Below the pieces are notes generated by a model that did no database searches, was not told the DNA's origin, and saw only the letters and a list, made by a program, of their open reading frames with translations. A stretch of 64,000 nucleotides of DNA, from positions 5,658,501 through 5,722,500 of the forward strand of contig NZ_LT670849.1 of the NCBI RefSeq assembly GCF_900142985.1, in the 5' to 3' direction. Source of the stretch: Bradyrhizobium erythrophlei. Lineage in GTDB: Bacteria; Pseudomonadota; Alphaproteobacteria; Rhizobiales; Xanthobacteraceae. Positions 1-64,000 of this stretch are shown in pieces (positions within the stretch are counted from its first letter, which is position 1; the number at the start of each line of letters is the position of its first letter). The position numbers and the translations under genes are program-made.

Positions 1-750
1 GCCGAAAAACTGCGTAACGCGCCGTACGCGAAGAAGTTTGCGGCGTTGTTCGGCGAACGCATCTTCAAGGACACCAAGCTACTGGTCGCCGAGGCGACCT
101 TTGCGGTTGGCCGCTATCAGTTCGAGGAGCCGAGCTTTCATCCCTACGACAGCAAGTACGACTACTGGCTGGAAGGCAAGGCCCGGCTGACCGAGGCCGA
201 ATTGCGCGGCCTCAAGCTGTTCAACGATCCGGAAAAGGCCAACTGCGCCGGCTGCCACACCTCGCAGCCAAGCCGCGACGGCTATCCGCCGGCCTTTACC
301 GACACGCAGTATGAGGCGCTCGCCGCGCCGCGCAATCTTGCGCTGTCCGACACAAAGGACGCCAACTTCTTCGATCTCGGGGTTTGCGGGCCTGTGCGCA
401 AGGATATTGCCGACCAGACCCAGTTCTGCGGCATGTTCAAGACGCCGACGTTGCGCAATACCGCGGTGCGCAAGGTGTTCTTCCACAACGGCGTGTTCCA
501 CACGCTGCAAGAGGTGATGGACTTCTATAACTTCCGCGACACCAATCCGGAGAAGGTTTATCCGCTCAGTGCCGACGGCAAGGTGCAGAAGTACAACGAT
601 ATCCCCGCGCAATTTCACGCCAATGTCGACGTCGCCGATCCGCCGTTCGACCGCAAGCTCGGCGGAACGCCGGCAATGACGGCACAGGACGAGGCCGACA
701 TCATCGCGTTCCTGCAAACGCTGAACGACGGTTACAAGCCGGCGCCGTGA
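1..750 (+). CDS. Di-haem cytochrome c peroxidase / MauG-family protein (3' part)
   Basis: The reading frame is open from the first base, so the gene starts upstream and only about 249 C-terminal residues are visible. A haem c motif CAGCH is encoded near 247-261, followed by a segment FKTPTLRNTAVRKVFFHNG typical of the second haem domain of bacterial di-haem peroxidases and MauG-like proteins. An internal TTG at 46 is not taken as the start because the frame continues to the edge. Family knowledge: periplasmic electron-transfer enzyme acting on H2O2 or on a protein partner. The second haem motif must lie upstream and cannot be checked. It ends 10 bp from the convergent MFS gene. Confidence 0.85.
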   Translation, partial: AEKLRNAPYAKKFAALFGERIFKDTKLLVAEATFAVGRYQFEEPSFHPYDSKYDYWLEGKARLTEAELRGLKLFNDPEKANCAGCHTSQPSRDGYPPAFTDTQYEALAAPRNLALSDTKDANFFDLGVCGPVRKDIADQTQFCGMFKTPTLRNTAVRKVFFHNGVFHTLQEVMDFYNFRDTNPEKVYPLSADGKVQKYNDIPAQFHANVDVADPPFDRKLGGTPAMTAQDEADIIAFLQTLNDGYKPAP

Positions 751-760
751 GGCGCGCCGC

Positions 761-2017
761 TCAATGCCGCCGCAGCAGCGGAATCATGCTGAAAGATAGA
801 ATGACGCAGGCGAGCGTAATCACGAGCAGTCCCGCTGCATAATCTCCGGAACGTCCGATCGCGTATCCCATCAGCACCGGGGAGATGGCGCCGACGATGT
901 TGGCAAGACCGGCGTAGATGCCAAATCCCATGGCCGTGACTTTCGGCGGGATCACCTCGGTTCCCATCGCAAACAGCGTTGGCACGGTGGTGCCCCAGGC
1001 GCCGGCACTGAGGGCCACCAGCACGGCGGAGACAACCGGGTTTTCGACGATGCTCGCGGCATAAACCAGAAGACCGGTTGCGGCCAGGCCCAGCATGCAA
1101 AGCCATGCCTTGATGCGCCATTTGTCCCCAAGCCAGCCACCGAGAAAATATCCGCCGATCATCAGCAGAAAAGGTAGCGAGGAGAAAAAACTGGATTGTT
1201 TGATATCGAAATGACGTGCGGTCTGGAGATAGGCGGGAAGCCAGCTGTTCAGGCCCCAGAGAAAAATCATGGCGCCGCAATCATAGAGCGCAAGGAGCCA
1301 AAACAGCTTGTTGCGAACGAGGATTCGGATCGCCTCGCGAATTGGAAGATCGTCGGTCGCGATCGACTTCGGGTCGGGCTTTTCCTTGTCGCGCACCAGG
1401 AACCACACGATCGGCAGCACGACGAGAATATTGAGACCTGCCAGCACATAAAAAGAGCCCCGCCAGCCGTATGCCGCGACCAGCATGATGATCAGCGGAA
1501 AGCCGACCATCGACCCGATCGGCGCGCCGATGCTCCAGACCGCCGTCGCCCGCCCGCGTTCCTCGGCTGGAAACCACTGCTTGACGGCGACATTCGCCGA
1601 ACCGAATTGCGGACCTTCGGTCAGGCCGATCATGATCCGGCCAGCCAACATCATGGCGTAGGACGTTGACCCGCCCATAATGGCCATCACAACGCCCAGG
1701 ATCAGCGCAATCGCCGACAGCGTGCGCCTCGGTCCAAAGAGGTCTGATGTGACGCTCAGAATCAGCGCCGAAAACCCGTAAGCGAAGACAAAGCCGGTCA
1801 TCAGCAGACCGAGCATCGTCGGATTGTCCCCGACGCCGATCGATTGCTTGAAATCGGCGTTGGTGAAGAGGACCGCGATGTTGATGCGGTCAAAGAAAGC
1901 GGTGGCGACGGCGACGAGCAGGATGATCACCACCATCCAGCGATAGACACCAGTTCGCGCGATCTGGCCGGTTTCCGACACAGCTGGCGCGCCGGTCGTC
2001 AAACTCGAATCCGCCAT
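761..2017 (-). CDS. MFS transporter, anion:cation symporter type
   Basis: A 418-residue protein with about twelve hydrophobic segments and the layout of the ACS branch of the major facilitator superfamily, including the loop after TM2 (SDLFGPRRTL) and a charged central loop (RDKEKPDPKS). The ATG at 2017 is chosen because hydrophobic coding sequence begins shortly after it and an AGGGG-like ribosome site precedes it. The frame stays open upstream to 2395 but would overlap the divergent UbiD gene. Members import organic acids such as galactonate, tartrate or phthalate. The divergent decarboxylase suggests an aromatic or unsaturated acid substrate; that is inference. Confidence 0.88.
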   Translation of the reverse strand: MADSSLTTGAPAVSETGQIARTGVYRWMVVIILLVAVATAFFDRINIAVLFTNADFKQSIGVGDNPTMLGLLMTGFVFAYGFSALILSVTSDLFGPRRTLSAIALILGVVMAIMGGSTSYAMMLAGRIMIGLTEGPQFGSANVAVKQWFPAEERGRATAVWSIGAPIGSMVGFPLIIMLVAAYGWRGSFYVLAGLNILVVLPIVWFLVRDKEKPDPKSIATDDLPIREAIRILVRNKLFWLLALYDCGAMIFLWGLNSWLPAYLQTARHFDIKQSSFFSSLPFLLMIGGYFLGGWLGDKWRIKAWLCMLGLAATGLLVYAASIVENPVVSAVLVALSAGAWGTTVPTLFAMGTEVIPPKVTAMGFGIYAGLANIVGAISPVLMGYAIGRSGDYAAGLLVITLACVILSFSMIPLLRRH

Positions 2018-2146
2018 CGGAAATCCCCTGCAAAGAATCCCAAGCGCCATCTGCTTGACGCTAAATGTCAGATTGTAATACAACTTTTTGAGAGATGTCG
2101 ACCGGGGTAATCGTGTCGATCCGGCGCGCCATGGGGGTATCTCGCG

Positions 2147-3571
2147 ATGCACGTCGCCTATAATGATCTTCGAGAATTCATTTCGATGGTCGACGGGATG
2201 GGGGCACTGCGCCGCATCGACGGCGCGGGCGTGTTGCATGAAATCGGAGGGATCACCGAAGTCGCCGCCGGCGCGCCGCACTGTCCGGCGTTGTTGTTCG
2301 ATCGGATAGCCGGCTTCGAACCCGGATTTCGCATTTTCACCAACGCCACGACAAGCGTCCAACGTGCCGCGCTTGCGCTCGGCATCGATCCTCATCTGCC
2401 GGCGATCGAAATTCTCAAAATATGGAAGACGCGGAGATCGGACATGAAGCCGCTGCCGCCCCGCAAGGCAGGCTCGGCTCCCGTCCTGGAAAATTCATTC
2501 ACGGGCGAGGCGGTTGATTTGGGCCGTCTGCCGGCGCCGCATTGGCACCGGGAGGACGGAGGCCCCTATATCGGATCGGGCGCATTGGTGGTGACGCGCG
2601 ACCCCGACAGCGGATGGGTCAACGCCTCGATCTACCGGGTCCAGGTTCACTCGAAAAACCGCGTGACCATCCAGTTCGACCATGCCGGTCGTCATGGGTC
2701 GATGATTTCGAAGAAATACTGGGAGCAGGGCAAACCTTGTCCGGTCGCGATTGTTTGCGGCCAGGACCCCGCATTGTTCGTCGCCGGTTTTGAATATCTG
2801 CCGGAAGGCTCTTCGGAGTACGATTTTGCCGGCGCGATCCGCGGCGCGCCCATCGACGTGGTCGATGCGCCGCAAACCGGTCTTCCCGTGCCTGCTCGCG
2901 CGGAGATCATTCTGGAAGGCAATCTCCTGCCGTTCCCCGACACCCGCCTGCCGGAGGGGCCTTTTGGCGAATTCACCGGCTACTACGCGGCCGACACGAA
3001 GCCGGCGCCGGTGATGGAGGTCACCGGCATTCACCATCGGACCGACCCGATCCTCTTGGGTTCGCCGCCGATGAAGCCCCCGCGATTTCATTTCGGCCTT
3101 CCGTTTCGGGCGGCATCGATGTGGTCCAACATGGAGGCCTCGGGCGTGACGGATGTCGTCGGCGTGTGGCAACACGTTGCGCAGTTGATGACGGTGGTGG
3201 CGGTGCGGCAGCGCTACGCTGGCCATGCCAAGCGCGCGGCGCTGATCGCTGCGGCAAACAGCTATATGGGCCGCCTGATCGTGGTGGTCGACGACGATGT
3301 CGATCCCTCCAATCTTGCCGACGTGATGTGGGCGGTCACGACGCGCTCCGAACCGTCCGAGAACGTCGACATTATCAGAGACGCATGGAGCTCGGCGCTC
3401 GATCCGCGCCTTTCGCCGGAAGCCCGCCAGGCCGGCCGAACGTCGCATTCGAAGATGATCATTGACGCCTGCAAACCTTTTGAGCACCTCGCCACCTATC
3501 CGCGGACCAGCGCGTTGTCGCAAGCCGAGGTGACGGCCATCAAGGCCGCCTGGGGTGAGGCGATAGCCTGA
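2147..3571 (+). CDS. UbiD-family prenylated-FMN decarboxylase
   Basis: A 474-residue protein matching the UbiD family over its length. The N-terminus has DLREFISMVDGMGALRRID, the central part has the cofactor-proximal segment VNASIYRVQVHSKNR, and the loop LPEGPFGEFTGYY carries the conserved acidic residues near the active site. Family members remove or add CO2 on aromatic or alpha,beta-unsaturated acids and need prenylated FMN made by a UbiX partner, which is not visible here. Transcribed divergently from the MFS carrier with 129 bp between start codons, so the two probably share a control region. Catabolic role is more likely than ubiquinone synthesis given the context, but substrate is unknown. 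Confidence 0.87.
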   Translation: MHVAYNDLREFISMVDGMGALRRIDGAGVLHEIGGITEVAAGAPHCPALLFDRIAGFEPGFRIFTNATTSVQRAALALGIDPHLPAIEILKIWKTRRSDMKPLPPRKAGSAPVLENSFTGEAVDLGRLPAPHWHREDGGPYIGSGALVVTRDPDSGWVNASIYRVQVHSKNRVTIQFDHAGRHGSMISKKYWEQGKPCPVAIVCGQDPALFVAGFEYLPEGSSEYDFAGAIRGAPIDVVDAPQTGLPVPARAEIILEGNLLPFPDTRLPEGPFGEFTGYYAADTKPAPVMEVTGIHHRTDPILLGSPPMKPPRFHFGLPFRAASMWSNMEASGVTDVVGVWQHVAQLMTVVAVRQRYAGHAKRAALIAAANSYMGRLIVVVDDDVDPSNLADVMWAVTTRSEPSENVDIIRDAWSSALDPRLSPEARQAGRTSHSKMIIDACKPFEHLATYPRTSALSQAEVTAIKAAWGEAIA

Positions 3572-3601
3572 GCGCCATCGAGGCGGAATCTTCGCGCGCG
3601 A

Positions 3602-4924
3602 CTATCCACGCAATGGCAGCGGCTGATCGGCGAGCATGCCCTTGACGACGACCTCGCGCGCCTTGGCGGCATCGATCGCGTGGGCCGCGAGCAGATCGGC
3701 GCAATCGGCGACGATCTGGTCGGCGTCCTGCATCAGCTTCAGTTCCTTGTAGCGGTCGTGGCGTTTCAACCCCATGCTCATCCCGACCAGTTCGAGCAGG
3801 TTGACGATGCGGAACGGCACGTCGCGCTCATGCGCGCAGAGCTCGCGATGTTCGGAATGATAGACGGTGACGAGTGCGTCGATGCCGGCCTCGCGCGCCG
3901 CCTGAAATTCGTTCCGCGTCAGCTCGCGCTTGAACTCGGGCAGCACGCTGAGATTGACGCCTTGCAAGCCAAGCGCCGGCTGTTTCAGGTCGACAAGCGT
4001 GATGCCGGGAACGGCGATGAGGATCTTTTCCGCCGCCTCCATGATGCCGGCGACGCCGGGATGGCGGTGTAATGCAACGCACATCGGCACAGCCTGATTG
4101 AGATGAGGCGCAAGCCGGTCGAGCCGCTCGCTGAGGAAGCGCATGAACGGCGTCATCTCGAACGGGCGCGCGCCGCGCTGGCGTTCGAGTGCGGGCAGGG
4201 TGGTCTCGGTATATTGCACGTAGCAACTCGGGCACCACGAAATCACCTGGCCTGATTTCGATTGCGACAGCTTCTCGATGCTGTTCGTTCCCATGCGCCC
4301 GGACATTTCGAGATCGCCGGGGCGCATCTGCACCACGCCGCAGCAATGGCTCGGTCCGCCCATCACCTGATAGCGAACGCCGAGCGTATCCATGATGTCG
4401 AGCGCGAGCAGCGCGATGTGCGGTGTCTTGAGCACGTTGCAGCCGGTATAGAACACGAAGTCCGGCGGCTCGCTCGGTACGATGGCCGCGGCCGTTTTCT
4501 GGCCGAGGCGCTCCAGCACCTCGTCGTTCAGCTGAAGCTGCGAGAGCATCGAAACATCACGCCCGAGGTCACGGTATTTCTCCAGACCCTGGCGTCGCCG
4601 CGTTGGCAGATCGTGGTTGGCTTTCGCCATCGCGACGCGCGTCATTGCGAGCAGAAAGCGCGGATTGACGCCCTCGTCGCACGCCCTGATGCATTCGCCC
4701 GAGAGCGTGCAGGCCTGCGCCCATTTTCGCGACGCTTCGGTTCCCTCGCCATCGCTGAGAATGTCGAGGATGCCGCTGATGACGTCTTGAGGCGCGGCAT
4801 CGGCGATGCCGGCGGGCTTCACGCTCGGGCAGGCCTCGACGCATTTGCCGCAGCGGGTGCAGGCATCGACCATCTCGTCGACGCGCATCTCGATCGCAGC
4901 TTCAAAGGAGAGATTGGTGGACAT
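3602..4924 (-). CDS. (Fe-S)-binding protein with ferredoxin and CCG domains (HdrB/GlpC-like)
   Basis: A 440-residue cytoplasmic protein. The N-terminus has a 4Fe-4S ferredoxin motif CTRCGKCVEACP and a second degenerate one, CTLSGECIRACDEG. The middle and C-terminal parts have cysteine-rich CCG-type segments (SHCCGVVQMRPGD and WCPSCYVQYTET). The architecture resembles the iron-sulfur subunits of heterodisulfide reductase, glycolate oxidase or anaerobic glycerol-3-phosphate dehydrogenase. Family knowledge: passes electrons between a dehydrogenase and a quinone or other carrier. No flavoprotein partner lies next to it. The second ferredoxin motif lacks one expected cysteine (S for C). Confidence 0.8.
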   Translation of the reverse strand: MSTNLSFEAAIEMRVDEMVDACTRCGKCVEACPSVKPAGIADAAPQDVISGILDILSDGEGTEASRKWAQACTLSGECIRACDEGVNPRFLLAMTRVAMAKANHDLPTRRRQGLEKYRDLGRDVSMLSQLQLNDEVLERLGQKTAAAIVPSEPPDFVFYTGCNVLKTPHIALLALDIMDTLGVRYQVMGGPSHCCGVVQMRPGDLEMSGRMGTNSIEKLSQSKSGQVISWCPSCYVQYTETTLPALERQRGARPFEMTPFMRFLSERLDRLAPHLNQAVPMCVALHRHPGVAGIMEAAEKILIAVPGITLVDLKQPALGLQGVNLSVLPEFKRELTRNEFQAAREAGIDALVTVYHSEHRELCAHERDVPFRIVNLLELVGMSMGLKRHDRYKELKLMQDADQIVADCADLLAAHAIDAAKAREVVVKGMLADQPLPLRG

Positions 4925-5281
4925 GGGGCTTGCTTCCCGCCGGTTCGCCCGGCCCGTCGTTTGAGTCCGCTTGACGGCAAGCCTAGCGGAGGCGGGCGGG
5001 CGCGCAACCCAAATTCAAGCCGTTCGACGGCAGCGGACGCAGCCCTGACAATTCAAAAACACTGTGCGGTCGGCACACGGAACGGTTGTGTCGCGGTTCC
5101 CGCACATCACGGAAAAACCGGCCCATCTAAAGAAGACGTGACTGAATTGTGAGGGGCCCGTCCTCCAATCGGGTGACGCGAGGGCGCCTCGCGCCGTGAC
5201 ATCAAGCAGTCGAAGCAGCGAAGCCGCAAGATGTTCGCATCATCAACATGCGGCGCTCAGTTCCAGTATTCGGGTGTTTTG
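4925..5281. other. Intergenic stretch without a supported gene
   Basis: About 357 bases between the Fe-S protein start and the small membrane ORF. The open frames crossing it have low-complexity, antisense-like translations. The segment must contain the promoter of the minus-strand Fe-S gene, but no clear -35/-10 pair stands out. Confidence 0.4.
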
Positions 5282-5377
5282 ATGAGATGGGTCGTCGTCC
5301 TTGCAATCTGGTTGGCGCTGTCGCTTCCGGTCAGCCTCATGACGGGACGTTATTTGCGATGGAGGAATGAGGAATGA
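5282..5377 (+). CDS. Putative 31-residue single-pass membrane protein
   Basis: ATG at 5282 opens a 31-codon frame whose translation begins MRWVVVLAIWLALSLPVSLM, a convincing transmembrane helix, and ends with a basic tail. Its stop codon overlaps the ATG of the next gene in an ATGA arrangement, which favours a translated, coupled pair. No family is recognised. A random hydrophobic frame cannot be excluded, but the overlap and lack of rare codons argue for coding. Confidence 0.45.
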   Translation: MRWVVVLAIWLALSLPVSLMTGRYLRWRNEE

Positions 5378-5592
5378 GCGGCGTGATTATCAGATCGCGA
5401 ATTTCGAAAGTCGTTGCCTTCGCACTGCTGGCGAGCTCCGCGGCTATCGGCCCCTCGCCGGCCTTCGCGCAGAAGAGCGATGGCGAAGCCTGCAAGGCCG
5501 CCTTCATGACCAAGTGCCTGGCCGATTGCAACCGGCGGGCGGGGCGGCAGTGCGACTGGTTTTGCGGGCGCCGCTCGACTTACGCGTGCTAG
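5374..5592 (+). CDS. Small secreted cysteine-rich protein
   Basis: A 72-residue protein with a Sec-type signal peptide (hydrophobic core FALLASSAAIG, likely cleavage after PAFA) and a mature part of about 40 residues with six cysteines spaced CKAAFMTKCLADC then CDWFC and a terminal C. The even cysteine number suggests disulfide bonding in the periplasm. It is translationally coupled to the preceding 31-codon frame. No known family is recognised; it is hypothetical but looks genuinely coding. Confidence 0.6.
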   Translation: MSGVIIRSRISKVVAFALLASSAAIGPSPAFAQKSDGEACKAAFMTKCLADCNRRAGRQCDWFCGRRSTYAC

Positions 5593-5601
5593 TGGCTATT
5601 C

Positions 5602-5634
5602 GTTTTTCCTGACGAGCTCTTAGCTAGGAAAAAC
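5602..5634. terminator. Hairpin between small secreted gene and tRNA-Leu 3' end
   Basis: GTTTTTCCT at 5602-5610 pairs with AGGAAAAAC at 5626-5634, a 9-bp stem with a 15-base loop directly abutting the tRNA CCA end. The T/A runs in the arms could end transcription in either direction. The stem is AT-rich, so strength is doubtful. Confidence 0.4.
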
Positions 5635-5721
5635 TGGTGCGGGCGGCGGGACTCGAACCCGCACGACGTTGCCATCGAGGGATTTTAAGTCCCTTGCGTC
5701 TACCAATTCCGCCACGTCCGC
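5635..5721 (-). tRNA. tRNA-Leu (anticodon UAA)
   Basis: The reverse complement starts GCGGACGTGGCGGAATTGGT and ends with the T arm GCGGG-TTCGAGT-CCCGC and an encoded CCA. The anticodon stem-loop AGGGA-CTTAAAA-TCCCT gives anticodon UAA, and the long variable arm fits a class II leucine tRNA. The acceptor stem pairs except for an A5-C68 mismatch. Positions 5681-5721 (5' half to anticodon loop) are repeated exactly at 19969-20009, marking this gene as the integration site of the adjacent element. Confidence 0.95.
5681..5721. repeat. 41-bp direct repeat, left copy (att site within tRNA-Leu)
   Basis: The 41 bases from the tRNA 5' end through its anticodon loop are identical to 19969-20009. The match ends at the anticodon loop on one side and at the tRNA 5' end on the other, with looser similarity beyond. 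The integrase remnant begins 91 bases away, as expected for an attachment site. Confidence 0.92.
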
Positions 5722-5732
5722 ATTGTTGAAAT

Positions 5733-5761
5733 CCCTTAGCTTTTTGCCGCAGAGCAAGCAA
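5733..5761 (-). promoter_or_regulatory. Candidate tRNA-Leu promoter supplied by the integrated element
   Basis: On the minus strand TTGCTT is followed after 17 bases by TAAGGG, and the tRNA begins 11 bases later. This lies inside the element, so it would now drive the tRNA. The pre-integration flank beyond the right repeat has an equivalent TTGCGG-N17-TATGCA at almost the same distance. Confidence 0.45.
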
Positions 5762-5811
5762 ATTGTTTCCAAGGTTTCCCTCGGTGTTTCCATTTTCGCT
5801 GACTAACTTGT

Positions 5812-6893
5812 TCACGCTCCGTCCTTTCCCAGCCGGTTGAACGCCCGCGCGATCGAGACTTCATCTTCAACGTGGCGGGTGTAGTGCGTGCCCATTGCAA
5901 TGGACTTGTCGCCGATAAGCCGGGCAACTTCCTCGTCGCTGGCACCGTTGCGCTTCCACCAAGCGGCATAGGAGACGCGGAGACCGTGCAGGGTGGTTCC
6001 AGCACCGATCTTGCCGTCACGCTCGCGCTCGCGGAGCCAATGCGACACACGGGTCTGCATGTCCTTCTCCGTCTCCCAGGGCGAGCCGTCGTCCCGGATG
6101 GCGATCAGGCCGTCGGCGCGGCGGATATCGCGGGCGGCGAGGAAAACCTGAAGTTCTGGCAAAACCGGCAGAAGAGTGGCTTTGCCGTTTTTGCGCCGCG
6201 TGTACTGCACGGCTTTCCCGGTCAGCGGATGATCGAGGAACTGCTTGTCGTTCAGCCCGACGATGGTTTGCCCCGCCAGCCCGCGTAGCGCGCAATCATG
6301 CAGGGGATGAGAACTTCCATCGGCGCATTATTGCGCACGAAGTCCCATTCTGGACCGAACCATTCCCGGTTCGAGTTCGGATCCGCCTTGTGAGCCTTGT
6401 CCATGCCGAAGCAGGGGTTCGTCGGTATTTTCCGGCGCTTGACCGCCTGTGTGAACATCGATGACAGCGCCGAGATCATTTTGTCGGCGAAGCGGGGCCA
6501 CTTTTCCTTCGTGCAGCGGTCGCGGAGGTCGTACAGCTCCGGTGTAGTGATTAGGTCAAGAGGGCAGTCGAAGCCGGACTCCAACCACTCGAACGCTTTG
6601 TCGTAGTCCTTGCGGGTCGCGTCCGAAAGCTTGGCATATGTCGGACAGTCGGCCTTGAACCACGCGACGAGGGCGCCGAGCGTGCCCTCGGCATAGGCTC
6701 GATTGAGTTCTTGCTTGCGCGTGGCGTTGTAGACCGTCATGACGTCGATTTCGCCTAAGCGCTCGATCAGCGCGTTGCGGTCGCCATCGAAGTTGGATAC
6801 CAGGCAACGCTTCGTCCCGCGCACGTAGACGTAATAGCGCCCGGCTTTGTTGCGGGTGATTTTAAGCCCCTTGAGCTTCACTCGAACCACCAT
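5812..6893 (-). pseudogene. Tyrosine recombinase (integrase) with a frameshift
   Basis: Reading leftwards from the ATG at 6893, the N-terminal part has an Arm-type start (KLKGLKITRNKAGRYYVYVR) and a SAM-like core-binding region, ending at the catalytic-domain entry ARYAGWRG. There the frame stops at 6252. The protein continues one frame over from about 6270 as QTIVGLNDKQFLDHPLTGKA into the C-terminal part with HGLR and the THYTRH tyrosine motif, ending at 5812. One missing C near 6270 explains the break. The motif position usually LGH reads IGD. It sits beside the att site, so it is the element's own integrase, now probably inactive unless the shift is a sequencing error or is bypassed. Confidence 0.85.
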
Positions 6894-7098
6894 GGAAATA
6901 GTCCCCCATCCGACGTGCATTTTCGGCTGGTAGGGATGGTTGCGTATCGGGAACGGATAGGGAAGTGACGTCGATCGGCTTTTCCGCAACAATCAAGGTG
7001 CCATCTGGCCGCACTCCGATCACAAAACGGCCTGCCCGCTCGACGCCTTTAATAGCGCGAGCTAGACCGGCTGCTGTGAAGGGAAGGCGACTCGTCAC
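6862..7098 (-). CDS. Small hypothetical protein of the integrase module
   Basis: A 78-residue protein with the segment AIKGVERAGRFVIGVRPDGT, a pattern I recognise from small proteins encoded upstream of integrases in rhizobial prophages and islands. The GTG start overlaps the stop of the next upstream gene (GTGA). It overlaps the integrase start by about 32 bases, so the two were probably co-translated. Function unknown; a role as excisionase or integrase cofactor would be speculative. Confidence 0.6.
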   Translation of the reverse strand: MTSRLPFTAAGLARAIKGVERAGRFVIGVRPDGTLIVAEKPIDVTSLSVPDTQPSLPAENARRMGDYFHGGSSEAQGA

Positions 7099-7259
7099 CG
7101 AACGACGTGTGCCCCTTCGGCATCCATTCGCTGTCTAACGGCGCGGACGACCTCTGACGTTTGAGTGCTGAGGTTGCGCGCGGCCTCGGTCTGGAGCCAC
7201 GCTTTGACATCTTCCGGAAGCCTAACGAGAAGCATTTTGGTGGACTGCTCTGCGGCCAT
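7095..7259 (-). CDS. Arc/CopG-like ribbon-helix-helix protein
   Basis: A 54-residue protein from the ATG at 7259. KMLLVRLPEDVKAWLQTEAA is the beta strand and first helix of an Arc-type ribbon-helix-helix fold, and the rest forms the second helix. Such proteins bind DNA as dimers and often repress their own operon. It lies directly upstream of the 78-residue protein and the integrase, so it may regulate excision or integrase expression (inference). A longer frame to 7370 exists but its extra N-terminus is not fold-like. Confidence 0.65.
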   Translation of the reverse strand: MAAEQSTKMLLVRLPEDVKAWLQTEAARNLSTQTSEVVRAVRQRMDAEGAHVVR

Positions 7260-7392
7260 TTCTATATCGCTCCGATTTGCCCGCTCGGGGGACCCATATA
7301 GAAGAGCGAGGATTCTTCGGTGAGACAAGGGGCGCCGAGGGCCGTTCCTCGCTACGATTACGCATTTCACGAACGCGTGAGATCGTCCTGAA

Positions 7393-7415
7393 GAAAACCC
7401 GCCGAGACCGGCGGG
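7393..7415 (-). terminator. Intrinsic terminator after 7435-8134 gene pair
   Basis: On the minus strand the stem CCCGCCG/CGGCGGG (7398-7415, 4-base loop) is followed by TTTTC. It lies about 20 bases beyond the stop at 7435 and fits a rho-independent terminator. Confidence 0.7.
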
Positions 7416-7434
7416 CTTTGCACTTTTGCTATTT

Positions 7435-7704
7435 CTAGTCCTCGTCCGCGGCTTCGCGCTTGTCGATAGCTATGCGCCAAATGTTATCTCGACGATCGAT
7501 TAGGTCGTTTAGTTCATCGAGGATGGTGTTGGCCAAGGCGTGGAGAGCCGCACCGGGCTGTTTGCCCATCTCGTCCGAAGTTGCCAGCATCAGGACTGCG
7601 TGGGCCAGATCGCGGACTCGCCGGAGGGGCTCTTCGAGTTCGAACAGCTCGTGTCCGACTTCAACCAAGGTTTCTTTGACGTGAGCGCCATTGTCATTGG
7701 TCAT
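7435..7704 (-). CDS. Hypothetical 89-residue acidic helical protein
   Basis: Start taken at the ATG at 7704 (MTNDNGAHVKETLVEVGHEL); an in-frame extension to 7782 overlaps further into the upstream gene and has unlikely composition. The protein is rich in heptad-like leucines (ELFELEEPLRRVRDLAHAV), suggesting helices or a coiled coil. It overlaps the upstream gene by 11 bases and is followed by a good terminator, so the two form a small operon. No family recognised. Confidence 0.6.
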   Translation of the reverse strand: MTNDNGAHVKETLVEVGHELFELEEPLRRVRDLAHAVLMLATSDEMGKQPGAALHALANTILDELNDLIDRRDNIWRIAIDKREAADED

Positions 7705-8134
7705 GGGGCTGGCCTCCCGAAGCGTGGCGCTCCGTTCTGAAATATTCCACGAGCTCCTTCGCGAACGATTGGAGAAAATCAATCTGCTCGTCTTCGAGGA
7801 CGCTGTGGTGCCCGTCGCCCAGCATCAGCGCCTTAAAGGCCGTAGACTTGGCCCTCATCTCGTCGAAGCTCAGAAGCTTGTCGCGGTCCGCACTTAATGC
7901 GGCAAGCTTGCCGAGCGCGTTCTTGGCGCGGTCCAGCACCTCCTTGCCGAGTGGCGCAGCGGCACCGGCGTGCGTGGTGTAGTCATTGTCTGCACTGCAC
8001 CCCGCTTCGTAGGCCGCGGTCGCCTGCAAATAAATGACGCACTGCTCAATGACTTCGGATCGTTCGGATTCCTTCGGTTTTTTGGACGCAGTTTTCCGTG
8101 GCGTGCTAACACGCTTTTCAGCCTTCTTAGCCAT
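7694..8134 (-). CDS. Hypothetical protein with basic N-terminus
   Basis: A 146-residue protein starting MAKKAEKRVSTPRKTASKKP, a lysine-rich possibly nucleic-acid-binding tail, followed by a helical body with the segment CVIYLQATAAYEAGCSADND. It shares an operon with the 89-residue protein. The divergent ribbon-helix-helix gene starts 87 bp away. No function can be assigned; island accessory gene. Confidence 0.6.
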   Translation of the reverse strand: MAKKAEKRVSTPRKTASKKPKESERSEVIEQCVIYLQATAAYEAGCSADNDYTTHAGAAAPLGKEVLDRAKNALGKLAALSADRDKLLSFDEMRAKSTAFKALMLGDGHHSVLEDEQIDFLQSFAKELVEYFRTERHASGGQPHDQ

Positions 8135-8204
8135 GGGATTCGACCCTTCATGGTTGGAGGTTAGGGCCGAAGTGGAAGTTACAGCTTCCCTTCGGCCTGC
8201 TTTT

Positions 8205-8246
8205 GGGATATCCCATATTCATGGGCAAGTCAATTCGGGATATCCC
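8205..8246. promoter_or_regulatory. Paired GGGATATCCC palindromes, candidate operator
   Basis: The perfect 10-bp palindrome GGGATATCCC occurs at 8205-8214 and 8237-8246, centre-to-centre 32 bp (three helical turns). The outer flanks are mirror images (TTTT before the first, AAAA after the second). The ATG at 8221 of a ribbon-helix-helix protein lies between them. This arrangement suits cooperative binding and autorepression by that protein. Confidence 0.5.
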
Positions 8247-8421
8247 AAAAAAGAGGCGCGGCCGGCCGTCGACGGGCGGTCGCCGGGGTGGCGTCATGGT
8301 TCGCCTTGCAGACGATCAATTTGACGCGTTGGACAGGTGGATCGCAAAGCAGGATGACCAGCTGAGCCGCCCCGAGGCCATCCGGCGCCTCGTCGAGCTG
8401 GGGCTCAAGGCGAAGAAATGA
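8221..8421 (+). CDS. Ribbon-helix-helix DNA-binding protein
   Basis: A 66-residue protein from the ATG at 8221. A basic arm (KKRRGRPSTGGRRGG) precedes VMVRLADDQFDALDRWIAKQ and SRPEAIRRLVELGL, the strand-helix-helix pattern of CopG-like regulators common in rhizobial mobile elements. A TTG at 8203 could extend it but would start within the first palindrome. The two GGGATATCCC palindromes flank or lie within its 5' end, suggesting autorepression. The stop overlaps the next gene's ATG. Confidence 0.7.
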   Translation: MGKSIRDIPKKRRGRPSTGGRRGGVMVRLADDQFDALDRWIAKQDDQLSRPEAIRRLVELGLKAKK

Positions 8422-8630
8422 CGGCTTTTCGCACAGTTCTTTACCTGTGCTGTATGGCGATAGCTTTGATGTGCGGAGTCGCAGCGCTCACGATCACGGT
8501 GGCAATCGTTACAAACAAGCTTCCGGAGGACCCACAGGCTTGGATGTCAGCGTTGTTCTTTGGGCTGGTCGGTGGCGCTGCCTGGGTAGCTGGTCGCGCG
8601 GCAAGGTGGGACTGGTCGAGCTCGGGCTGA
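8418..8630 (+). CDS. Small two-helix membrane protein
   Basis: A 70-residue protein whose ATG overlaps the stop of the ribbon-helix-helix gene (ATGA). It has two hydrophobic segments, TVLYLCCMAIALMCGVAAL plus the following residues, and MSALFFGLVGGAAWVAG, joined by a short polar loop. Inner membrane location is likely. Function unknown; coupling suggests co-regulation with the DNA-binding protein. Confidence 0.55.
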   Translation: MTAFRTVLYLCCMAIALMCGVAALTITVAIVTNKLPEDPQAWMSALFFGLVGGAAWVAGRAARWDWSSSG

Positions 8631-8643
8631 AAGCGGAGGGAAA

Positions 8644-8862
8644 GTGAAGAGGCCTCCAAAGGAATATGAGATCAGGCGCCTCCTGCACAGAGCGTGGAGC
8701 CGACGGCGGCTGGCAGCCTCGCCAAGTGTTCGCAACGCTTTGCAACTGAACCTCAATCGAGAACTCGAAGAACCACGCGGCGAGACCGTGAAGTATTTCT
8801 TCGCCGCCCTTATCCTCCAGGGCCTTCTCTACCTAGTCTATAATCGGCTTGGAATAAGCTAG
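8644..8862 (+). CDS. Small basic protein with C-terminal membrane anchor
   Basis: A 72-residue protein from a GTG preceded by GGAGGG at good spacing. The first two thirds are arginine-rich (LLHRAWSRRRLAASPSVRN), and the last 23 residues form a hydrophobic helix (YFFAALILQGLLYLVYN). This looks like a tail-anchored protein. It follows the membrane protein by 13 bp and probably belongs to the same transcript. No family recognised. Confidence 0.45.
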   Translation: MKRPPKEYEIRRLLHRAWSRRRLAASPSVRNALQLNLNRELEEPRGETVKYFFAALILQGLLYLVYNRLGIS

Positions 8863-8935
8863 GGCTCCCGGTGGCCTTCGCACATCGGGCAGCCAACCGA
8901 GAGGAACAAAATAAGACGCCGCCGATTTTTGTGGA

Positions 8936-9136
8936 ATGGAATACCGAGGCACGACATACAATGTCATTCAAGGCATAGAGCGCCGGGTCTGGAAGTGGTC
9001 CGTCTCCGTTGAAGGCATGGTGCTGAGGGGCCAAGCGGAGAGTAAATCCGCCGCGGTGGCAGCGGCTGAAAAAGCAATCGATCGAGCGCTAGCTTCAAGA
9101 AACGTGCCGCGTGCGCCCCGCGTCGACCCGGATTGA
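8936..9136 (+). CDS. Hypothetical 66-residue protein typical of Bradyrhizobium
   Basis: The pattern MEYRGTTYNVIQGIERRVWK followed by WSVSVEG and a C-terminal AVAAAEKAIDRALA helix matches a small family I recall as repeated in Bradyrhizobium genomes, with a compact beta-hairpin then helix. Function is unknown. No strong ribosome site is visible. Confidence 0.65.
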   Translation: MEYRGTTYNVIQGIERRVWKWSVSVEGMVLRGQAESKSAAVAAAEKAIDRALASRNVPRAPRVDPD

Positions 9137-9261
9137 CCTTCACCAAATGGGCCGCCCCCGCGACGTAGCGGCGCCGGTGCGCTATTCTGAATTCGGGTAG
9201 TCGGAGTGGCTTAGCCGGCGAAAGCGCTCTACGCGACCACCGCACTCGCTCGTTAAGCCGT

Positions 9262-9432
9262 TTATACTGTCCAATGTCGGTGATGGGCCGAGGTTTGCTT
9301 GGGCGTGAACACTCCCAAGGTTAGGCGCCACACGCGATGCCGAAAGTGTGGTGAACGCTGCCACAGGATGAATGCGAAAATTGCCAGGTTCAGTCCGAAC
9401 CAAATCGCGACAATGGCGATCAAAATCTGCAT
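9262..9432 (-). CDS. Single-pass membrane microprotein, 56 residues
   Basis: Reading leftwards from the ATG at 9432: MQILIAIVAIWFGLNLAIFA followed by FILWQRSP and HFRHRVWRLTLG. One N-terminal transmembrane helix and an arginine-rich cytoplasmic tail. A homologous gene lies at 16350-16529 on the opposite strand; the two share NLAIFAFILWQRSPHFR exactly. That conservation across two copies in one element supports real coding. The family is familiar from Bradyrhizobium but has no known function. Confidence 0.7.
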   Translation of the reverse strand: MQILIAIVAIWFGLNLAIFAFILWQRSPHFRHRVWRLTLGVFTPKQTSAHHRHWTV

Positions 9433-9661
9433 CAATTCGTCCCCCGACGAGCGACGAAAATCCCCGACTCACGCCGCAGCAGAATTTGAGTGTCACATTG
9501 TGCGCGAAGTGTGGTTCGCACATGCGAGACATGCGACACCGGTCTCGTTCCAGCCGACCACGACGCACAGTAGCTCGTCCGTCCACATGCCCAAGCCGTA
9601 GCGGCTTCCCTCCGCGGCAGATCGGCGGAATTATAGGCTTTGGCATTGGGAGAAAAAGGTT

Positions 9662-9856
9662 ATGTCCGATCATATTTGGGAGGGCGATCAACACGTAGCT
9701 TATATTAAGGACGGCTTCGCGTTTGATCGGCAGGACCGTAAGCGATACAGAATTGATGGCGACAAGCTAGCGGACATCAACACGGGTGAAGTCGTCGGAT
9801 ATCTAACTCAGGCAGGTAGACCGGGCACCGTCAGCAAAGCTGGCCTATTCGACTGA
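9662..9856 (+). CDS. Hypothetical 64-residue protein
   Basis: MSDHIWEGDQHVAYIKDGFA is followed by FDRQDRKRYRIDGDKLADIN and a glycine-rich end. The composition suggests a small beta-rich soluble protein, of a 4-fold-hairpin type seen in rhizobial accessory DNA. The start has an AGAAAAAGG-like ribosome site. No function assigned. Confidence 0.6.
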   Translation: MSDHIWEGDQHVAYIKDGFAFDRQDRKRYRIDGDKLADINTGEVVGYLTQAGRPGTVSKAGLFD

Positions 9857-9863
9857 GGCCGCC

Positions 9864-10317
9864 TTGCCAGCCCTCACCCGCCGCGGCTCTGATAACCCCC
9901 ACCAGCTCACCTGGCACGTCTATTACGGCGATGTGCACGTGGGCACGATCGGCGAGCGCGCCGGGGGTTCCGGTTGACGTTGACCAATGGAAATGGAGTT
10001 GCGGGTTCTATCCCGGCTGCGACCCGGGCGAGTTCAGTGACGGCACCGCCCCGGACTTCTTCACGGCCCGCCGCCAGTTCGAAGCCGCCTGGCGCGAGTT
10101 GTCGGCTGGGAAGACCGAGGCCGACTACCAGGAATGGCGCGATCAACGCGACCGGACCGCGCAAAAGTACGCCGCGTGGGCGCAAGGCGAGAAGCCATCC
10201 CCGCCCAGCTCGATGATGCGTTGCGTCTGTGGCGTAAGGTTCGATAGCCACAAGCCCGCTGAGAGCTACGACCACCGTGCGCACATCTACGCTGCGCGGG
10301 CCGAAGGGCGCCGATGA
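9864..10317 (+). pseudogene. Frameshifted gene of a Bradyrhizobium island protein
   Basis: From TTG at 9864 the frame reads LPALTRRGSDNPHQLTWHVY and YGDVHVGTIGERAG, then hits a stop just past a run of five G at 9963-9967. One frame over it continues VPVDVDQWKWSCGFYPGCDP and runs to 10317, ending with a CVCGVRFDSHKP cysteine motif. I recall intact relatives reading GERAGVPVDVDQW without interruption, so a single extra G explains the break. The downstream half alone could start at the ATG at 9931 as a 128-residue product, but its first residues are out of family. Confidence 0.7.
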
Positions 10318-10504
10318 TGGATTCTTGCCAACGCTGCTTCGGATCTCGGTGGGTCTGCGAGGCCCATTCCCATATGGCGCGTGGGAAGGCGATTATGCCT
10401 GCGGCTGCGGCGCACCTGGAATGCCGTGCCCGGTCTGCAACACTAGCGATGGAATTGATCCGCCGAAGATGCCGCCGGGCTTTGTCGAAGACGAGAGCGC
10501 ATGA
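10314..10504 (+). pseudogene. Frameshifted small cysteine-rich (zinc-ribbon-like) gene
   Basis: The frame from 10314 reads MMDSCQRCFGSRWVCEAHSH, then a two-base surplus (GCGCG around 10377-10382) shifts the frame. The rest, WEGDYACGCGAPGMPCPVCN followed by PPKMPPGF, is in another frame and ends at 10504. The combined protein would have CxxC pairs spaced like a zinc ribbon and follows the preceding gene with an ATGATG overlap, an order I recall from intact islands. It is broken independently of its neighbour. Confidence 0.65.
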
Positions 10505-10508
10505 AAAG

Positions 10509-10528
10509 GCCCCGGAAGACTCCGGGGC
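10509..10528. terminator. Bidirectional hairpin between convergent genes
   Basis: GCCCCGGA (10509-10516) pairs perfectly with TCCGGGGC (10521-10528) around a 4-base loop. It is flanked by AAAA on the left and a TCTT on the right, so it can terminate both the plus-strand group and the minus-strand porin gene. Confidence 0.75.
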
Positions 10529-10553
10529 TCTTCAACTCGATCCGCCAATTAGA

Positions 10554-11366
10554 TCAGTACTTCGCGACGATCGGGCCACCCCAGCGGTAGTTAACTCCAA
10601 TACGACCGATGTCCTCGGTTAAGTGATGACTAAACTGTACGTCGGAGAACACAAATCCCGTAAACGGCGGGATCGACGAGGAGGTCTTACCAAGATCAGC
10701 ATGAAGGTATTCCAGCTTCACACTCCAATTTGGCGCGAACGCGTATTCGCCGCCCGCGCCGACAACCCATCCCCATCGGGTGTCGCTTGAGACCACAGTC
10801 TGCGAAGTAGCAGGGCCAGCGAAAGCTACCGTGTCTACGGATTTGTAGTCGGCCACAGCCAACCCCCCCGTAACGTAGAGCAAGAAATTGCTATTAATTA
10901 CTCCACCGACCCGCCCCCGGAACGTAGCAAGGTAGTTGGATTCAAAACTTTGCGTTGAGCCATTGCCCGTGAGCGCGAAGCCCGGGACAGTGAACGCGTT
11001 GGCTTGAGTGTTGCGTGCGTGGAGCGCGTCGATGTCGGCTTCGACGCCAACCAGCCAAGTGCCAAGCTGCCAGTTGTAACCCGCCTGGATACCGCCCATC
11101 ACCGAGCCGTCCCGCAAATGTGGCGACATAAACTGATTGACCGCTGCCTTCTGGGCAACCGAGGTTGTAGGTTCTAACGGGTCAAGGGCGCCGTTGACGT
11201 ATGAATTGACAGCTGCGCCTCCCACATTTCCGCCGACGTAAAAGCCGGACCAATTGTAGGCGGCTACGACCGCCGCTGGCGGGGCCTTCAGCGGCATATC
11301 GGCCGCAAGACCGGGAGACGAAACAAGCGCAAGCGAAGAAGTCGCAAAAATGAGTTTCTTGAACAC
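10554..11366 (-). CDS. Outer-membrane beta-barrel porin (Omp25/Omp31 type)
   Basis: A 270-residue protein from a GTG at 11366, preceded by GGAGGT at good spacing. It has a Sec signal peptide (KKLIFATSSLALVSSPGLAA) and then ADMPLKAPPAAVVAAYNWSG followed by FYVGGNVGG, the hallmark start of the Omp25/31 family in rhizobia and Brucella. Alternating hydrophobic strands fill the rest, including GWVVGAGGEYAFAPNWSVKL, and the C-terminus ends in an aromatic residue (Y) as barrels do. The family forms eight-stranded outer-membrane proteins. As cargo in an island it may alter surface properties or phage reception (inference). Confidence 0.88.
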   Translation of the reverse strand: MFKKLIFATSSLALVSSPGLAADMPLKAPPAAVVAAYNWSGFYVGGNVGGAAVNSYVNGALDPLEPTTSVAQKAAVNQFMSPHLRDGSVMGGIQAGYNWQLGTWLVGVEADIDALHARNTQANAFTVPGFALTGNGSTQSFESNYLATFRGRVGGVINSNFLLYVTGGLAVADYKSVDTVAFAGPATSQTVVSSDTRWGWVVGAGGEYAFAPNWSVKLEYLHADLGKTSSSIPPFTGFVFSDVQFSHHLTEDIGRIGVNYRWGGPIVAKY

Positions 11367-11497
11367 ACCTACCTCCAGCAATCATTAGAAAATATGGATA
11401 AAGCTAGACTGGATTCGCTTGCCTAGCTGTGCCTGTCGAGCAACACTCAAGCAAAAGAGCAACGAGGATATTCGTTACTCAGTAACGGAAAGCCGCC

Positions 11498-11716
11498 TTG
11501 TCGATCCGCAAGCCTCTCGACCTGCCGCCCGACATAGCTAAGGCGTTCGTCAAGGACATGAAGGCTTATTTCGCTGAGGAGGACGGCCTCAAGCGCGATG
11601 TGATCGCCGTGCGCCAACTTAACACGCTAAAGGAACATCAATCGCCGCGTGACAAGCCGCTGCGGTTGTCTGACGTGAAAGCAATGTTTTTAGAAATGAA
11701 GGGGATGGTCGGTTGA
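11498..11716 (+). CDS. Hypothetical 72-residue protein
   Basis: Starts at TTG 11498 with SIRKPLDLPPDIAKAFVKDM and ends with LRLSDVKAMFLEMK, a short helical protein family I recognise from Bradyrhizobium accessory regions, where it commonly begins MSIRKPLDLPP. The stop overlaps the ATG of the next gene. No function known. Confidence 0.65.
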   Translation: MSIRKPLDLPPDIAKAFVKDMKAYFAEEDGLKRDVIAVRQLNTLKEHQSPRDKPLRLSDVKAMFLEMKGMVG

Positions 11717-11869
11717 TGAAGAAACCCGTCGTCAATCCATCGGAGCGCGACTGCCCGGAATGTATGGGTGGCGGCTATACGGTTGCGCCACACCCGACGC
11801 GTCCCGGAGTCAAGATTTACAAAGAGTGCAAAGAATTGTCGCGGCAAGGGGCGTGTTGCCGCCGACTGA
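11716..11869 (+). pseudogene. Frameshifted small zinc-ribbon protein
   Basis: From ATG at 11716 the frame reads KKPVVNPSERDCPECMGGGY and reaches IYKECKE, then an extra T near 11836 shifts the frame. In the correct frame it would end C-R-G-K-G-R-V-A-A-D with a TGA at 11867-11869. That restores a second CxxCxGKG knuckle, giving a DnaJ-like two-CxxC ribbon of about 51 residues. As it stands, the frame runs on to 11901 with an unrelated tail. Confidence 0.65.
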
Positions 11870-11923
11870 GGTGGCTGTTCACGGTAGGAGCGGGAGTTTG
11901 AGGCCGCGTGGCGGGAGATAGCT

Positions 11924-12259
11924 ATGCGAACAATTCTTATCTTTCTTACTGCAAGTTTCGTTCTCCTGATGCCTCAGGCCACTTTGGCGCAACAAGCGTG
12001 CAAGTGTAACATCGCGGGTAAAATAGTTTGTTATCCAGCAATGACATGTGGCTCGGCAGGCGGTATTTGCAATGGGGTTTGGCCGTTTCCTGCTGGAAAC
12101 TACGCGCAATCGTGCCGTAGTTGTGTAGACAGCTGTGCCCAGTTGACTTGTGTTTGCAAGAAAACTGATGGGCACGAGCAAGTCACGGGGATAAACATTT
12201 TATCGTGCCCAAGCCAGCGCCTTTCAAACATTAACGGCAACTTGGCGTGCGGACCCTAA
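11924..12259 (+). CDS. Secreted cyanovirin-N-like (CVNH) protein
   Basis: A 111-residue protein with a clean Sec signal peptide (ILIFLTASFVLLMPQATLA, cleaved before QQ). A short cysteine-rich segment follows (ACKCNIAGKIVCYPAMTC), then a C-terminal half resembling one cyanovirin-N homology repeat: NYAQSCRSC, LTCVCKKTDG, INILSCPSQRLSNINGNLAC. The closing pattern C-x-I/L-x-N-x-N-G-x-L-x-C is the signature of that fold. Cyanovirin family members bind high-mannose glycans. The mature protein carries an even, high number of cysteines. Activity is not shown by sequence alone. Confidence 0.65.
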   Translation: MRTILIFLTASFVLLMPQATLAQQACKCNIAGKIVCYPAMTCGSAGGICNGVWPFPAGNYAQSCRSCVDSCAQLTCVCKKTDGHEQVTGINILSCPSQRLSNINGNLACGP

Positions 12260-12412
12260 ATATAGTGAACCTTCTGCTCCTCGATCCCGTCACCCATCAT
12301 CGCCGTCGCCATCGCGCGCGCTGGGCGGCTGTCATGTGGGCGACGAGCAAGGCGCTTTCGCGTGAGCGGCGGTTCCGCTAGGCTCGATTCGAACCGCAGG
12401 TGGAGGGGTACA

Positions 12413-12670
12413 ATGTTGCAGAACGAGGTTCGACCAGTATTCTGCGGCGTATGCAACGTACCGGTAAACGAGGGGACTGATGCTCAAGGCAATGCTTTGG
12501 TTATCTGTCCGAGTTGCGGGGTCAGCGATACGCCTGAAAACGCTGTCAGGGAGGCAGGCGAATATCTCATTGACAAGCTGATGCGGGAGGGCCTGCCCGA
12601 GAGCAATAGTCCCGGCATGACGATCACACACCCTCCTAAGCGCAGCTTCCGTTTCATCCTCAGCGATTGA
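12413..12670 (+). CDS. Small zinc-ribbon hypothetical protein
   Basis: An 85-residue protein from ATG 12413, which has a strong GGAGGGG ribosome site. FCGVCNVPVNEGTDAQGNAL then VICPSCGVSD places two CxxC pairs as in a zinc ribbon, followed by a helix (AVREAGEYLIDKLMREG). The pattern matches small proteins of unknown function common in Bradyrhizobium. It ends 16 bp before the convergent hypothetical gene. Confidence 0.65.
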   Translation: MLQNEVRPVFCGVCNVPVNEGTDAQGNALVICPSCGVSDTPENAVREAGEYLIDKLMREGLPESNSPGMTITHPPKRSFRFILSD

Positions 12671-12685
12671 CATCACTGCCTCCTT

Positions 12686-13294
12686 CTATGCCGCCACCCG
12701 CGCCTGCCGTTTCGGCTTGAGCTTGCGGAGCACCATGACGTCATCCCAAGACTTCTGGGTTACGTCCTTAGGCCTAACCGTTGATCGCCGAGCCGAGGGC
12801 TTCTTTGGCAGTACGGTCATCACCGGTGGCCCGAGAATTTGCACAAGCTTATGGCGAAGCGCGCGATCCATTTGATCGGCGAGTCCAAGGTCAGTCACGG
12901 TCGCGTGCAGGCCGACAAGGTCGATTTGATCGAAGGCCTCGAGCAGAGCCAGCCCCCTTGCGACAAAGACCGGATGCAAACAAGTGTTGACGGCTCGCAG
13001 GATGGGAAGCCGAAGCGCAGCCGCGCCGTTTGTGCTCTCGAAGACGACGCGCAGTAGCAGCGTGACCTGCTCCTCGCCTTTGGCGGGAAAGCGCTTCACG
13101 TCGGTCGCTCGCAGTAGATCACAGCGTCGCAGGATTTTCTGACAGTAAAGTTTAACATCTTTTGCGAGGTCGCCGATCTCGAGCGCGTCGACGATTGCCT
13201 GAAGGCGCTCAGCATATTCTGGCCTGTCGTACGGCTCCGGCACCGTTGGTGCTGGCGGATTGGGTGGGCGGCCAACGCGTTTCGTGGTCAACAT
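12686..13294 (-). CDS. Hypothetical 202-residue protein
   Basis: Start at ATG 13294 (MLTTKRVGRPPNPPAPTVPE); the frame stays open to 13408 but that part lacks plausible protein character. GRPPNPP is an AT-hook-like motif, so DNA binding is possible. The rest is helical and basic at the C-terminus. A similar N-terminus is typical of small phage regulatory or terminase small-subunit-like proteins, but I cannot assign it. It lies downstream of phage-derived genes on the same strand. Confidence 0.5.
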   Translation of the reverse strand: MLTTKRVGRPPNPPAPTVPEPYDRPEYAERLQAIVDALEIGDLAKDVKLYCQKILRRCDLLRATDVKRFPAKGEEQVTLLLRVVFESTNGAAALRLPILRAVNTCLHPVFVARGLALLEAFDQIDLVGLHATVTDLGLADQMDRALRHKLVQILGPPVMTVLPKKPSARRSTVRPKDVTQKSWDDVMVLRKLKPKRQARVAA

Positions 13295-13358
13295 AATCTC
13301 CCAAAGAAAACTCCCGACCCGATCACGTCGGTACATCCGCGACGTGATCGGGGCGGGT

Positions 13359-13574
13359 CTATGGTCGGCTGTTGAGGGCCAACCAAATTGCAACTGTCGC
13401 AGCGGCAAACAAAAAGAAGATTGGCGCGCTCGCGTTGGTGAACAGCGTAACGGCGCCGAGGATCATCAATCCCATCAGCGTGACGGCGATAGTCGCTAGG
13501 AAAGCCCAAGCCGCCCACGGGTTCGCGTTGGCAAGGCAGGCGAGGCGCCCCAGAGCGCGCGTCATTGTTCTCAT
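13359..13574 (-). CDS. Two-helix membrane protein
   Basis: A 71-residue protein with hydrophobic segments WAAWAFLATIAVTLMGLMIL and PIFFLFAAATVAIWLAL separated by a short loop. The start overlaps the stop of the upstream 85-residue gene by four bases. Its position among phage remnants would fit a holin-like or accessory membrane protein, but nothing in the sequence proves that. Confidence 0.5.
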   Translation of the reverse strand: MRTMTRALGRLACLANANPWAAWAFLATIAVTLMGLMILGAVTLFTNASAPIFFLFAAATVAIWLALNSRP

Positions 13575-13828
13575 CTGGCGATTGCCTCCGCCGAGACGGT
13601 CAGCGCGTCGACGATGCGCTGTTGCCGGGCGATCTCTTTCGCGACATAGCCGAGGATCCGCCTGCCGGATGCCTCATCGAGCACGACAGCGTTTCGTTCG
13701 CAGACACTCACGAGAACTTGCCCAACCATTTCCAGCGGCGGCGATGCGTGCTTCACCAGTTCGGCCACAACTTCGTTCGCGATTTGGATTTCGCGGCGCC
13801 GACGCGCTCTGTTGATGTCAAACGGCAT
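13571..13828 (-). CDS. Hypothetical 85-residue protein next to tail remnant
   Basis: The protein MPFDINRARRRREIQIANEV continues into a helical region ending AKEIARQQRIVDALTVSAEA. Its ATG lies exactly at the stop of the tape-measure-like gene (13828), and its own stop overlaps the next gene, so these three genes form one transcription unit. No family is recognised. Confidence 0.5.
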   Translation of the reverse strand: MPFDINRARRRREIQIANEVVAELVKHASPPLEMVGQVLVSVCERNAVVLDEASGRRILGYVAKEIARQQRIVDALTVSAEAIAR

Positions 13829-14253
13829 CAGGCGGGCCGTGCAGCGCCGTTGAAATCATCCGGCACGGTTTGGAACCGGTACAACGCGTCCTGCGCCTGT
13901 GACACGGCCTGCGCCAATCTTCGACCGTCTAGATTGAGCGTGAGATAGACCGGTTGCGGCTTGGGTTGGCCGCCGATGCCGGGCTCGAAGCGGTTGAGGT
14001 GCCTCAACCCTTCATTGGCCCGATTGACGGTGTCCTCGTCACTGGCCGCGCCGCCGAACAATCCCTTAATTTTTCCGACGATGGTGCCGAGCCATGCAAT
14101 AAATCGGTTCATCGCGTCGGCAATGCCTTCGAGCCCTGAATACACGCCCTTCAGGATATCCGGCCCCCATTTGGCGGCGGCAGCAACAAGCGCGCCGATG
14201 CCGGCGACGATCCATCCGGCGGGGCCCATCGCCGCGATCAGCGACGAGGTCAT
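13828..14253 (-). CDS. Phage tail tape-measure-like C-terminal fragment
   Basis: The 141-residue product begins MTSSLIAAMGPAGWIVAGIG followed by ALVAAAAKWG, the glycine/alanine hydrophobic segment seen near the end of tape-measure proteins. It continues to PVYLTLNLDGRRLAQAVSQ, a C-terminal motif of that family. Full tape-measure proteins are several hundred to over a thousand residues, so this is only a 3' remnant with a fortuitous start. The upstream part is replaced by a different phage gene fragment, pointing to a deletion. Confidence 0.55.
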   Translation of the reverse strand: MTSSLIAAMGPAGWIVAGIGALVAAAAKWGPDILKGVYSGLEGIADAMNRFIAWLGTIVGKIKGLFGGAASDEDTVNRANEGLRHLNRFEPGIGGQPKPQPVYLTLNLDGRRLAQAVSQAQDALYRFQTVPDDFNGAARPA

Positions 14254-14590
14254 GAATTGTCGGCGCCGGTGGCTTGCTCTTGTCCGCCCTAGCGCCCAAG
14301 CCTGCCAGCAACCGACGGTGTTCGCTTGAAAGCCTTATTAAGGCGTCGGAATCGATGTCCCGGCCCTCGACGAGCGCCAACTGCAGTTCCTCGGCCTGGA
14401 GCTGAACGGTGGCGGCCTGTTGGACGAGGCTGCGCTCGGCCTCCGTCAATGCGCCCCCGAGTTCAGCCGAATATGCCTCGACCAGATCGCGAAACCTTCT
14501 GGCCGCGATTGTTCGACCGTCAGCCCGAGGCAGCGGGACTCCACCTGTTCTGGTACGGCGTGGCCGGCGTCGTGCGGCAGCGTGCAGCAT
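14254..14590 (-). pseudogene. 3'-truncated phage-type hypothetical gene
   Basis: From the ATG at 14590 the frame encodes PLPRADGRTIAARRFRDLVE, then EAERSLVQQAATVQLQAEEL, and DSDALIRLSSEHRRLLAGLG. This is a helical pattern I recall from a small protein adjacent to terminase genes in rhizobial prophages. After about PTIHDLVADRG the translation turns into out-of-frame tape-measure sequence and stops at 14066, so the natural C-terminus is gone. The junction near 14250 is probably a deletion that joined two phage genes. Confidence 0.5.
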
Positions 14591-14934
14591 AGATTTCCTC
14601 GCGAGAAGAGCGCGTGAAGAAAACCGATCGTGGGGTGCTGAAAACGCCTGGTGGCCGCCGGGGCCCCGTCAAGCTCGTCGTCTGGTAGCCATCAAGGCTT
14701 CATCAAACGGATGTACGACACTTCGACGGTTACCGAAGTTTAATCTGGTTAGTCTTTGCGCTGACGGCGATCTGGGGCAGCGTGCTTACCGTAATCGGTT
14801 CGTGCGCTCTCAGGTAAGGTCCCGGCACGGTGATGGCGCGTCTGGTTAGCTCGCAACTTTCGGCTGGCGGCGCCAGCTTCCGTCCGACCTAGTTTTTTGG
14901 CGAAACACCCCTCACAGTGCCAATCTCGCGATGG
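14591..14934. other. Non-coding or decayed stretch in the island
   Basis: No convincing gene. A plus-strand frame near 14742-14815 reads LIWLVFALTAIWGSVLTVIG and would be a membrane segment, but it has no start codon, so it is at most a remnant. Confidence 0.35.
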
Positions 14935-15066
14935 CTATTGCGGTGAGGTTTGAGCTGGCGGCTGTTGATGCGGCCTGTGTATGTAGTGACCACGCAGGGC
15001 CACGAGAACGCCAACCAGCACCATCACCGTGGCGATGATCGTCAGCTCCTTGGTCGAACCAAACAC
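14935..15066 (-). CDS. Putative 43-residue single-pass membrane protein
   Basis: A GTG at 15066, eight bases after GGAGAGG, opens a 43-codon frame: GSTKELTIIATVMVLVGVLV then ALRGHYIHRPHQQPPAQ. One transmembrane helix with a proline/glutamine-rich tail. The good ribosome site and membrane-like composition favour coding. The longer overlapping frame from 15115 has no protein character. Function unknown. Confidence 0.4.
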   Translation of the reverse strand: MFGSTKELTIIATVMVLVGVLVALRGHYIHRPHQQPPAQTSPQ

Positions 15067-15118
15067 GTCTACAGCCTCTCCAGTTGGGATTGAGACCCTC
15101 CTCGATGATAGTCATGGA

Positions 15119-15796
15119 TCAGGATGCAATCATCCGCGCCACGGCGGTGGCTGCATAGCGCTTGCCGTTGCTGGTATGGCCAGCGGCCTCGAGCTCGGCG
15201 GCAACGTCGCGTAGCGAGCGCTTGCGGCCGTTGAGGGTGTAGCGCGCCAGCTTCTTTGCCAAGGCAACCATTTCGCCGTTACGCTCGGCATAGCTCTTCC
15301 TGCCACCGCACTTGCCCGTCGCGGCCTTCTTGCGATCGCGGGCGCCCTTGAGCTTGGCAACCAACATCGCCTTTTCGAACTGACTGACCGAGCCCAGTAT
15401 CTGCCTGATCATCACGGCCGTCGGCGTCTCGTCCAGGAAGGCCTCTGGGCTGTCTGCGGCGATCAGGTTGATGCCGGCATCACGCAAGTAGCGCCAGCCC
15501 GTCTCCTGGACGATCAGGTCACGCGCGAAGCGGTTGGCAGTCTCGACGATAATGGTGCGGACGCCATTGCCGGCAATGTGCTTCATCATCTCCGCGAAGC
15601 CCGGGCGCTGATCCACAGCCAGGTCACCCTTCACGTCCTCGTCGGCGTACTCCGCGACGATCTCAAAGCCTGCCGACTTGGCGTACTTCGCGATCGCCTC
15701 GCGCTGGCGCCGCTGACTGTCTTTGTCGGCGCCAACGTTCGTATCAGAACTGGTCCGGAGGTAGGCAATCGCCTTTACTAAGTCCTTGCGTGGCAT
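15119..15796 (-). CDS. Serine recombinase (resolvase/invertase family)
   Basis: A 225-residue protein from the ATG at 15796 (a GTG at 15805 is an alternative). KAIAYLRTSSDTNVGADKDS carries the catalytic serine (Ser16) in the YxRxS motif. RTIIVETANRFARDLIVQET matches the conserved region with the second active-site arginines. The C-terminus RSLRDVAAELEAAGHTSNGK is a small helix-turn-helix of the kind seen in resolvases. At this size it is a small serine recombinase, not a large integrase. It may resolve cointegrates or invert DNA; no inverted crossover site was identified. Confidence 0.85.
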   Translation of the reverse strand: MPRKDLVKAIAYLRTSSDTNVGADKDSQRRQREAIAKYAKSAGFEIVAEYADEDVKGDLAVDQRPGFAEMMKHIAGNGVRTIIVETANRFARDLIVQETGWRYLRDAGINLIAADSPEAFLDETPTAVMIRQILGSVSQFEKAMLVAKLKGARDRKKAATGKCGGRKSYAERNGEMVALAKKLARYTLNGRKRSLRDVAAELEAAGHTSNGKRYAATAVARMIAS

Positions 15797-16349
15797 GTGT
15801 TTCACCCCGGAATGTGTATCAATTCCATGAGGAAACGTAACAGAAGGGTTGCAGCTGTCAACATGGGCGAATGAAAAAGCCCACCGCGCGGTGCCGGGAG
15901 GTGGCGCGGTGGGCCAGTTAGGTTGGAATACCTGATGTGGATCAGGCGCAAAATGACAAGCAAGGGGCGTGCCGACGTCACACGAAAAGGCCGGACACGC
16001 GGCGGCGGTCTGGCCAGTCAGCCCTTCAGAGTTTTTCACCAGCGCGAGCTGGCCCTGATTGTTATGCAAGCAATGTGCCGGTGGGGCGGACCAGCGACGC
16101 GGCTGGTGGATGGGCAGGGGAACATTGCCCCGGTCGCGGCCCGCCCCGAAACCAAGCCGGGCGGAAGGGCGTTCCTGATTTTTATTCAGGCGCGGGCGTG
16201 GGCTTAGGGCTGCTTCGCTCGGGTTCCAGCGCGCAACTTCACACCTTTGGGAGGTTGGGTTTCAGGAGAGAGAATCGTGGGCACATAAGCGTGGAATTGT
16301 CTCGTGACTGAAGCTGTCTCTCTTGGGGGGCCAAGCGCGATGAGCACTC
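15797..16349. other. Stretch without a supported gene, contains one hairpin
   Basis: Apart from the hairpin at 15879-15914 nothing convincing is seen. Frames across 15923-16311 are glycine/arginine-rich with no recognisable pattern. The segment probably holds the promoter of the serine recombinase. Confidence 0.35.
15879..15914 (-). terminator. GC-rich hairpin with T-run on the minus strand
   Basis: GCCCACCGCGC (15879-15889) pairs with GCGCGGTGGGC (15904-15914). Read on the minus strand the 11-bp stem is followed by TTTTT. No minus-strand gene is evident immediately to its right, so it may be a leftover terminator or a recombination feature. Confidence 0.5.
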
Positions 16350-16529
16350 ATGAAGACCATATTGGCGATATTGAGCGTTTGGTTCGCGTCGAATCTGGCG
16401 ATCTTCGCTTTCATCCTTTGGCAGCGGTCGCCGCACTTCCGGCGCCGTGTGTTTCGTCTGACCTTTGGCGCTTTCATGCCGGGTCAGCGTAAGCGGTCAT
16501 CTGCCGTCCACCGTCGGCCTCAAGCCTGA
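16350..16529 (+). CDS. Single-pass membrane microprotein, 59 residues (paralogue of 9262-9432)
   Basis: From ATG 16350: MKTILAILSVWFASNLAIFA, then FILWQRSPHFRRRVFRLTFG and a basic tail. It shares the core NLAIFAFILWQRSPHFR with the microprotein at 9262-9432 on the other strand. One transmembrane helix then an arginine-rich cytoplasmic segment. Duplication with conserved core and diverged ends suggests both are functional. No function known. Confidence 0.65.
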   Translation: MKTILAILSVWFASNLAIFAFILWQRSPHFRRRVFRLTFGAFMPGQRKRSSAVHRRPQA

Positions 16530-17485
16530 GCGCGACGGGGACCGACCTGGTGTCGCGGGCAGGGCGGTTTGGGCGTCGCGAAAGGATGACGTTCCAACTC
16601 AACGCAAACTGCCCCAGCCGGGGGATGGCGGAGGCCGTCGTGTCAGGGACATTGCGGTGTGCCGCGGGGACGGCACGCCAGGATAACTGACCGGGCTGGC
16701 AACCGTTCCTAAAAAACGTGCCCCCATTTTGCCGCCGTGTGGTGTGGGCGGACCGGCGCGCATCCGGGATGCTACGGCGCGGGGAGCAATTCGCACCGTG
16801 CACATCACGCGGCCCGCCCCTGAGGCAAGCCGTGCGAAGCCGCGGCGTTCCAGCGCCGGCCGGGCCACGTGCTTTGGAACGAACTCGGTCTGCGGGAATC
16901 GATTCAGTGACCCCGGCATTTGCCCCCCGCCGGCGTCGCGTCCCTCACCCCAGGGACAGGCCCCGGCGCTCCCCCAGCGCTGGGGCCGCGCCGTCAGTGC
17001 AACGCGACAGGCCCCGACCAGGCGTCGCGGGCGCGAGAGCTTAGGACCTAAAAAAATACGCCGTCGGGCTCGAAATATCGTGTCCCGCCCGGCGCCTGTA
17101 ACCTGAGCCCTTAAATCCTCAGCGAATAAACAATAGCGAATGGCCGGTCCCGCCCGAACGGAACATTTTGCGTGTAAATCCACATAATGAAATTAGGCCA
17201 CTGCGGTCGGAAACAGGCCAGTACCGAAAATCGGTGGTGCCGGGATCGGCCAGGGCAATCAATAGCGGCCGCAGGTCCGGCTGATCCATTCTCTTCGCCT
17301 ATGGGGGGCGCCTTGCGAGCAAGAGGCAACCAGAACCTGACCGACTCAGGTATTGTAATAATGCGAGCTGCAACCCCAGCTTTTCATTTGGAGGGCAAAG
17401 CAGCCCGCGAAACAGTTGTGACGGAAAAGTTGGTTTGTCTTTCGAGCTTTCTTCCGCGGTTATACGCAACCAATTGGAGGGGCAA
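16530..17485. other. Large GC-rich region without a convincing gene
   Basis: About 950 bases. Several open frames exist on both strands, but their translations are arginine/proline-rich and mutually antisense, as expected from GC-rich non-coding DNA. One minus-strand frame, 17119-17289 (56 codons, with TTDFRYWPVSDRSGLISLCG), has slightly more protein-like composition, but I do not recognise it. It may be a worn insertion-sequence or repeat-derived segment. Confidence 0.35.
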
Positions 17486-17857
17486 ATGGATAGCAGACTG
17501 TATTTTACAATCGTGGCTGTTCTTGGAGCGCTATATGGAATCGCGTTCGTACTATTCCCGTCCGCAACTCTCGCACTTTACGGAATTTCCGGGACCAGTG
17601 CTGCGTTCACGACTCAGTACTTCGGAGCGGCTCTCCTCTCAATAGGAGCGATAGCCTGGTACGGACGTGACTTTAAGGATTGGGGCGCAGTTCGAGGCGT
17701 CTTAATCGGTGGTCTTGTCGGTTACGTTGTCGGCCTGCTCGTTACGTTGTGGGGCCTTTCGCAGAGTTTGCTGAATTCGATGGGTTGGTCATCCGCCGCC
17801 GTCTACGTTCTCCTCATCATTGGTACTGTCTGGTGTCTGAGGGGTAAGACGGCCTAG
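17486..17857 (+). CDS. Four-helix inner-membrane protein
   Basis: A 123-residue protein from ATG 17486, preceded by TTGGAGGGG. Hydrophobic segments run YFTIVAVLGALYGIAFVLF, FGAALLSIGAIAWYG, GVLIGGLVGYVVGLLVTLWG and AAVYVLLIIGTVWCL, giving four transmembrane helices. The overall pattern resembles DUF4345-type small membrane proteins, but the assignment is loose. It is followed 8 bp later by the next gene and is one of the better-preserved cargo genes. Confidence 0.65.
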   Translation: MDSRLYFTIVAVLGALYGIAFVLFPSATLALYGISGTSAAFTTQYFGAALLSIGAIAWYGRDFKDWGAVRGVLIGGLVGYVVGLLVTLWGLSQSLLNSMGWSSAAVYVLLIIGTVWCLRGKTA

Positions 17858-17865
17858 CGCCTTCC

Positions 17866-18141
17866 ATGAAGTGGTTCAGAAAATATATTGGAAACCGCGA
17901 CTACTCCGCCGATCTGACGGTGTTTAAGACATTCTACGATGATCTAAGAAGCCCCGCCGGCATGATGATGCTGGTCGGGAGCAACCGTGATTTCGACTAT
18001 ACGGTCTATGTCCGTATACCCGAAGGATTGACCGGTACCTTCGCGGAATATGAAGCGTCAGGGGCACCGGAAGAGGAACAGGTGATGGGCCTTTGCGGCG
18101 CCCCGCGCGATCTGTTGGAACACCTCAAAATGAAGCGATGA
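17866..18141 (+). CDS. Hypothetical 91-residue protein
   Basis: Begins MKWFRKYIGNRDYSADLTVF and contains DYTVYVRIPEGLTGTFAEYE, a mixed alpha/beta pattern typical of small soluble proteins. It lies 8 bp after the membrane protein, so probably co-transcribed, and ends 16 bp before the convergent replication-type gene. No family recognised. Confidence 0.5.
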   Translation: MKWFRKYIGNRDYSADLTVFKTFYDDLRSPAGMMMLVGSNRDFDYTVYVRIPEGLTGTFAEYEASGAPEEEQVMGLCGAPRDLLEHLKMKR

Positions 18142-18157
18142 TCCCGGTTGCGGTCAT

Positions 18158-19249
18158 CTAGAGCCGCTGATTTATCCAGCGTTGCTGGCGTTGCCGGTCA
18201 TACCACTCATCCATGATCAAGATCTCCCTGTCGACCCAATTCACCCAGGCCTGATCCCAATCAGGCGAATATGTGCGCTGGGATATATTGTGGTCCCGGA
18301 ACATCTCAAAAATGCGGTTGATCTTGTCCGGTTCGAATCCGGCCTCCTTGGCATATGCTCTTTGCTCCTTGTTCAGGCGCATCGCCGTCGGGAATCTCGT
18401 CTTCCACTTTCGGCTGGGGCCGCCAACGAGGCCTTCGGCCTCGACCCTCACCAATCTGATTGATTTCTTAGGGGTGCCGGAGGCGATAGCCGGAGGCGTG
18501 GTGGCACAAATTCCGTCCGCAGTAATAGAAAAGGAATTATCGCGGACAGGTTTTGTGCCATCTTCAACCCGTCGTTTTCGATACCAAGTTCGTCGCGAAA
18601 TGCCCTCTGCCTTCCAAGGCTCGGCCCGACTGACCGGCATAGTTTTCGCTGTACGTTGCGCCAGCCTTTTCCGCGCCTTTCGCTGGCGATCCCTTACCCG
18701 TTTCCGCTCGAGCAGCGCCTCGTCGCTGACGTCAATCGGCCGGGCGGTTTTGATGTTTAGCGCGGTACGTTCCGCGTCAGTTAGTCCGAGGCGTTCGCCA
18801 AGTGCACGAGCTTTCAGCCATTGTCTTGCCGCTGCGGTTTGATGGGCGAGGGCCAGGGCATCTTCACGGTGAAGCCAGGGTGCCCAGGCTGCCGCCCACT
18901 CGATGCAAGCATCGATGTTCGGGATCTGATGGAAAGCAAGCAGAAGATCGTCTCGGCCGGCGTCATCATCGGGCAGATAAAGTCCCCACCGAGCAGTATA
19001 TAGCCGCTGCAACTCGGTCAGACGAAGAGCTGAAAGCGAAAACGCTTGTTTGCGTTGCCGACGATCGCGATCGAGAGCCTTGTACTTTGCTGCGATGGTC
19101 CTGCGACGGATCCGGACGACGTTAGATGAGGAAGTGAAGGTGGCCACGGCGTTGCCCTTTTCGTTGCGGGCAAACAACGCTTGCTTTTCGAAGCGTGTTG
19201 TGGCATTGAAGTTTGCAATCATACTTCGACGCTGCCCGAAATATTCCAA
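18158..19249 (-). CDS. Rhizobial island protein with HTH and phage-replication-like C-terminus
   Basis: A 363-residue protein (alternative start at 19222). The N-terminal third has NVVRIRRRTIAAKYKALDRD, then LTELQRLYTARWGLYLPDDD, matching a widespread Bradyrhizobium accessory family. The middle has AEPWKAEGISRRTWYRKRRV, a likely helix-turn-helix. The last 80 residues (FPTAMRLNKEQRAYAKEAGF and DWDQAWVNWVDR) resemble the C-terminal domain of phage replication proteins that recruit helicase. A role in element replication or regulation is inference. It is downstream of two small minus-strand genes at the right end. Confidence 0.65.
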   Translation of the reverse strand: MEYFGQRRSMIANFNATTRFEKQALFARNEKGNAVATFTSSSNVVRIRRRTIAAKYKALDRDRRQRKQAFSLSALRLTELQRLYTARWGLYLPDDDAGRDDLLLAFHQIPNIDACIEWAAAWAPWLHREDALALAHQTAAARQWLKARALGERLGLTDAERTALNIKTARPIDVSDEALLERKRVRDRQRKARKRLAQRTAKTMPVSRAEPWKAEGISRRTWYRKRRVEDGTKPVRDNSFSITADGICATTPPAIASGTPKKSIRLVRVEAEGLVGGPSRKWKTRFPTAMRLNKEQRAYAKEAGFEPDKINRIFEMFRDHNISQRTYSPDWDQAWVNWVDREILIMDEWYDRQRQQRWINQRL

Positions 19250-19393
19250 CGCCTCCGTTTTGCCGACGGGGGCGTTGCTCGTTGTGGCGCATGCCTGCGC
19301 CGGCGATGTCGGGCTGTGGTGCTCCAGGAACGATGGCGGCCCCGTCCGCGGGCGGCATCGCTTGCTGTGACATGAACGTAATCAGCCGCGGAC

Positions 19394-19762
19394 TTAAGAA
19401 TTTCCTAAGGTCCCGGCTGCGCCCGGAAACGCGATCACTGTGCTCTGTTTCGGCCGCTCAAGTAGCCGGCTCGGCTTGCGAACCACCCAAGCTCGCTCAA
19501 GCCAGTCGGAGAAATCTTTGTTTGCGGTTTTGTCGAGCTTGGAGATCAGCAAGTCGGGCCTGCTCGCGGAGCGCCCGTCGGGCGAGAGCGGGCGCCAATA
19601 GGTGAGCCTGAACATTCGACCGTGATTCGGATTGCTGTAGCAGCCCCAGAACTTTCCAATCGATCCGTGCGGGCTGTCTTCTTCAGGCGGAAGGCGCAAC
19701 CAATTGCCCGGCGCCAACACGATGCCGTCAGACCGGATGTACATTCGGGTTGTTATGATCAT
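19394..19762 (-). CDS. Hypothetical 122-residue protein
   Basis: Includes MYIRSDGIVLAPGNWLRLPP and RMFRLTYWRPLSPDGR; soluble, no membrane segments. Its ATG overlaps the stop of the small upstream frame in an ATGA arrangement, indicating a two-gene unit at the right end of the element. The real start may be the internal ATG six codons in. No family recognised. Confidence 0.5.
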   Translation of the reverse strand: MIITTRMYIRSDGIVLAPGNWLRLPPEEDSPHGSIGKFWGCYSNPNHGRMFRLTYWRPLSPDGRSASRPDLLISKLDKTANKDFSDWLERAWVVRKPSRLLERPKQSTVIAFPGAAGTLGNS

Positions 19763-19884
19763 GCCGCCACCCGGGCGGCTACGGCCTCAGCAAAGCGGCG
19801 GCTTTCGAAACTGGGCCCGTCATCGGCGAGGCCAAGCTGATATCGGCCATCGTCACGCTGACAGACCAGCGAGAGTGTTTCCAA
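19759..19884 (-). CDS. Small hypothetical protein at the element's right end
   Basis: From a TTG at 19884: ETLSLVCQRDDGRYQLGLAD followed by SFESRRFAEAVAARVAA, a pattern I recognise from small rhizobial proteins that precede similar island genes. Upstream the frame stays open with plausible sequence (KTLESSGNT and onward) up to the attachment repeat, yet no ATG or GTG occurs before it. The true start may therefore lie in or beyond the att site, or be a non-standard codon. Confidence 0.5.
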   Translation of the reverse strand: METLSLVCQRDDGRYQLGLADDGPSFESRRFAEAVAARVAA

Positions 19885-19968
19885 ATGGCGCTGGTTTGAC
19901 GGGGTAGGGGCGGGGTCTAAAAGGCTGGTGTTTCCAGAACTTTCTAGCGTTTTCAGATCATCGCCAGA

Positions 19969-20009
19969 GATTTTAAGTCCCTTGCGTCTACCAATTCCGC
20001 CACGTCCGC
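19969..20009. repeat. 41-bp direct repeat, right copy (remnant tRNA-Leu 5' half)
   Basis: Identical to 5681-5721 and oriented the same way. It contains the 5' half of tRNA-Leu without the T arm or 3' half, so it is not a functional tRNA. It is most simply the original chromosomal 5' half left behind after integration. Confidence 0.92.
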
Positions 20010-20019
20010 TTCGTTGATT

Positions 20020-20048
20020 TGCATAGCTTTTTTGCCATTTGGCCGCAA
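20020..20048 (-). promoter_or_regulatory. Probable original tRNA-Leu promoter, now orphaned
   Basis: Minus-strand TTGCGG-N17-TATGCA, ending 10 bases before the remnant tRNA 5' half. Its spacing mirrors the promoter candidate inside the element at 5733-5761. It now transcribes only the half tRNA and then enters the island's right-end genes. Confidence 0.45.
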
Positions 20049-20111
20049 ACGTTTTGCAGAAAAACTCTTCTGTTTTGCAAAACCTTTGGCGTTCCGGCGC
20101 TCAAGCTGGGC

Positions 20112-21026
20112 CTAACGCTGGCGCTGCGCCAGATAGAAGCCGCATAACACGGTCAACAGTCCCGCAATCTGCTGTGCGGTCGGCGGCTCGCCGAGCAATA
20201 GCCAACCTGCCAGCAAGGTCAGGGCTGGCACGATGGCCGGGAACACCGCGGCGCGCGCCACGCCGAGTGACTGGACCGAGAAAGCGAACAGATACATCGC
20301 GGCAGGGCCTGCCAGAATACCCTGTGCCAGCGCTTGCAACGCGTTCTCGCCCACGCCGAGCGCCATGACCCGGCCAAGGCCATCGAACGCGACATAGAGC
20401 GGAAACAGTGACAGCGACAGCACACTGACGACGGCCGCCGCGGGGAATGCGCGGACACGCCAATAGCGCAGCAAGGTGCCGAAGCCCGCGAACATGAAGC
20501 CCGTCAGAACGAAGATGAGGTCGCCCTGGGCGCCGCTAAAGCCGCTGCCAGCGAGCGACTCGCCTCCGATCACGACAAGACCGGCCACGATGACGAACGC
20601 GCCAAACATTCGCGAGAACGAAATTCGCTCCTTGAGCAAGACGGACGCAAACAGCAGGCCGCCGAGCGTCGCGCAAGAGGGCTGGATGACGCTGCCATGC
20701 GCCAGCGGCACATATTGGAAACCGGTATAAGTAAGTATCGACATGCCCGGGCCGCCCAGCACCATCAGCGCCGCGGCGCGACCCCATCCGATACGGTCCC
20801 TGACTCCGGCGTGAACGACGAGTGGCATGAATACGATGCCGGACCATAGAAAGCGGTGCATCAACAGGTCGGCCGGCGTGAATCCGGCGTTGAGGCCATA
20901 GCGGGCCGCAACGAAGCCAAGCGCCCAAAACAACGCGGCACCGAGGCCGCACACAATACCGAAGAGTGCTGGCTTCGTCTGGGGTGTGCGTGTTGACACT
21001 TGGGTCCTGCTTGTTTGGCCGATCAA
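20112..21026 (-). CDS. DMT-superfamily transporter (EamA type)
   Basis: A 304-residue protein with ten hydrophobic segments arranged as two EamA repeats, beginning FGIVCGLGAALFWALGFVAA and ending LAGWLLLGEPPTAQQIAGLL, the typical final-helix motif. Members export amino acids or other metabolites, or import carboxylates. It is transcribed away from the HyuA gene with 281 bp between starts, so shared control is possible. Substrate unknown. Confidence 0.85.
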   Translation of the reverse strand: MIGQTSRTQVSTRTPQTKPALFGIVCGLGAALFWALGFVAARYGLNAGFTPADLLMHRFLWSGIVFMPLVVHAGVRDRIGWGRAAALMVLGGPGMSILTYTGFQYVPLAHGSVIQPSCATLGGLLFASVLLKERISFSRMFGAFVIVAGLVVIGGESLAGSGFSGAQGDLIFVLTGFMFAGFGTLLRYWRVRAFPAAAVVSVLSLSLFPLYVAFDGLGRVMALGVGENALQALAQGILAGPAAMYLFAFSVQSLGVARAAVFPAIVPALTLLAGWLLLGEPPTAQQIAGLLTVLCGFYLAQRQR

Positions 21027-21307
21027 TACGCACGGTTATTGGATCGGCTCAACCCATGCCGCCGCGCACCTGCCAGACACGCCGGGCGCCTCAGGAATGT
21101 CTGCCTCGGAAGCCCAGGGGAATCTCGAGCCGGCTGGAATGCCGTCGCGCGCCGGAGTGACGCAGGGCGGTGCTTTGCCTGCCAGCGGCACGTGAATTGC
21201 AGGAAAATTGCAAGGAGATCGCCACGCGGGTCCGGCAGGTGCTTGCGGAGACTTGGCGACGGGTTAGGGTCAATAAGTGGCCTTGAGAGTTGAGCTGGAC
21301 CCAATTG

Positions 21308-23380
21308 ATGGATGCTTTTACCAAGCCCGTGAGGATCGGGGTCGATATCGGCGGCACCTTCACCGACCTTCAAATCTTCGACGCCCGCGATGGCCGGATC
21401 GTCGCCTACAAGTTGCCGACGACGCCGGAAGATCCGTCGATTGGATTGCTCGAAGGTATCAAGGCGGCCGGCCGTCGCTACGATTTTACGTTGTCGGATG
21501 TCGGCTATCTCATGCATGGCACCACCATCGCCACCAACGCCGTGCTCGAGCGCAAGCTCCCGGCGGGCGCGTTGGTGACGACGGCGGGTTTCGAGGATGT
21601 GCTCGAGATCGGCCGCCACTATCGCCGCGAAGTCTATTCGATCCATCCACAACCAGTGCCTGCGCTGATCCCTCGCGTCAGGCGTTTCGGCCTTCGCGAG
21701 CGGATGCGCTTCGATGGATCCGCCGAACGGGTGCCGACTGGGGCCGACATCGATGCCGTCATCGCAAGGCTTGCCACGGTCGATATCGAAACCGTCGCCA
21801 TCGCGCTTCTTCACGCCTACGCCAACCCCGACCACGAACGGCGGCTCGCCGATTGCATTCATCAGGCGCTGCCGCGGCTCGACATTTCGCTCTCCTCCAG
21901 CATCAGCCCCGAAATTCGCGAATACGAGCGGACCAGCACCACCGTGCTCAATGCGCTGCTTCAGCCTGTTGTCCGGGCCTACATCGAGCGTCTTGTGGCG
22001 CGCATGCGCGCCGAGGCCTTCGCGCCTCATCTTTTGATCGTGCAGTCGAACGGCGGGGTGTGCACGCCGGCCACTGCCGCGGCTGAGCCTGCGCGTCTGT
22101 TGCTGTCGGGCCCGAGCGGCGGCGCCATGGCGGCACTTGAGCTGGCGCGGCAGCTCAAGGAGCCGGACTTGGTGGCCGTCGACATGGGCGGCACCAGCTT
22201 TGACGTGTCCGTCGTTCGCGACACCCGGCTCGAGGCCGTCACCTTGAGCGAAATCGATCGCTTGCCGGTGCGCCTGCCGATGATCGAGATCCGCACGATC
22301 GGCGCCGGAGGCGGCTCGATCGCACGCGTCAACGAGTCGAAACAGATGACGGTCGGCCCCGAGAGTGCAGGCGCGCGTCCCGGTCCCGTTTGTTACGGCC
22401 GCGGCGGCACAGAGCCGACGGTGACCGATGCCAATCTCGTGCTCGGCCGGCTCGATGCTGCGAGCTTCCTCGGCGGCGCCATGGCGCTCGATCGGGATGC
22501 GGCGCGCAGTGCGATCCTTGCGCGTGCGGGCGAGCCGCTCGGATTCGAGGCGGACGCGGCCGCGGCTGGCATTCTCCGTTTGACCAACACCAATCTCGCA
22601 GCTGCCATTCGCGTCAGCCTGTTCGAGAAAGGTCTCGATCCACGCGACTTTACGCTGTTGAGCTTCGGCGGGGCGGGATCGGTTCACGCCTGTGCGGTAG
22701 CTGACGAGCTTGGCATGCGGCGCATTATCTTTCCGGTCGATGCCAGCACGTTTTCCGCGCGCGGCATCCTGATGGCCGATATCGAACACGCCTTTGGCCG
22801 CTCGGGCGTGCGGCCGTTCGACGGCAGCGCGGTCTCTTGGGTGCGTTCGTGTTTCGAGAGTCTGGAAGCCGAAGGCGCGGCACAGCTCGAAGCCGACGGC
22901 ATCGCCCCGAGCAACCGTCACTTCGAACTGTCCGCCGATCTGCGCTATCGTGGCCAGGCTTTTGAGCTCACCGTGCCCTGGGGCGAAGTGCCCGTCGACG
23001 AGAAAGGCATCAGTGAAATCTGCCAGCGTTTCCACGCCCGGCATGCCCAGCGTTTTTCCTACGCCAATCCCGAAGATGCGGTCGAACTCGTCACGCTGCG
23101 GCTTAGCGCCATCGGCCGAATGGCGCGCCCGCAGATTTCCGCCGCCGAGACCGGATTGCCCGGCGATGGGACCGTGGCCGGCAGCCGGCCCGTCTACGTT
23201 GACGGGCAATGGCAAAACGTCGCCACATGGCGGCGCGAGGCGATCGACGGTTCGCGCAAGATCTTTGGGCCCGCCATCGTCGAGGAAGACTATACGGCCG
23301 TCTACGTCGCACCCGACTGGTCGCTCGCGTTCGGGCGCGATGGTCACCTTCTGGCAACCCGCAGCGAGGCATTCGCATGA
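21308..23380 (+). CDS. hyuA: Hydantoinase/oxoprolinase family protein A subunit
   Basis: A 690-residue protein from ATG 21308. RIGVDIGGTFTDLQIFDARD is the ATP-binding start of the family, LVAVDMGGTSFDVSVV the second phosphate loop of the acetate-kinase-like fold, and TIGAGGGSIARVN the third conserved segment. Partnered with HyuB, these proteins use ATP to open 5-membered cyclic amides (N-methylhydantoin, 5-oxoproline, or carboxylate ketone and acetophenone-type substrates). The HyuB gene overlaps by four bases (ATGA). Which substrate is used cannot be told from sequence. Confidence 0.9.
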   Translation: MDAFTKPVRIGVDIGGTFTDLQIFDARDGRIVAYKLPTTPEDPSIGLLEGIKAAGRRYDFTLSDVGYLMHGTTIATNAVLERKLPAGALVTTAGFEDVLEIGRHYRREVYSIHPQPVPALIPRVRRFGLRERMRFDGSAERVPTGADIDAVIARLATVDIETVAIALLHAYANPDHERRLADCIHQALPRLDISLSSSISPEIREYERTSTTVLNALLQPVVRAYIERLVARMRAEAFAPHLLIVQSNGGVCTPATAAAEPARLLLSGPSGGAMAALELARQLKEPDLVAVDMGGTSFDVSVVRDTRLEAVTLSEIDRLPVRLPMIEIRTIGAGGGSIARVNESKQMTVGPESAGARPGPVCYGRGGTEPTVTDANLVLGRLDAASFLGGAMALDRDAARSAILARAGEPLGFEADAAAAGILRLTNTNLAAAIRVSLFEKGLDPRDFTLLSFGGAGSVHACAVADELGMRRIIFPVDASTFSARGILMADIEHAFGRSGVRPFDGSAVSWVRSCFESLEAEGAAQLEADGIAPSNRHFELSADLRYRGQAFELTVPWGEVPVDEKGISEICQRFHARHAQRFSYANPEDAVELVTLRLSAIGRMARPQISAAETGLPGDGTVAGSRPVYVDGQWQNVATWRREAIDGSRKIFGPAIVEEDYTAVYVAPDWSLAFGRDGHLLATRSEAFA

Positions 23381-25014
23381 CCGTGCTCGATCCGATCGAA
23401 CTTGAGGTCTTGCGTAACGCGCTGACGGCTGCGGCGGCCGAGATGGACGTCACCATGTGGCGGACCAGCCGCTCGACCATCGTCCGCGAAATGCTCGACT
23501 ACTCGACCGCCATTTTCGACGCGGATGGCAACAACGTCGCGCAATCGGCGCGCATTCCGCAGCACCTCAATTCGATGGGCTATTTCCTGAAGACCATCCT
23601 TGATCGGTTCATTCCGGTCGACCTCTGGGAAGAGGGGGATGTGATCATCTCGAACGATCCCTATTGCGGCGGCCAGCACCTCCCGGACATTGCGGCGTTT
23701 CGTCCCGTTTTTTCGCAGGGAAAGCGGGTCGCCATCGTCGGAACGCTCTGTCACCATCTCGACGTCGGCGGCATGTCTCCCGGCAGTTATGCGGCGAACG
23801 CGACCGAAATCTATCAGGAGGGATTGCGCATTCCGCCTTCGAAGCTTTTTGCCAAAGGCGTGCGTAACGAGGTCCTTTGGGGACTGATCGCGCAAAATGT
23901 GCGTCAGCCGAGCGTCGTGATGGGCGACCTGCAATCGCAGATCGCTTCGCTCGGCGTGGGCGCACGCGCGGTCGAGGGATTGGCTACGAGATACGGCGCC
24001 GATACGGTGATCACCTCGTGCTCGGCGATGCTCGATGCCTCGGAAGCCGCCATGCGCGCCGCCATTCGCGCGATCCCTGACGGAAGTTACGAGTTCGAGG
24101 ATTTTCTCGACGACGACGGCATCGACGTCACGAAGCCGGTGCGCATCCATGCGCGGATCACTGTGGCGGGCGAAAGACTGGTCGTCGATCTCTCCGGTTC
24201 GGACCGCGCCGTGCCCGGGCCGATCAACGCGACGCTGGGTTCGACATCGTCCACGGTCTATTTCGCCATCGTCGCCGCCGCGGACCGCTTCATCGTTCCA
24301 AACGCCGGCTGCTACCGGCCGATCGAGATCGTCGCTCCCGAAGGCCTGATCGTATCGGCGCAGCATCCGTCTGCGGTCGCGCACCGGCTTGCGCCCGGGC
24401 ACGTCCTCCTCAACGTTCTGTTCGGCGCGCTTGCAAAGGCCATCCCGAACCGGTTGCCGGCGGCTTACTATGCCGTCAGCTACGTCTGTTCCTTCCAGAC
24501 CAAGGAAGCCAGCGGCGAGCGCAAGGTGCTGGTCGAGATCGAGGTTGGCGGGTGCGGCGCCCATCCCGATGGCGACGGCGCCAGCGCGCACTCGTTCGGC
24601 ATGCATAACAATGCATCGATCCCGATCGAGATGATCGAAACCGATCTGCCGATCACCATGGTCGAATACGGTCTCGCGCCGGGAACGGCTGGCGATGGAC
24701 GCCATCGCGGCGGGCTCGGCCTGCGCAGGGCCTGGCGCATCGACAGCGAGGCGGCGACTTTCACGGCGCAGATGGATCGCTTCCGTTTTCGCCCGTTCGG
24801 GTTAGATGGCGGCGAACCTGGCGCTCCGGGCCAGCTCGAACTGGTACGCGACGGCAAGGCGCAGGCCCTGCACTCGAAGATTTCCAATATGCAGCTGCGA
24901 AAGGGCGATGTGGTCCGGCTCGTCACGTCCGGTGGCGGTGGCCTGGGCCCGCCCGGCGAACGGCCGGAATCGTTGCGGCGGCGAGATCGCGAGCAACGCT
25001 ACTCGATGGAATGA
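23377..25014 (+). CDS. hyuB: Hydantoinase/oxoprolinase family protein B subunit
   Basis: A 545-residue protein. The ATG at 23377 overlaps the HyuA stop, and a long upstream frame to 23209 is discarded as overlap. TVLDPIELEVLRNALTAAAA and EEGDVIISNDPYCGGQHLPD are the family's N-terminal and metal-loop signatures, and the C-terminus carries VTSGGGGLGPP, the conserved glycine-rich end. Acts with HyuA as an ATP-dependent cyclic-amide hydrolase. A binding protein for uptake follows 40 bp downstream on the same strand. Confidence 0.9.
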   Translation: MTVLDPIELEVLRNALTAAAAEMDVTMWRTSRSTIVREMLDYSTAIFDADGNNVAQSARIPQHLNSMGYFLKTILDRFIPVDLWEEGDVIISNDPYCGGQHLPDIAAFRPVFSQGKRVAIVGTLCHHLDVGGMSPGSYAANATEIYQEGLRIPPSKLFAKGVRNEVLWGLIAQNVRQPSVVMGDLQSQIASLGVGARAVEGLATRYGADTVITSCSAMLDASEAAMRAAIRAIPDGSYEFEDFLDDDGIDVTKPVRIHARITVAGERLVVDLSGSDRAVPGPINATLGSTSSTVYFAIVAAADRFIVPNAGCYRPIEIVAPEGLIVSAQHPSAVAHRLAPGHVLLNVLFGALAKAIPNRLPAAYYAVSYVCSFQTKEASGERKVLVEIEVGGCGAHPDGDGASAHSFGMHNNASIPIEMIETDLPITMVEYGLAPGTAGDGRHRGGLGLRRAWRIDSEAATFTAQMDRFRFRPFGLDGGEPGAPGQLELVRDGKAQALHSKISNMQLRKGDVVRLVTSGGGGLGPPGERPESLRRRDREQRYSME

Positions 25015-25054
25015 CGCATGTTCAAAACGCTTCTGAGGGGAGAGGTGAGACATC

Positions 25055-26296
25055 ATGGATCGTAGAACGCTTCTATTGGGCAGCACCGCAGCGCTTGCCG
25101 CCGGCAGTTTGCCCGCATTCGCGCAAAGCGCAGCTGATGTAAAAATCGGCTTCACCTATCCACTATCGGGCAACTCCGCGCAGATCGGCGTCGACGCGCA
25201 GAGGGCGTTCGAGACCGCGGCCGAGATCATCAATAACAACTATGATTTCGATCTGCCGCTGGCGAAGGGCGCAGGCCTGCCGGAATTGGGCGGCGCGAAG
25301 ATCAAGCTGATCTTTGCCGACCACCAGTCCGATCCGCAGAAGGGCCGCGCCGAGGCCGAACGGCTGATCACCCAGGAAAGCGTTTGCGCCGTCGTCGGCA
25401 CCTATCAAAGCGCGGTCGCGGTCACCGTCAGCCAGATCTGCGAGCGCTACCAGATCCCGTTTGTTTCCGCGGAGAATTCCTCGCCAAGCCTGCACCGGCG
25501 CGGTCTGAAATACTTCTTCCGCCCGGCGCCGCATGACGAGATGTATTCGGCGGCGATGTTCGACTTTTTCGACGCGATGAGGAAGAAGGGCGTCAAGATC
25601 GAGACGCTGTCTCTTTTCCACGAGGACACGATCTTTGGTTCCGATTCCGCCAATGCGCAGTCCAAGCTTGCGGCCGAACGCGGCTACAAGGTCGTGGCCG
25701 ATATCAAGTACCGCGCCAACACCTCCTCGCTCTCGGCCGAGGTGCAGCAACTCAAGGCCGCCAATGCCGATGTGCTGATGCCGTCGAGCTACACCACCGA
25801 CAGCATTCTCCTGATCAAGACCATGGCCGAGCTTGGTTACAAGGCGAATGCGATCGTGGCGCAAGATGCAGGCTTTTCCGACAAGGCGTTCTACGACGCG
25901 GTCGGCGACAAGGTCGAGGGCGCGATCTCGCGCAGCACGTTCTCGCTCGATCTTGCGACCAAGCGGCCGATGGTCGGCAAAATCAACGCGATGTACAAGG
26001 AAAAGTCCGGCAAGGATCTCAATGACCTCACGTCGCGGGAATTCATGGCGCTATTGGTGCTCGCGGATGCGATCAACCGCGCCAAGTCGACCGATGGCGC
26101 GAAGATCCGAGACGCACTCGCCGCGACCGATATTTCGGGAGAGCGGACCATCATGCCCTGGAAACAGATCAAGTTCGACGAGTCAGGCCAGAACAACGAC
26201 GCCGATCCGGTCCTGCTGCAATATGTCGGCGGCAAGTTCCTCACCATCTCGCCGCAACAGGCCGCGATTGCCGAGGCGATCTGGCCGATGAAGTGA
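25055..26296 (+). CDS. Branched-chain amino acid-type ABC substrate-binding protein (LivK-like)
   Basis: A 413-residue periplasmic protein with a twin-arginine-like signal (DRRTLLLGSTAALAAG, cleavage near AFA-Q). DVKIGFTYPLSGNSAQIGVD begins a type I periplasmic-binding fold of the Peripla_BP_6 family. Such proteins deliver amides or amino-acid-like ligands to LivHMGF permeases, but no cognate permease or ATPase gene is adjacent. It sits in the hyuAB transcription unit, so its ligand is probably the cyclic amide or its product (inference). Confidence 0.87.
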   Translation: MDRRTLLLGSTAALAAGSLPAFAQSAADVKIGFTYPLSGNSAQIGVDAQRAFETAAEIINNNYDFDLPLAKGAGLPELGGAKIKLIFADHQSDPQKGRAEAERLITQESVCAVVGTYQSAVAVTVSQICERYQIPFVSAENSSPSLHRRGLKYFFRPAPHDEMYSAAMFDFFDAMRKKGVKIETLSLFHEDTIFGSDSANAQSKLAAERGYKVVADIKYRANTSSLSAEVQQLKAANADVLMPSSYTTDSILLIKTMAELGYKANAIVAQDAGFSDKAFYDAVGDKVEGAISRSTFSLDLATKRPMVGKINAMYKEKSGKDLNDLTSREFMALLVLADAINRAKSTDGAKIRDALAATDISGERTIMPWKQIKFDESGQNNDADPVLLQYVGGKFLTISPQQAAIAEAIWPMK

Positions 26297-26325
26297 AGTC
26301 CTGACGAAGGCGAGACGGCCGCTCG

Positions 26326-27990
26326 CTATGCTTGGCGAGAGAAGCCGTAAACCCCGGCCGCTTTCTCGCTGGAAACGAGATCGCTTTCCACGTCGTCACG
26401 CACGCTTGCCTCGGCGCGTTCCTTGGGATCGCCGATGCCGGCGCCGCCGGGCGTCATCACCACCAGCCGGTCGTCCGGCGGCACGGTCTGAAAACCCTTG
26501 CCTCGCAATTTTTGTCCGGATTTGAGTCCGACGTAACCGGCTTCGCCGTTACGGCCGCCGTCACGTCCGCGCGGCGGATGATCGATGCGATCGAACGCCG
26601 CCAGGATGTCAAATGGCGTGCCAATGCCGCTGCCGACCTCGATGATCTGGCCGAGGCCGCCGCGGGTGCGGCCGGCCCCGCCGGAATCCGGACGCAACTC
26701 CTTGCGCCAGAAGATCAGCGGGGTCTGCGTCTCTGCGATCTCGACCGGCGTGCCGCGCACCCCGCTGGGATAAGCGGTGGCGGACAGTCCGTCCTTGGCG
26801 AAGCGCGCGCCGGTGCCGCCGTTACTGGTCACTGCCATGGAAAATCCGTAGTTGCCGCCGGCGCCGCTGCGCGTCTCGCCCCGCACAATCAGATTCCATA
26901 GGCAGGAGGTGCCTTCGGCCGGCACCCGCTCCGGAATGATCTGGCGCAGGCAGCCGAACACCACGTCGGGCAGCATCTGGCCGATGATGTGGCGCGAGGC
27001 CACCGGCGCCGGCTTCGGCGCATTGAGAATGCAGCCTGAGGGGGCCGCGACGGTCAAAGGCGCAAGCGACCCCGCATTGTTCGGAATCTGCGAAGCGACC
27101 ACGCAGCCGAGGCCGAAGACGGTGTAGGCGGTGGTGTACGACAGCGGCACGTTGATGCCGAATCTCGATGCGGCCGAGGTTCCGGCAAAATCGACGTGAA
27201 TGCCCGTGTCCGAAATCGTCAATGTCGCCGAAAGCGTAACCGGCTCGTCATAGCCATCGACCACCATGCTGTTGCGCCAGGTGCCCTTCGGCAGTTTGGC
27301 GATTTCCGCCAGTGCTGCTTCGCGTGACCGGTCGCAGATGTGGTCGGCGAGGTGATCGAGTTCGTCGATGTGGAATTCCTCCATCATCTCGACCAGACGC
27401 TGGCAGCCGACATCGTTGCAGCCGGCGAGCGAATAGGTGTCGCCTTCGGTATCGATCGGCAACCGGGTGTTGGTGCGGATCATCGACATCAGGGTTTCGT
27501 TGACGACGCCCTGATCGATCAGCTTCAGCATCGGGATGTAGAGCCCTTCCATGAAGACGTCGGTGGCGTCCGGCCCAAAACCGATGCCGCCAATGTCCAT
27601 GAGGTGACTGGTGCAGGAGAAGAGGGCGACCAGTTTGCCGTCCTTGAAACAGGGCGTGGTGACGACGAAATCGTTGAGGTGGCCGGTCCCCATCCACGGA
27701 TCGTTGGTGATGTAGGCATCGCCGGGTTTCATCGTATGGAGCGGGAAGTGCGTGATGAAATGCTTGACCGACTCCGCCATGGAATTGACGTGGCCGGGCG
27801 TGCCGGTCACCGCTTGCGCCAGCATTCGTCCTTTCGAATCGAATACGCCGGCCGAGAGGTCGCCGCATTCGCGCACGATCGGGCTGAAGGCCGTACGCAG
27901 CAGCACCTGCGCCTGCTCCTCGACCACGGCGATCAGCCGGTTCCACATGATCTGAAGATCGATGAGGTTGGTGCTGTTTGCTCCGCTCAT
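26326..27990 (-). CDS. hyuB: Hydantoinase/oxoprolinase family protein B subunit, second copy
   Basis: A 554-residue protein starting MSGANSTNLIDLQIMWNRLI. PGDAYITNDPWMGTGHLNDF is the family's NDP loop in a variant form compared with NDPYCGGQHLPD of the first copy, and VVMTPGGAGIGDP is the glycine-rich C-terminal motif. The difference in this loop suggests a different substrate from the 23377-25014 copy. It lies 2 bp after its HyuA partner and converges with the LivK-like gene, 29 bp apart. Confidence 0.9.
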   Translation of the reverse strand: MSGANSTNLIDLQIMWNRLIAVVEEQAQVLLRTAFSPIVRECGDLSAGVFDSKGRMLAQAVTGTPGHVNSMAESVKHFITHFPLHTMKPGDAYITNDPWMGTGHLNDFVVTTPCFKDGKLVALFSCTSHLMDIGGIGFGPDATDVFMEGLYIPMLKLIDQGVVNETLMSMIRTNTRLPIDTEGDTYSLAGCNDVGCQRLVEMMEEFHIDELDHLADHICDRSREAALAEIAKLPKGTWRNSMVVDGYDEPVTLSATLTISDTGIHVDFAGTSAASRFGINVPLSYTTAYTVFGLGCVVASQIPNNAGSLAPLTVAAPSGCILNAPKPAPVASRHIIGQMLPDVVFGCLRQIIPERVPAEGTSCLWNLIVRGETRSGAGGNYGFSMAVTSNGGTGARFAKDGLSATAYPSGVRGTPVEIAETQTPLIFWRKELRPDSGGAGRTRGGLGQIIEVGSGIGTPFDILAAFDRIDHPPRGRDGGRNGEAGYVGLKSGQKLRGKGFQTVPPDDRLVVMTPGGAGIGDPKERAEASVRDDVESDLVSSEKAAGVYGFSRQA

Positions 27991-27992
27991 GG

Positions 27993-30077
27993 TCAGCCTG
28001 CCTTTCGTTCCATCACGATGCTGCCGGCGCCATCGATATGGGCCTCGAAGCTTCCTGCGACAAACGTCGAGGTTTCGTCTTCCGCGATCACGGCGGGACC
28101 CATGACCGTTGCGCCGGGTGCCAATTGTTCGCGGCGATAGAGCGGAACGTCAACGACGGTGTTGGCGCGCCCATCGAAAAACTTGCGGTGGCCTGTGGCC
28201 TTGCCGGCCGGCGTTCGTGTGACCTCCGCAACTCGCGCGGGCTTGCGTGGTTCGGTGGTCGCAAGCACCGACCAGCTCAGAACCTCGATGGCCGCGCCTG
28301 GAATCGGCCGCTCGAACAGCGCCGAATAATCTTTCTCGAAAGCCTTGCGCAGGCCTTCGACGTCCGTTGTGTTCAGCCGCCGGTTTGGCAGTTCGACCGT
28401 AATCTCGTGGCCCTGTCCGACGTAGCGCATGAAGGCCGCGCGCCGCTCGCGCAGGGGCGCACCGCCAGCGCCGGGTTCCACGAGCGCCCGGGCCTCGCTT
28501 GCGATCTCATTCAGCAGGTCGGAGACAGCCTCGCTGTCAAATTTGTCGAGACGGGCATGATGACTGCGCACCAGTTCGTAGGCGATGGGCGCTGCGAGAA
28601 ATCCGACCGCCGAGCCGACGCCGGCGTTGGACGGCACGATCACGCGTGAAGCGCCGATCCGCTCGGCGACCCGCGCGGCATGCAGGGGTGCAGCGCCGCC
28701 AAACGCGATCAGCGTATGTTGTGCCACGACGGCCCCGCGCTCGACCGCATGAACGCGGGCGGCGCTCGCCATGTTCTCGCAGACGATCTCTTGCACGGCA
28801 TAGGCCGCCGTCTCGGCCGACAGTCCCAGAGGTTCGCCGATATCGCGCAACAGCGCCTGTCGCGACAGCTCGGCGCTGAGCTTGATCGTGCCGCCTGCAA
28901 ATCCATCGGGATCGATCTTGCCAAGCGCGACATCGGCGTCGGTTACGGCAGGGTGCTCTCCGCCGCGGCCATAGCAAGCCGGACCCGGTTCCGACGACGC
29001 GCTCTCCGGTCCAACCGTGACGCGCTTCATGGCATCGACCCGCGCGATGGAGCCGCCACCGGCGCCGATCTCGACCATTTCGATGACGGGAATGCGCACC
29101 GGCAAACCCGATCCCTTCAGAAAGCGGGCGGCGCGATCGACTTCGAACACGCGCGAACTTTCCGGCTGGTATTTCTCGATCAGGCAGATTTTGGCGGTGG
29201 TGCCCCCCATGTCAAAGGACAGCACCTTGCTCTCGCCAAGGCTGGCGGCAATCTGGCTGGCGAAGATGGCGCCGCCCGCAGGGCCCGACTCGAGCAGACG
29301 GACCGGATAGCGCCGCGCGGTGTCGATCGACGTGACGCCGCCGCCCGAGGTCACGAGATAGATCGAGCCGCGGAACTGCTCGGCTCGCAGCGCTTCCGCC
29401 ATTCGGCCGAGATACCCGTCGATCAAGGGCTGAACATAGGCGTTGGCGACCGCCGTCGACGTGCGTTCATATTCGCGAATTTCGGGGCACACCGCCGATG
29501 ACAGCGTAACGCGGACGTCCTGCATCTCCGCCTTAAGGATCTCGGCGGCGCGCCGTTCGTGGGCGGCGTTGGCATAGGCATGGAGGAAGGCGATCGCGAC
29601 GCTCGTCACATTCTGTGCGCGCAATTTCGGCGCCAGCGCCCGCACTGCAGCCTCGTCGAGCGGCAGCCGCACGCCACCGTGGGCGTCAATGCGCTCAGGC
29701 ACCGTGAAGCGGAGAGCGCGCGGCACGAGGGGCTTCGGCTTGTCGATGGTGAGATCATATTGATCGTAACGGCTCTCGGTGCCGATATCGAGGACGTCGC
29801 GAAAACCTTCCGTGGCGATCAATGCCGTCTTCGCACCCCGGCGCTCGATGACAGCATTGGTCGCAAGCGTGGTGCCGTGGATGAAGACGTCGATGTCACG
29901 GGCGTGAGCGCGGGCGTCGGCCAAAATAAGGCGCATCCCGTCCAGCACTGCCTGTTCGGGATGAACCGGGGTCGTCAATACCTTGCGCGTCTTCCGATCC
30001 CGACCGACGTCCAGCACGATATCCGTGAACGTACCCCCGATATCGACGGCAAGCCGCACTTCGGCTCCGTCAAGCAT
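27993..30077 (-). CDS. hyuA: Hydantoinase/oxoprolinase family protein A subunit, second copy
   Basis: A 694-residue protein. EVRLAVDIGGTFTDIVLDVG opens the nucleotide-binding domain, VLSFDMGGTTAKICLI and EIGAGGGSIARVD are the other two conserved loops. The downstream gene is the HyuB partner and the upstream gene a LysR regulator in the same direction. Enzyme role: ATP-dependent opening of a cyclic amide or ATP-dependent carboxylation, both known in the family. Only about family-level similarity to the copy at 21308, so not a recent duplication. Confidence 0.9.
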   Translation of the reverse strand: MLDGAEVRLAVDIGGTFTDIVLDVGRDRKTRKVLTTPVHPEQAVLDGMRLILADARAHARDIDVFIHGTTLATNAVIERRGAKTALIATEGFRDVLDIGTESRYDQYDLTIDKPKPLVPRALRFTVPERIDAHGGVRLPLDEAAVRALAPKLRAQNVTSVAIAFLHAYANAAHERRAAEILKAEMQDVRVTLSSAVCPEIREYERTSTAVANAYVQPLIDGYLGRMAEALRAEQFRGSIYLVTSGGGVTSIDTARRYPVRLLESGPAGGAIFASQIAASLGESKVLSFDMGGTTAKICLIEKYQPESSRVFEVDRAARFLKGSGLPVRIPVIEMVEIGAGGGSIARVDAMKRVTVGPESASSEPGPACYGRGGEHPAVTDADVALGKIDPDGFAGGTIKLSAELSRQALLRDIGEPLGLSAETAAYAVQEIVCENMASAARVHAVERGAVVAQHTLIAFGGAAPLHAARVAERIGASRVIVPSNAGVGSAVGFLAAPIAYELVRSHHARLDKFDSEAVSDLLNEIASEARALVEPGAGGAPLRERRAAFMRYVGQGHEITVELPNRRLNTTDVEGLRKAFEKDYSALFERPIPGAAIEVLSWSVLATTEPRKPARVAEVTRTPAGKATGHRKFFDGRANTVVDVPLYRREQLAPGATVMGPAVIAEDETSTFVAGSFEAHIDGAGSIVMERKAG

Positions 30078-30233
30078 TACGCAATCTCCAAGGTCTGGCT
30101 GATGAAAGTTTTGGCTGGTGAACGGTCGGCCGAATATACAGCAATTTGTGTGCCAGCATCTGCGTCAGCGGTAGTGCACTCAGCCATTTTTGCCGGGTGG
30201 CCGTGAAGGCATAAATCGGCTCGCTTTCGGACT

Positions 30234-31136
30234 TCACCCCACAGCTTCCCGCATCATCGCCTTGAGCATCTCGGCAAGCAGGCTCGCGATCGCGCTCGAG
30301 CCACGTTCGTGGCCGATCAACATCAGCGCCTGTGCATCGCGGCCGAGTTCTCGAACGGGGACGTAGACCAGCCGTCCTGCGCGCCGCTCGAATTCGATAT
30401 CGAACGGCGTCAGAAACGTAATGCCATTATCCAGAATGGCGGCATGCCGCATGATCTCGATGGCGTTGGTTTCGATGACCGGTTGCAGATCGATCGCGGC
30501 GCGGGTGAAGGCGGCATCGAGATAGGGCCTGATTGCACTGCTGCCGTCGGCAATCACGAGGGGATAGTCGATGCAATCGCCAAGCCGGATGTTGCTGCGT
30601 TTGGCCAATGGATGGTTCGGCGCCATCACCGCGCCCAGCCGTCCGACCGCGCGCGCCAGCACCGTCAGATTGCCGTCCTTGGCAAAATCGAAGCCGATTC
30701 CGAGATCGGCCTCTCCATTGGCCACGGCGGACTGGATTTCGGCGCCGGTATTGAACAGCGTCAGGTTCAGCTTGACCCGCGGATTGGCGACGCGGAATTC
30801 CTTCACCGTGCCCGGGACGAGGTTCGAGGCCAGGCCGCTCATCATCGCGACGGTGATTTCGCCTCGCCTTAATCCCTTCAACTCCTCGATCTTGGCCTGC
30901 GCGCGCGTGAGCTCCTTCAATGTCTGTCGGATGTGGCCGATCAATACTTCGCCGGCCGCGGTCAGGATCAGCTTCTTGGGCAGCCGCTGAAAAATCGGCG
31001 TTCCCAGTTGCGTCTCCAGCGACAGGATCTGGCGGCTGATCGCAGACGCCGCGACATTGAGGTGGTTGGCGGCCTTTCGGATCGATCCGGTGCGGGCAAC
31101 CTCGTCGACATAACTCAATAATCGGCTGTGCAGCAT
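30234..31136 (-). CDS. LysR-family transcriptional regulator
   Basis: A 300-residue protein. The N-terminal winged helix reads MLHSRLLSYVDEVARTGSIR then AANHLNVAASAISRQILSLE, a standard LysR helix-turn-helix. The rest is the two-lobed effector-binding domain, starting GEITVAMMSGLASNLVPGTV. It lies upstream of, and in the same direction as, the second hyuA/hyuB pair with 156 bp between, so it may control that pair or the divergent creatininase operon. It closely resembles the second LysR at 52840 in its HTH. Confidence 0.88.
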   Translation of the reverse strand: MLHSRLLSYVDEVARTGSIRKAANHLNVAASAISRQILSLETQLGTPIFQRLPKKLILTAAGEVLIGHIRQTLKELTRAQAKIEELKGLRRGEITVAMMSGLASNLVPGTVKEFRVANPRVKLNLTLFNTGAEIQSAVANGEADLGIGFDFAKDGNLTVLARAVGRLGAVMAPNHPLAKRSNIRLGDCIDYPLVIADGSSAIRPYLDAAFTRAAIDLQPVIETNAIEIMRHAAILDNGITFLTPFDIEFERRAGRLVYVPVRELGRDAQALMLIGHERGSSAIASLLAEMLKAMMREAVG

Positions 31137-31139
31137 GAT

Positions 31140-31216
31140 CTAGTGGTCCGATTCAAACATTCGCATCCCGTTTCAGTGGCGACCTTTTGCGAATGTTTGA
31201 ATCAAAGGACCACTAG
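31140..31216. repeat. Large imperfect palindrome (REP-like), first of two
   Basis: CTAGTGGTCC at 31140 is mirrored by GGACCACTAG ending at 31216. Inside, ATTCAAACATTCGCA pairs with TGCGAATGTTTGAAT around a loop of about 20 bases. Overall it can form a hairpin of more than 25 bp. It starts four bases from the LysR start codon. I recall similar CTAGTGGTCC palindromes scattered in Bradyrhizobium and Rhodopseudomonas genomes. Confidence 0.75.
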
Positions 31217-31229
31217 CAAATATCGGATT

Positions 31230-31308
31230 CTAGTGAAGCTTAGGATTTGACATTCGCTTGACGCGCCCGCGGCCAGGTGGGGGGCGAATGTCAAATTCGC
31301 TTCACTAG
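31230..31308. repeat. Large imperfect palindrome (REP-like), second of two
   Basis: CTAGTGAAGC at 31230 is mirrored by GCTTCACTAG ending at 31308, and ATTTGACATTCGC pairs with GCGAATGTCAAAT inside. It has the same architecture as the first palindrome (CTAGTG outside, CATTCGC inside) but a different stem sequence, and lies only 13 bp from it. Confidence 0.75.
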
Positions 31309-31459
31309 GCTCAGGAGGACTTGCCAGGGAGGATGGCGTCACGTTGCCTAAAAGGCAACAGGTCTGCCGAATTTAGGCGCTTTCAAGCGATGGCGAACGA
31401 ATGCAAAAATCGATCTGTCCCTGGCAGTTCGCAGGCATCGCAAAACGTTCGGTTCACGC

Positions 31460-32275
31460 ATGGTTTCCAAATCCCGCTGGTGGCGCGATCTGACGACGGT
31501 CGATTTCGCGAGGCTCGATCCCGAGCGAACTGTGGCGGTGCTCCCCGTCGGCGCCGTCGAACAGCATGGGCCGCATCTGCCGGTTGGCGTCGATGCCACG
31601 ATCAACGAGGGGATTGTCGCGCGTGCGGTCGCGCTGATGCCGGACCAACTCGGGGCGATTGTGCTCCCGATGACGGCGGTCGGTAAATCCGACGAACACC
31701 TGGCTTTTCCCGGCACCCTGACGTTGTCGCACGAGACGCTCGGTCGGGTCTGGTACGAACTCGGCGCCAGTGTGCATCGCGCGGGCCTGCGCAAGATCCT
31801 GTTCTTCAATTCCCATGGCGGGCAACCGCAACTCGCGGAAATCGTTTGCCGCGACTTGCGGGTCAAGCTCGGCATGTTCGCGGCGAGTGCGATGTGGCCG
31901 CAACTGATCGACATCGGCGATCTGTTCGATGCGGCCGAGATCAAGCACGGTATCCATGGCGGGCAGATCGAGACCAGCATGATGCTGCATCTATATCCGG
32001 AACTCGTGAACATGGAACGTGCCGAGGATTTTACGCCGGTGACGGTTGCGATCGAGCGTGAAGCGGAATTGCTGGGCCGGGGTGCGGCGTATTTTGGGTG
32101 GCAGGCGCAGGATTTCCATCCCGCGGGCGTCTCGGGTAACGCCGCCGCCGCCACCGCGAAGCTCGGCGAGGAATTGGTCGAACGCGCGGCGATCGGCCTT
32201 GTCCGCCTCATCGAGGAAATCAGCAACTATCCCTTGTCGCGGCTTGCGACGCGCACGGCGTTCGACAAATCGTGA
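31460..32275 (+). CDS. Creatininase-family amidase
   Basis: A 271-residue protein. VLPVGAVEQHGPHLPVGVD contains the family metal ligands (Glu34, His36, Asp45), followed by FFNSHGGQPQL and GIHGGQIETS with the remaining histidine and glutamate. Family members are Zn/Mn amidohydrolases, including creatininase, formamidopyrimidine (FAPy) deformylases and mycofactocin peptidase. Its neighbours (cupin, isochorismatase-type amidase, cyclic-amide hydrolases) favour action on a cyclic amide or formamide. It begins an operon with the next four plus-strand genes. Confidence 0.87.
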   Translation: MVSKSRWWRDLTTVDFARLDPERTVAVLPVGAVEQHGPHLPVGVDATINEGIVARAVALMPDQLGAIVLPMTAVGKSDEHLAFPGTLTLSHETLGRVWYELGASVHRAGLRKILFFNSHGGQPQLAEIVCRDLRVKLGMFAASAMWPQLIDIGDLFDAAEIKHGIHGGQIETSMMLHLYPELVNMERAEDFTPVTVAIEREAELLGRGAAYFGWQAQDFHPAGVSGNAAAATAKLGEELVERAAIGLVRLIEEISNYPLSRLATRTAFDKS

Positions 32276-32303
32276 CAAGGACGGAGATCGAAGGAGACGG
32301 CAC

Positions 32304-32723
32304 ATGGCATTCAGCGTAGCTCAGCTCGAGCAGGCCAAGGCGTTCCGGATTTCGCCAAAGGACACGAACTATTTCGTGATGCTGTTCGATCAGGCGACCG
32401 ATGCGATCAAGAACATTTTTGTCGTCGAGATTTTCAGGCCCGGCGGCGCCACGCCGCCGAATGAGCATGCAGCCGCCCATGAGTTCTTTCACGTGCTGCA
32501 CGGCGAGGGGGTGGCGCGGTGCGACGGCAAGACCGTGCCGGTCCGCAAGGGCGACTCGCTGCTCCTGCATCCGGGATCGGAGCATGTGATCGAGAATACC
32601 GGCGCGGGCAAGCTCTATACGCTGACGGTCATGACGCCGAACGAGGGGTTCTCGGAATTGATCCGAAGCGGCGATCCGGTCGAACTCGATGCGGAGGACC
32701 TCCGCATCCTTGGGGGGATCTAG
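32304..32723 (+). CDS. Cupin-domain protein
   Basis: A 139-residue protein from ATG 32304, with AAGGAGA upstream. FRPGGATPPNEHAAAHEFFH followed by GDSLLLHPGSEHVIENTG gives the two cupin motifs, with histidines and glutamate placed as metal ligands. Small single-cupin proteins may be isomerases, dioxygenases or sugar/ureide hydrolases. It lies 28 bp after the creatininase gene and three bases before the amidase gene, so is in their operon. Reaction unknown. Confidence 0.82.
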   Translation: MAFSVAQLEQAKAFRISPKDTNYFVMLFDQATDAIKNIFVVEIFRPGGATPPNEHAAAHEFFHVLHGEGVARCDGKTVPVRKGDSLLLHPGSEHVIENTGAGKLYTLTVMTPNEGFSELIRSGDPVELDAEDLRILGGI

Positions 32724-32726
32724 CCG

Positions 32727-33524
32727 ATGGATGACCGGCCGGGCCGAAAGCAGGGCGATGAGCGCTTGTGGCCGCTTGGCTCAAGCGAGCGCAACCGCTG
32801 GATGGTCTCGGAACGCACGGCCGATCTGGTGCGCCCGCCCATCGAGCCGCGGCCACTCACGGTGCAGACGGATGGCAAGGAGGTCACGCTCGATCTGTCA
32901 CGCACGGCCATCGTCATCATCGACATGCAGAACGACTTCTGCCATCCCGAAGGCTGGCTTTCGCATATCGGCGTCGACGTGACGCCGGCGCGAAAGCCGA
33001 TCGTACCCTTGCAACGTTTACTGCCGGCGCTGCGTGGGCAAGGCGTGCCCGTGATCTGGCTCAATTGGGGAAACCGTCCGGACCGACTCAATCTCAGCCC
33101 GGCTCTGCTGCATGTCTACAAGCCCAGCGGCGCCGGCGTCGGTCTCGGCGATGCCCTGCCGGGCTCGGGAGCGAAGGTCCTCGAACGCGGCAGTTGGTCG
33201 GCTGCAATTGTGGAAGAGCTGGCGCCCGGTCCGTCGGACATTCACGTGGCGAAGTACCGGATGTCCGGCTTCCAGGATACCGAGCTCGACAGCATCCTGC
33301 GCAACCTTGCCGTCACCACGGTGCTGTTCGCCGGCGTGAATGCGGATCAATGCGTGCTCTGTACGCTGCAGGATGCGAATTTTCGCGGCTACGACTGTCT
33401 GCTTCTCGAGGATTGCGTGGCCACGACGTCGCCGGACTACTGCATGTCGGCCACCCTCTATAATGTCCGGCAATGCTTCGGCTTTGTCGTCCGATCCGAG
33501 GCGGTTACCTCACAACTTTCGTAG
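32727..33524 (+). CDS. Isochorismatase-family amidohydrolase (N-carbamoylsarcosine amidase / RutB / biuret hydrolase type)
   Basis: A 265-residue cysteine hydrolase. The triad is visible: Asp66 in IIDMQNDF, Lys176 in AKYRMSGF and Cys209 in GVNADQCV. The motif YRMSGFQDTELDSILRNL, the DMQNDF and the ADQC nucleophile loop place it with carbamoyl-group amidases (N-carbamoylsarcosine, ureidoacrylate, biuret), not with true isochorismatases. The N-terminal 50 residues are an extension. Context with HyuAB-type hydantoinases supports hydrolysis of an N-carbamoyl product. The exact substrate is not decided. Confidence 0.85.
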   Translation: MDDRPGRKQGDERLWPLGSSERNRWMVSERTADLVRPPIEPRPLTVQTDGKEVTLDLSRTAIVIIDMQNDFCHPEGWLSHIGVDVTPARKPIVPLQRLLPALRGQGVPVIWLNWGNRPDRLNLSPALLHVYKPSGAGVGLGDALPGSGAKVLERGSWSAAIVEELAPGPSDIHVAKYRMSGFQDTELDSILRNLAVTTVLFAGVNADQCVLCTLQDANFRGYDCLLLEDCVATTSPDYCMSATLYNVRQCFGFVVRSEAVTSQLS

Positions 33525-33537
33525 GCGGTGATTTCAG

Positions 33538-34893
33538 GTGAACGATCTCTCCCTCAACAAGCTCGACAGGCTGGTCGCCGAGCTCGGTGATATCCCCGTC
33601 GTCACCGATCCGAAGGTCGTGCGCCGGCGTTCGCGCGATTTTTTCTGGTACAGTCCGATCCTGAACGAGCTGCTCGACGGCAAATCGGCCGATCTGATCG
33701 TGGCGCCGCGCGACGAGAGCGACGTCATCCGGGTCGCTGCGGCCTGCGCGCGCCATCGCGTACCGATCACGGTGCGGGCAGGGGGCACCGGCAATTACGG
33801 CCAGGCCGTGCCGCTCAATGGTGGAGTTTTGCTCGACATATCGGCTTTGACCGATATCGAATGGATCAAACCGGGTGTGCTCCGCGTTGGTGCTGGCGCA
33901 AAAATGAACGCGATCGACGCCGAGACGCAAGCCCAAGGCTTTGAGCTGCGGATGCACCCATCCACCAAGCGTACCGCCACCATCGGTGGCTTCGTCGCCG
34001 GCGGGTCCGGCGGCATCGGGTCGGTCACCTATGGCGGCTTGCGCGAACATGGCAACATCCTGGCCGCGCGTGTTGTCACCGTCGAGGAGAAGCCGCGCGT
34101 CATCGAGCTGCGGCGGGACGCCGCGCAGAAGATCAATCGCGCTTATGGAACAACCGGCATCATCACGGCACTGGAGATGCCGCTCGCGCCCAGCTGGAAA
34201 TGGATCGACGTCGTGGTGGCGTTCGACGATTTCATGGACGCTGCCGCGTTCGGCTACGAGGCGGCGCTGGCCGACGGCATCGTCAAGAAGCTGCTCGCGC
34301 CGGTCACCTGGCCGCTGCCATCCTATTTCGGCGCACTCAAGCCTCATTGTCCTGACGGCAAGAGCATCCTGATCGCCATGATCGCGGAACCGTCGCTGGA
34401 AAGTTTCAAGGCGCTGCTGGGCAACCGCGGCACGATCACGCTGGAAACGCCGACCGATGACAGTCCGGGACAGGTCCCGCTTTACGAATACACCTGGAAC
34501 CACACGACGCTACAGGTGCTGAAGTCCGACCGCTCCGTCACCTACCTGCAATGCCTTTACCCGCATGACCGGCTGCTCGAGAAGGTCGCCGAAATGCGCG
34601 AGCTGTTTCCGGATGAGGTGCTGCAACATCTGGAGTTCATCCGCTTCGGTGGCCGCGTCACCTGTAGCGGCCTGCCGGTGGTGCGCTTCCGCGATGCCCA
34701 CCGCCTCAACGAGATCATTTCGCTGCACGAGCAACGCGGGGTCTATATTGCCAACCCGCATGTCTACACGGTCGAGGACGGTAGCCGTTACAAGCGCGCC
34801 GATGCCGACCAACTCGGGTTCAAGCAGGAGGTCGATCCGTTCGGCCTGCTCAATCCCGGCAAGATGCGGAGTTTTGTGAGCGCGCGAGCATGA
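33538..34893 (+). CDS. FAD-linked oxidoreductase (FAD_binding_4 type)
   Basis: A 451-residue protein from a GTG at 33538, 13 bp after the amidase gene. ADLIVAPRDESDVIRVAAAC and VRAGGTGNYGQAVPLNGG are the PCMH-type FAD-binding motifs seen in glycolate, D-lactate and berberine-bridge oxidases. HPSTKRTATIGGFVAGGSGG is the second FAD loop. No covalent-His signature is obvious. It probably oxidises an alpha-hydroxy or amine product of the pathway. It overlaps the NAD(P)H oxidoreductase gene by four bases. Confidence 0.85.
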   Translation: MNDLSLNKLDRLVAELGDIPVVTDPKVVRRRSRDFFWYSPILNELLDGKSADLIVAPRDESDVIRVAAACARHRVPITVRAGGTGNYGQAVPLNGGVLLDISALTDIEWIKPGVLRVGAGAKMNAIDAETQAQGFELRMHPSTKRTATIGGFVAGGSGGIGSVTYGGLREHGNILAARVVTVEEKPRVIELRRDAAQKINRAYGTTGIITALEMPLAPSWKWIDVVVAFDDFMDAAAFGYEAALADGIVKKLLAPVTWPLPSYFGALKPHCPDGKSILIAMIAEPSLESFKALLGNRGTITLETPTDDSPGQVPLYEYTWNHTTLQVLKSDRSVTYLQCLYPHDRLLEKVAEMRELFPDEVLQHLEFIRFGGRVTCSGLPVVRFRDAHRLNEIISLHEQRGVYIANPHVYTVEDGSRYKRADADQLGFKQEVDPFGLLNPGKMRSFVSARA

Positions 34894-35480
34894 TGATGCG
34901 CGTGCTTTACGTCTATTGCCATCCACTCGACGACAGTTTTCACGCATCTATCCGAAAAGAAGCGCTGGCCGGCCTTGCAGAGGCCGGTCATGCGGTTGAT
35001 CTGCTCGATCTCTATGCCGAGAATTTCGATCCGGTGCTTTCGGCAGAGCGCCGCCGGGACTATCACGACCCCGAGCGCAATCGCCTCAACAATCAGGCCT
35101 ATGTCGATCGGCTGATGGCTGCCAATGCGCTGGTCGTGCAGTTTCCGACGTGGTCATTCGGGCCGCCGGCGATGCTCAAAGGCTGGTTCGACCGCATGTT
35201 CGGCCCCGGCATTGCGCTTGATCTCTCCGATCCCCGCCACGCCAGGCCGATGCTGAAACATATCGAACGCATCACGGGCATCGCGACCTATGGGCGGCCG
35301 CGCTGGCAGGCGATCGGCATGGCCGATCCGCCGCGCAAGATCATAAAGCGTTATCTCCCGTGGTTCACCGGGGGCCGGGCGCGGGTGCGATATTATGCGC
35401 TGTATCACATGAACGTCGCGACGGCGGAGCGACGGGGTCGTTTCCTTGCAAAGGTGCGACGGGAAATGAGCCGGTTCTAA
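34890..35480 (+). CDS. NAD(P)H-dependent FMN oxidoreductase (flavodoxin-like fold)
   Basis: A 196-residue protein beginning with VLYVYCHPLDDSFHASIRKE, typical of the NQO/WrbA-like Flavodoxin_2 family. NALVVQFPTWSFGPPAMLKG and WFDRMFGPG form the flavin- and nicotinamide-binding loops. It may reduce quinones, azo compounds or supply reduced flavin. Coupled by ATGA to the FAD oxidoreductase, ending the five-gene unit that begins with the creatininase. RidA converges 6 bp downstream. Confidence 0.85.
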   Translation: MMMRVLYVYCHPLDDSFHASIRKEALAGLAEAGHAVDLLDLYAENFDPVLSAERRRDYHDPERNRLNNQAYVDRLMAANALVVQFPTWSFGPPAMLKGWFDRMFGPGIALDLSDPRHARPMLKHIERITGIATYGRPRWQAIGMADPPRKIIKRYLPWFTGGRARVRYYALYHMNVATAERRGRFLAKVRREMSRF

Positions 35481-35486
35481 CCAGCC

Positions 35487-35936
35487 TCATGCCGGGGTCG
35501 CGGCGATGGCCTCGATTTCAACCACGAATTCGGGTCGGGTGAATCCGGAGACGATCATCAGTGTCGAGGCCGGTGGCGTTCCCGGAAATTGCCGGTCGCG
35601 CACGCGCATATAACCCTGCATGTGCTCGCGGCCTGTCACATAGGCATTCAATCGCACGATATTGGCCAGCGTCATCCCATCCTCGGCGAGGATCGCTGCG
35701 ATATTGGCAAAGCAAAGCTCGGCCTGCGCTTCGCAGTCGGCGGGAATCTGCTCGTCGGAACCGATGCCGAGTTGCCCTGAGGTGAGGACCAGCCTGTATC
35801 CGGCCGGGACGGCGATGCCGTGGCTATATCGGGCAAAGGGCGGCCGGATCGAAGGCGGGGCGAGGGCTCGCAAGTTGAACGGCTCCTGGTGGGTGAAATC
35901 GCGCCGATGGTAGGACGGCTGCAACGGCAGCGTCAT
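35487..35936 (-). CDS. RidA-family (YjgF/YER057c) protein
   Basis: A 149-residue protein from the ATG at 35936 (the frame runs on to 36017 without good sequence). GYRLVLTSGQLGIGSDEQIP and NIVRLNAYVTGREHMQGYMR match the RidA fold, and RPEFVVEIEAIA is its C-terminal strand, where the family often has R and E at the active site. RidA enzymes deaminate reactive enamine/imine intermediates; relatives act on aminoacrylate in pyrimidine (Rut) catabolism. That fits the amidase context. Confidence 0.85.
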   Translation of the reverse strand: MTLPLQPSYHRRDFTHQEPFNLRALAPPSIRPPFARYSHGIAVPAGYRLVLTSGQLGIGSDEQIPADCEAQAELCFANIAAILAEDGMTLANIVRLNAYVTGREHMQGYMRVRDRQFPGTPPASTLMIVSGFTRPEFVVEIEAIAATPA

Positions 35937-36108
35937 TGGAAAATTTGACAGTGCTGCCGCGGAACGCTTCGCGGCCAGTGGCGGTTGCCTATAAATTTGG
36001 CGTTGCCGATAAAGCAACGGATCGCTCGAATAAAAATGCTTTCAGGCGACAGTCCGCTTGGGCATCCTCGGCGCAGTTCGGCACCGCTCGACACGAGGAT
36101 CAACCCCT

Positions 36109-37101
36109 ATGGCGATGAAAAATTTCACCCGCTTGGCCGCGACCGCGTTGATCGGAGTAGCCGTGCTGACCGGGTCGCTTTCACCGGCGGCGGCCGCCGA
36201 CAAGGTCACATTCCTGACCAGCTGGTTCGCCCAGGCCGAGCACGGCGGCTTCTACCAGGCGAAAGCAAGCGGGCTCTACGAAAAGGCCGGCCTCGATGTG
36301 ACCATCAAGATGGGCGGCCCGCAGATCAATGGCGCGCAGCTCCTGCTGGCCGGCGATGCCGATTTCATCATGGGCTACGACATCCAGGTGCTCAAGGGCC
36401 GCGAGCAGAATCAACCGCTGGTGACGGTGGCGTCCTCGTTCCAATTCGACTTGCAGGGGATCATGGCCCATGACGATGTGGCGGATCTCGCCGCGCTCAA
36501 GGGCCGGCCGATCCTGATTGCGGGATCGTCGCGTGCGACGTTCTGGCCGTGGCTGCGCACCAAATACGGCTACACCGACGACCAGATCCGCCCCTACACC
36601 TTCAACCTGCAGCCGTTCTTCGCCGACAAGACCATGGCGCAGCAGGCCTATCCGTCCTCCGAGCCGTATCAGGCGGAGCAGCAGAACGAGAAGGTGAAAT
36701 TCTTCCTGTTCGCCGATGGCGGCTATCCGCCCTATGGTTCGACCATCGTCACCACCGAGAAGATGATCGCCGAAAAGCCCGATGTGATCGCGCGGTTCGT
36801 CAAGGCCTCGCTCGAAGGCTGGCGCGACTACATGAAGAATCCCGCACCGGGCAACGCGCTGATCAAGGCCGATAATTCCAAGATGACGGATGGACAGATC
36901 GACTACGCGCTGGTGAAAATGAAGGAGATGAAGGCGATCGACCGCGGTGACGCCGCCACGCTCGGCGTTGGCATCATCACCGCCGACCGCTACAAGCAGA
37001 TCTACGATTTCATGGTTGCAGGCGGCCTGCTCGACCCCAAGGTCGATTGGCACAAGGCTTTCGATGATCGTTTCGTCAAGGACCTGAAAATTCTGAATTG
37101 A
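36109..37101 (+). CDS. NMT1/THI5-type ABC substrate-binding protein
   Basis: A 330-residue protein from ATG 36109 (36115 also possible) with a Sec signal (AATALIGVAVLTGSLSPAAA). DKVTFLTSWFAQAEHGGFYQ is the start of the NMT1/THI5-like periplasmic fold, which binds pyrimidine precursors, taurine, nitrate or other small heterocycles. The ATPase and permease genes follow at once, so this is the cognate binding protein. The 36058-36108 extension is not used. Confidence 0.86.
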   Translation: MAMKNFTRLAATALIGVAVLTGSLSPAAAADKVTFLTSWFAQAEHGGFYQAKASGLYEKAGLDVTIKMGGPQINGAQLLLAGDADFIMGYDIQVLKGREQNQPLVTVASSFQFDLQGIMAHDDVADLAALKGRPILIAGSSRATFWPWLRTKYGYTDDQIRPYTFNLQPFFADKTMAQQAYPSSEPYQAEQQNEKVKFFLFADGGYPPYGSTIVTTEKMIAEKPDVIARFVKASLEGWRDYMKNPAPGNALIKADNSKMTDGQIDYALVKMKEMKAIDRGDAATLGVGIITADRYKQIYDFMVAGGLLDPKVDWHKAFDDRFVKDLKILN

Positions 37102-37109
37102 GGGCGGGC

Positions 37110-37961
37110 ATGAACGCGCTGTTGCCCGGCGAACCGTTCGATGAAAACGCAAAGCCAATGACGGCCGCCAGCGAGCGGCCGCCGGCTGTCGAGGTTTTGT
37201 CTGCCGAAAAGGTCTTCAGCAACGGCACGCGCGGGCTGGCGCCGATCGATCTTTCCATTGCCGATGGCGAATTCCTGACCTTGATCGGGCCCTCCGGCTG
37301 CGGCAAGAGCACGCTGCTCAAGCTGATCGCCAATCTGCTCGAACCGTCCGACGGCCGGCTGTTGTGGTGGCGTGGCGACTTTGCGCAGGTGGGACAAGAG
37401 GGCAGGCATCTGGCGTTCGTGTTCCAGGAGCCGACCTTGATGCCCTGGGCGCGGGTTGAAGCCAATGTCAGGCTGCCGCTTGAACTCGCCGACATGCCGA
37501 GAGCCAAAGCCGATCCCCTCGTGAAGGATGCGATTGCGCGCGTGGGCTTAAGCGCCTTTGCGAGGCATTATCCCCGGCAGCTCTCCGGCGGCATGAAGAT
37601 GCGCGCCTCCATCGCAAGGGCGCTGGTCACCAGTCCGAATCTTCTCTTGATGGATGAGCCGTTCGGCGCGCTGGACGAATTCACCCGCAACAAGCTTGAC
37701 GACGACCTCGTCAGGTTGTGGTGGGAGCGCAAGCTGACGACGATCTTTGTCACGCACTCGATCTATGAAGCGGTCTTCCTTTCCACCCGCATCATCGTGA
37801 TGGCCGCAAATCCCGGCCGTATTTTCCGAACCATGACCATCGACCAACCGCAGCCGCGCGACCAGGGTTTCCGCGACAGCCCCAAATTCGCAGCCTATTG
37901 CCGCGAATTGTCGACCTGGCTTGCGGAGGCCTCGCTGCCGTCGACGGGTGCCGCATCGTGA
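37110..37961 (+). CDS. ABC transporter ATP-binding protein (SsuB/TauB/ThiZ type)
   Basis: A 283-residue protein. Walker A GPSGCGKST at residues 60-68, Q-loop VFQEPTLMPW, signature LSGGMKMR, Walker B LLLMDEP and switch histidine in IFVTHS are all present. The MPWARVEANV segment is typical of the sulfonate/nitrate/thiamine-precursor branch. The ATG at 37110 is preferred to an upstream TTG. It sits 8 bp after the binding-protein gene and overlaps the permease (GTGA). Confidence 0.9.
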   Translation: MNALLPGEPFDENAKPMTAASERPPAVEVLSAEKVFSNGTRGLAPIDLSIADGEFLTLIGPSGCGKSTLLKLIANLLEPSDGRLLWWRGDFAQVGQEGRHLAFVFQEPTLMPWARVEANVRLPLELADMPRAKADPLVKDAIARVGLSAFARHYPRQLSGGMKMRASIARALVTSPNLLLMDEPFGALDEFTRNKLDDDLVRLWWERKLTTIFVTHSIYEAVFLSTRIIVMAANPGRIFRTMTIDQPQPRDQGFRDSPKFAAYCRELSTWLAEASLPSTGAAS

Positions 37962-38758
37962 AGCCGCTTCTTGAATCCGAGGCGTTCGTGCGGATCGCAG
38001 CACCGGTCGCGGTCGGCATCGTGCTGTTTGCGCTGTGGGAGGTCGGTTGCCGGATGGCGTCCGTGCCGGTCTATCTCTTTCCCAAGCCGAGCGACATCTT
38101 CACAAGCCTCGTGAATAACGGTCCCTCGTTGTTGCGCGCACTGCTCGTGACCTTGCGGGTGACCTTGCAGGCCTTTGTGGCGGCCGTCATCCTCGGCACG
38201 CTGATCGCCTTCGTGTTCGTGCAAAGCCGGGCCATCGAAGTCAGCCTGTTCCCCTATGCGGTGTTGTTGCAGGTGACGCCGGTCGTTGCGATCGCGCCGC
38301 TCGTCATCATTCTGGTGAAGAATACCCAGCTCTCGCTGACCATATGCGCAACGCTGGTGGCGCTGTTTCCGATCATATCCAACACCACGCTCGGCCTTCG
38401 CAGCGTCGATCCCGGACTGGCGAATTATTTCCGGATGAACCGCGCAAGCCGTATGAAGACCCTGATGAAGCTCCGCATCCCCGGCGCGCTGCCATACTTT
38501 TTCGGCGGCTTGCGGATTTCGAGTGGCCTGGCGCTGATCGGCGCCGTCGTCGCCGAGTTCGTCGCCGGCACCGGCGGGCGCTCGTCGGGATTGGCTTATG
38601 AAATCCTCGACGCCGGGTTCACGCTCGATATCCCGCGCATGTTCGCGGCGCTATTCCTGATCACCATGACCGGCGTCGTGCTGTTCGCCGCCATGGTGGC
38701 GCTGTCGCAGGTGGCTTTATCGAACTGGCATGAAAGCGAGACAAGGGCCGAAACATGA
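37958..38758 (+). CDS. ABC transporter permease (SsuC/TauC type)
   Basis: A 266-residue protein from a GTG overlapping the ATPase stop. Six hydrophobic segments and the coupling-helix region MNRASRMKTLMKLRIPGALP, equivalent to the EAA loop of BPD permeases, are visible. Completes the import system with 36109 and 37110. Its stop overlaps the ATG of the amidohydrolase gene (ATGA), tying uptake to the first catabolic step. Confidence 0.88.
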   Translation: MKPLLESEAFVRIAAPVAVGIVLFALWEVGCRMASVPVYLFPKPSDIFTSLVNNGPSLLRALLVTLRVTLQAFVAAVILGTLIAFVFVQSRAIEVSLFPYAVLLQVTPVVAIAPLVIILVKNTQLSLTICATLVALFPIISNTTLGLRSVDPGLANYFRMNRASRMKTLMKLRIPGALPYFFGGLRISSGLALIGAVVAEFVAGTGGRSSGLAYEILDAGFTLDIPRMFAALFLITMTGVVLFAAMVALSQVALSNWHESETRAET

Positions 38759-40116
38759 CCGCCATGCTGATCGATAACGCCGCCGGCATCTTCACCGGGC
38801 TGGCCGGGCCTGCGATGCGTACGTCGGGTCAAATCCGGATTCGGGACGGCGTGATCACCGAGATCGGCGCGCTGGAACTGAGACCCGACGAGCTCAGACT
38901 CGATGCCCGCGGCGGGGTGGTCTATCCCGGCCTGGTCTCGACTCATCACCATCTGTTCCAGAGCGTGCTCAAGGGCGTGCGCTCGGGCATCGATCAGCCG
39001 CTTGCGGGATGGCTGCGCGAGGTTCCCTATCGCTACTGGTCGAAGCTCGACGAGGAGGCGCTGGCGGTCGCCGCGCGCATCGGATTGGCCGAGCTCCTGC
39101 TGTCGGGAACGACGACGGCTGCCGACCATCATTATCTCTTCAGCGACACGTTCAGGTTTGATCCGGCACAGGTGATCTTCGACGTCGCGCGCAGCCTTGG
39201 TCTTCGCCTGGTCTTCTGCCGCGGCGGTGCCACCATCGCGCGCCATGTCGATAAATATGGTTCGACGACGACGCCGGTGGAGACGCTCGACCACATGCTG
39301 CAATCGGTCGAGGCCTGTGCGCAGCGTTTCCACGATGCGTCGCCCGGCAGTCTGTCGCGGGTCGCGCTGGCGCCGACCACGCCGACCTGGTCGATCGATC
39401 CCGGCGAACTCAAGGAGGCGATCGCGGCCGCTCGCCGAATGGGAGTTCGCCTGCATAGCCATCTCTCCGAGAGCACCGACTATGTCGATTTCTGTCTGTC
39501 GGTTCACGGCAAGCGTCCGGTGCATTGGCTGGCCGAGCATGACTGGTTGGGTCCGGATGTATGGTTTGCGCATCTGGTGCATCTGGATGAGGACGAGGTG
39601 CGGATTCTCGCCAGCACCGGCACCGGCATGGCGCATTGTCCTCAATCCAACTGCCGGCTCGGCTCGGGCGTTGCGCCGGCGGATGCGTTGGCGCGCATCG
39701 GTGGCGCGGTCTCGCTTGGCGTCGACGGCGCGGCCTCGAACGAAGCCGCCGACATGCTGTGCGAAATGCACAGCGCCTGGCACACCCATCGCGCGGTGAA
39801 GGGGGCGGGCGCGGTAACGGCGGAAGACGTCGTGCATTGGGCGACCGCCGGCGGCGCGCGCGTGCTTGGCATGCCCCATGTCGGCACGCTGGCGCCGGGG
39901 CAGCAGGCCGACATTGCGATCTTCGATCTCGACGAGCCCCGGCACTTCGGCATGCACGATCCCATGATCGCGCCGGTGACGTGCGGCGGCTCGGCGAAAG
40001 TGCGCCACCTTCTGGTCGGCGGACGGGTTGTCGTCGAGAATGGAGTCATTCCGGGTCTCGACCTGCAAAAACTGAAATCGGATGCCGCGCGCGTCGTCTC
40101 GCGCCTGGTAGCCTGA
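38755..40116 (+). CDS. Amidohydrolase, AtzA/TrzN/8-oxoguanine deaminase type
   Basis: A 453-residue protein. Metal-binding STHHHLFQ at the first strand, RLHSHLSES, WFAHLVHLD and GVDGAASNE provide the histidines and aspartate of a mononuclear zinc deaminase/chlorohydrolase. Relatives include atrazine chlorohydrolase, triazine hydrolases and guanine-type deaminases. The N- and C-terminal strands form the composite small domain. Overlap with the permease gene suggests the imported ligand is its substrate. Compare the similar copies at 44714 and 56680. Confidence 0.88.
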   Translation: MTAMLIDNAAGIFTGLAGPAMRTSGQIRIRDGVITEIGALELRPDELRLDARGGVVYPGLVSTHHHLFQSVLKGVRSGIDQPLAGWLREVPYRYWSKLDEEALAVAARIGLAELLLSGTTTAADHHYLFSDTFRFDPAQVIFDVARSLGLRLVFCRGGATIARHVDKYGSTTTPVETLDHMLQSVEACAQRFHDASPGSLSRVALAPTTPTWSIDPGELKEAIAAARRMGVRLHSHLSESTDYVDFCLSVHGKRPVHWLAEHDWLGPDVWFAHLVHLDEDEVRILASTGTGMAHCPQSNCRLGSGVAPADALARIGGAVSLGVDGAASNEAADMLCEMHSAWHTHRAVKGAGAVTAEDVVHWATAGGARVLGMPHVGTLAPGQQADIAIFDLDEPRHFGMHDPMIAPVTCGGSAKVRHLLVGGRVVVENGVIPGLDLQKLKSDAARVVSRLVA

Positions 40117-40135
40117 AAATTCGCGGAGGAACATC

Positions 40136-41161
40136 ATGCTGAACACCAAGCAACCGGTACTGCGCCGCTTCTGGTACGCGCTGATGCCGGTCGAGAATCT
40201 CAAGGATGGGCCAAAGCCGTTTACGCTGTTGGGCGAGCCGATCGTCTTGTTTCTCGACGCCAAGGGTGAGCCGGCGGCGCTCGAGGATCGCTGCTGTCAC
40301 CGGACCGCAAAGCTCTCGAAGGGCTGGTGCAATAACGGCAACATCGTCTGCGGCTATCATGGCTGGGAATATGACCGCGACGGCAAGCTGGTGATGATTC
40401 CGCAGTTTCCGTTCGAGCAACCCGTGCCTGAAGCGAAGGCGCGCTCGTTTCGCGCCAAGACCCGTTACGGCTATGTCTGGGTCGCGCTCGATGAGCCCTT
40501 GAGCGACATTCCCGATATTCCGGAAGACGGCTTGCCGGGTTATCGCCGCATCAACCAGTTCTACGAAAAATGGAACACGGCGGCGCTGCGTCTGATGGAG
40601 AACTCGTTCGACAACGCGCACTTTGCTTTCGTGCACAAGGGCACCTTCGGCGACATCAACCAGCCCAAGCCAGAGAAATACGAGATCACCGAGAACGAGG
40701 ACGGTTTCGACGCCGAGACCATCATCACCGTGCGCAACCCGCTGAGCGCCTCAAGGATCACTGGCACGACGGAGCCGACCACCAAACGTCATCAGCGCAA
40801 CAAATGGTTCATCCCGTTCTGCCGTCGCCTCGACATGGAATATCCGTCCGGGATCCGCCACATCATCTTCAACTGCGCGACCCCGATTTCCGACGGCCAG
40901 ATCCAGGTCATCCAACTGCTTTTCCGCAACGACACCGAAGCCGACTGTTCCGCACAGGAACTGATCGATTGGGACGCCGCGATTATTGCCGAGGATCGCG
41001 ACATGCTGGAATCCACCGATCCCGACGCCATCGTCGATATGGGCCGGAAGATCGAGATGCACATGCCGTCCGACCGGCCCGGAATGATCATGCGAAAGCG
41101 ATTGCTGGAATTGCTGCGCGCCCACGATGAAGAGGAACTGCCGAGAGAACGCGTGGCGTGA
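40136..41161 (+). CDS. Rieske non-haem iron oxygenase, complete alpha subunit
   Basis: A 341-residue protein with a strong GGAGGA ribosome site. The Rieske lobe is intact: Cys53-x-His55 (RCCHR) and Cys72-x-x-His75 (CGYHGW). The catalytic domain has N156-x-x-D159-x-x-H162-x4-H167 in the segment MENSFDNAHFAFVH. Architecture is that of phthalate/vanillate-type mono- or demethylases (one alpha subunit, about 340 residues). No reductase gene is nearby. Together with the split proteins elsewhere in the region it shows what the complete layout looks like. Confidence 0.9.
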   Translation: MLNTKQPVLRRFWYALMPVENLKDGPKPFTLLGEPIVLFLDAKGEPAALEDRCCHRTAKLSKGWCNNGNIVCGYHGWEYDRDGKLVMIPQFPFEQPVPEAKARSFRAKTRYGYVWVALDEPLSDIPDIPEDGLPGYRRINQFYEKWNTAALRLMENSFDNAHFAFVHKGTFGDINQPKPEKYEITENEDGFDAETIITVRNPLSASRITGTTEPTTKRHQRNKWFIPFCRRLDMEYPSGIRHIIFNCATPISDGQIQVIQLLFRNDTEADCSAQELIDWDAAIIAEDRDMLESTDPDAIVDMGRKIEMHMPSDRPGMIMRKRLLELLRAHDEEELPRERVA

Positions 41162-41252
41162 CAGCCAAAGGCCGGCCAATCGAAGCGGGCCGGCAATGGT
41201 CCAAAACCTGCATGGGCGAGAGCGGATCGGAACTCTTGTGTGGGGTCAGTTC

Positions 41253-42281
41253 GTGAAGCGCTTATTTGTTAGAATCCTGGTCGGCCTGGCTGCCATAGCC
41301 GTCGCAGCGGCGGCAAATGCCGAGCCCGCCAAGATTCGCTTCATCCTGGACTGGAAGGCGCAGGGACCTGGCGCCTGGTTCTACGTCGCCCGTGACAAGG
41401 GTTATTTCCAGGCCGAGGGGCTGGATGTCCTGATCGACCAGGGCGACGGCTCGGCCGCTGCCGTCAGCAAAATCATGACAGGCACCTATGATGCAGGATT
41501 CGGCGACATCAACGCCGTGATCCAGAATGCTGCGCTACATCCGGGCGAACAGCCGCTGATGGTGTACATGCTTTACAACCGGGCGCCCTACGCCTTGATC
41601 GTGAAGGCGGACGGTCCGATCAAGACGTTGAAGGACGTGGAAGGCCACGTGCTTGCGGCGCCGGCGGGTTCTGCGACCGAGCGCATGTTCAAGCCGCTCG
41701 CGCTGAAGAACGGCGTCGATGCTTCCACCGTCAAGGTCCTCAATGCCGCGCCCAACCTGATCGAGCAGTTGCTCGTCACCGGGCAGGCCGACGTGATCGC
41801 CCAGTTCGCGCCGACCAGTTACATGAACTTTTTGGCGATGAAGAAATCGCCGGAAAAGGATTTCCGGTGGTTCTTCTACAGCGAGAACGGACTGGATCTG
41901 TATTCCAACGGCATCCTGGTTTCCCAGAAATTGCTGAAGGAAAATCCCGAAGCCGTGCGTCATCTCGTGGCAGCGCTCAATCGGGCCATCCTCGACGTCG
42001 CCGCCAATCCCGACCTCGGAATCACGACGCTCATGAACGTGGAGCCGCTCACCAACTTCGATCTCGAAAAGCAACGGCTGATCTACACCATCGACCAGCA
42101 GTTGCGGACCGAGGAAGTGGCAAAGCTCGGGCTCGGCGATCTCGACGACAACAGGCTTCAGGCCGCGATCAAGACGGTTGCGGACGCCTACGGTCTAAGC
42201 CGCCAGCCTTCGATGGACGAAGTCTTCAGCCGCGCGTTTTTGCCGCCGAAGGCCGATCGCATGATGTCGCCGGGCCATTAA
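41253..42281 (+). CDS. NMT1/THI5-type ABC substrate-binding protein, second copy
   Basis: A 342-residue protein from a GTG at 41253. A signal peptide (LFVRILVGLAAIAVAAAANA, cleaved before EPAK) is followed by KIRFILDWKAQGPGAWFYVA and an NMT1-type body. No second ATPase/permease pair is present, so it probably shares the transporter at 37110/37958 with the first binding protein. The frame reaches back to 41127 but overlaps the Rieske gene there. Confidence 0.85.
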   Translation: MKRLFVRILVGLAAIAVAAAANAEPAKIRFILDWKAQGPGAWFYVARDKGYFQAEGLDVLIDQGDGSAAAVSKIMTGTYDAGFGDINAVIQNAALHPGEQPLMVYMLYNRAPYALIVKADGPIKTLKDVEGHVLAAPAGSATERMFKPLALKNGVDASTVKVLNAAPNLIEQLLVTGQADVIAQFAPTSYMNFLAMKKSPEKDFRWFFYSENGLDLYSNGILVSQKLLKENPEAVRHLVAALNRAILDVAANPDLGITTLMNVEPLTNFDLEKQRLIYTIDQQLRTEEVAKLGLGDLDDNRLQAAIKTVADAYGLSRQPSMDEVFSRAFLPPKADRMMSPGH

Positions 42282-42324
42282 TAGCAAAGAACGTTGAAGG
42301 TAAGAAAAACAAGGGAGGCTGGAA

Positions 42325-42804
42325 TTGGAACTCGATCATGTCAGGTTCATGGCGATCGCGATCGAGGAGGCGAAAGCCGGCGCGGCGCAGGGCGAACAGC
42401 CGTTCGGAGCGGTCGTGGTCGATGGCAAGGGCGAACTCGTGGTCCGCAGCCGCAGCCTCAAGGTCTCGGCATGTGACGCCACCGCCCATTCGGAGACGTT
42501 GGCCGTCAAATACGCGACCCAGAAACTCGGCCGGCGGATGCTGCCGGATTGCACGTTCTATGCAACCTGCGAGCCGTGTCCGATGTGTCTGGGCGCCATT
42601 CTCAATGGCGGATTCAACACGCTGGTTCTCGGCGCGCGTAACCGGGACATCAAGCAGCTCGCCAAGATCGCTTTCAATTTTGGGGATTATACGGTCGAGC
42701 GCTTCGCCGAAATGAGCGGATGGGACTTGAAAGTGATTGAGGGGATCAGAACCGCCGAATGCATCGATCTTTACGCGACCGCCAAGGTCGAGTTGACGCG
42801 CTGA
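42325..42804 (+). CDS. CDA-fold nucleoside/nucleobase deaminase
   Basis: A 159-residue protein from a TTG at 42325 after AGGGAGG (ATG at 42349 is an alternative). HSE (His55, Glu57) and PCPMC (Cys85, Cys88) are the zinc and proton-shuttle residues of the cytidine-deaminase superfamily, in the arrangement of guanine deaminases and tRNA adenosine deaminases. The C-terminus is longer than in TadA. With purine-type transport nearby, guanine or a related base is a reasonable substrate guess. Confidence 0.85.
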   Translation: MELDHVRFMAIAIEEAKAGAAQGEQPFGAVVVDGKGELVVRSRSLKVSACDATAHSETLAVKYATQKLGRRMLPDCTFYATCEPCPMCLGAILNGGFNTLVLGARNRDIKQLAKIAFNFGDYTVERFAEMSGWDLKVIEGIRTAECIDLYATAKVELTR

Positions 42805-42834
42805 CAATCGGAACCTGACAAACCCGGACGGAAT

Positions 42835-43788
42835 TCAGCTCGCTTTCGAAGCATAGGTGGGCTCGAGCCGCGAGCGCAGGAAATCAGCGCCGGTGATCGG
42901 CGCATATTTGGCCGGCCGGTCCGGCGTGATGCAGGTCGGCAGGCACGCCACCATGGCGTCGGGATTCGGATCGAGAAAGAACGCGATCGAATAGCGGTCC
43001 TTGTTCGGCGGACTGACCACCTTGTGCGGCGTCGAAACGTAGACGTCGTTCGACCATCGCATCAGGCAATCGCCGATATTGCAGACGAAGGCGCCGGGTA
43101 CGACCGGGGCATCTAGCCACCGGCCGGATCGATCCCTGACCATCAGGCCGCCGACCGCGTCGGTGGCGAGCAGGGTGACGTTGCCGTAGTCCGTGTGTTC
43201 TCCCGCGCCGAGCTGGCCATCGGGCAGGGGCCCCTCGACAGGGGGATAGTGAAGCAGACGTAGCGTTGCGATCGGTTTGTCCAGGCTCGTCTCGAAGAAG
43301 TCGCGGTCAAGTCCAAGATCGAGCGCGAAGCCGTGATGCAGGTCGCACCCCAGTCGCCAGACACGATTGAAATAGTCGAGCATGGTGTCACGAAAACCCG
43401 GCAGGTCCGGCCACTGGTTGGCGGACCGGAAAGGAGCGCGCGCGAGCAGTTCCGGATCATCGGGCGCGAGCTCCAGGCCAATGTTGAAGGCCTCCTTGAC
43501 ATCGGCAGGCTTGCCGGGATCAAGCGTCTCGCCGCCAAGCCGGATGTAGCCACGGTTTCCGCTCGCGCCGCTGAACGAGACCGGGTCGCGCACCGACGCC
43601 GGCGCCGAAAACAAGGCGGCGGAATCTTCAAATACCCGCGTCATCAGGTCCTTAGGGATTCCATGTCCCGTGATGTAGAAGAACCCGACCTCGCGGCAGG
43701 CGCGGCCAAGCGCATCTGCAACGATGCGCTGTTCTTGTGGCGAGCCGTTCAACAGCGGGGCGATGTCGATCACGGGGATAGCGCTCAT
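42835..43788 (-). CDS. 2-Oxoglutarate/Fe(II) oxygenase (isopenicillin-N-synthase-like)
   Basis: A 317-residue protein with the double-stranded beta-helix triad His198-x-Asp200 (EHTDYGNV) and His255 (TPHKV), and the 2-oxoglutarate RYS motif at Arg265 and Ser267. The N-terminal domain (IPVIDIAPLLNGSPQ) matches the DIOX_N family. It is the last gene of a minus-strand operon that begins with the BMP transporter. Hydroxylation or oxidative N-demethylation of the imported compound is plausible; the family also makes ethylene or acts on gibberellins. Confidence 0.87.
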   Translation of the reverse strand: MSAIPVIDIAPLLNGSPQEQRIVADALGRACREVGFFYITGHGIPKDLMTRVFEDSAALFSAPASVRDPVSFSGASGNRGYIRLGGETLDPGKPADVKEAFNIGLELAPDDPELLARAPFRSANQWPDLPGFRDTMLDYFNRVWRLGCDLHHGFALDLGLDRDFFETSLDKPIATLRLLHYPPVEGPLPDGQLGAGEHTDYGNVTLLATDAVGGLMVRDRSGRWLDAPVVPGAFVCNIGDCLMRWSNDVYVSTPHKVVSPPNKDRYSIAFFLDPNPDAMVACLPTCITPDRPAKYAPITGADFLRSRLEPTYASKAS

Positions 43789-43830
43789 GAATATCTCCTC
43801 GCTTGGTTGTCGACGACAAGTTCGTTCAAA

Positions 43831-44694
43831 TCATCCCGCCCTGACCTGGGCGCCGTAAGTGACGCCCTTTTCCTTGAGCCAGCGCCGATAGGCAATCGAC
43901 GTCGCATCGGCGCGGGTTGGAATTTCAGTCCGGGGGTCGAGTGGCAGCAGCCTGGGACGCTGATTTTCAAGGATGATGCGATCCTGCAGGAAGATCAGCT
44001 GCTGGAAGTGAATGAGGTCGGTCAGCGCCGAGGTGTCATCGATGAGGAACATCACCGGATGCGCCCGGCAGCGGTCGGGATCGAGCGGTTGCACGAACAG
44101 GCAGATCAAGTCCCAGCGATTGGCTGCATTGGGACAGGTCTTGTACAGGATGGTCGCGAACGGATTGGCCACCCGGTACATATATTGGGTCACGATACCG
44201 CCGGTCGCCGACAGCGCTGCCTGCGGCTGGAAAAACTGGCAATTCGTCGCCCACACCTCGTCGACGTCGCGGCGGATCTCGGTCGTGTACTGCATGACCT
44301 CGGTATGAGGCTCGGCGCCGAGGATATCGGTGTGCACGAACGGAAAGTGCGCCATGTCGAGAAAGTTCTCGACGATGCGAAGACCCGACGATTTCACCGA
44401 GATCGCGCCACAAACGATGACGCGCCGGTCGGTCTCGTCCGCTTCCGGAATCGGCAGCAGGTCCATAGCCGGCGTTCCCAGCGTGGCCCACAGATAGCCA
44501 TAGCGTTGGCGGGTTGGCAGCGGAGCTTCCTGTCCGGCAATCGTGACGGAGATGTTGCCGTCTGCGTTGCGGACGATGACCAGATCGGTGCCCAGCAGGC
44601 GGTTAGCAGCCCGGCCGGTTGGGATATCCGTCAACGCCTCGATGCAGTACCACTGATCGAGCGCCGCCTTCTCCGCTGTCTTTTGCATGCGCAA
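43831..44694 (-). CDS. Rieske-less oxygenase catalytic protein (non-haem Fe domain only)
   Basis: A 287-residue protein that begins like a Rieske oxygenase (DQWYCIEALTDIPTGRAANR) but jumps from the strand VRNADGNISV straight to PTRQRYGYLWATLG. The whole [2Fe-2S] lobe with CxH and CxxH is therefore missing. The catalytic domain is intact: N110-x-x-D113-x-x-H116-x4-H121 in ENFLDMAHFPFVH, and the third ligand region LQDRIILENQRP. It must receive electrons from a separate Rieske protein; the one at 51492-52205 is the candidate. It lies between the deaminase and the 2OG oxygenase in the minus-strand operon. Confidence 0.8.
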   Translation of the reverse strand: MRMQKTAEKAALDQWYCIEALTDIPTGRAANRLLGTDLVIVRNADGNISVTIAGQEAPLPTRQRYGYLWATLGTPAMDLLPIPEADETDRRVIVCGAISVKSSGLRIVENFLDMAHFPFVHTDILGAEPHTEVMQYTTEIRRDVDEVWATNCQFFQPQAALSATGGIVTQYMYRVANPFATILYKTCPNAANRWDLICLFVQPLDPDRCRAHPVMFLIDDTSALTDLIHFQQLIFLQDRIILENQRPRLLPLDPRTEIPTRADATSIAYRRWLKEKGVTYGAQVRAG

Positions 44695-44713
44695 CTCCCC
44701 AGAGGTTCGTCGG

Positions 44714-46117
44714 TCAGGCGTCTGCGTAAATCCGCTTCATCACGCCGGCGTGGTCGGCCATGGCGGCCTCGACGTCGAAAGCGGTGAACTCACCTTTGCG
44801 GATGATTTCCTTGCCGTTGATGAAAGAATAATCCACCCGGAACGGACCGCACATCAATAACGCGGCGAGCGGGTCGCGTTGAGTTCCCGACAGGCCGATC
44901 TGGTTCAGCCGGACGGCGATGAAGTCGGCGCTCATGCCGGGTGCAAGGTAGCCGATATCGTCGCGGCCGAGAATCGCCGCACCGCCGCGTGTCGCCATGC
45001 TGAACGCCTCGCGCGCGGAGAGCGCCTTAGGCGTGCCGCCGAAGCCACCGCGACCGCCCGGCTTCTCCGATAGATAATGATGCGGCGCCACACGTTGCAG
45101 CATCAAGGCCAGCCGCGCTTCCATGAACAGGTTGGAGGTGTCGTTCGACGCCGAGCCGTCGACCCCGAGGCCGACCTTGACACCGCAATCGAGCATTTCG
45201 CGGATCTTGGCGATACCCTGGCCGCAACGCATGTTGGCGGAGGGACAATGCGCGACGCCGGTGCCGGTCGCAGCGAAACGCTTGATTTCATCCGATGTCA
45301 TGAAGATCGAGTGCGCGAACCAGACATCGGGGCCGAGCCAGCCAACGGATTCGGCAAATTCGACCGGTCGCATGCCGTAGATCTCGTAGCAGTATTTTTC
45401 TTCGAACAATTCCTCGGCGAGATGCGAGTGTAAATGGACGCCGGCATGCCGGCGCGCGAGCGCGGCTGCTTCGCGCATCAGGTTCGGCGTCACCGAGAAC
45501 GGCGAGCAGGGCGCCAACACGATCCGGTTCATCGCGTGCCGCGAATTGTCGTGATAGCGCTGGATCAGCCTCTCGGAGTCCTTCAGGATGGCGTCTTCCT
45601 TTTCGACGCAACTGTCGGGCGGCAGGCCACCCTGGCTCTCGCCACGCGACATGGCGCCGCGCGCGGCGTGGAAGCGCATGCCGATGGCTCGCGCCGAATC
45701 GATCGAGCTGTCGAGCGTAGAGTTGTTGGGAAGAATGTAGAGGTGGTCGGAGGTCGTGGTGCAGCCGGAGTAGATCAGTTCGGCCATGGCCACACTGGCC
45801 GATATCCGCATGGCATCGTCGTCGAGCTTGGCCCAGATCGGATAGAGCGTCTTGAGCCAGACCAGGAGCTCGTCATCCTGCACCATCACGCGGGTCAAGG
45901 TCTGGTACATGTGATGGTGGATGTTGACCATGCCCGGCATCACGACGTGTCCGGAAAGGTCAAGCGTCGCGTCGGCCGGCATCGCGCCGATGTCGGACGA
46001 TGATCCTACGGCCTCGATGACGTTGTCGCGGACATAAATCGCTCCGTCCTTTATTTCGCGGCGTTCATCGTCGAACGTGGCCAGCAGTTCGATATTCTTG
46101 ACAAGGAGCGTGCTCAT
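44714..46117 (-). CDS. Amidohydrolase, 8-oxoguanine deaminase type
   Basis: A 467-residue protein from the ATG at 46117, which overlaps the permease stop (TAATG). HHHMYQTLTRVMVQDDELLV with the first HxH, then VHLHSHLAEE, WFAHSIF and GVDGSASNDTSN, supply the zinc site. The HMYQTLTR segment and the long C-terminal part resemble 8-oxoguanine/guanine-type deaminases. Tight coupling to a nucleoside-type (BMP) ABC importer supports a purine-like substrate. A long upstream extension to 46783 is antisense-like and discarded. Confidence 0.85.
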   Translation of the reverse strand: MSTLLVKNIELLATFDDERREIKDGAIYVRDNVIEAVGSSSDIGAMPADATLDLSGHVVMPGMVNIHHHMYQTLTRVMVQDDELLVWLKTLYPIWAKLDDDAMRISASVAMAELIYSGCTTTSDHLYILPNNSTLDSSIDSARAIGMRFHAARGAMSRGESQGGLPPDSCVEKEDAILKDSERLIQRYHDNSRHAMNRIVLAPCSPFSVTPNLMREAAALARRHAGVHLHSHLAEELFEEKYCYEIYGMRPVEFAESVGWLGPDVWFAHSIFMTSDEIKRFAATGTGVAHCPSANMRCGQGIAKIREMLDCGVKVGLGVDGSASNDTSNLFMEARLALMLQRVAPHHYLSEKPGGRGGFGGTPKALSAREAFSMATRGGAAILGRDDIGYLAPGMSADFIAVRLNQIGLSGTQRDPLAALLMCGPFRVDYSFINGKEIIRKGEFTAFDVEAAMADHAGVMKRIYADA

Positions 46118-47052
46118 TAGCGGACATCCCTGTAGTAGGGCTCGCCGAGCGCGGCGGGCGCGGCCATCAACCGACGCACGCGGTGCCAGGCCAGCACGGG
46201 TACGATGATCAGTGCGATGGTTCCAAGATAAGGCAGCATCGACAGAATGGGCGCGGCGATCGGCCAGTTGCGCGCTTGGCCTACGAAGCCGAGCGAGGTG
46301 ATGGCGCCGAACAACAGCGCGGCGAGAACGGCATTGATCGGTCTGTAGCCTGCAAAGATCACCAGCGCGACCGCAATCCAGCCGCGGCCTGCGACGACGC
46401 CTTCCGACCACGACGGCACAAAAGCCAACGTCAGGTAAGCACCGGCGCCTGCCGCGAGCGATGAGCCCATGGCGACGTACCAGAAACGAAATTTCTGCAC
46501 CGAGATGCCGGCTGCGTCCGCCGCGGCCGGATTTTCTCCGACCGCGCGCAGGTTCAGGCCATGACGGCTCCGGAACATGACAAAGTGCATGACCGCCGGG
46601 ATGACGATATAGATCAGATACGCCAGCACATTCTGGGTAAAGACAGCGCGGCCGAGCAGGGGGATATCGCTCAGATAGGGAATGGCTACCGGCGCAAACG
46701 TGGCGCGCGCCGGCATTCCGGAATAGGCCTTGCCGATCGTGGCGGCGAGCCCGGTACCCATCAGCGTCAGCGCCAGACCGCAAAGCACCTGGTTCGCCCT
46801 CAAGCCAACCGTTGCGGCGGCGAAGATCATGCCGACGGCGAAGCCCACGGCAAGCGCTCCGATCAAGCCAAGGGTGGGACTGGGTGTGGCGGTGACGATC
46901 GCAATCGCCGTAATGGCGCCGAGCGCCATCAGCCCTTCGACCCCGAGATTGACGACGCCGACGCGCTCGGACAGCACTTCGCCGAGCGCGGCAAGCGCCA
47001 ACACGCCGCCGGCGAGGATCGAGGTCTGCAAAAGCCCTGCGATGATATCCAT
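46117..47052 (-). CDS. BMP-family ABC transporter permease, second (YufQ-like)
   Basis: A 311-residue protein with about nine hydrophobic segments, LLQTSILAGGVLALAALGEV near the start and VNLGVEGLMALGA typical of the ribose/nucleoside-type permease family (BPD_transp_2). It ends in a 1-4 bp overlap with the deaminase ATG and starts 10 bp after the other permease, forming a two-permease set. Confidence 0.87.
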   Translation of the reverse strand: MDIIAGLLQTSILAGGVLALAALGEVLSERVGVVNLGVEGLMALGAITAIAIVTATPSPTLGLIGALAVGFAVGMIFAAATVGLRANQVLCGLALTLMGTGLAATIGKAYSGMPARATFAPVAIPYLSDIPLLGRAVFTQNVLAYLIYIVIPAVMHFVMFRSRHGLNLRAVGENPAAADAAGISVQKFRFWYVAMGSSLAAGAGAYLTLAFVPSWSEGVVAGRGWIAVALVIFAGYRPINAVLAALLFGAITSLGFVGQARNWPIAAPILSMLPYLGTIALIIVPVLAWHRVRRLMAAPAALGEPYYRDVR

Positions 47053-47061
47053 GCGCAGCCT

Positions 47062-48114
47062 TTATTTACTGGCCGTGTCGATGGGGACGAACCGATAATG
47101 CGCCAGCTCGTCACCGATCGCGGTAAAAAACAAGATCAGGCCTGTGATCGCCAGGACGGTGGACGTGTTCACCCCCTGCGTTTGCAGGATGATTCCGGAA
47201 TTGAGGATCACCGCCATCAGGCTGGCGCCCGCCAGTACCCCAAGCGCCGAGCCGCGTGCGAGCACAGCAACCATGATGCCGAGATAGCCGAAATTGTTGG
47301 AGATGCCGCCCTGCAGCCGATGAACGGTTCCCGCCACCTCCAGCATCCCTGCGATGCCCGCGATCGCGCCGGACAGCAGCATGACGGTGATGAGATGGCG
47401 TCGAAACGGGATGCCGGCATAGCGCGCGGCCTGCGCGTTCGATCCGGCGATACGTACTTCATATCCCCAGCGGGTAAAATTCAGGATGCCGGCGATGAGC
47501 AGCGTCAGCGCAATGGCCAGCGGAAACCCCCAATGAACGTCGCCCCAGATTTCAGGCACGTTGTGCCGGACACGCGCCGTGGTTCCGAGCGCATGGCCGC
47601 CCGGATCGAGCCATGGCCCGGTCGAGACATAATAGGCGAGCAGGGTGCCGACGAAATTCAGCAGCAGCGTCGTGATGAGTTCGCTGACCCCGGCATAGGC
47701 GCGGGCCAGGGTCGGAATCAATATCCAGAGAACACCGCAGAGCGCGCCGCCCACAAACATCAGCGGCAAGATGACGAATGTGGGTCCGGGAATGAAAAGT
47801 CCGATGCCGGTTGCGGCAAAGGCGCCGGCATAGAATTGACCCTCGGCGCCGATATTCCATGCGCCGACCTTAAGTGCGACGGCCACCGCAAGTCCCGTGA
47901 GGATGAGGGGCGTGAGCAGCAGACTGACGTCCTGTAGCCCGAAGCTCGATCCGAAGGTCGACTGAATGACTTTTGCGCTCAGCGCGATCGGATTGACGCC
48001 AGATACGCCGAGCACCAGGCCCGCGCATACCAGCGCCAGCACGATTGCCATGCCGCGCGCCAGCAATGCGACGGCTGGCTGCGGCGAAGGAAAATATTGC
48101 AGACGGACGGCCAA
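47062..48114 (-). CDS. BMP-family ABC transporter permease, first (YufP-like)
   Basis: A 350-residue membrane protein. Conserved segments include VGAWNIGAEGQFYAGAFAAT, the family's central motif, and many hydrophobic helices (LALVCAGLVLGVSGV and others). It partners the neighbouring permease and the duplicated ATPase, 3 bp away from the latter. Import of purine nucleosides or similar bases is typical of these systems. Confidence 0.87.
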   Translation of the reverse strand: MAVRLQYFPSPQPAVALLARGMAIVLALVCAGLVLGVSGVNPIALSAKVIQSTFGSSFGLQDVSLLLTPLILTGLAVAVALKVGAWNIGAEGQFYAGAFAATGIGLFIPGPTFVILPLMFVGGALCGVLWILIPTLARAYAGVSELITTLLLNFVGTLLAYYVSTGPWLDPGGHALGTTARVRHNVPEIWGDVHWGFPLAIALTLLIAGILNFTRWGYEVRIAGSNAQAARYAGIPFRRHLITVMLLSGAIAGIAGMLEVAGTVHRLQGGISNNFGYLGIMVAVLARGSALGVLAGASLMAVILNSGIILQTQGVNTSTVLAITGLILFFTAIGDELAHYRFVPIDTASK

Positions 48115-48116
48115 GC

Positions 48117-49709
48117 TTAGTTCGCTGCAACTGAGAGAGGAGGGTTGGTTGCCCGCTGACCACCCATCAACAGTCCGATTTCCTCGATGTCGGTTGAGAT
48201 GCCATCGACAATTCCCATGATGCGGCCATGGAACATCACCGCGATGCGGTCGGATAGGTTCAGGAGTTCCTCCAACTCTTCCGAAATCAGAACGACGGCG
48301 CAGCCGGAATCGCGCAACTCGACAAAGTATCGCATCATGGTGTTGATGGCACCGACGTCGAGGCCGCGGCTCGGATACGCCGCGATCAGCACTTTGCCGG
48401 CGATGCGCATCTCACGGCGGGCGACCAGCCTTTGCTGATTGCCGCCCGACAAATTGCGCACGGGCATGCCGAAATCGGGAACCGCAACGGACGCGGCAGC
48501 CGCGATGGTTTCGGCCAGTGCGGTGGCGGCGCGCGGCCGGAACCAGCTTCCAACGGAAACCGGCGGCTTGTTGTATTCACGCATCACGGCGTTGTCGGTG
48601 ACGCTGAGCGCAGGCGCAAGGCCGCTGTGAAGCCGGTCTTCCGGAATGTGGCCGACACCGAAGACGGCGAATTGTTCGGCGCTTTTGCCGGTGAAGTCCT
48701 TCTGCCCGACTTCGATCCTGCCGGAGACGACGGGCCGCATTCCCGTCAAAACCTGGCTCAGCTCCTTCTGGCCGTTGCCGGCAACGCCGGCGATGCCGAG
48801 GATCTCGCCGGCCTTGACCTCCAGCGATACGTCATTGAGCGCGAGGTTGCCGAGGTCGTCATGCGCGCAGACCTCGTGCAGGCTCAGTACCGCTTGCGAG
48901 GAAATCGACGTGGAGCCTTGCGCGCGCCCCCGCAGGTCGTTGAGAACAATCTCGTGGCCGACCATCAATTTCGCCAGGCTCTTGTGCGTGCAGTTGCGGG
49001 TCTCTTCGGTGGCAACCTTGTGTCCGCCGCGGAGCACGGTGATGCGGTCGGAAATTTCCAGGACCTCGTCGAGCTTGTGGCTAATGAAGACGACGGCGTT
49101 GCCGCGGGAGACGAATTCCCGCAGCGCCTTGAACAATTCGCGGGCTTCGGACGGTGTCAGCACCGCAGTTGGTTCGTCAAGGATCAGGAGCCTCGCTTTC
49201 TGGGCCAGCACCCGCAGGATTTCGACCCGCTGTTGTTCGCCGGTCGACAGGTCCTCGACCCGCGCGTCTGGCTTAACCGCGAGATTCAAGGTTCTGGCGA
49301 GTTCGGCGGTCCGCGCCTCCAGCGCCTGGTCGCTGACCCTCGACGGCGTTTCTTCCCATCCGAGATGGATATTTTCCGCGACCGTGAACGCATGCACCAG
49401 CTTGAAATGCTGATGCACCATACCGATTCCGGCAGCGATAGCCTCGACCGGAGAAGCAAAGGTCTTGGCATAGCCGTCGACAATGATCTCACCGGCATCG
49501 GGCTGGTAAATGCCGGTGAGAATGTTCATCAGCGTGGATTTGCCGGCGCCGTTTTCTCCAAGCAGCGCGTGGATTTCGCCGCTCAGCACCTCGAGATCGA
49601 CAGACTGATTGGCAACGACGCCCGGAAAGTACTTGCAGACACCCTTGAGGAGCACGATCGGGGGCGTTCCCGGAGGTCGCCCCGCGCTGGTCTTGTTTGG
49701 TGCACTCAT
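48117..49709 (-). CDS. BMP-family ABC transporter ATPase (two nucleotide-binding domains)
   Basis: A 530-residue protein. The first domain has Walker A GENGAGKST, signature LSTGEQQRVEI and Walker B LLILDEPT. The second has a degenerate P-loop region (AGVAGNGQKE) and signature LSGGNQQRLVARR. This tandem design with a weaker second Walker A is typical of MglA/RbsA/YufO ATPases for sugar and nucleoside import. It is the second gene of the operon. Confidence 0.9.
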   Translation of the reverse strand: MSAPNKTSAGRPPGTPPIVLLKGVCKYFPGVVANQSVDLEVLSGEIHALLGENGAGKSTLMNILTGIYQPDAGEIIVDGYAKTFASPVEAIAAGIGMVHQHFKLVHAFTVAENIHLGWEETPSRVSDQALEARTAELARTLNLAVKPDARVEDLSTGEQQRVEILRVLAQKARLLILDEPTAVLTPSEARELFKALREFVSRGNAVVFISHKLDEVLEISDRITVLRGGHKVATEETRNCTHKSLAKLMVGHEIVLNDLRGRAQGSTSISSQAVLSLHEVCAHDDLGNLALNDVSLEVKAGEILGIAGVAGNGQKELSQVLTGMRPVVSGRIEVGQKDFTGKSAEQFAVFGVGHIPEDRLHSGLAPALSVTDNAVMREYNKPPVSVGSWFRPRAATALAETIAAAASVAVPDFGMPVRNLSGGNQQRLVARREMRIAGKVLIAAYPSRGLDVGAINTMMRYFVELRDSGCAVVLISEELEELLNLSDRIAVMFHGRIMGIVDGISTDIEEIGLLMGGQRATNPPLSVAAN

Positions 49710-49755
49710 CGGCCGTCTCTGGTGTTGCTGGCGCGGTGCTACGCCGGGCTGATGA

Positions 49756-50865
49756 TCAGATGCCTCTCACACCGTCGATCGACCAATCCCAATTGTAAAG
49801 CTCGGCTTCGGTCATCTTCTTGCCGGCCGCGACTTTGACGTTGCCCTTGGCGTCCTTGATCTCTCCGACAAACGGGCTCCAGCCGCCGGCGATTTTCTCG
49901 CGAACGGCATCGGCCTGCTTGCGAACTTCCTCCGGCACCGTCTCGCCCCAGGCGTCGCGATCGACGCCGCCGCCCATCGGCAGGATGGTCTGCGTCGGCA
50001 CCCATTTTCCTTCGAGCCGGGCGCGAACCTGATCGACATAGAACTTCTTGAAGTCGATGACGATCGAGGAGACGTAGGCCTTGGGTCCGAAACGGCGGAT
50101 ATCGGTATTCCACATCACCGCCTTGGCGCCGCGCTTCTCCGCCACTTGCAGGTAACCGGCTTCGTCCATGATGCCGAATACGAGGTCGGCACCGTTGTCG
50201 ATCAGCGCCGTACCGGCCTGGGTGGCGGCCTGTGGGTCGAACCATGAATTGATCGCGATGACCTGCATCGTCGCGGCGGGGTTGACGCTTCGCGCGCCCA
50301 TCAGGAAGGCGTTGGTGCCGGAGAACACGGAAGGCACCGGGAACGAGCCGACGTAACCGAGCTTGCCGGTCTTGCTGATCAGGCCCGCCGCCACGCCGGT
50401 CACATAGGTCGGATACCAGTGGGCAAGATAATAGGTGCTGAGATTGTCGAGAGGATTTCTGCCATCGCACTCGTAGAAGGCGACGTCGGGCGATTTCTTC
50501 GCGACGTCATACAGAAAGTCGCCGTAGTTCGAGGTGGCGAACACCATGTTCGCGCCTTGCGAAACGAACTGACGGAACGTGCGTGACGCGTCGGCGGAAT
50601 AAGGAATGCTTTCGACGAAGACGGTTTTCAATTTGGGGAAGGCAGCTTGCACGGCCTTCATTCCCTGGTCATGGCTCCAGGTCCATCCTTCGTCGGCGAC
50701 CGGTCCGGTGTGGCCAAATGCGATGATGGCCTTCTCTTCCGGCACGGCCGGAAGCGGCGCGGCGGCGCTCGCTGGACGGATCAACTGCGGCATCACCAGG
50801 GATGTGCCGGCGGCGGCGCCGAGATTCAAAAGTCCGCGGCGCGAGAGGTTACGCAAATCGATCAT
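49756..50865 (-). CDS. BMP-family substrate-binding protein, Tat-type signal
   Basis: A 369-residue protein from the ATG at 50865 with AGAAAGG upstream. The N-terminus NLSRRGLLNLGAAAG is a twin-arginine signal, unusual for what is normally a lipoprotein family. AIIAFGHTGPVADEGWTWSH and the LSTYYLAHWYPTYVTGVAAG segment are characteristic of Bmp/PnrA proteins, which bind purine nucleosides. First gene of the seven-gene minus-strand operon that ends with the 2OG oxygenase. Confidence 0.88.
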   Translation of the reverse strand: MIDLRNLSRRGLLNLGAAAGTSLVMPQLIRPASAAAPLPAVPEEKAIIAFGHTGPVADEGWTWSHDQGMKAVQAAFPKLKTVFVESIPYSADASRTFRQFVSQGANMVFATSNYGDFLYDVAKKSPDVAFYECDGRNPLDNLSTYYLAHWYPTYVTGVAAGLISKTGKLGYVGSFPVPSVFSGTNAFLMGARSVNPAATMQVIAINSWFDPQAATQAGTALIDNGADLVFGIMDEAGYLQVAEKRGAKAVMWNTDIRRFGPKAYVSSIVIDFKKFYVDQVRARLEGKWVPTQTILPMGGGVDRDAWGETVPEEVRKQADAVREKIAGGWSPFVGEIKDAKGNVKVAAGKKMTEAELYNWDWSIDGVRGI

Positions 50866-51198
50866 GTTCGGACCTTTCTGATTGTGCAAACGAACGGCTT
50901 GGATTTTGAAAGAAAGTCGATGGAGATCAGGCAACTCTTGTGCCAAGGCGGCACCGATCGAAAAATTGTTTCAGACACCCTCTGTTCCGGATAGAGCGCA
51001 ATTGCTGTCGCGCCAGATGCGCCAAACGCAACACTTGACGCGCGGTTTTTTCACCGCCTAAAAACCAAAACCCTAGTCTTGCCAAGGCGCTGTCGTCGTA
51101 GGCGGCCCTGGGTGCCAATTGATCGATTTCTGTGCAGAAAGCCGCGTGCAGCGACGCTTTTTTCAGCGATCGAACTACAGCGGTTTCGGTACGATCGG
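50866..51198. promoter_or_regulatory. Divergent control region between the two oxygenase operons
   Basis: 333 bp between the BMP binding-protein start and the acylphosphatase-like gene. It contains palindromes GTGCC-N5-GGCAC at 50940-50954 and GCGGT-N6-ACCGC near 51041-51056, and a repeated CTTG-(TG)-CCAAGGCG core at about 50937 and 51076. These are candidates for binding of the LysR protein encoded at 52840. No clear -35/-10 set is claimed. Confidence 0.4.
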
Positions 51199-51480
51199 AT
51201 GCTCGAACCTCATGCGGACCAAGCGACGATGAGCCACGACCACGCGCATTTCGTCTTTAAGGGCAGGTTCCAGATTAAAAGCTTCGTCGAATTTGCGCGG
51301 CATCGCGCCGAGCGGCTTGGCCTCGACCTTCAGTTCGGGCCATCCAGCGCTGAAGCCATCGCCGTCAACGTTTCCGGCGCGGTCGAATTGGTCGACGCGT
51401 TTGAAATGGCGTGCAGCCTCGGTCCGTTTGACTGTTTCGTGCTCGACGTCGCACGCCACGACATCAACCTGGCAGCCTGA
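51199..51480 (+). CDS. Acylphosphatase-fold-like protein lacking the catalytic arginine
   Basis: From ATG 51199 (or 51229, MSHDHAHF) the product has HFVFKGRFQIKSFVEFARHR, AERLGLDLQFG and a VELVDAFEMACSLGPFD helix-strand end. This reproduces the beta-alpha-beta pattern of acylphosphatases (VxGxVQGVGFRxF...AxxLGLxGWVRN...). The catalytic Arg of GVGFR and the Asn of WVRN are replaced, so it is probably not an enzyme. It is the first gene of the unit containing the stand-alone Rieske protein, just before it. A scaffold or binding role is speculative. Confidence 0.5.
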   Translation: MLEPHADQATMSHDHAHFVFKGRFQIKSFVEFARHRAERLGLDLQFGPSSAEAIAVNVSGAVELVDAFEMACSLGPFDCFVLDVARHDINLAA

Positions 51481-51491
51481 TGGGGGATGAA

Positions 51492-52205
51492 ATGAGCCTG
51501 AAGGATTGTTGGCATCCCGTCGGTCTGTCCCATTCTTTCGAAGCCAGCAGTTCGGCCGGCACGCGCCTGTTCGATCAGGAACTGGTGGTCTGGCGCGACA
51601 GCAGCGGCGTGGCGCATGTCTGGGAAGATCGTTGTCCGCATCGGGGCATGAAGCTCAGCTTCGGCTTCGTGCGCGGCGATCACATCGCCTGCCTTTATCA
51701 CGGCTGGCAATATAACAGCGGCGGCCACTGCCAGTATATTCCGGCCCATCCCGCTCTCGATGTGCCGCCGACGATCCGGGTGCCGGTCTATCCCGCTCAT
51801 GAGCGAAACGGAATGGTGTGGACCTCACTGTCCGAAAATCCGCCTCCCGTACCGGAAGAGGACGAGCCGGTGGTGCCGCTGCGCAGTCTCTATCTCGGAT
51901 GCGGCTTTGAGGTTGCGGTCGCGCTACTGGGCGCCAGTCGGCTGGCTCCTTTCGCAACGACCACTCCGGCCGACACCGTTGTCAGCCGTGCGAGCGACAC
52001 GCTGTTCAGGCTTTCGTGCGGGCAAGACCGGCTGCTTGTGGGCATTCAGGTCATCTCGGACGCGCGCACCGCGCTGCATCTGTCGATCGGCGGGACGGCG
52101 GAGCGCTACAGCGGCGCGGGCCAGGACCATTTCAATGACTGGGCGCTCGGGCTGCGTCATGCGGCGGAGCACGTTGGCGTGACGCAGAATCGGGATGTGG
52201 CCTGA
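51492..52205 (+). CDS. Stand-alone Rieske protein with non-catalytic C-terminal domain
   Basis: A 237-residue protein from ATG 51492 (GGGGGATG upstream; 51480 also possible). The Rieske lobe is complete: Cys48-x-His50 (DRCPHRG) and Cys67-x-x-His70 (CLYHGW), embedded in a sequence like the N-terminus of phthalate-type oxygenases. The following region is short and lacks the N-x-x-D-x-x-H-x4-H iron site. It can therefore carry electrons but not activate oxygen. Proposed donor to the catalytic proteins at 43831 and 58087. It overlaps the GST-like gene by one base. Confidence 0.8.
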   Translation: MSLKDCWHPVGLSHSFEASSSAGTRLFDQELVVWRDSSGVAHVWEDRCPHRGMKLSFGFVRGDHIACLYHGWQYNSGGHCQYIPAHPALDVPPTIRVPVYPAHERNGMVWTSLSENPPPVPEEDEPVVPLRSLYLGCGFEVAVALLGASRLAPFATTTPADTVVSRASDTLFRLSCGQDRLLVGIQVISDARTALHLSIGGTAERYSGAGQDHFNDWALGLRHAAEHVGVTQNRDVA

Positions 52206-52840
52206 TGTCAAAGGGACTCGTTCTCTATAACTACGAGCTCGACGAGAGTTGCTACAAGGTCAGGCTTGCATTGTCCTTGCTTGGCCTTCAGTGGCAGGCT
52301 GTCGCCGTCGATGTCTTTCCCGGCAACGAGCATCTGTCGCCGACATTTCTGGCGATGAACCCGGCTGGCAGGTTGCCGATCCTGCGCGATCGCGATGTCG
52401 TGCTCCATGGCACCGAAGCCATCCTTGCGCATCTCGCCCGCGCGCATGATCCGTCGGGCAAATGGCTTCCCGCGCAGGGCGCTGAATTCGCCGAGGTGAT
52501 GCAGTGGCTGATTTTCTCGGCGCATGATCTTGGCGCCACGATCGCCGCGCGTCAGCATTCGCTGTTCGGAACGCCGGGGGACGAGCCATCGCTGTATGCC
52601 GCATCGTCCCGCGCCATCCGCATCATGGACGATCACATGACGGCGCGCGGCTTTGCGCAAATGGAATGGTTCGCCGCGGGGCATCCAACAATGGCGGATG
52701 TCGCGCTGTTTCCGGCCTATGCGCTCAGCCGTGACTTCGGCATTGACCATGACGAGTACCCGGCGCTGCGCCGATGGGGCCGGCGGTTTCGCGCGCTGCC
52801 CGGTTTCAGGACGATGCCGGGCATCCCGGACTATCACTGA
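52205..52840 (+). CDS. Glutathione S-transferase family protein
   Basis: A 211-residue protein. KGLVLYNYELDESCYKVRLA begins a thioredoxin-like N-domain with the Ser/Cys-containing active-site region, and NPAGRLPILRDRDVVLHGTE is the glutathione-site strand and cis-proline plus SNAIL-like segment. The C-terminal all-helical domain follows. It overlaps the stand-alone Rieske gene and the LysR gene. In the NdmCDE caffeine demethylase a GST-like NdmE is structurally required, so it may have a scaffolding role here; catalysis as a true GST is equally possible. Confidence 0.85.
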   Translation: MSKGLVLYNYELDESCYKVRLALSLLGLQWQAVAVDVFPGNEHLSPTFLAMNPAGRLPILRDRDVVLHGTEAILAHLARAHDPSGKWLPAQGAEFAEVMQWLIFSAHDLGATIAARQHSLFGTPGDEPSLYAASSRAIRIMDDHMTARGFAQMEWFAAGHPTMADVALFPAYALSRDFGIDHDEYPALRRWGRRFRALPGFRTMPGIPDYH

Positions 52841-53841
52841 TGGGACCGAAAGTCCCAGGACAGCGTGGCGGTCGGCGAAATGAAACTCCTGCCGCGGCGC
52901 GGATCAATGCGAACCGGCCGACGGATCCTTACCGGCTGGGACTTGTCGCTCCGCGCATCCATTATTTCCAGCTGGTCGCCCGGCTCGGATCGATCCGCCG
53001 CGCGGCCCTGGTCCTGAGGGTTGCACCCTCGTCAATCAGCCGGGTCATCAAGCAGCTCGAGGAAGAGCTCGGAACGCCGCTATTCGAACGCAAACGGCAG
53101 CGCCGCGTGCTGACCAGCGCCGGCGAATTGCTGCTTTATCATTCCCGCATCAGCACGGCCGAGCTCATTCGGGCATCATCGAAGATCAACGACCTTCACG
53201 GATTGTTTCGCGGCACGGTTTCGGTCGCGATTATCGAAAGCGCCGCACGCGGGCTGTTGCCGCGCATCCTGGCGAAATTCTGGGCGCAGCATCCGGGGAT
53301 CAATGTCGACATCAAGGTCATCGGATCGAGCCAGGCCTGCGATGCCGTCGCAGAGGGCGATTGCGATCTTGCCGTTGCGTTCGATGTGCAGGTGCCGCGA
53401 AATGTGCGCCGGATCGCAAGTAGCAGCCTGTCGCTCGGCGTGCTGGCCAAGCCGGGCAGCCCCTTCGCCGCCAAGAAGCAATTGAAGCTGTTCAACCTGT
53501 CGGGGGAGCGCGTGATCCTGTCCGATAACAGCCTGATGCTCGGCATCTCGGTCGAAGAGGCCTTCAACCGCTCCCTGATCGAATTGACGTGCCGCTCGCG
53601 CACCAATTCCATCGGGCTGATGATCGAAATGGCCAATATGGATCTTGGCGTCGTCTTGCAGACCCGCGTCGGAATCGAGCGCGAGATCGCCGATGGCGAT
53701 CTCGTCTTTGTGCCGTTGCGCGATCCCAAGATCAGCCCGCGGCGCCTGATGTTGCTGGCGAGGCCGGAGAAGGAAATGTCCGATGCGGCGCTGGCGTTCG
53801 GCGCGTTGCTCGCGGAGGCGATCGAAGGCCTGGTCGACTGA
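52840..53841 (+). CDS. LysR-family transcriptional regulator
   Basis: A 333-residue protein from an ATG overlapping the GST stop (TGATG). After a basic 40-residue leader, the HTH reads IHYFQLVARLGSIRRAALVL then RVAPSSISRVIKQLEEELGT, very like the LysR at 30234. The remainder is the effector-binding domain. Cotranscription with the Rieske/GST genes suggests it regulates the divergent promoter at 50866-51198 or the decarboxylase operon starting at 53963. Confidence 0.87.
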   Translation: MGPKVPGQRGGRRNETPAAARINANRPTDPYRLGLVAPRIHYFQLVARLGSIRRAALVLRVAPSSISRVIKQLEEELGTPLFERKRQRRVLTSAGELLLYHSRISTAELIRASSKINDLHGLFRGTVSVAIIESAARGLLPRILAKFWAQHPGINVDIKVIGSSQACDAVAEGDCDLAVAFDVQVPRNVRRIASSSLSLGVLAKPGSPFAAKKQLKLFNLSGERVILSDNSLMLGISVEEAFNRSLIELTCRSRTNSIGLMIEMANMDLGVVLQTRVGIEREIADGDLVFVPLRDPKISPRRLMLLARPEKEMSDAALAFGALLAEAIEGLVD

Positions 53842-53962
53842 GGTTCGATGGAAAAATCGATGTCGGCAGGTGTTGCGTTTTGCGCACCGTTTTGAGCGGA
53901 AAAAATGGTCTATCCGGAACACCCGGGGAATTGCGAGTTAGGGTGGCGGAAAAGAGGATACA

Positions 53963-54463
53963 ATGAAGAAAAGCGCGGTCGAAGCCGTCATTCGCGGGCT
54001 GAAGAGAGCAGGCGTGAGCGTCGTCTGCTACCTGCCGGATTCGCTGTTTAGGGAACTGTACCCTGCGCTCGACGCGGACCCGGATATCCGCACCATCCGT
54101 GTCACCAACGAGGGCGAGGGCGCTGCGATTTGTGGCGGGGTTTTCCTGTCGGGCAAGAAGGCCGCGCTGGTGATGGAGAACTCCGGATTGCGCGCGTCCG
54201 TGGAACCGCTGGCCCGGATGGGGTTGGGAGCGGGAATTCCGGTCGTGATGCTGATGAGCTATCGCGGCGAGCTCGGCGAAAACAACTGGTGGGCCATTCC
54301 GCATGGCATCACCATGGAGCCGGTGCTGGACGCGCTGCGCATTCCCTATCGCGTGGTGCGCGAGGAGGACGAGATCGAGCGTGCGATTCTGGATGCCTAT
54401 ACCTGGTCGTATGCTTCCTACTACCACTCGGCGATCGCGCTCGGCGGTGAGGTGGTGCGATGA
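53963..54463 (+). CDS. TPP-dependent decarboxylase alpha subunit (sulfopyruvate decarboxylase-like)
   Basis: A 166-residue protein. KRAGVSVVCYLPDSLFRELY and RVTNEGEGAAICGGVFLSGK are the pyrimidine-binding domain signature with the conserved Glu, and GIPVVMLMSYRGELGENN is the substrate-side loop. In ComDE sulfopyruvate or phosphonopyruvate decarboxylases the two halves are separate polypeptides like this. The overlap with the next gene (ATGA) ensures 1:1 expression. Substrate class is a 2-oxo acid; sulfopyruvate itself is not proven. Confidence 0.82.
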   Translation: MKKSAVEAVIRGLKRAGVSVVCYLPDSLFRELYPALDADPDIRTIRVTNEGEGAAICGGVFLSGKKAALVMENSGLRASVEPLARMGLGAGIPVVMLMSYRGELGENNWWAIPHGITMEPVLDALRIPYRVVREEDEIERAILDAYTWSYASYYHSAIALGGEVVR

Positions 54464-55068
54464 AGCGGTTCGACTGCATGAAAGCGCTCGCCGCGCGTCT
54501 CAAGAACGAGCTGGTGATTCTGTCGCTCGGGGCCAGTGTTGACGAATGGTACAACGCGGCTCCGCATATGCGCAGCGCCAGCCTTTTTCAGCAGCAACTC
54601 GGCTGCGTGACGCCCGAAGCCTTCGGGCTCGCGGTTGGCCTGCCGCACCGTCGCATCGTATCGCTCGATACCGACGGCGGGATGATGTTCAATCTTGGTA
54701 TTCTCGCCACGCTCGGTAACGAGCAGCCGAAGAACCTGTTCGTCGTTGTCTGGGACAATGAATGTTATCAGTCGATCGGCGGACCGCCGACGCACACCGC
54801 ATCGGGGCGGGTGGATATCGCTGCGATCGCACGCGGGGCCGGTGTCGAGCAGGCCTTTACGGCCCACACCGTCGAGGAATTCGATGCGCATTGCGCCAGG
54901 GGCCTCGCAAGCGAGGTGCCATATGTCGTGGTCGCCAAGGTTTCGGGAACGGTGCAGCCAGACATCAAGCGCAAGCACAGCGACGGCCGGGAAGACAAAT
55001 ACATTTTCGTTCGTCATGTCGAGGCGACCGAGAACATCGTGATCATGGGACCTAGTGAGCACAACTGA
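54460..55068 (+). CDS. TPP-dependent decarboxylase beta subunit
   Basis: A 202-residue protein carrying the TPP/Mg2+ site: VSLDTDGGMMFNLGILATLG then NLFVVVWDNECYQSIGG. The aspartate-glycine-glycine variant replaces the usual GDGS of ComE, and the N of the GDG-N30-N motif is conserved. It partners the alpha subunit at 53963. It overlaps the GMC oxidoreductase start by 14 bases, so the decarboxylation product (aldehyde) could feed the oxidoreductase. Confidence 0.82.
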   Translation: MKRFDCMKALAARLKNELVILSLGASVDEWYNAAPHMRSASLFQQQLGCVTPEAFGLAVGLPHRRIVSLDTDGGMMFNLGILATLGNEQPKNLFVVVWDNECYQSIGGPPTHTASGRVDIAAIARGAGVEQAFTAHTVEEFDAHCARGLASEVPYVVVAKVSGTVQPDIKRKHSDGREDKYIFVRHVEATENIVIMGPSEHN

Positions 55069-56683
55069 CCCGACAAAACCCACGTTGACGGCGGCGATTC
55101 CCCTTCGCCAGCTCAAACCTGCCTATGATTTCATCGTGGTGGGCGCCGGATCGGGCGGCTCGGCCGTGACGAGGCGCCTGGTCGACGCCGGCGCAGATGT
55201 CCTGCTGATCGAAGCTGGACCTCCGGGAATCGGTGTTGCGGAAATTGACGAGCCCAGCAAATGGGTCCCGCTCGGGCGTAGCGTTTATGATTGGGGCTAC
55301 GACTACGCGCCGACGCCGCATGTCAGCGGCCGCACCATTGGAATTCCCAGGGGCAAGGTGCTCGGTGGCTCCTCCGCGATCAACGCCATGATGTGGTACC
55401 GCGGCCACCCCGCGGACTATGATGCCTGGGACGCTTCGGGTGCGAAGGGCTGGGCCTTCAAGGACGTGCTGCCGTATTTCAAGCGGTGCGAAGATTGGGA
55501 AGGCGGCGCAAGCGAATGGCGCGGCGCCCATGGCCCGCTGCGCATCGAGCGAAGCCGCGCGTTGCACCCGATTGCGGCGGCGATGATCGAGGGCGCGGCT
55601 GAACTCGGCATTCCCGTCATCGACGATCCGAACGGCGCGACCAATGAAGGCGCCGCGCCTTCCAATTTCAACATAAGCGCTGGCAAACGTTTCAGCTCCG
55701 CGCGGGGTTATCTCTGGCCGGTGCTGGATCGCTATAACCTGACGGTCGTTCCCAATTCGCTGGTGACCGGGCTTGGCTTCGAAGGCCGGCGCTGTGTCTC
55801 GGTCCGCCACCGCGTCGAGGGCCAGGAAATCGAGACACGTGCCGTGGTCGAAATTATCCTGGCGCTGGGCGCCATCAATACGTCACGTCTCCTGATGCTG
55901 TCTGGTATCGGTGCTCCGGCCGAACTCCGGCGGCTCGGCATCGGCGTGAGGGCTGCACTTCCAGGGGTGGGCCAGAATTTGCAGGATCATCCGTTGGTTC
56001 GCGCCGTCAATTTCAGGGCCAAGCGGCCTCTCGGCGCCGTGAGCGACAATGGCGGCGGATCGATGATCAACTGGAAGACGCGCTCTCATCTGGCGCAAGC
56101 AAACGTCCATGCTTTCCCGGTTCAGGGCCGCAGCGCCACGGCCGAAGTCGCAAACGGCTACGATCTCGGCGGTGACGTATTCGCCATTGGCACCGGCCTG
56201 ATGCGTTCGCGCAGCCGAGGCTACCTGCGCCTGCTCGGAACTGAGCCTTCATCGCCGATCGAAATTCAACCCAACTTTCTCAGTGAGCCGGAAGACCTGA
56301 ACGACCTCGTCGATGCGGTCGACGTCGTGATGGAGCTTGGAACCAGCAACGCCTTTGCCAATTGGTTCGCAGGGCATGCCGCGCCGGAGCGGCGGCTCAA
56401 TCGTGCCGAAACGGTCGATTTTATCCGCACCGCGTGCTCAACCTTCTTTCATACCTGCGGCACCGCCAAAATGGGCAACGACGATATGGCCGTGGTTGAC
56501 GAGCGACTGGTGGTGCGTGGTGTCGAAGGTTTGCGCATTGCGGATGCTTCCGTGATCCCGATCATTCCGAGTTGCAACACCCATGCGCCCGTGACGGTCA
56601 TCGGCGAGCGCGCGGCAGATTTCATCTTGAAGTCGGTCGGCGATCTCAGCGAAGCAAGAGTAGAAGGGCACGGTACGACATGA
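55055..56683 (+). CDS. GMC-family FAD oxidoreductase
   Basis: A 542-residue protein from a GTG inside the decarboxylase gene. DFIVVGAGSGGSAVTRRLVD is the dinucleotide-binding motif, GKVLGGSSAINAMMWYRG the GMC signature 1, and the C-terminus has FFHTCGTAKMGNDDMAVVDE with the catalytic histidine region. Members oxidise primary alcohols or choline. Likely acts on an alcohol from the same pathway. It overlaps the amidohydrolase gene (ATGA). Confidence 0.9.
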   Translation: MSTTDPTKPTLTAAIPLRQLKPAYDFIVVGAGSGGSAVTRRLVDAGADVLLIEAGPPGIGVAEIDEPSKWVPLGRSVYDWGYDYAPTPHVSGRTIGIPRGKVLGGSSAINAMMWYRGHPADYDAWDASGAKGWAFKDVLPYFKRCEDWEGGASEWRGAHGPLRIERSRALHPIAAAMIEGAAELGIPVIDDPNGATNEGAAPSNFNISAGKRFSSARGYLWPVLDRYNLTVVPNSLVTGLGFEGRRCVSVRHRVEGQEIETRAVVEIILALGAINTSRLLMLSGIGAPAELRRLGIGVRAALPGVGQNLQDHPLVRAVNFRAKRPLGAVSDNGGGSMINWKTRSHLAQANVHAFPVQGRSATAEVANGYDLGGDVFAIGTGLMRSRSRGYLRLLGTEPSSPIEIQPNFLSEPEDLNDLVDAVDVVMELGTSNAFANWFAGHAAPERRLNRAETVDFIRTACSTFFHTCGTAKMGNDDMAVVDERLVVRGVEGLRIADASVIPIIPSCNTHAPVTVIGERAADFILKSVGDLSEARVEGHGTT

Positions 56684-58065
56684 CCGATGCCGAGTTCATC
56701 CTCGCAGGCGACTTTCTGCTCACCATGGACGCGCAAAATCGCGTCATTCGTGATGGCGCCGTTCATATCGCAGACGGCCGCATCCTGAACGTTGGTGCGC
56801 TGGACCAGTTTTCGGCGGCCTCACCATCGACGCCGGTCAAACGCATTAGAAATTCCGTGTTGATGCCGGGCCTGATCAACGCCCATGCCCATTCCGGATT
56901 CTTGCGAGGGACCGCCGAACATCTCCCGGTATGGGACTGGCTGACGCTGCACATCAACCCGATGCACCGGGTATTGCAGGCAGACGAGGCGGAGGCGGCC
57001 TCATGGCTGTGTTATGCCGAATCGGTGCTCGGCGGCACCACGACGGTGGTCGACATGTGGCGCTTCATGGAAGGCAGCGCCAAGGCGGCGGAAGCGATCG
57101 GCAACCGGCTGGTAGCGGTCCCTTACGTCGGCGAGCATCCGGACTATGACTATTTCGATACGCTCGACATGAACGAAGCCTTGATCGAAACCTGGCATCG
57201 CAAGGCAGATGGCCGCATCAATGTCTGGGTTGGGTTGGAGCACTTGTTTTACGCCGACGAGGCCGGGCAGCGCCGCGCCATCGAGCTGGCGAAAAAACAT
57301 AACACCGGTTTTCATACGCATTGCAGCGAGGCGGAAATCGAGCTTGCCGAATTTGCCGCCCGCTACCGCAAGCGGCCGATGTTTGCGCTCGACGATCTCG
57401 GTTTCTTCGAGACGCCGCGAACGATGATCGCGCATGGCGTCTGGCTTGATGCGAGCGAAATCGAATTGATTTCGACGAGACGCGTCTCGGTAGCGCACAA
57501 TCCCGTCAGCAACATGAAGCTTGCGAGCGGTATCGCCCGCGTGTCGGAGATGCTTGCGGCAGGCGTTGCCGTTGGCATCGGTACCGATGGCGAGAAGGAA
57601 AACAACAACTTCGACATGTTCGAGGAAATGAAGGTCGCCTCACTGCTGGGCAAGCTGAAGGACCTCGATGCGGCCGCGCTCGACAGCTGGCAAGTGTTGC
57701 GGATGGCCACGATCACCGGCGCCAAGGCCATCGGCCTCGACCACGAGATCGGCTCGATCGAGGCCGGCAAGCGCGCCGATATCATCGCCGTACGCACCGA
57801 CACGCCCCGGATGACGCCGCTGTTCGGCAGCGGGCCTTATTTCAACCTCCAGCACAATCTCGTGCATGCCGTGCGCGGCGGTGACGTCGCCATGACGATG
57901 GTAGACGGCAGGATTGTGGTCGAGGAGGGCGCTCTGAAAACGGCCGACCTCGGCGCGATCATTGGGCGCATTCGCGATCTCGCGCCCGGGCATTTTGCGC
58001 GCCGTGCGGAGTTCCTTGCCAAAAATACCGGGGGCACGGTGCAATGGACCCAGAAGAGCGACTGA
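56680..58065 (+). CDS. Amidohydrolase, third copy (deaminase/chlorohydrolase type)
   Basis: A 461-residue protein from an ATG overlapping the GMC stop. NAHAHSGFLRGTAEHLPVWD with HxH, then GFHTHCSEAE, MIAHGVWLDASE and GIGTDGEKENNNFDMFEE, supply the metal site. The aspartate loop TDGEKENNN differs from the VDGSASND of the other two copies, indicating a distinct substrate. It lies just before the second Rieske-less oxygenase, 21 bp apart, repeating the pairing seen at 43831/44714. Confidence 0.86.
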   Translation: MTDAEFILAGDFLLTMDAQNRVIRDGAVHIADGRILNVGALDQFSAASPSTPVKRIRNSVLMPGLINAHAHSGFLRGTAEHLPVWDWLTLHINPMHRVLQADEAEAASWLCYAESVLGGTTTVVDMWRFMEGSAKAAEAIGNRLVAVPYVGEHPDYDYFDTLDMNEALIETWHRKADGRINVWVGLEHLFYADEAGQRRAIELAKKHNTGFHTHCSEAEIELAEFAARYRKRPMFALDDLGFFETPRTMIAHGVWLDASEIELISTRRVSVAHNPVSNMKLASGIARVSEMLAAGVAVGIGTDGEKENNNFDMFEEMKVASLLGKLKDLDAAALDSWQVLRMATITGAKAIGLDHEIGSIEAGKRADIIAVRTDTPRMTPLFGSGPYFNLQHNLVHAVRGGDVAMTMVDGRIVVEEGALKTADLGAIIGRIRDLAPGHFARRAEFLAKNTGGTVQWTQKSD

Positions 58066-58086
58066 TCGAATCCGGATGCGAAACCG

Positions 58087-58950
58087 ATGACCAAGACGAC
58101 CGATAAAGCAGCGCTGGATCAGTGGTACGCGGTCGAGACCAGCGCCGATCTCGGCAGCGCGATCGTCCGCACGCGGTTGCTCGGGCAGGATATCGAGCTG
58201 TTCCGCGATAACAGCGGCCCGCCGGTCATCGCGGAAATAAAGGAAGACGGCCAGCGCGGGCCCGCATTGCCGTTTCGCGAACGCTACGGTTGCGTCTGGA
58301 CCACGCTCGGCGAGCCGCCACGGGAAATTTTCGATATTCCGGAGGCGAGCGAACCTGATCGCCGTTTTGTGCCCTGCGGTTGGGTGAAGATGCGTGCGTC
58401 GGGCCTTCGGGTGGTCGAGAACTTTCTCGACATGGCGCATTTTCCCTTCGTGCACAAAGATATTCTGGGCTCGGAAGAGCATGCCGAAGTCCCGCAATAT
58501 TCAAGCGAGTTGCGCCGGGATGTCGATGAGGTCTGGGCGAGCAATTGCAGTTTTTTCCAGCCGCGAATTGCGGCGACCGAGACCGAAGGCGCCTTCGTGC
58601 ATCTAACCTACCGGGTGCCGTCGCCCTTTGTCGTGATGCTGTATCGCGTCTGCCCTACAGCGCCAGACCGGCTCGACGCCATTGCACTGTTCATCCAGCC
58701 CCTGGAAGAGGATCTCTGCCGCGCCCAGCCGGTGATGTACCTCGTTGACGCGGTCTCGGATCACAGTTCGCTTCTGAATTTCGAGCAGGTCATTTTCTTG
58801 CAGGACCGGATTATTCTCGAAAATCAGCGGCCCTTGCTGCTGCCCCTGGAGCCCCGCTCGGAAACCCCGACCCGGGCCGACAGTTCGTCGATCGTCTACC
58901 GCCGCTGGATCAAGGAAAAAGGCCTCCGCTTCGGCACGGTCACAAAGTAG
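58087..58950 (+). CDS. Rieske-less oxygenase catalytic protein, second copy
   Basis: A 287-residue protein, same length as the copy at 43831. It starts DQWYAVETSADLGSAIVRTR, lacks any CxH/CxxH cluster site, and continues at FRERYGCVWTTLGEPPREIF. The iron site is intact: E111-N112-x-x-D115-x-x-H118-x4-H123, plus LQDRIILENQRP. Diverged from the first copy but with the identical internal gap, which shows the loss is old and functional. Last gene of the plus-strand operon starting with the TPP decarboxylase. Confidence 0.8.
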   Translation: MTKTTDKAALDQWYAVETSADLGSAIVRTRLLGQDIELFRDNSGPPVIAEIKEDGQRGPALPFRERYGCVWTTLGEPPREIFDIPEASEPDRRFVPCGWVKMRASGLRVVENFLDMAHFPFVHKDILGSEEHAEVPQYSSELRRDVDEVWASNCSFFQPRIAATETEGAFVHLTYRVPSPFVVMLYRVCPTAPDRLDAIALFIQPLEEDLCRAQPVMYLVDAVSDHSSLLNFEQVIFLQDRIILENQRPLLLPLEPRSETPTRADSSSIVYRRWIKEKGLRFGTVTK

Positions 58951-59158
58951 GTAAAAGCCAATGCGCGTCCGGAAGGCGCACGCTACATATTGTTATAAAA
59001 TCAAATACTTGGATTGATGTCTGAGGTTGGCGAATGGGCTCGGTCCCATTGGGCTGCGGCCAAAAATCTTTCAGCGCAGGCCCGACAAGGCAAAGCCTCA
59101 TTCCGGACACCAGCACCTGCTTTACGCAACCTCAACGTTGAGGGACTAACAGGCTCAT

Positions 59159-59596
59159 ATGCTCGTTTCGTCTGCCCGCTTCCAAGTAGCGGCCCGCGCA
59201 CTTGCGGGCGTGGCTCTGTTTGCCAGCGCTATATTGCTTTCCGGCTGCGCCAGCATGGGCGAGGGCATGACCTCGGCATTTGCCGATCCCGCGAAGTACC
59301 AGCTTTACGACTGCAAGCAGCTCGAGACCGAGCGCAAGGCGCTATCGGCCCGTCAGGCTGAGTTGCAGGGCCTGATGAGCAAGGCGCAAGACGGCTTTGC
59401 GGGGCCGGTGGTTGCGGAGGTCGCCTACCGCAACGAATACCTTGCGGTGCGCGGCCAGGCGAAAAACGCCGAAGAGGCGTGGGTGCTCAACAAGTGCCGC
59501 GAAACCCCGGGCAAAGCCGCTAGCCCAACGCCGCCGCCTCCCGTGGCTGACGTGTCCGGCCGTCCGCTGAAGCGATCGGGCAGCGCGGTCTACTGA
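59159..59596 (+). CDS. Small lipoprotein
   Basis: A 145-residue protein with a hydrophobic signal and lipobox LSGC (ALFASAILLSGCASMGEG). The mature part has two cysteines, the segment YDCKQLETERKALSARQAEL with coiled-coil character, and a proline-rich C-terminus. An outer or inner membrane lipoprotein of unknown function, of a kind common next to core genes in this order of bacteria. No family name is certain. Confidence 0.65.
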   Translation: MLVSSARFQVAARALAGVALFASAILLSGCASMGEGMTSAFADPAKYQLYDCKQLETERKALSARQAELQGLMSKAQDGFAGPVVAEVAYRNEYLAVRGQAKNAEEAWVLNKCRETPGKAASPTPPPPVADVSGRPLKRSGSAVY

Positions 59597-59620
59597 AGGG
59601 AGGCAGCCAGGATCGCTGCT

Positions 59621-60814
59621 TCACGCCTGCCAGTTGTAGATCCAGTCCTGTCGCGACAGCATCCGCTTTGGCCCCATCGTCTTGATGACGAGGTCGCGCG
59701 CCAAGGCGAGGGGACCTGAAAGATGATAGATCCGGCCCAACTGGCGCGCGCTGCGCTGTAGCTGCGTCACGCGTGGACGACGCAGTTTCTCGTAGCGGTG
59801 CAGCGCCGCCGAGAGCGCCGCAGCGCCTTCGTTCTGGCGCCCCGCGATGCATTTGGCGAGCACGGCAGCGTCCTCGATCGCCATGGCCGCTCCTTGCGCG
59901 GCAAACGGCAGCATCGCATGCGCCGCGTCTCCCAGCAAAGCGACCGCGCCTTCGCTCCATTGGCCGCCGCCCGGCACCGTGAACAGCGCCCATTTGCGCC
60001 AGCCGTCGACGGCGCCGATCAGCATCCGCGGGATGGCGTGCCACCCCGCTGTGACGAACGCCGTCTTGATCTCGTTGTCGTCGCCCCGCTCACTCCAGCC
60101 GGGTCTGTTCCATTGTCCGGGAACGACGGCGACCACGTTGATGCGCCGGCCTGCGGAAATCGGATAGGTGACGAGATGGGCGCCCGGACCCATCCAGAGT
60201 TGAACGCGGCGTGAGGTGTATTCGCGCGGCAACTGCGTCGTGTCGAGCGTGCCGCGCCAGGCGATCAGTCCGGAGAAGCGCGGTTGCAGATCGGGAAGCA
60301 GATGATGGCGGACGGCCGACCAGATGCCGTCGGCCCCGATCAAGGCCAGCGCCAGCTCCTCGCGCCGTGTCGCGCCGCTGCGCTGGATCACGGTCAGTCC
60401 CTTGGCGTGGGAGCTGACATCCTCGAACTGGCAGCCGAGCCGCAGCTCGATGTCGGAACAGTTTTGCACCTGCTCCCGCAGCGCGGCTTGCAGATCGGCG
60501 CGGTGTATCACCCAATAGGGCGCGCCGGATTGAGCCGTCTGGTCGAGCGGGAGGCGGGTGATTTCGCCGCCGCTTGCCGCGCTCATCAGGCAGATCGCCT
60601 CCGGCGTCACCGCGCCGGCGAGCCCCGTCTGCAGGCCGAGATCGATCAGCACGCGGCTCGCATTGGGCGATAGTTGCAGGCCCGCACCGGCTTCCTCCAG
60701 CCGCTCGGCTTTCTCCAGAAGAATGACGCGAAACCCTTGCCGCGCCAGCGCCAGCGAAGCGGTCAGTCCCCCGATACCGGCACCCGCAACGACGATCGTG
60801 CGCGAAGCCGCCAT
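59621..60814 (-). CDS. FAD-dependent aromatic monooxygenase (salicylate hydroxylase-like)
   Basis: A 397-residue protein. TIVVAGAGIGGLTASLALAR is the dinucleotide-binding motif, GADGIWSAVRHHL the DG motif and VALLGDAAHAMLPFAAQGAA the GD motif of class A flavin monooxygenases. Relatives hydroxylate salicylate, 3-hydroxybenzoate or urate (HpxO). With a purine-type region nearby a urate-like activity is conceivable, but the pairing with the zinc-finger gene downstream suggests a conserved core gene. Substrate unknown. Confidence 0.85.
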   Translation of the reverse strand: MAASRTIVVAGAGIGGLTASLALARQGFRVILLEKAERLEEAGAGLQLSPNASRVLIDLGLQTGLAGAVTPEAICLMSAASGGEITRLPLDQTAQSGAPYWVIHRADLQAALREQVQNCSDIELRLGCQFEDVSSHAKGLTVIQRSGATRREELALALIGADGIWSAVRHHLLPDLQPRFSGLIAWRGTLDTTQLPREYTSRRVQLWMGPGAHLVTYPISAGRRINVVAVVPGQWNRPGWSERGDDNEIKTAFVTAGWHAIPRMLIGAVDGWRKWALFTVPGGGQWSEGAVALLGDAAHAMLPFAAQGAAMAIEDAAVLAKCIAGRQNEGAAALSAALHRYEKLRRPRVTQLQRSARQLGRIYHLSGPLALARDLVIKTMGPKRMLSRQDWIYNWQA

Positions 60815-60828
60815 TAGTTTGGTGCCGG

Positions 60829-61083
60829 TCAGGCGACCTTATCGACCAGCACGCATTCCGGCGGGCGAGCTTCGCCGGCCTTCAGGTCAGCGGCAAATCG
60901 ATAGAGCGTCGAGCAATAGGGGCAGATGATCTCGTTGTCGTTGCCGAGATCGAGAAAAACATGGGGATGGTCGAAAGGCGGATTTGCGCCGACGCACATG
61001 AATTCCTGCGAACCGATCTCAATAACGGCTACGCCGGCGTCGTTATGGAAGTGCGGGACGACATGGTCGGACATCAGATTCAC
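60829..61083 (-). CDS. CHCC-type zinc-finger protein
   Basis: An 84-residue protein (alternative start 61074). The C-terminal part LGNDNEIICPYCSTLYRFAA with CPYC, and the upstream cysteine and histidine, form a small zinc finger like the zf-CHCC family. This family is found next to complex I-related or FAD enzymes in alphaproteobacteria. It starts upstream of, and probably with, the FAD monooxygenase, 14 bp away. Confidence 0.8.
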   Translation of the reverse strand: MNLMSDHVVPHFHNDAGVAVIEIGSQEFMCVGANPPFDHPHVFLDLGNDNEIICPYCSTLYRFAADLKAGEARPPECVLVDKVA

Positions 61084-61339
61084 CTTAGGCTAGCAACACA
61101 GCAGCAAGACGGCACCGGCATGACGTTCCGCCACTTCAAAAGTGGCCTCACCATAGAGATGGAACCGGTCGATTCCTAGTCCACTTTCCGCAGGACAGGA
61201 CTGGTGGAGAGGACCACTGGTTTATTCTTACAAATTCGACACAATCTTGTTGTCCCGAGAAGCCCTTCTTTCGTCGGGGCGGTTGTGTCGTAAAAGCGGC
61301 GCATTACTTTCTCCATCGCGGGCAAGTGGGTTCTTCTTG

Positions 61340-62485
61340 ATGAAACGGCGGCGGACCGGTTTGGTATTGGCAGCGATGGTGGCAAGCGGAGCTGCGCTGG
61401 CCGCGGTGTTGCCGCGCGCGCATGAGGCCGCCTCGCTTCTGGTGGCCCAGGACGATCCGGCCGAATTATCCGACCTTCAGGTGAATTCTGCGCTGCGAAA
61501 TAATAAAAGCATAAAGATTCTGACCGAGCAGATCGAATCCGCGCTCGCAGCGCACGACACCGGCCTTGCCTCGAGCTTTGTCGAACTTGCCAAATCCAAG
61601 GACATTCCGCTGCCGGATGATCTCACGCAGCGGGTCGGCGACGCGGTCATAGAAGAAAGCACGGCCTCGCACATTGCCAAGCGTTTTGCCACCGGCCTTG
61701 TAACGGGAAATGCCGACGACGCCGCAAGTCTCTCCGGCACCGTGGCCGGCGATCTCTTTGTCTTCGGCGATGTTCGCGACGTCGTTCGTGAAAGCAAGCA
61801 TCTGGTTATGGGTGAGGACACCGATCGCCTGGTGCTGGGCCTTGCGACCGCGGGCCTCGCCGTGACGGCTGCGACCTATGTGACCGTGGGCGGCGTTGCG
61901 CCGGTGCGGGCCGGGCTGACGCTGGTCAAGGACGCGCGCAAGGTCGGGCGGTTGGGTGAGGGGCTCACCGAATGGGCCGGCCGCTCGGCGCGCGAGGTGG
62001 TCGACACCTCGATGCTGCAAGAGGCCGTCTCGACGGCTTCCGTAACGCGTCCGACCCGGACGGTCAGTGCGATCACCGCCGCCTTCCGTGCAGAGAAGGC
62101 GGGAGCGCTGGTGCGGCTTGCCAAGGACGTCGGCCGCGTCGGCGAAAAAGCCGGCGCGCGCGGCGCGCTGGATACGCTGAAGATCGCCGAAGGTCCAGAA
62201 GACGTGGCCCGCGCTGCGCGGCTCGCCGAAGCAAGCGGCAGCAAGACGCGCGCCATCCTCAAACTGCTCGGTCGCGGCGCGCTTCTGTTGGCGGCCGGTG
62301 CGTTCGACCTGTCGATTTGGGTGTTCGGCGCGATCTTCGCGCTCGTCTCTTTCCTGATCTCGATCAAGGCCACGACCGAGCGGATGACGCAATCGTGGAT
62401 CGATCGCGGCAAACGCCGGCGGCTGCGCCAGCAGCTGGCCGGTCTTGCCGATCCGGTGGTGGCCACTGCCGCTACGGCCGGTTAG
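61340..62485 (+). CDS. Hypothetical 381-residue membrane-associated protein
   Basis: From ATG 61340 the N-terminus has an anchor (TGLVLAAMVASGAALAAVLP). Two further hydrophobic stretches occur around AGLAVTAATYVTVGGVAPVR and LLLAAGAFDLSIWVFGAIFA, with a long helical, alanine-rich region between. The C-terminus is basic. The frame extends to 61247 but the added sequence is unlikely. No family recognised beyond likely conservation in Bradyrhizobium. Confidence 0.6.
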   Translation: MKRRRTGLVLAAMVASGAALAAVLPRAHEAASLLVAQDDPAELSDLQVNSALRNNKSIKILTEQIESALAAHDTGLASSFVELAKSKDIPLPDDLTQRVGDAVIEESTASHIAKRFATGLVTGNADDAASLSGTVAGDLFVFGDVRDVVRESKHLVMGEDTDRLVLGLATAGLAVTAATYVTVGGVAPVRAGLTLVKDARKVGRLGEGLTEWAGRSAREVVDTSMLQEAVSTASVTRPTRTVSAITAAFRAEKAGALVRLAKDVGRVGEKAGARGALDTLKIAEGPEDVARAARLAEASGSKTRAILKLLGRGALLLAAGAFDLSIWVFGAIFALVSFLISIKATTERMTQSWIDRGKRRRLRQQLAGLADPVVATAATAG

Positions 62486-62518
62486 TTTTCAACCCATTCT
62501 CCAATCACGGAATGACCG

Positions 62519-63271
62519 ATGCCGAGCTTTCACCACGGCGATGTTGAAATTGCCTATCTCGATGAAGGCGAGGGCGATCCGATCATCCTCGTGCATGGTT
62601 TTGCCTCCAGCAAGAACGTGAACTGGGTGTATCCGACCTGGGTATCGGACCTGAAGAAGAGCGGCCGTCGGGTGATTGCTTTCGACAATCGCGGCCATGG
62701 CGAGTCCTCCAAGCTCTACGATGCCGCCGAATATGAGATCGCCATCATGGCGAGCGATATCGCCGCGCTGATGGATCACCTCAAACTCGATCGCGCCGAC
62801 GTCATGGGATACTCGCTGGGCTCGCGGATGACGGCGATGCTGGCGCGAAGCCAGCCGCATCTTTTTCGTTCGGCGATTCTCGGCGGCATCGGAATCGGCC
62901 TGATCGAGGGCGGCGGTCCCGGCGAAAATGTTGCAAAAGCGCTGGAGGCGGATTCGCTCGACGAGGTCACCGATTCCGTCGGGCGGACGTTCCGCGCCTT
63001 CGCCGACCAGACCCGGTCCGACCGCAAGGCGCTCGCGGCCTGCCTGCGCGGCTCGCGCCGGTTGATGGCAAAAGAAGAAGCCGCTGAAATCGCCGTGCCG
63101 GTGTTGATCGCGGTTGGTACTGCGGACGAAATCGCGGGCTCCGCGCACGCGCTCGGCGAAATTATCCCGGGTTCGGAAGTGCTCGACATTCCCCGCCGCG
63201 ATCACATGCGCGCGGTCGGCGACAAGGTCTATAAGGAAGGTGTGCTGGATTTTCTGTCACGCCGTCCCTGA
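62519..63271 (+). CDS. Alpha/beta-fold hydrolase
   Basis: A 250-residue protein. DPIILVHGFASSKNVNWVYP is the oxyanion strand, DVMGYSLGSRMTAMLARSQP has the nucleophile elbow GYSLGS, and the closing DIPRRDHMRAVGD carries the catalytic histidine. Family hydrolases act on esters or C-C bonds. It overlaps the convergent membrane gene's end by 15 bp. Catabolic role possible but no partner is evident. Confidence 0.85.
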   Translation: MPSFHHGDVEIAYLDEGEGDPIILVHGFASSKNVNWVYPTWVSDLKKSGRRVIAFDNRGHGESSKLYDAAEYEIAIMASDIAALMDHLKLDRADVMGYSLGSRMTAMLARSQPHLFRSAILGGIGIGLIEGGGPGENVAKALEADSLDEVTDSVGRTFRAFADQTRSDRKALAACLRGSRRLMAKEEAAEIAVPVLIAVGTADEIAGSAHALGEIIPGSEVLDIPRRDHMRAVGDKVYKEGVLDFLSRRP

Positions 63272-64000
63272 GTGCTCGGGTTCGCGCCGCGGGCGCTTCA
63301 TCCAGGCAATCGTCGCTGCAAGGGTCGTGATCCAGACGAGGCGCGAGCCGTAGCGATCGTGCGGCCCTGAGATGACGCCGCAGATCACGGCATTGCCGAG
63401 CATTGCCAGGCACACGGTCGCGATCAACAGCGTTACATCGTCCATCCGACGCCGAACGATTGCGCCTGCCAGGGTCATGAAAACCAGCGCTGTCGAGATC
63501 AGCGCCACAGGGACGTGAATCAGGTTGACCGGACCGAAGGTGAGGAAGCTTGTTTGCTGGCGTGCCGCGTCCACCTGATTCAATTGTTGCCGCACATACT
63601 CCCGGAAGATGCCGTAGGTGTGCATCAGCGACGGGTGGTCGGTGTTTTCGCCGGTGGCGACCTTGAGCATCTGTTCGCCGCTGTTGAGCAGCGCTTCTTT
63701 GGCCTGCCATAGCGGATATTCGCTCAGGGCGTGGACGGCGATATAGCCCATCTCGTCGCTCATGCCTTTGAAGCGGCCGAGCTTGTTGAACACGGTTTCC
63801 CGGCTCCAGAGAAAATCGTCGGCGGTTTCCGGCAACTCGTTGCGATAGGGACAGAGCTTGAATTGCTGCGTGGGACAGTGGTCGTTCAGGTAACGGGTGA
63901 CGATTCCGTCCTGAAGCATGCGCGCAAACGCGATGGAATAGCCACCCGGCGTCCAGGCGATGTGTCCGGACAAGGCGTAGTTGGTGGAAAGCAGCATGAT
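63257..64000 (-). CDS. Membrane protein, 5' end beyond window edge
   Basis: The frame is open through the last base (63998-64000 reads ATC on this strand), so the start lies outside. About 247 C-terminal residues are visible: a periplasmic-looking segment with cysteines (NDHCPTQQFKLCPYRNELPE), and four hydrophobic helices near the C-terminus, including LIHVPVALISTALVFMTLAG and LLIATVCLAMLGNAVICGVI. A conserved Bradyrhizobium membrane protein of unknown function, probably. Confidence 0.65.
   Translation of the reverse strand: MMLLSTNYALSGHIAWTPGGYSIAFARMLQDGIVTRYLNDHCPTQQFKLCPYRNELPETADDFLWSRETVFNKLGRFKGMSDEMGYIAVHALSEYPLWQAKEALLNSGEQMLKVATGENTDHPSLMHTYGIFREYVRQQLNQVDAARQQTSFLTFGPVNLIHVPVALISTALVFMTLAGAIVRRRMDDVTLLIATVCLAMLGNAVICGVISGPHDRYGSRLVWITTLAATIAWMKRPRREPEHSGTA

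What the first reader, a model, noticed from the sequence alone, without database searches (positions are those of the whole stretch)
43831..58950. Split Rieske oxygenase: cluster protein and catalytic proteins encoded separately
Seen directly: proteins at 43831-44694 and 58087-58950 have an intact mononuclear-iron site but no CxH/CxxH cluster. The protein at 51492-52205 has the cluster but no iron site. In ordinary Rieske oxygenases both reside in one chain, as at 40136-41161 here. Established precedent: NdmC lacks a Rieske domain and uses the one fused to NdmD. Here the donor is stand-alone, there are two different acceptors, and no reductase is visible, so the layout is not NdmCD as described. 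Inference: one Rieske protein may serve two catalytic partners for different substrates or steps.
Basis: partly seen in the sequence, partly recalled or inferred. Interest (0 to 1): 0.88.

Follow-up and report, generated by a model that had tools for sequence, protein, structure and literature searches.

The report
Split Rieske oxygenase sharing one donor
In this soil bacterium an oxygen-using enzyme that is normally one protein is divided into an electron-delivering half and two alternative catalytic halves, and many related bacteria keep the same parts together, probably to break down modified purine bases.

Summary
Two 287-aa proteins (43831-44694, minus strand, and 58087-58950) have an intact mononuclear-iron site and no Rieske cluster; 51480-52205 has the cluster and no iron site. 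They are not decayed paralogues: among the best 120 homologues listed for each side, 120/120 catalytic proteins keep the iron motif and 118/120 Rieske proteins the cluster motif. In 397 genomes of the order, 42/42 with the Rieske protein (one a fusion) have a Rieske-less catalytic gene within 10 kb; the other 20 catalytic genomes all carry an NdmD-like Rieske-reductase fusion beside it. Closest known system: NdmCDE. The latter adjoins the Rieske gene in 95 of 97 split loci without a nearby reductase, 0 of 23 fused loci. Best reading: a reductase-free sister variant of NdmCDE in which one stand-alone Rieske subunit feeds two catalytic subunits, each usually paired with a deaminase. Some genomes keep only one catalytic type beside the Rieske gene, or the second far away, without its own Rieske gene. 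Binding, electron source and substrate were not tested.

The parts
51480..52205 (+). Stand-alone Rieske protein (RiO), 241 aa (or 237 aa from the ATG at 51492): Rieske domain plus a shortened catalytic domain without iron ligands
58087..58950 (+). Rieske-less catalytic subunit CAT-A, 287 aa
43831..44694 (-). Rieske-less catalytic subunit CAT-B, 287 aa (TTG start; an ATG lies two codons further in)
   Evidence: PF19112, no PF00355; 56% identical to CAT-A; separate clade in the tree
51229..51480 (+). Pseudo-acylphosphatase (AcP-like), 83 aa; its stop TGA overlaps the ATG of the Rieske gene by one base
   Evidence: sequence; family profile matches solved acylphosphatases, best E 3e-4; within 1.5 kb of the Rieske gene in 95/97 split loci without a nearby reductase; fused to the Rieske protein in P0111; NCBI names a relative acylphosphatase
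52205..52840 (+). GST-like protein, 211 aa, counterpart of NdmE; its ATG overlaps the TGA of the Rieske gene by one base
   Evidence: GST_N and GST_C domains; overlap; 41% identical to the GST of a Sinorhizobium NdmD-type locus; a GST hit in 80/80 named loci
44714..46054 (-). Amidohydrolase AH2 beside CAT-B, 8-oxoguanine deaminase family (the open frame runs to 46783)
   Evidence: NF006055 598 bits over a cut-off of 532; 7ww2 8-oxoguanine deaminase 486 bits
56677..58065 (+). Amidohydrolase AH1 beside CAT-A (TRZ/ATZ, methylthioadenosine/SAH-deaminase-like), below every curated cut-off shown
   Evidence: a same-strand amidohydrolase within 250 nt of CAT-A in 49/49 named loci
49756..50946 (-). 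BMP/PnrA-type substrate-binding protein of an ABC importer
   Evidence: PF02608 (on 49756-50868)
46117..49709 (-). ABC importer: permeases 46117-47052 and 47062-48114, ATPase 48117-49709
   Evidence: PF02653 twice, PF00005
52774..53841 (+). LysR-type regulator
53963..55068 (+). Two-subunit thiamine-pyrophosphate decarboxylase-like pair (53963-54463, 54460-55068)
   Evidence: sulfopyruvate decarboxylase alpha/beta models, below cut-off; comD/comE hits in 49/80 named loci
55055..56683 (+). GMC-family oxidoreductase
   Evidence: choline dehydrogenase-type models, below cut-off
40136..41161 (+). Comparator: ordinary one-chain Rieske oxygenase
   Evidence: PF00355 and PF19112 in one chain

Best explanation
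This is a split Rieske oxygenase and a sister variant of NdmCDE. A stand-alone Rieske subunit (RiO) supplies electrons in trans to Rieske-less catalytic subunits (CAT-A and CAT-B), across the same intersubunit contact that ordinary oxygenase trimers use between neighbouring chains. Each partner keeps most of the oxygenase scaffold but has lost the other's metal centre. A GST-like protein (as NdmE in NdmCDE) and a probably catalytically dead acylphosphatase-like protein are likely structural or docking subunits. Reducing power would come from a reductase or ferredoxin encoded elsewhere. The catalytic subunits most likely oxidise (N-dealkylate or hydroxylate) modified purines, together with neighbouring deaminases. 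SHOWN: metal motifs, scaffold folds in models, overlapping AcP-RiO-GST genes, co-occurrence, synteny, two lineages (fused and split). INFERRED: complex formation, electron route, roles of the GST-like and AcP-like proteins, substrate.
Against: No binding, co-folding or activity result. The models are poor at the metal sites: pLDDT block means of 47-61 over RiO residues 51-100, and below 50 at CAT residues 120-131, so cluster-iron geometry is untested. Electron source unknown: 21 of 41 split genomes (some of them drafts) show no NdmD-type reductase at E<=1e-15, and only 1 of 80 named loci has one nearby. In the window CAT-B is 7 kb away on the opposite strand and CAT-A 6 kb away. The substrate rests on neighbours only.
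Confidence: 0.79

Rival explanations
1. RiO serves only one of the two catalytic proteins; the other draws on another donor, for example the one-chain oxygenase 40136-41161 or an unlinked Rieske protein.
For: 29 of 80 named loci have CAT-B without CAT-A within the flanks (23 of them with full 10-kb flanks), so CAT-B + AcP + RiO + GST can stand alone. In four genomes CAT-A lies far from RiO. In the window CAT-A lies 6 kb from RiO.
Against: In G109 and G154 RiO, AcP and GST stand with CAT-A and without CAT-B, so neither type can be the sole partner of the RiO family. In G186, G364, G379 and G432 the distant CAT-A module has no Rieske gene in the 17-18 kb taken, and the genome has one RiO hit. 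No one-chain oxygenase was among the hits in the 80 named loci. The fused lineage also has several CATs per donor: three with one NdmD on S. meliloti pSymA.
Confidence: 0.1
2. The locus is a decayed NdmD-type system: RiO is an NdmD that lost its reductase and the CATs are inactive leftovers or regulators.
For: RiO is about as long as the part of the fused proteins that precedes the reductase (by eye; by BLAST only its residues 8-157 align with a fused protein); no reductase is local.
Against: Metal motifs are almost invariant across the 120 listed homologues each. The split rows form a supported clade (91/95) beside the fused clade (100/100) in the concatenated tree, not scattered losses. The AcP gene beside the Rieske gene is specific to the split form.
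Confidence: 0.06
3. RiO is a general Rieske ferredoxin that also feeds other oxygenases, its link to the CATs being only operon history.
For: Stand-alone Rieske ferredoxins exist in three-component systems (established knowledge; one, of toluene-4-monooxygenase, is among the weaker hits). RiO has no reductase partner nearby.
Against: RiO is not a 100-aa ferredoxin: it has about 120 further residues that align with an oxygenase catalytic domain in the model, and it is closest in sequence to oxygenase alpha chains such as SxtT and NdmA. In the survey it was never found without a CAT (42/42).
Confidence: 0.08

Closest known systems
NdmCDE (7-methylxanthine N7-demethylase complex of Pseudomonas putida CBB5) and its rhizobial relatives
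   Same: Rieske-less catalytic subunit, Rieske domain on another chain, GST-like third gene. The CAT of a Sinorhizobium NdmD-type locus is 45% identical to CAT-B and its GST 41% identical to the window's. The P. putida sequences themselves were not compared.
   Different: Rieske protein not fused to a reductase, no local reductase, an added pseudo-acylphosphatase, often two catalytic paralogues with deaminase neighbours. Fused and split rows form separate clades (rooting weak).
SxtT/GxtA and NdmA/NdmB one-chain Rieske oxygenases
   Same: Scaffold, cluster motif (in RiO) and 2-His-1-Asp iron ligands (in CAT).
   Different: Both centres are on one chain there; here each chain keeps one centre.
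Acylphosphatase
   Same: Family profile matches solved acylphosphatases, best E 3e-4; NCBI product name of one relative.
   Different: In the alignment to 1ulr the positions of the catalytic Arg and Asn (roles recalled) hold other residues.

Membership tests
NdmCDE N-demethylase | Catalytic subunit with iron site and no Rieske cluster | tested here: met
NdmCDE N-demethylase | Rieske domain fused to the FMN/NAD/ferredoxin reductase (NdmD) | tested here: not met
   RiO is 241 aa and matches only PF00355; no NdmD among the hits in the 80 named split loci
NdmCDE N-demethylase | GST-like gene with the catalytic and Rieske genes | tested here: met
NdmCDE N-demethylase | GST-like protein required for the complex and its activity | not testable with these tools
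   needs proteins
NdmCDE N-demethylase | N7-demethylation of 7-methylxanthine | not testable with these tools
   needs an enzyme assay
One-chain Rieske oxygenase alpha subunit | Rieske cluster and mononuclear iron site in one chain | tested here: not met
   met by 40136-41161
One-chain Rieske oxygenase alpha subunit | Rieske oxygenase alpha fold | tested here: met
   (both models align with SxtT over most of their length; low confidence at the metal sites)
Acylphosphatase | Catalytic Arg and Asn | tested here: not met
   alignment of the family profile to 1ulr; residue roles recalled
Three-component Rieske ferredoxin | Small (about 100 aa) Rieske protein without catalytic domain | tested here: not met
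   RiO has about 120 further residues that align with the oxygenase catalytic domain in the model

The most novel reading that the evidence does not exclude
A Rieske oxygenase ring in which a catalytically dead, cluster-bearing pseudo-subunit alternates with interchangeable catalytic pseudo-subunits, held together by a GST-like and a pseudo-acylphosphatase protein that together stand in for a covalent reductase link, so that a housekeeping ferredoxin drives two purine-modifying activities through one shared donor.
Probability: 0.3. Interest if true: 0.82.

Novelty: new variant of a known kind. Interest (0 to 1): 0.63.

Why it matters
Rieske oxygenases carry both metal centres in each alpha chain as a rule; NdmCDE was reported as the first case in which the Rieske domain is split off, there onto the reductase (PMC4408171 passage). 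Here the split is complete: the donor stands alone. The stand-alone form was found in 18 genera of the order survey (leaving out the fused G441) and often comes with two catalytic subunits per donor. That makes donor/acceptor recognition in these enzymes testable with separate proteins. It may also offer a smaller system for the NdmCDE-type complex, whose structure was called unsolved in 2026 (PMC13237722 passage). The AcP-like gene is an unexpected component, and its close association with the stand-alone form is a concrete clue to how the donor is docked. The genes suggest a route for modified purines in soil bacteria, where annotation seen here says only ring-hydroxylating dioxygenase.

Tried and rejected
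Strict mutual exclusion of AcP and reductase was considered and weakened. All 23 fused loci lack AcP, and the 4 split loci with a PDR reductase lack it within 1.5 kb of RiO, but G172 has an AcP gene 5.1 kb away and G422 has one about 7 kb downstream, after the ABC transporter genes that follow the reductase gene. L039 and L164 have neither gene nearby. AcP therefore goes with the stand-alone state, not simply with absence of a reductase.

Polarity (which form is ancestral) is not claimed. The Rieske-domain tree put the fused clade among the split rows with long outgroup branches. The CAT tree put part of the fused rows basal with weak support. The concatenated tree gave fused and split as separate clades; the branch at the ingroup root is labelled 17.6/73, and labels near the root may have shifted when my script re-rooted it.

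A dedicated reductase in the window's genome was sought. Two PDR-type reductases exist, one about 0.4 kb from another Rieske gene, plus a GR-type ferredoxin reductase and Fer2 proteins; none could be assigned. G311, a one-contig genome with the split system, has a single PF00175 protein, without a Fer2 domain by eye, and two PF14759 reductases.

Literature searches for a stand-alone Rieske plus Rieske-less pair, or for acylphosphatase with Rieske, showed no description in their listings. Only an open-licence library was searched, and of the listed papers I saw passages of four. Summers et al. 2013 is not held; the 18 ndmCDE-like clusters credited to it in PMC4408171 include rhizobia, so some split loci may already be listed there.

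Not done: co-folding of two chains (the tool folds one chain), mirror-tree tests (the genes travel together), the third protein search and the third Foldseek job.

Limits of the counts. CAT-A and CAT-B labels are best BLAST hits. The order survey scored at most 6 candidates per genome at cut-offs chosen by me, so weaker relatives were not counted; 'stand-alone' there means an open frame of at most 400 aa. One search also listed one-chain orthologues of 40136, because that protein was in alignment A2; they were not counted as CAT.

On that ground the best explanation went from 0.77 to 0.79 and the one-partner rival from 0.15 to 0.10.
Full report
WHAT IS THERE. The window lies at 5658501-5722500 of a 7.5-Mb one-contig genome. 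The genus appears to be Bradyrhizobium: two genomes listed as same genus (G073, G081) have contigs of the same lengths and the same Rieske sequences as Bradyrhizobium sp. Leo170 and Ai1a-2. The three proteins of the finding are real, with the correction that 43831-44694 is read on the minus strand. Pfam gives VanA_C without Rieske for the two catalytic proteins (CAT-A 58087-58950, CAT-B 43831-44694), Rieske without VanA_C for 51480-52205 (RiO), and both for the ordinary oxygenase 40136-41161. The SxtT iron ligands His164/His169/Asp280 (PMC7293229, one passage seen) align with CAT-A His118/His123/Asp240. Of the best 120 listed homologues on each side, 120 CAT keep the iron motif and 0 have a cluster motif; 118 RiO keep the cluster and 0 have the iron motif (on, which found 1750 and 3121 in all).

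RiO is the middle gene of an overlapping trio. An 83-aa gene (51229-51480) ends in a TGA that overlaps the RiO ATG, and the RiO TGA overlaps the ATG of a GST-like gene, 52205-52840. The GST is 41% identical to the GST of a Sinorhizobium NdmD-type locus. GST-like NdmE is required for N7-demethylation by NdmCDE and is proposed to be structural (PMC4408171 and PMC13237722, passages seen). The 83-aa protein belongs to a family whose profile matches solved acylphosphatases at a best E of 3e-4, but the positions of the catalytic Arg and Asn (roles recalled) hold other residues. NCBI calls a relative acylphosphatase in a Rhizobium leguminosarum gene run with the order acylphosphatase, Rieske protein, ring-hydroxylating dioxygenase alpha (Rieske-less), GST, amidohydrolase, BMP-type importer. 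In one of 120 RiO homologues (P0111) this domain is fused to RiO.

CO-OCCURRENCE. In 397 genomes of the order, RiO was found in 42 (E<=1e-34) and CAT in 62 (E<=1e-75). All 42 are among the 62, with both genes on one contig within 10 kb in 42/42 and within 600 nt in 33/42 (6.6 shared genomes expected by chance; relatedness of genomes is not corrected for). One of the 42 (G441) proved to be a fusion. The 20 CAT genomes without a RiO hit all have a Rieske-reductase fusion next to CAT, 19 with a GST hit. So each CAT genome had a donor: 41 stand-alone (open frames of at most 400 aa), 21 fused.

SYNTENY. The two loci without CAT are contigs of 7.3 and 8.8 kb. Both CAT types occur in 49, CAT-B alone in 29, of which 23 have full 10-kb flanks. 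An amidohydrolase gene on the same strand lies within 250 nt of CAT-A in 49/49 and of CAT-B in 58/78. Annotated R. tumorigenes pRt1078 shows the same extended cluster, with guaD beside CAT-B.

ONE DONOR, SEVERAL CATALYSTS. Besides the loci with both, RiO, AcP and GST stand with CAT-A and no CAT-B in G109 and G154. In G186, G364, G379 and G432 the genome has one RiO hit beside one CAT, and a second module LysR-TPP pair-GMC-amidohydrolase-CAT-A without a Rieske gene lies on another contig or about 280 kb away. In the fused lineage S. meliloti 1021 pSymA has three CAT genes and one NdmD. These patterns fit a donor that is shared in trans; they do not prove it.

THE ACYLPHOSPHATASE-LIKE GENE. With a profile built here, the gene lies within 1.5 kb of the Rieske gene in 95 of 97 split loci without a nearby PDR reductase, in 0 of 4 split loci with one, and in 0 of 23 fused loci (124 loci, some near copies). 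A genome-wide check over the 62 CAT genomes agrees: I count 37 of 41 split genomes with the gene beside RiO and 0 of 21 fused (compared). Exceptions: G172 and G422 have such a gene 5-7 kb from RiO together with a reductase, G312 has a reductase and no strong AcP, and G098 has AcP matches only on other contigs. It therefore tracks the stand-alone state.

ELECTRON SOURCE. No PF00175 reductase is in the window. Among 42 RiO genomes, 21 have no relative of the NdmD-type reductase at E<=1e-15; all 21 are split genomes, some of them drafts. The one-contig genome G311 has one PF00175 protein and two GR-type reductases. A ferredoxin/ferredoxin-reductase route is thus plausible, but it is inference.

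HISTORY. The fused Rieske proteins form one clade (100/100). In the concatenated tree fused (100/100) and split (91/95) are separate clades; the root is weak. CAT-A (100/100) and CAT-B (96/92) each form a clade, so the duplication is old and both copies were kept. The window's RiO is closest to Pararhizobium polonicum and Rhizobium herbae, and 4 of 89 same-genus genomes show a strong RiO (E below 1e-60), which suggests transfer.

VERDICT. A real, conserved, reductase-free variant of the NdmCDE design with a probably shared donor. The literature searched (open-licence papers only) showed no description of it; the 2013 paper on ndmCDE homologues was not available. By the membership test it is not NdmCDE itself, since the Rieske-reductase fusion that defines NdmD is absent, but it most likely works like it.

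Noticed in passing
38755-41161: The ordinary one-chain oxygenase (40136-41161) lies about 20 nt after another amidohydrolase (NF009059, 703 bits over a cut-off of 543), with SsuA-type ABC genes on both sides: a third deaminase + oxygenase pair in the window.
   Followed up: partly
L027 (G125), 1480-2490: A 336-aa one-chain oxygenase next to a BMP-type hit is most similar to CAT-B (37%) and may resemble the unsplit ancestor.
   Followed up: partly
L126 (Sinorhizobium meliloti 1021 pSymA): Three Rieske-less catalytic genes accompany a single NdmD-type fusion and a GST.
   Followed up: no
L178, L179, L180, L181 (G186, G364, G379, G432): CAT-A with its amidohydrolase, GMC and TPP-pair genes forms a module of its own, away from the Rieske gene.
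   Followed up: partly
42835-43788 (-): A 2-oxoglutarate/Fe(II) oxygenase-like gene sits beside CAT-B; similar genes occur in L041, L050 and L062 and near RiO in G109 and G154.
   Followed up: no
5635-16069: A tRNA-Leu is followed by integrase-like pieces and a resolvase-like gene, with few long frames: probably an island remnant (naming by eye).
   Followed up: no
L174 (G172) 5423-6397, L175 (G422) 6820-7194, L176 (G098) 7530-8795: Strong matches to the acylphosphatase-like family lie away from the Rieske gene; in L175 one comes soon after the ABC transporter genes that follow the reductase gene.
   Followed up: partly
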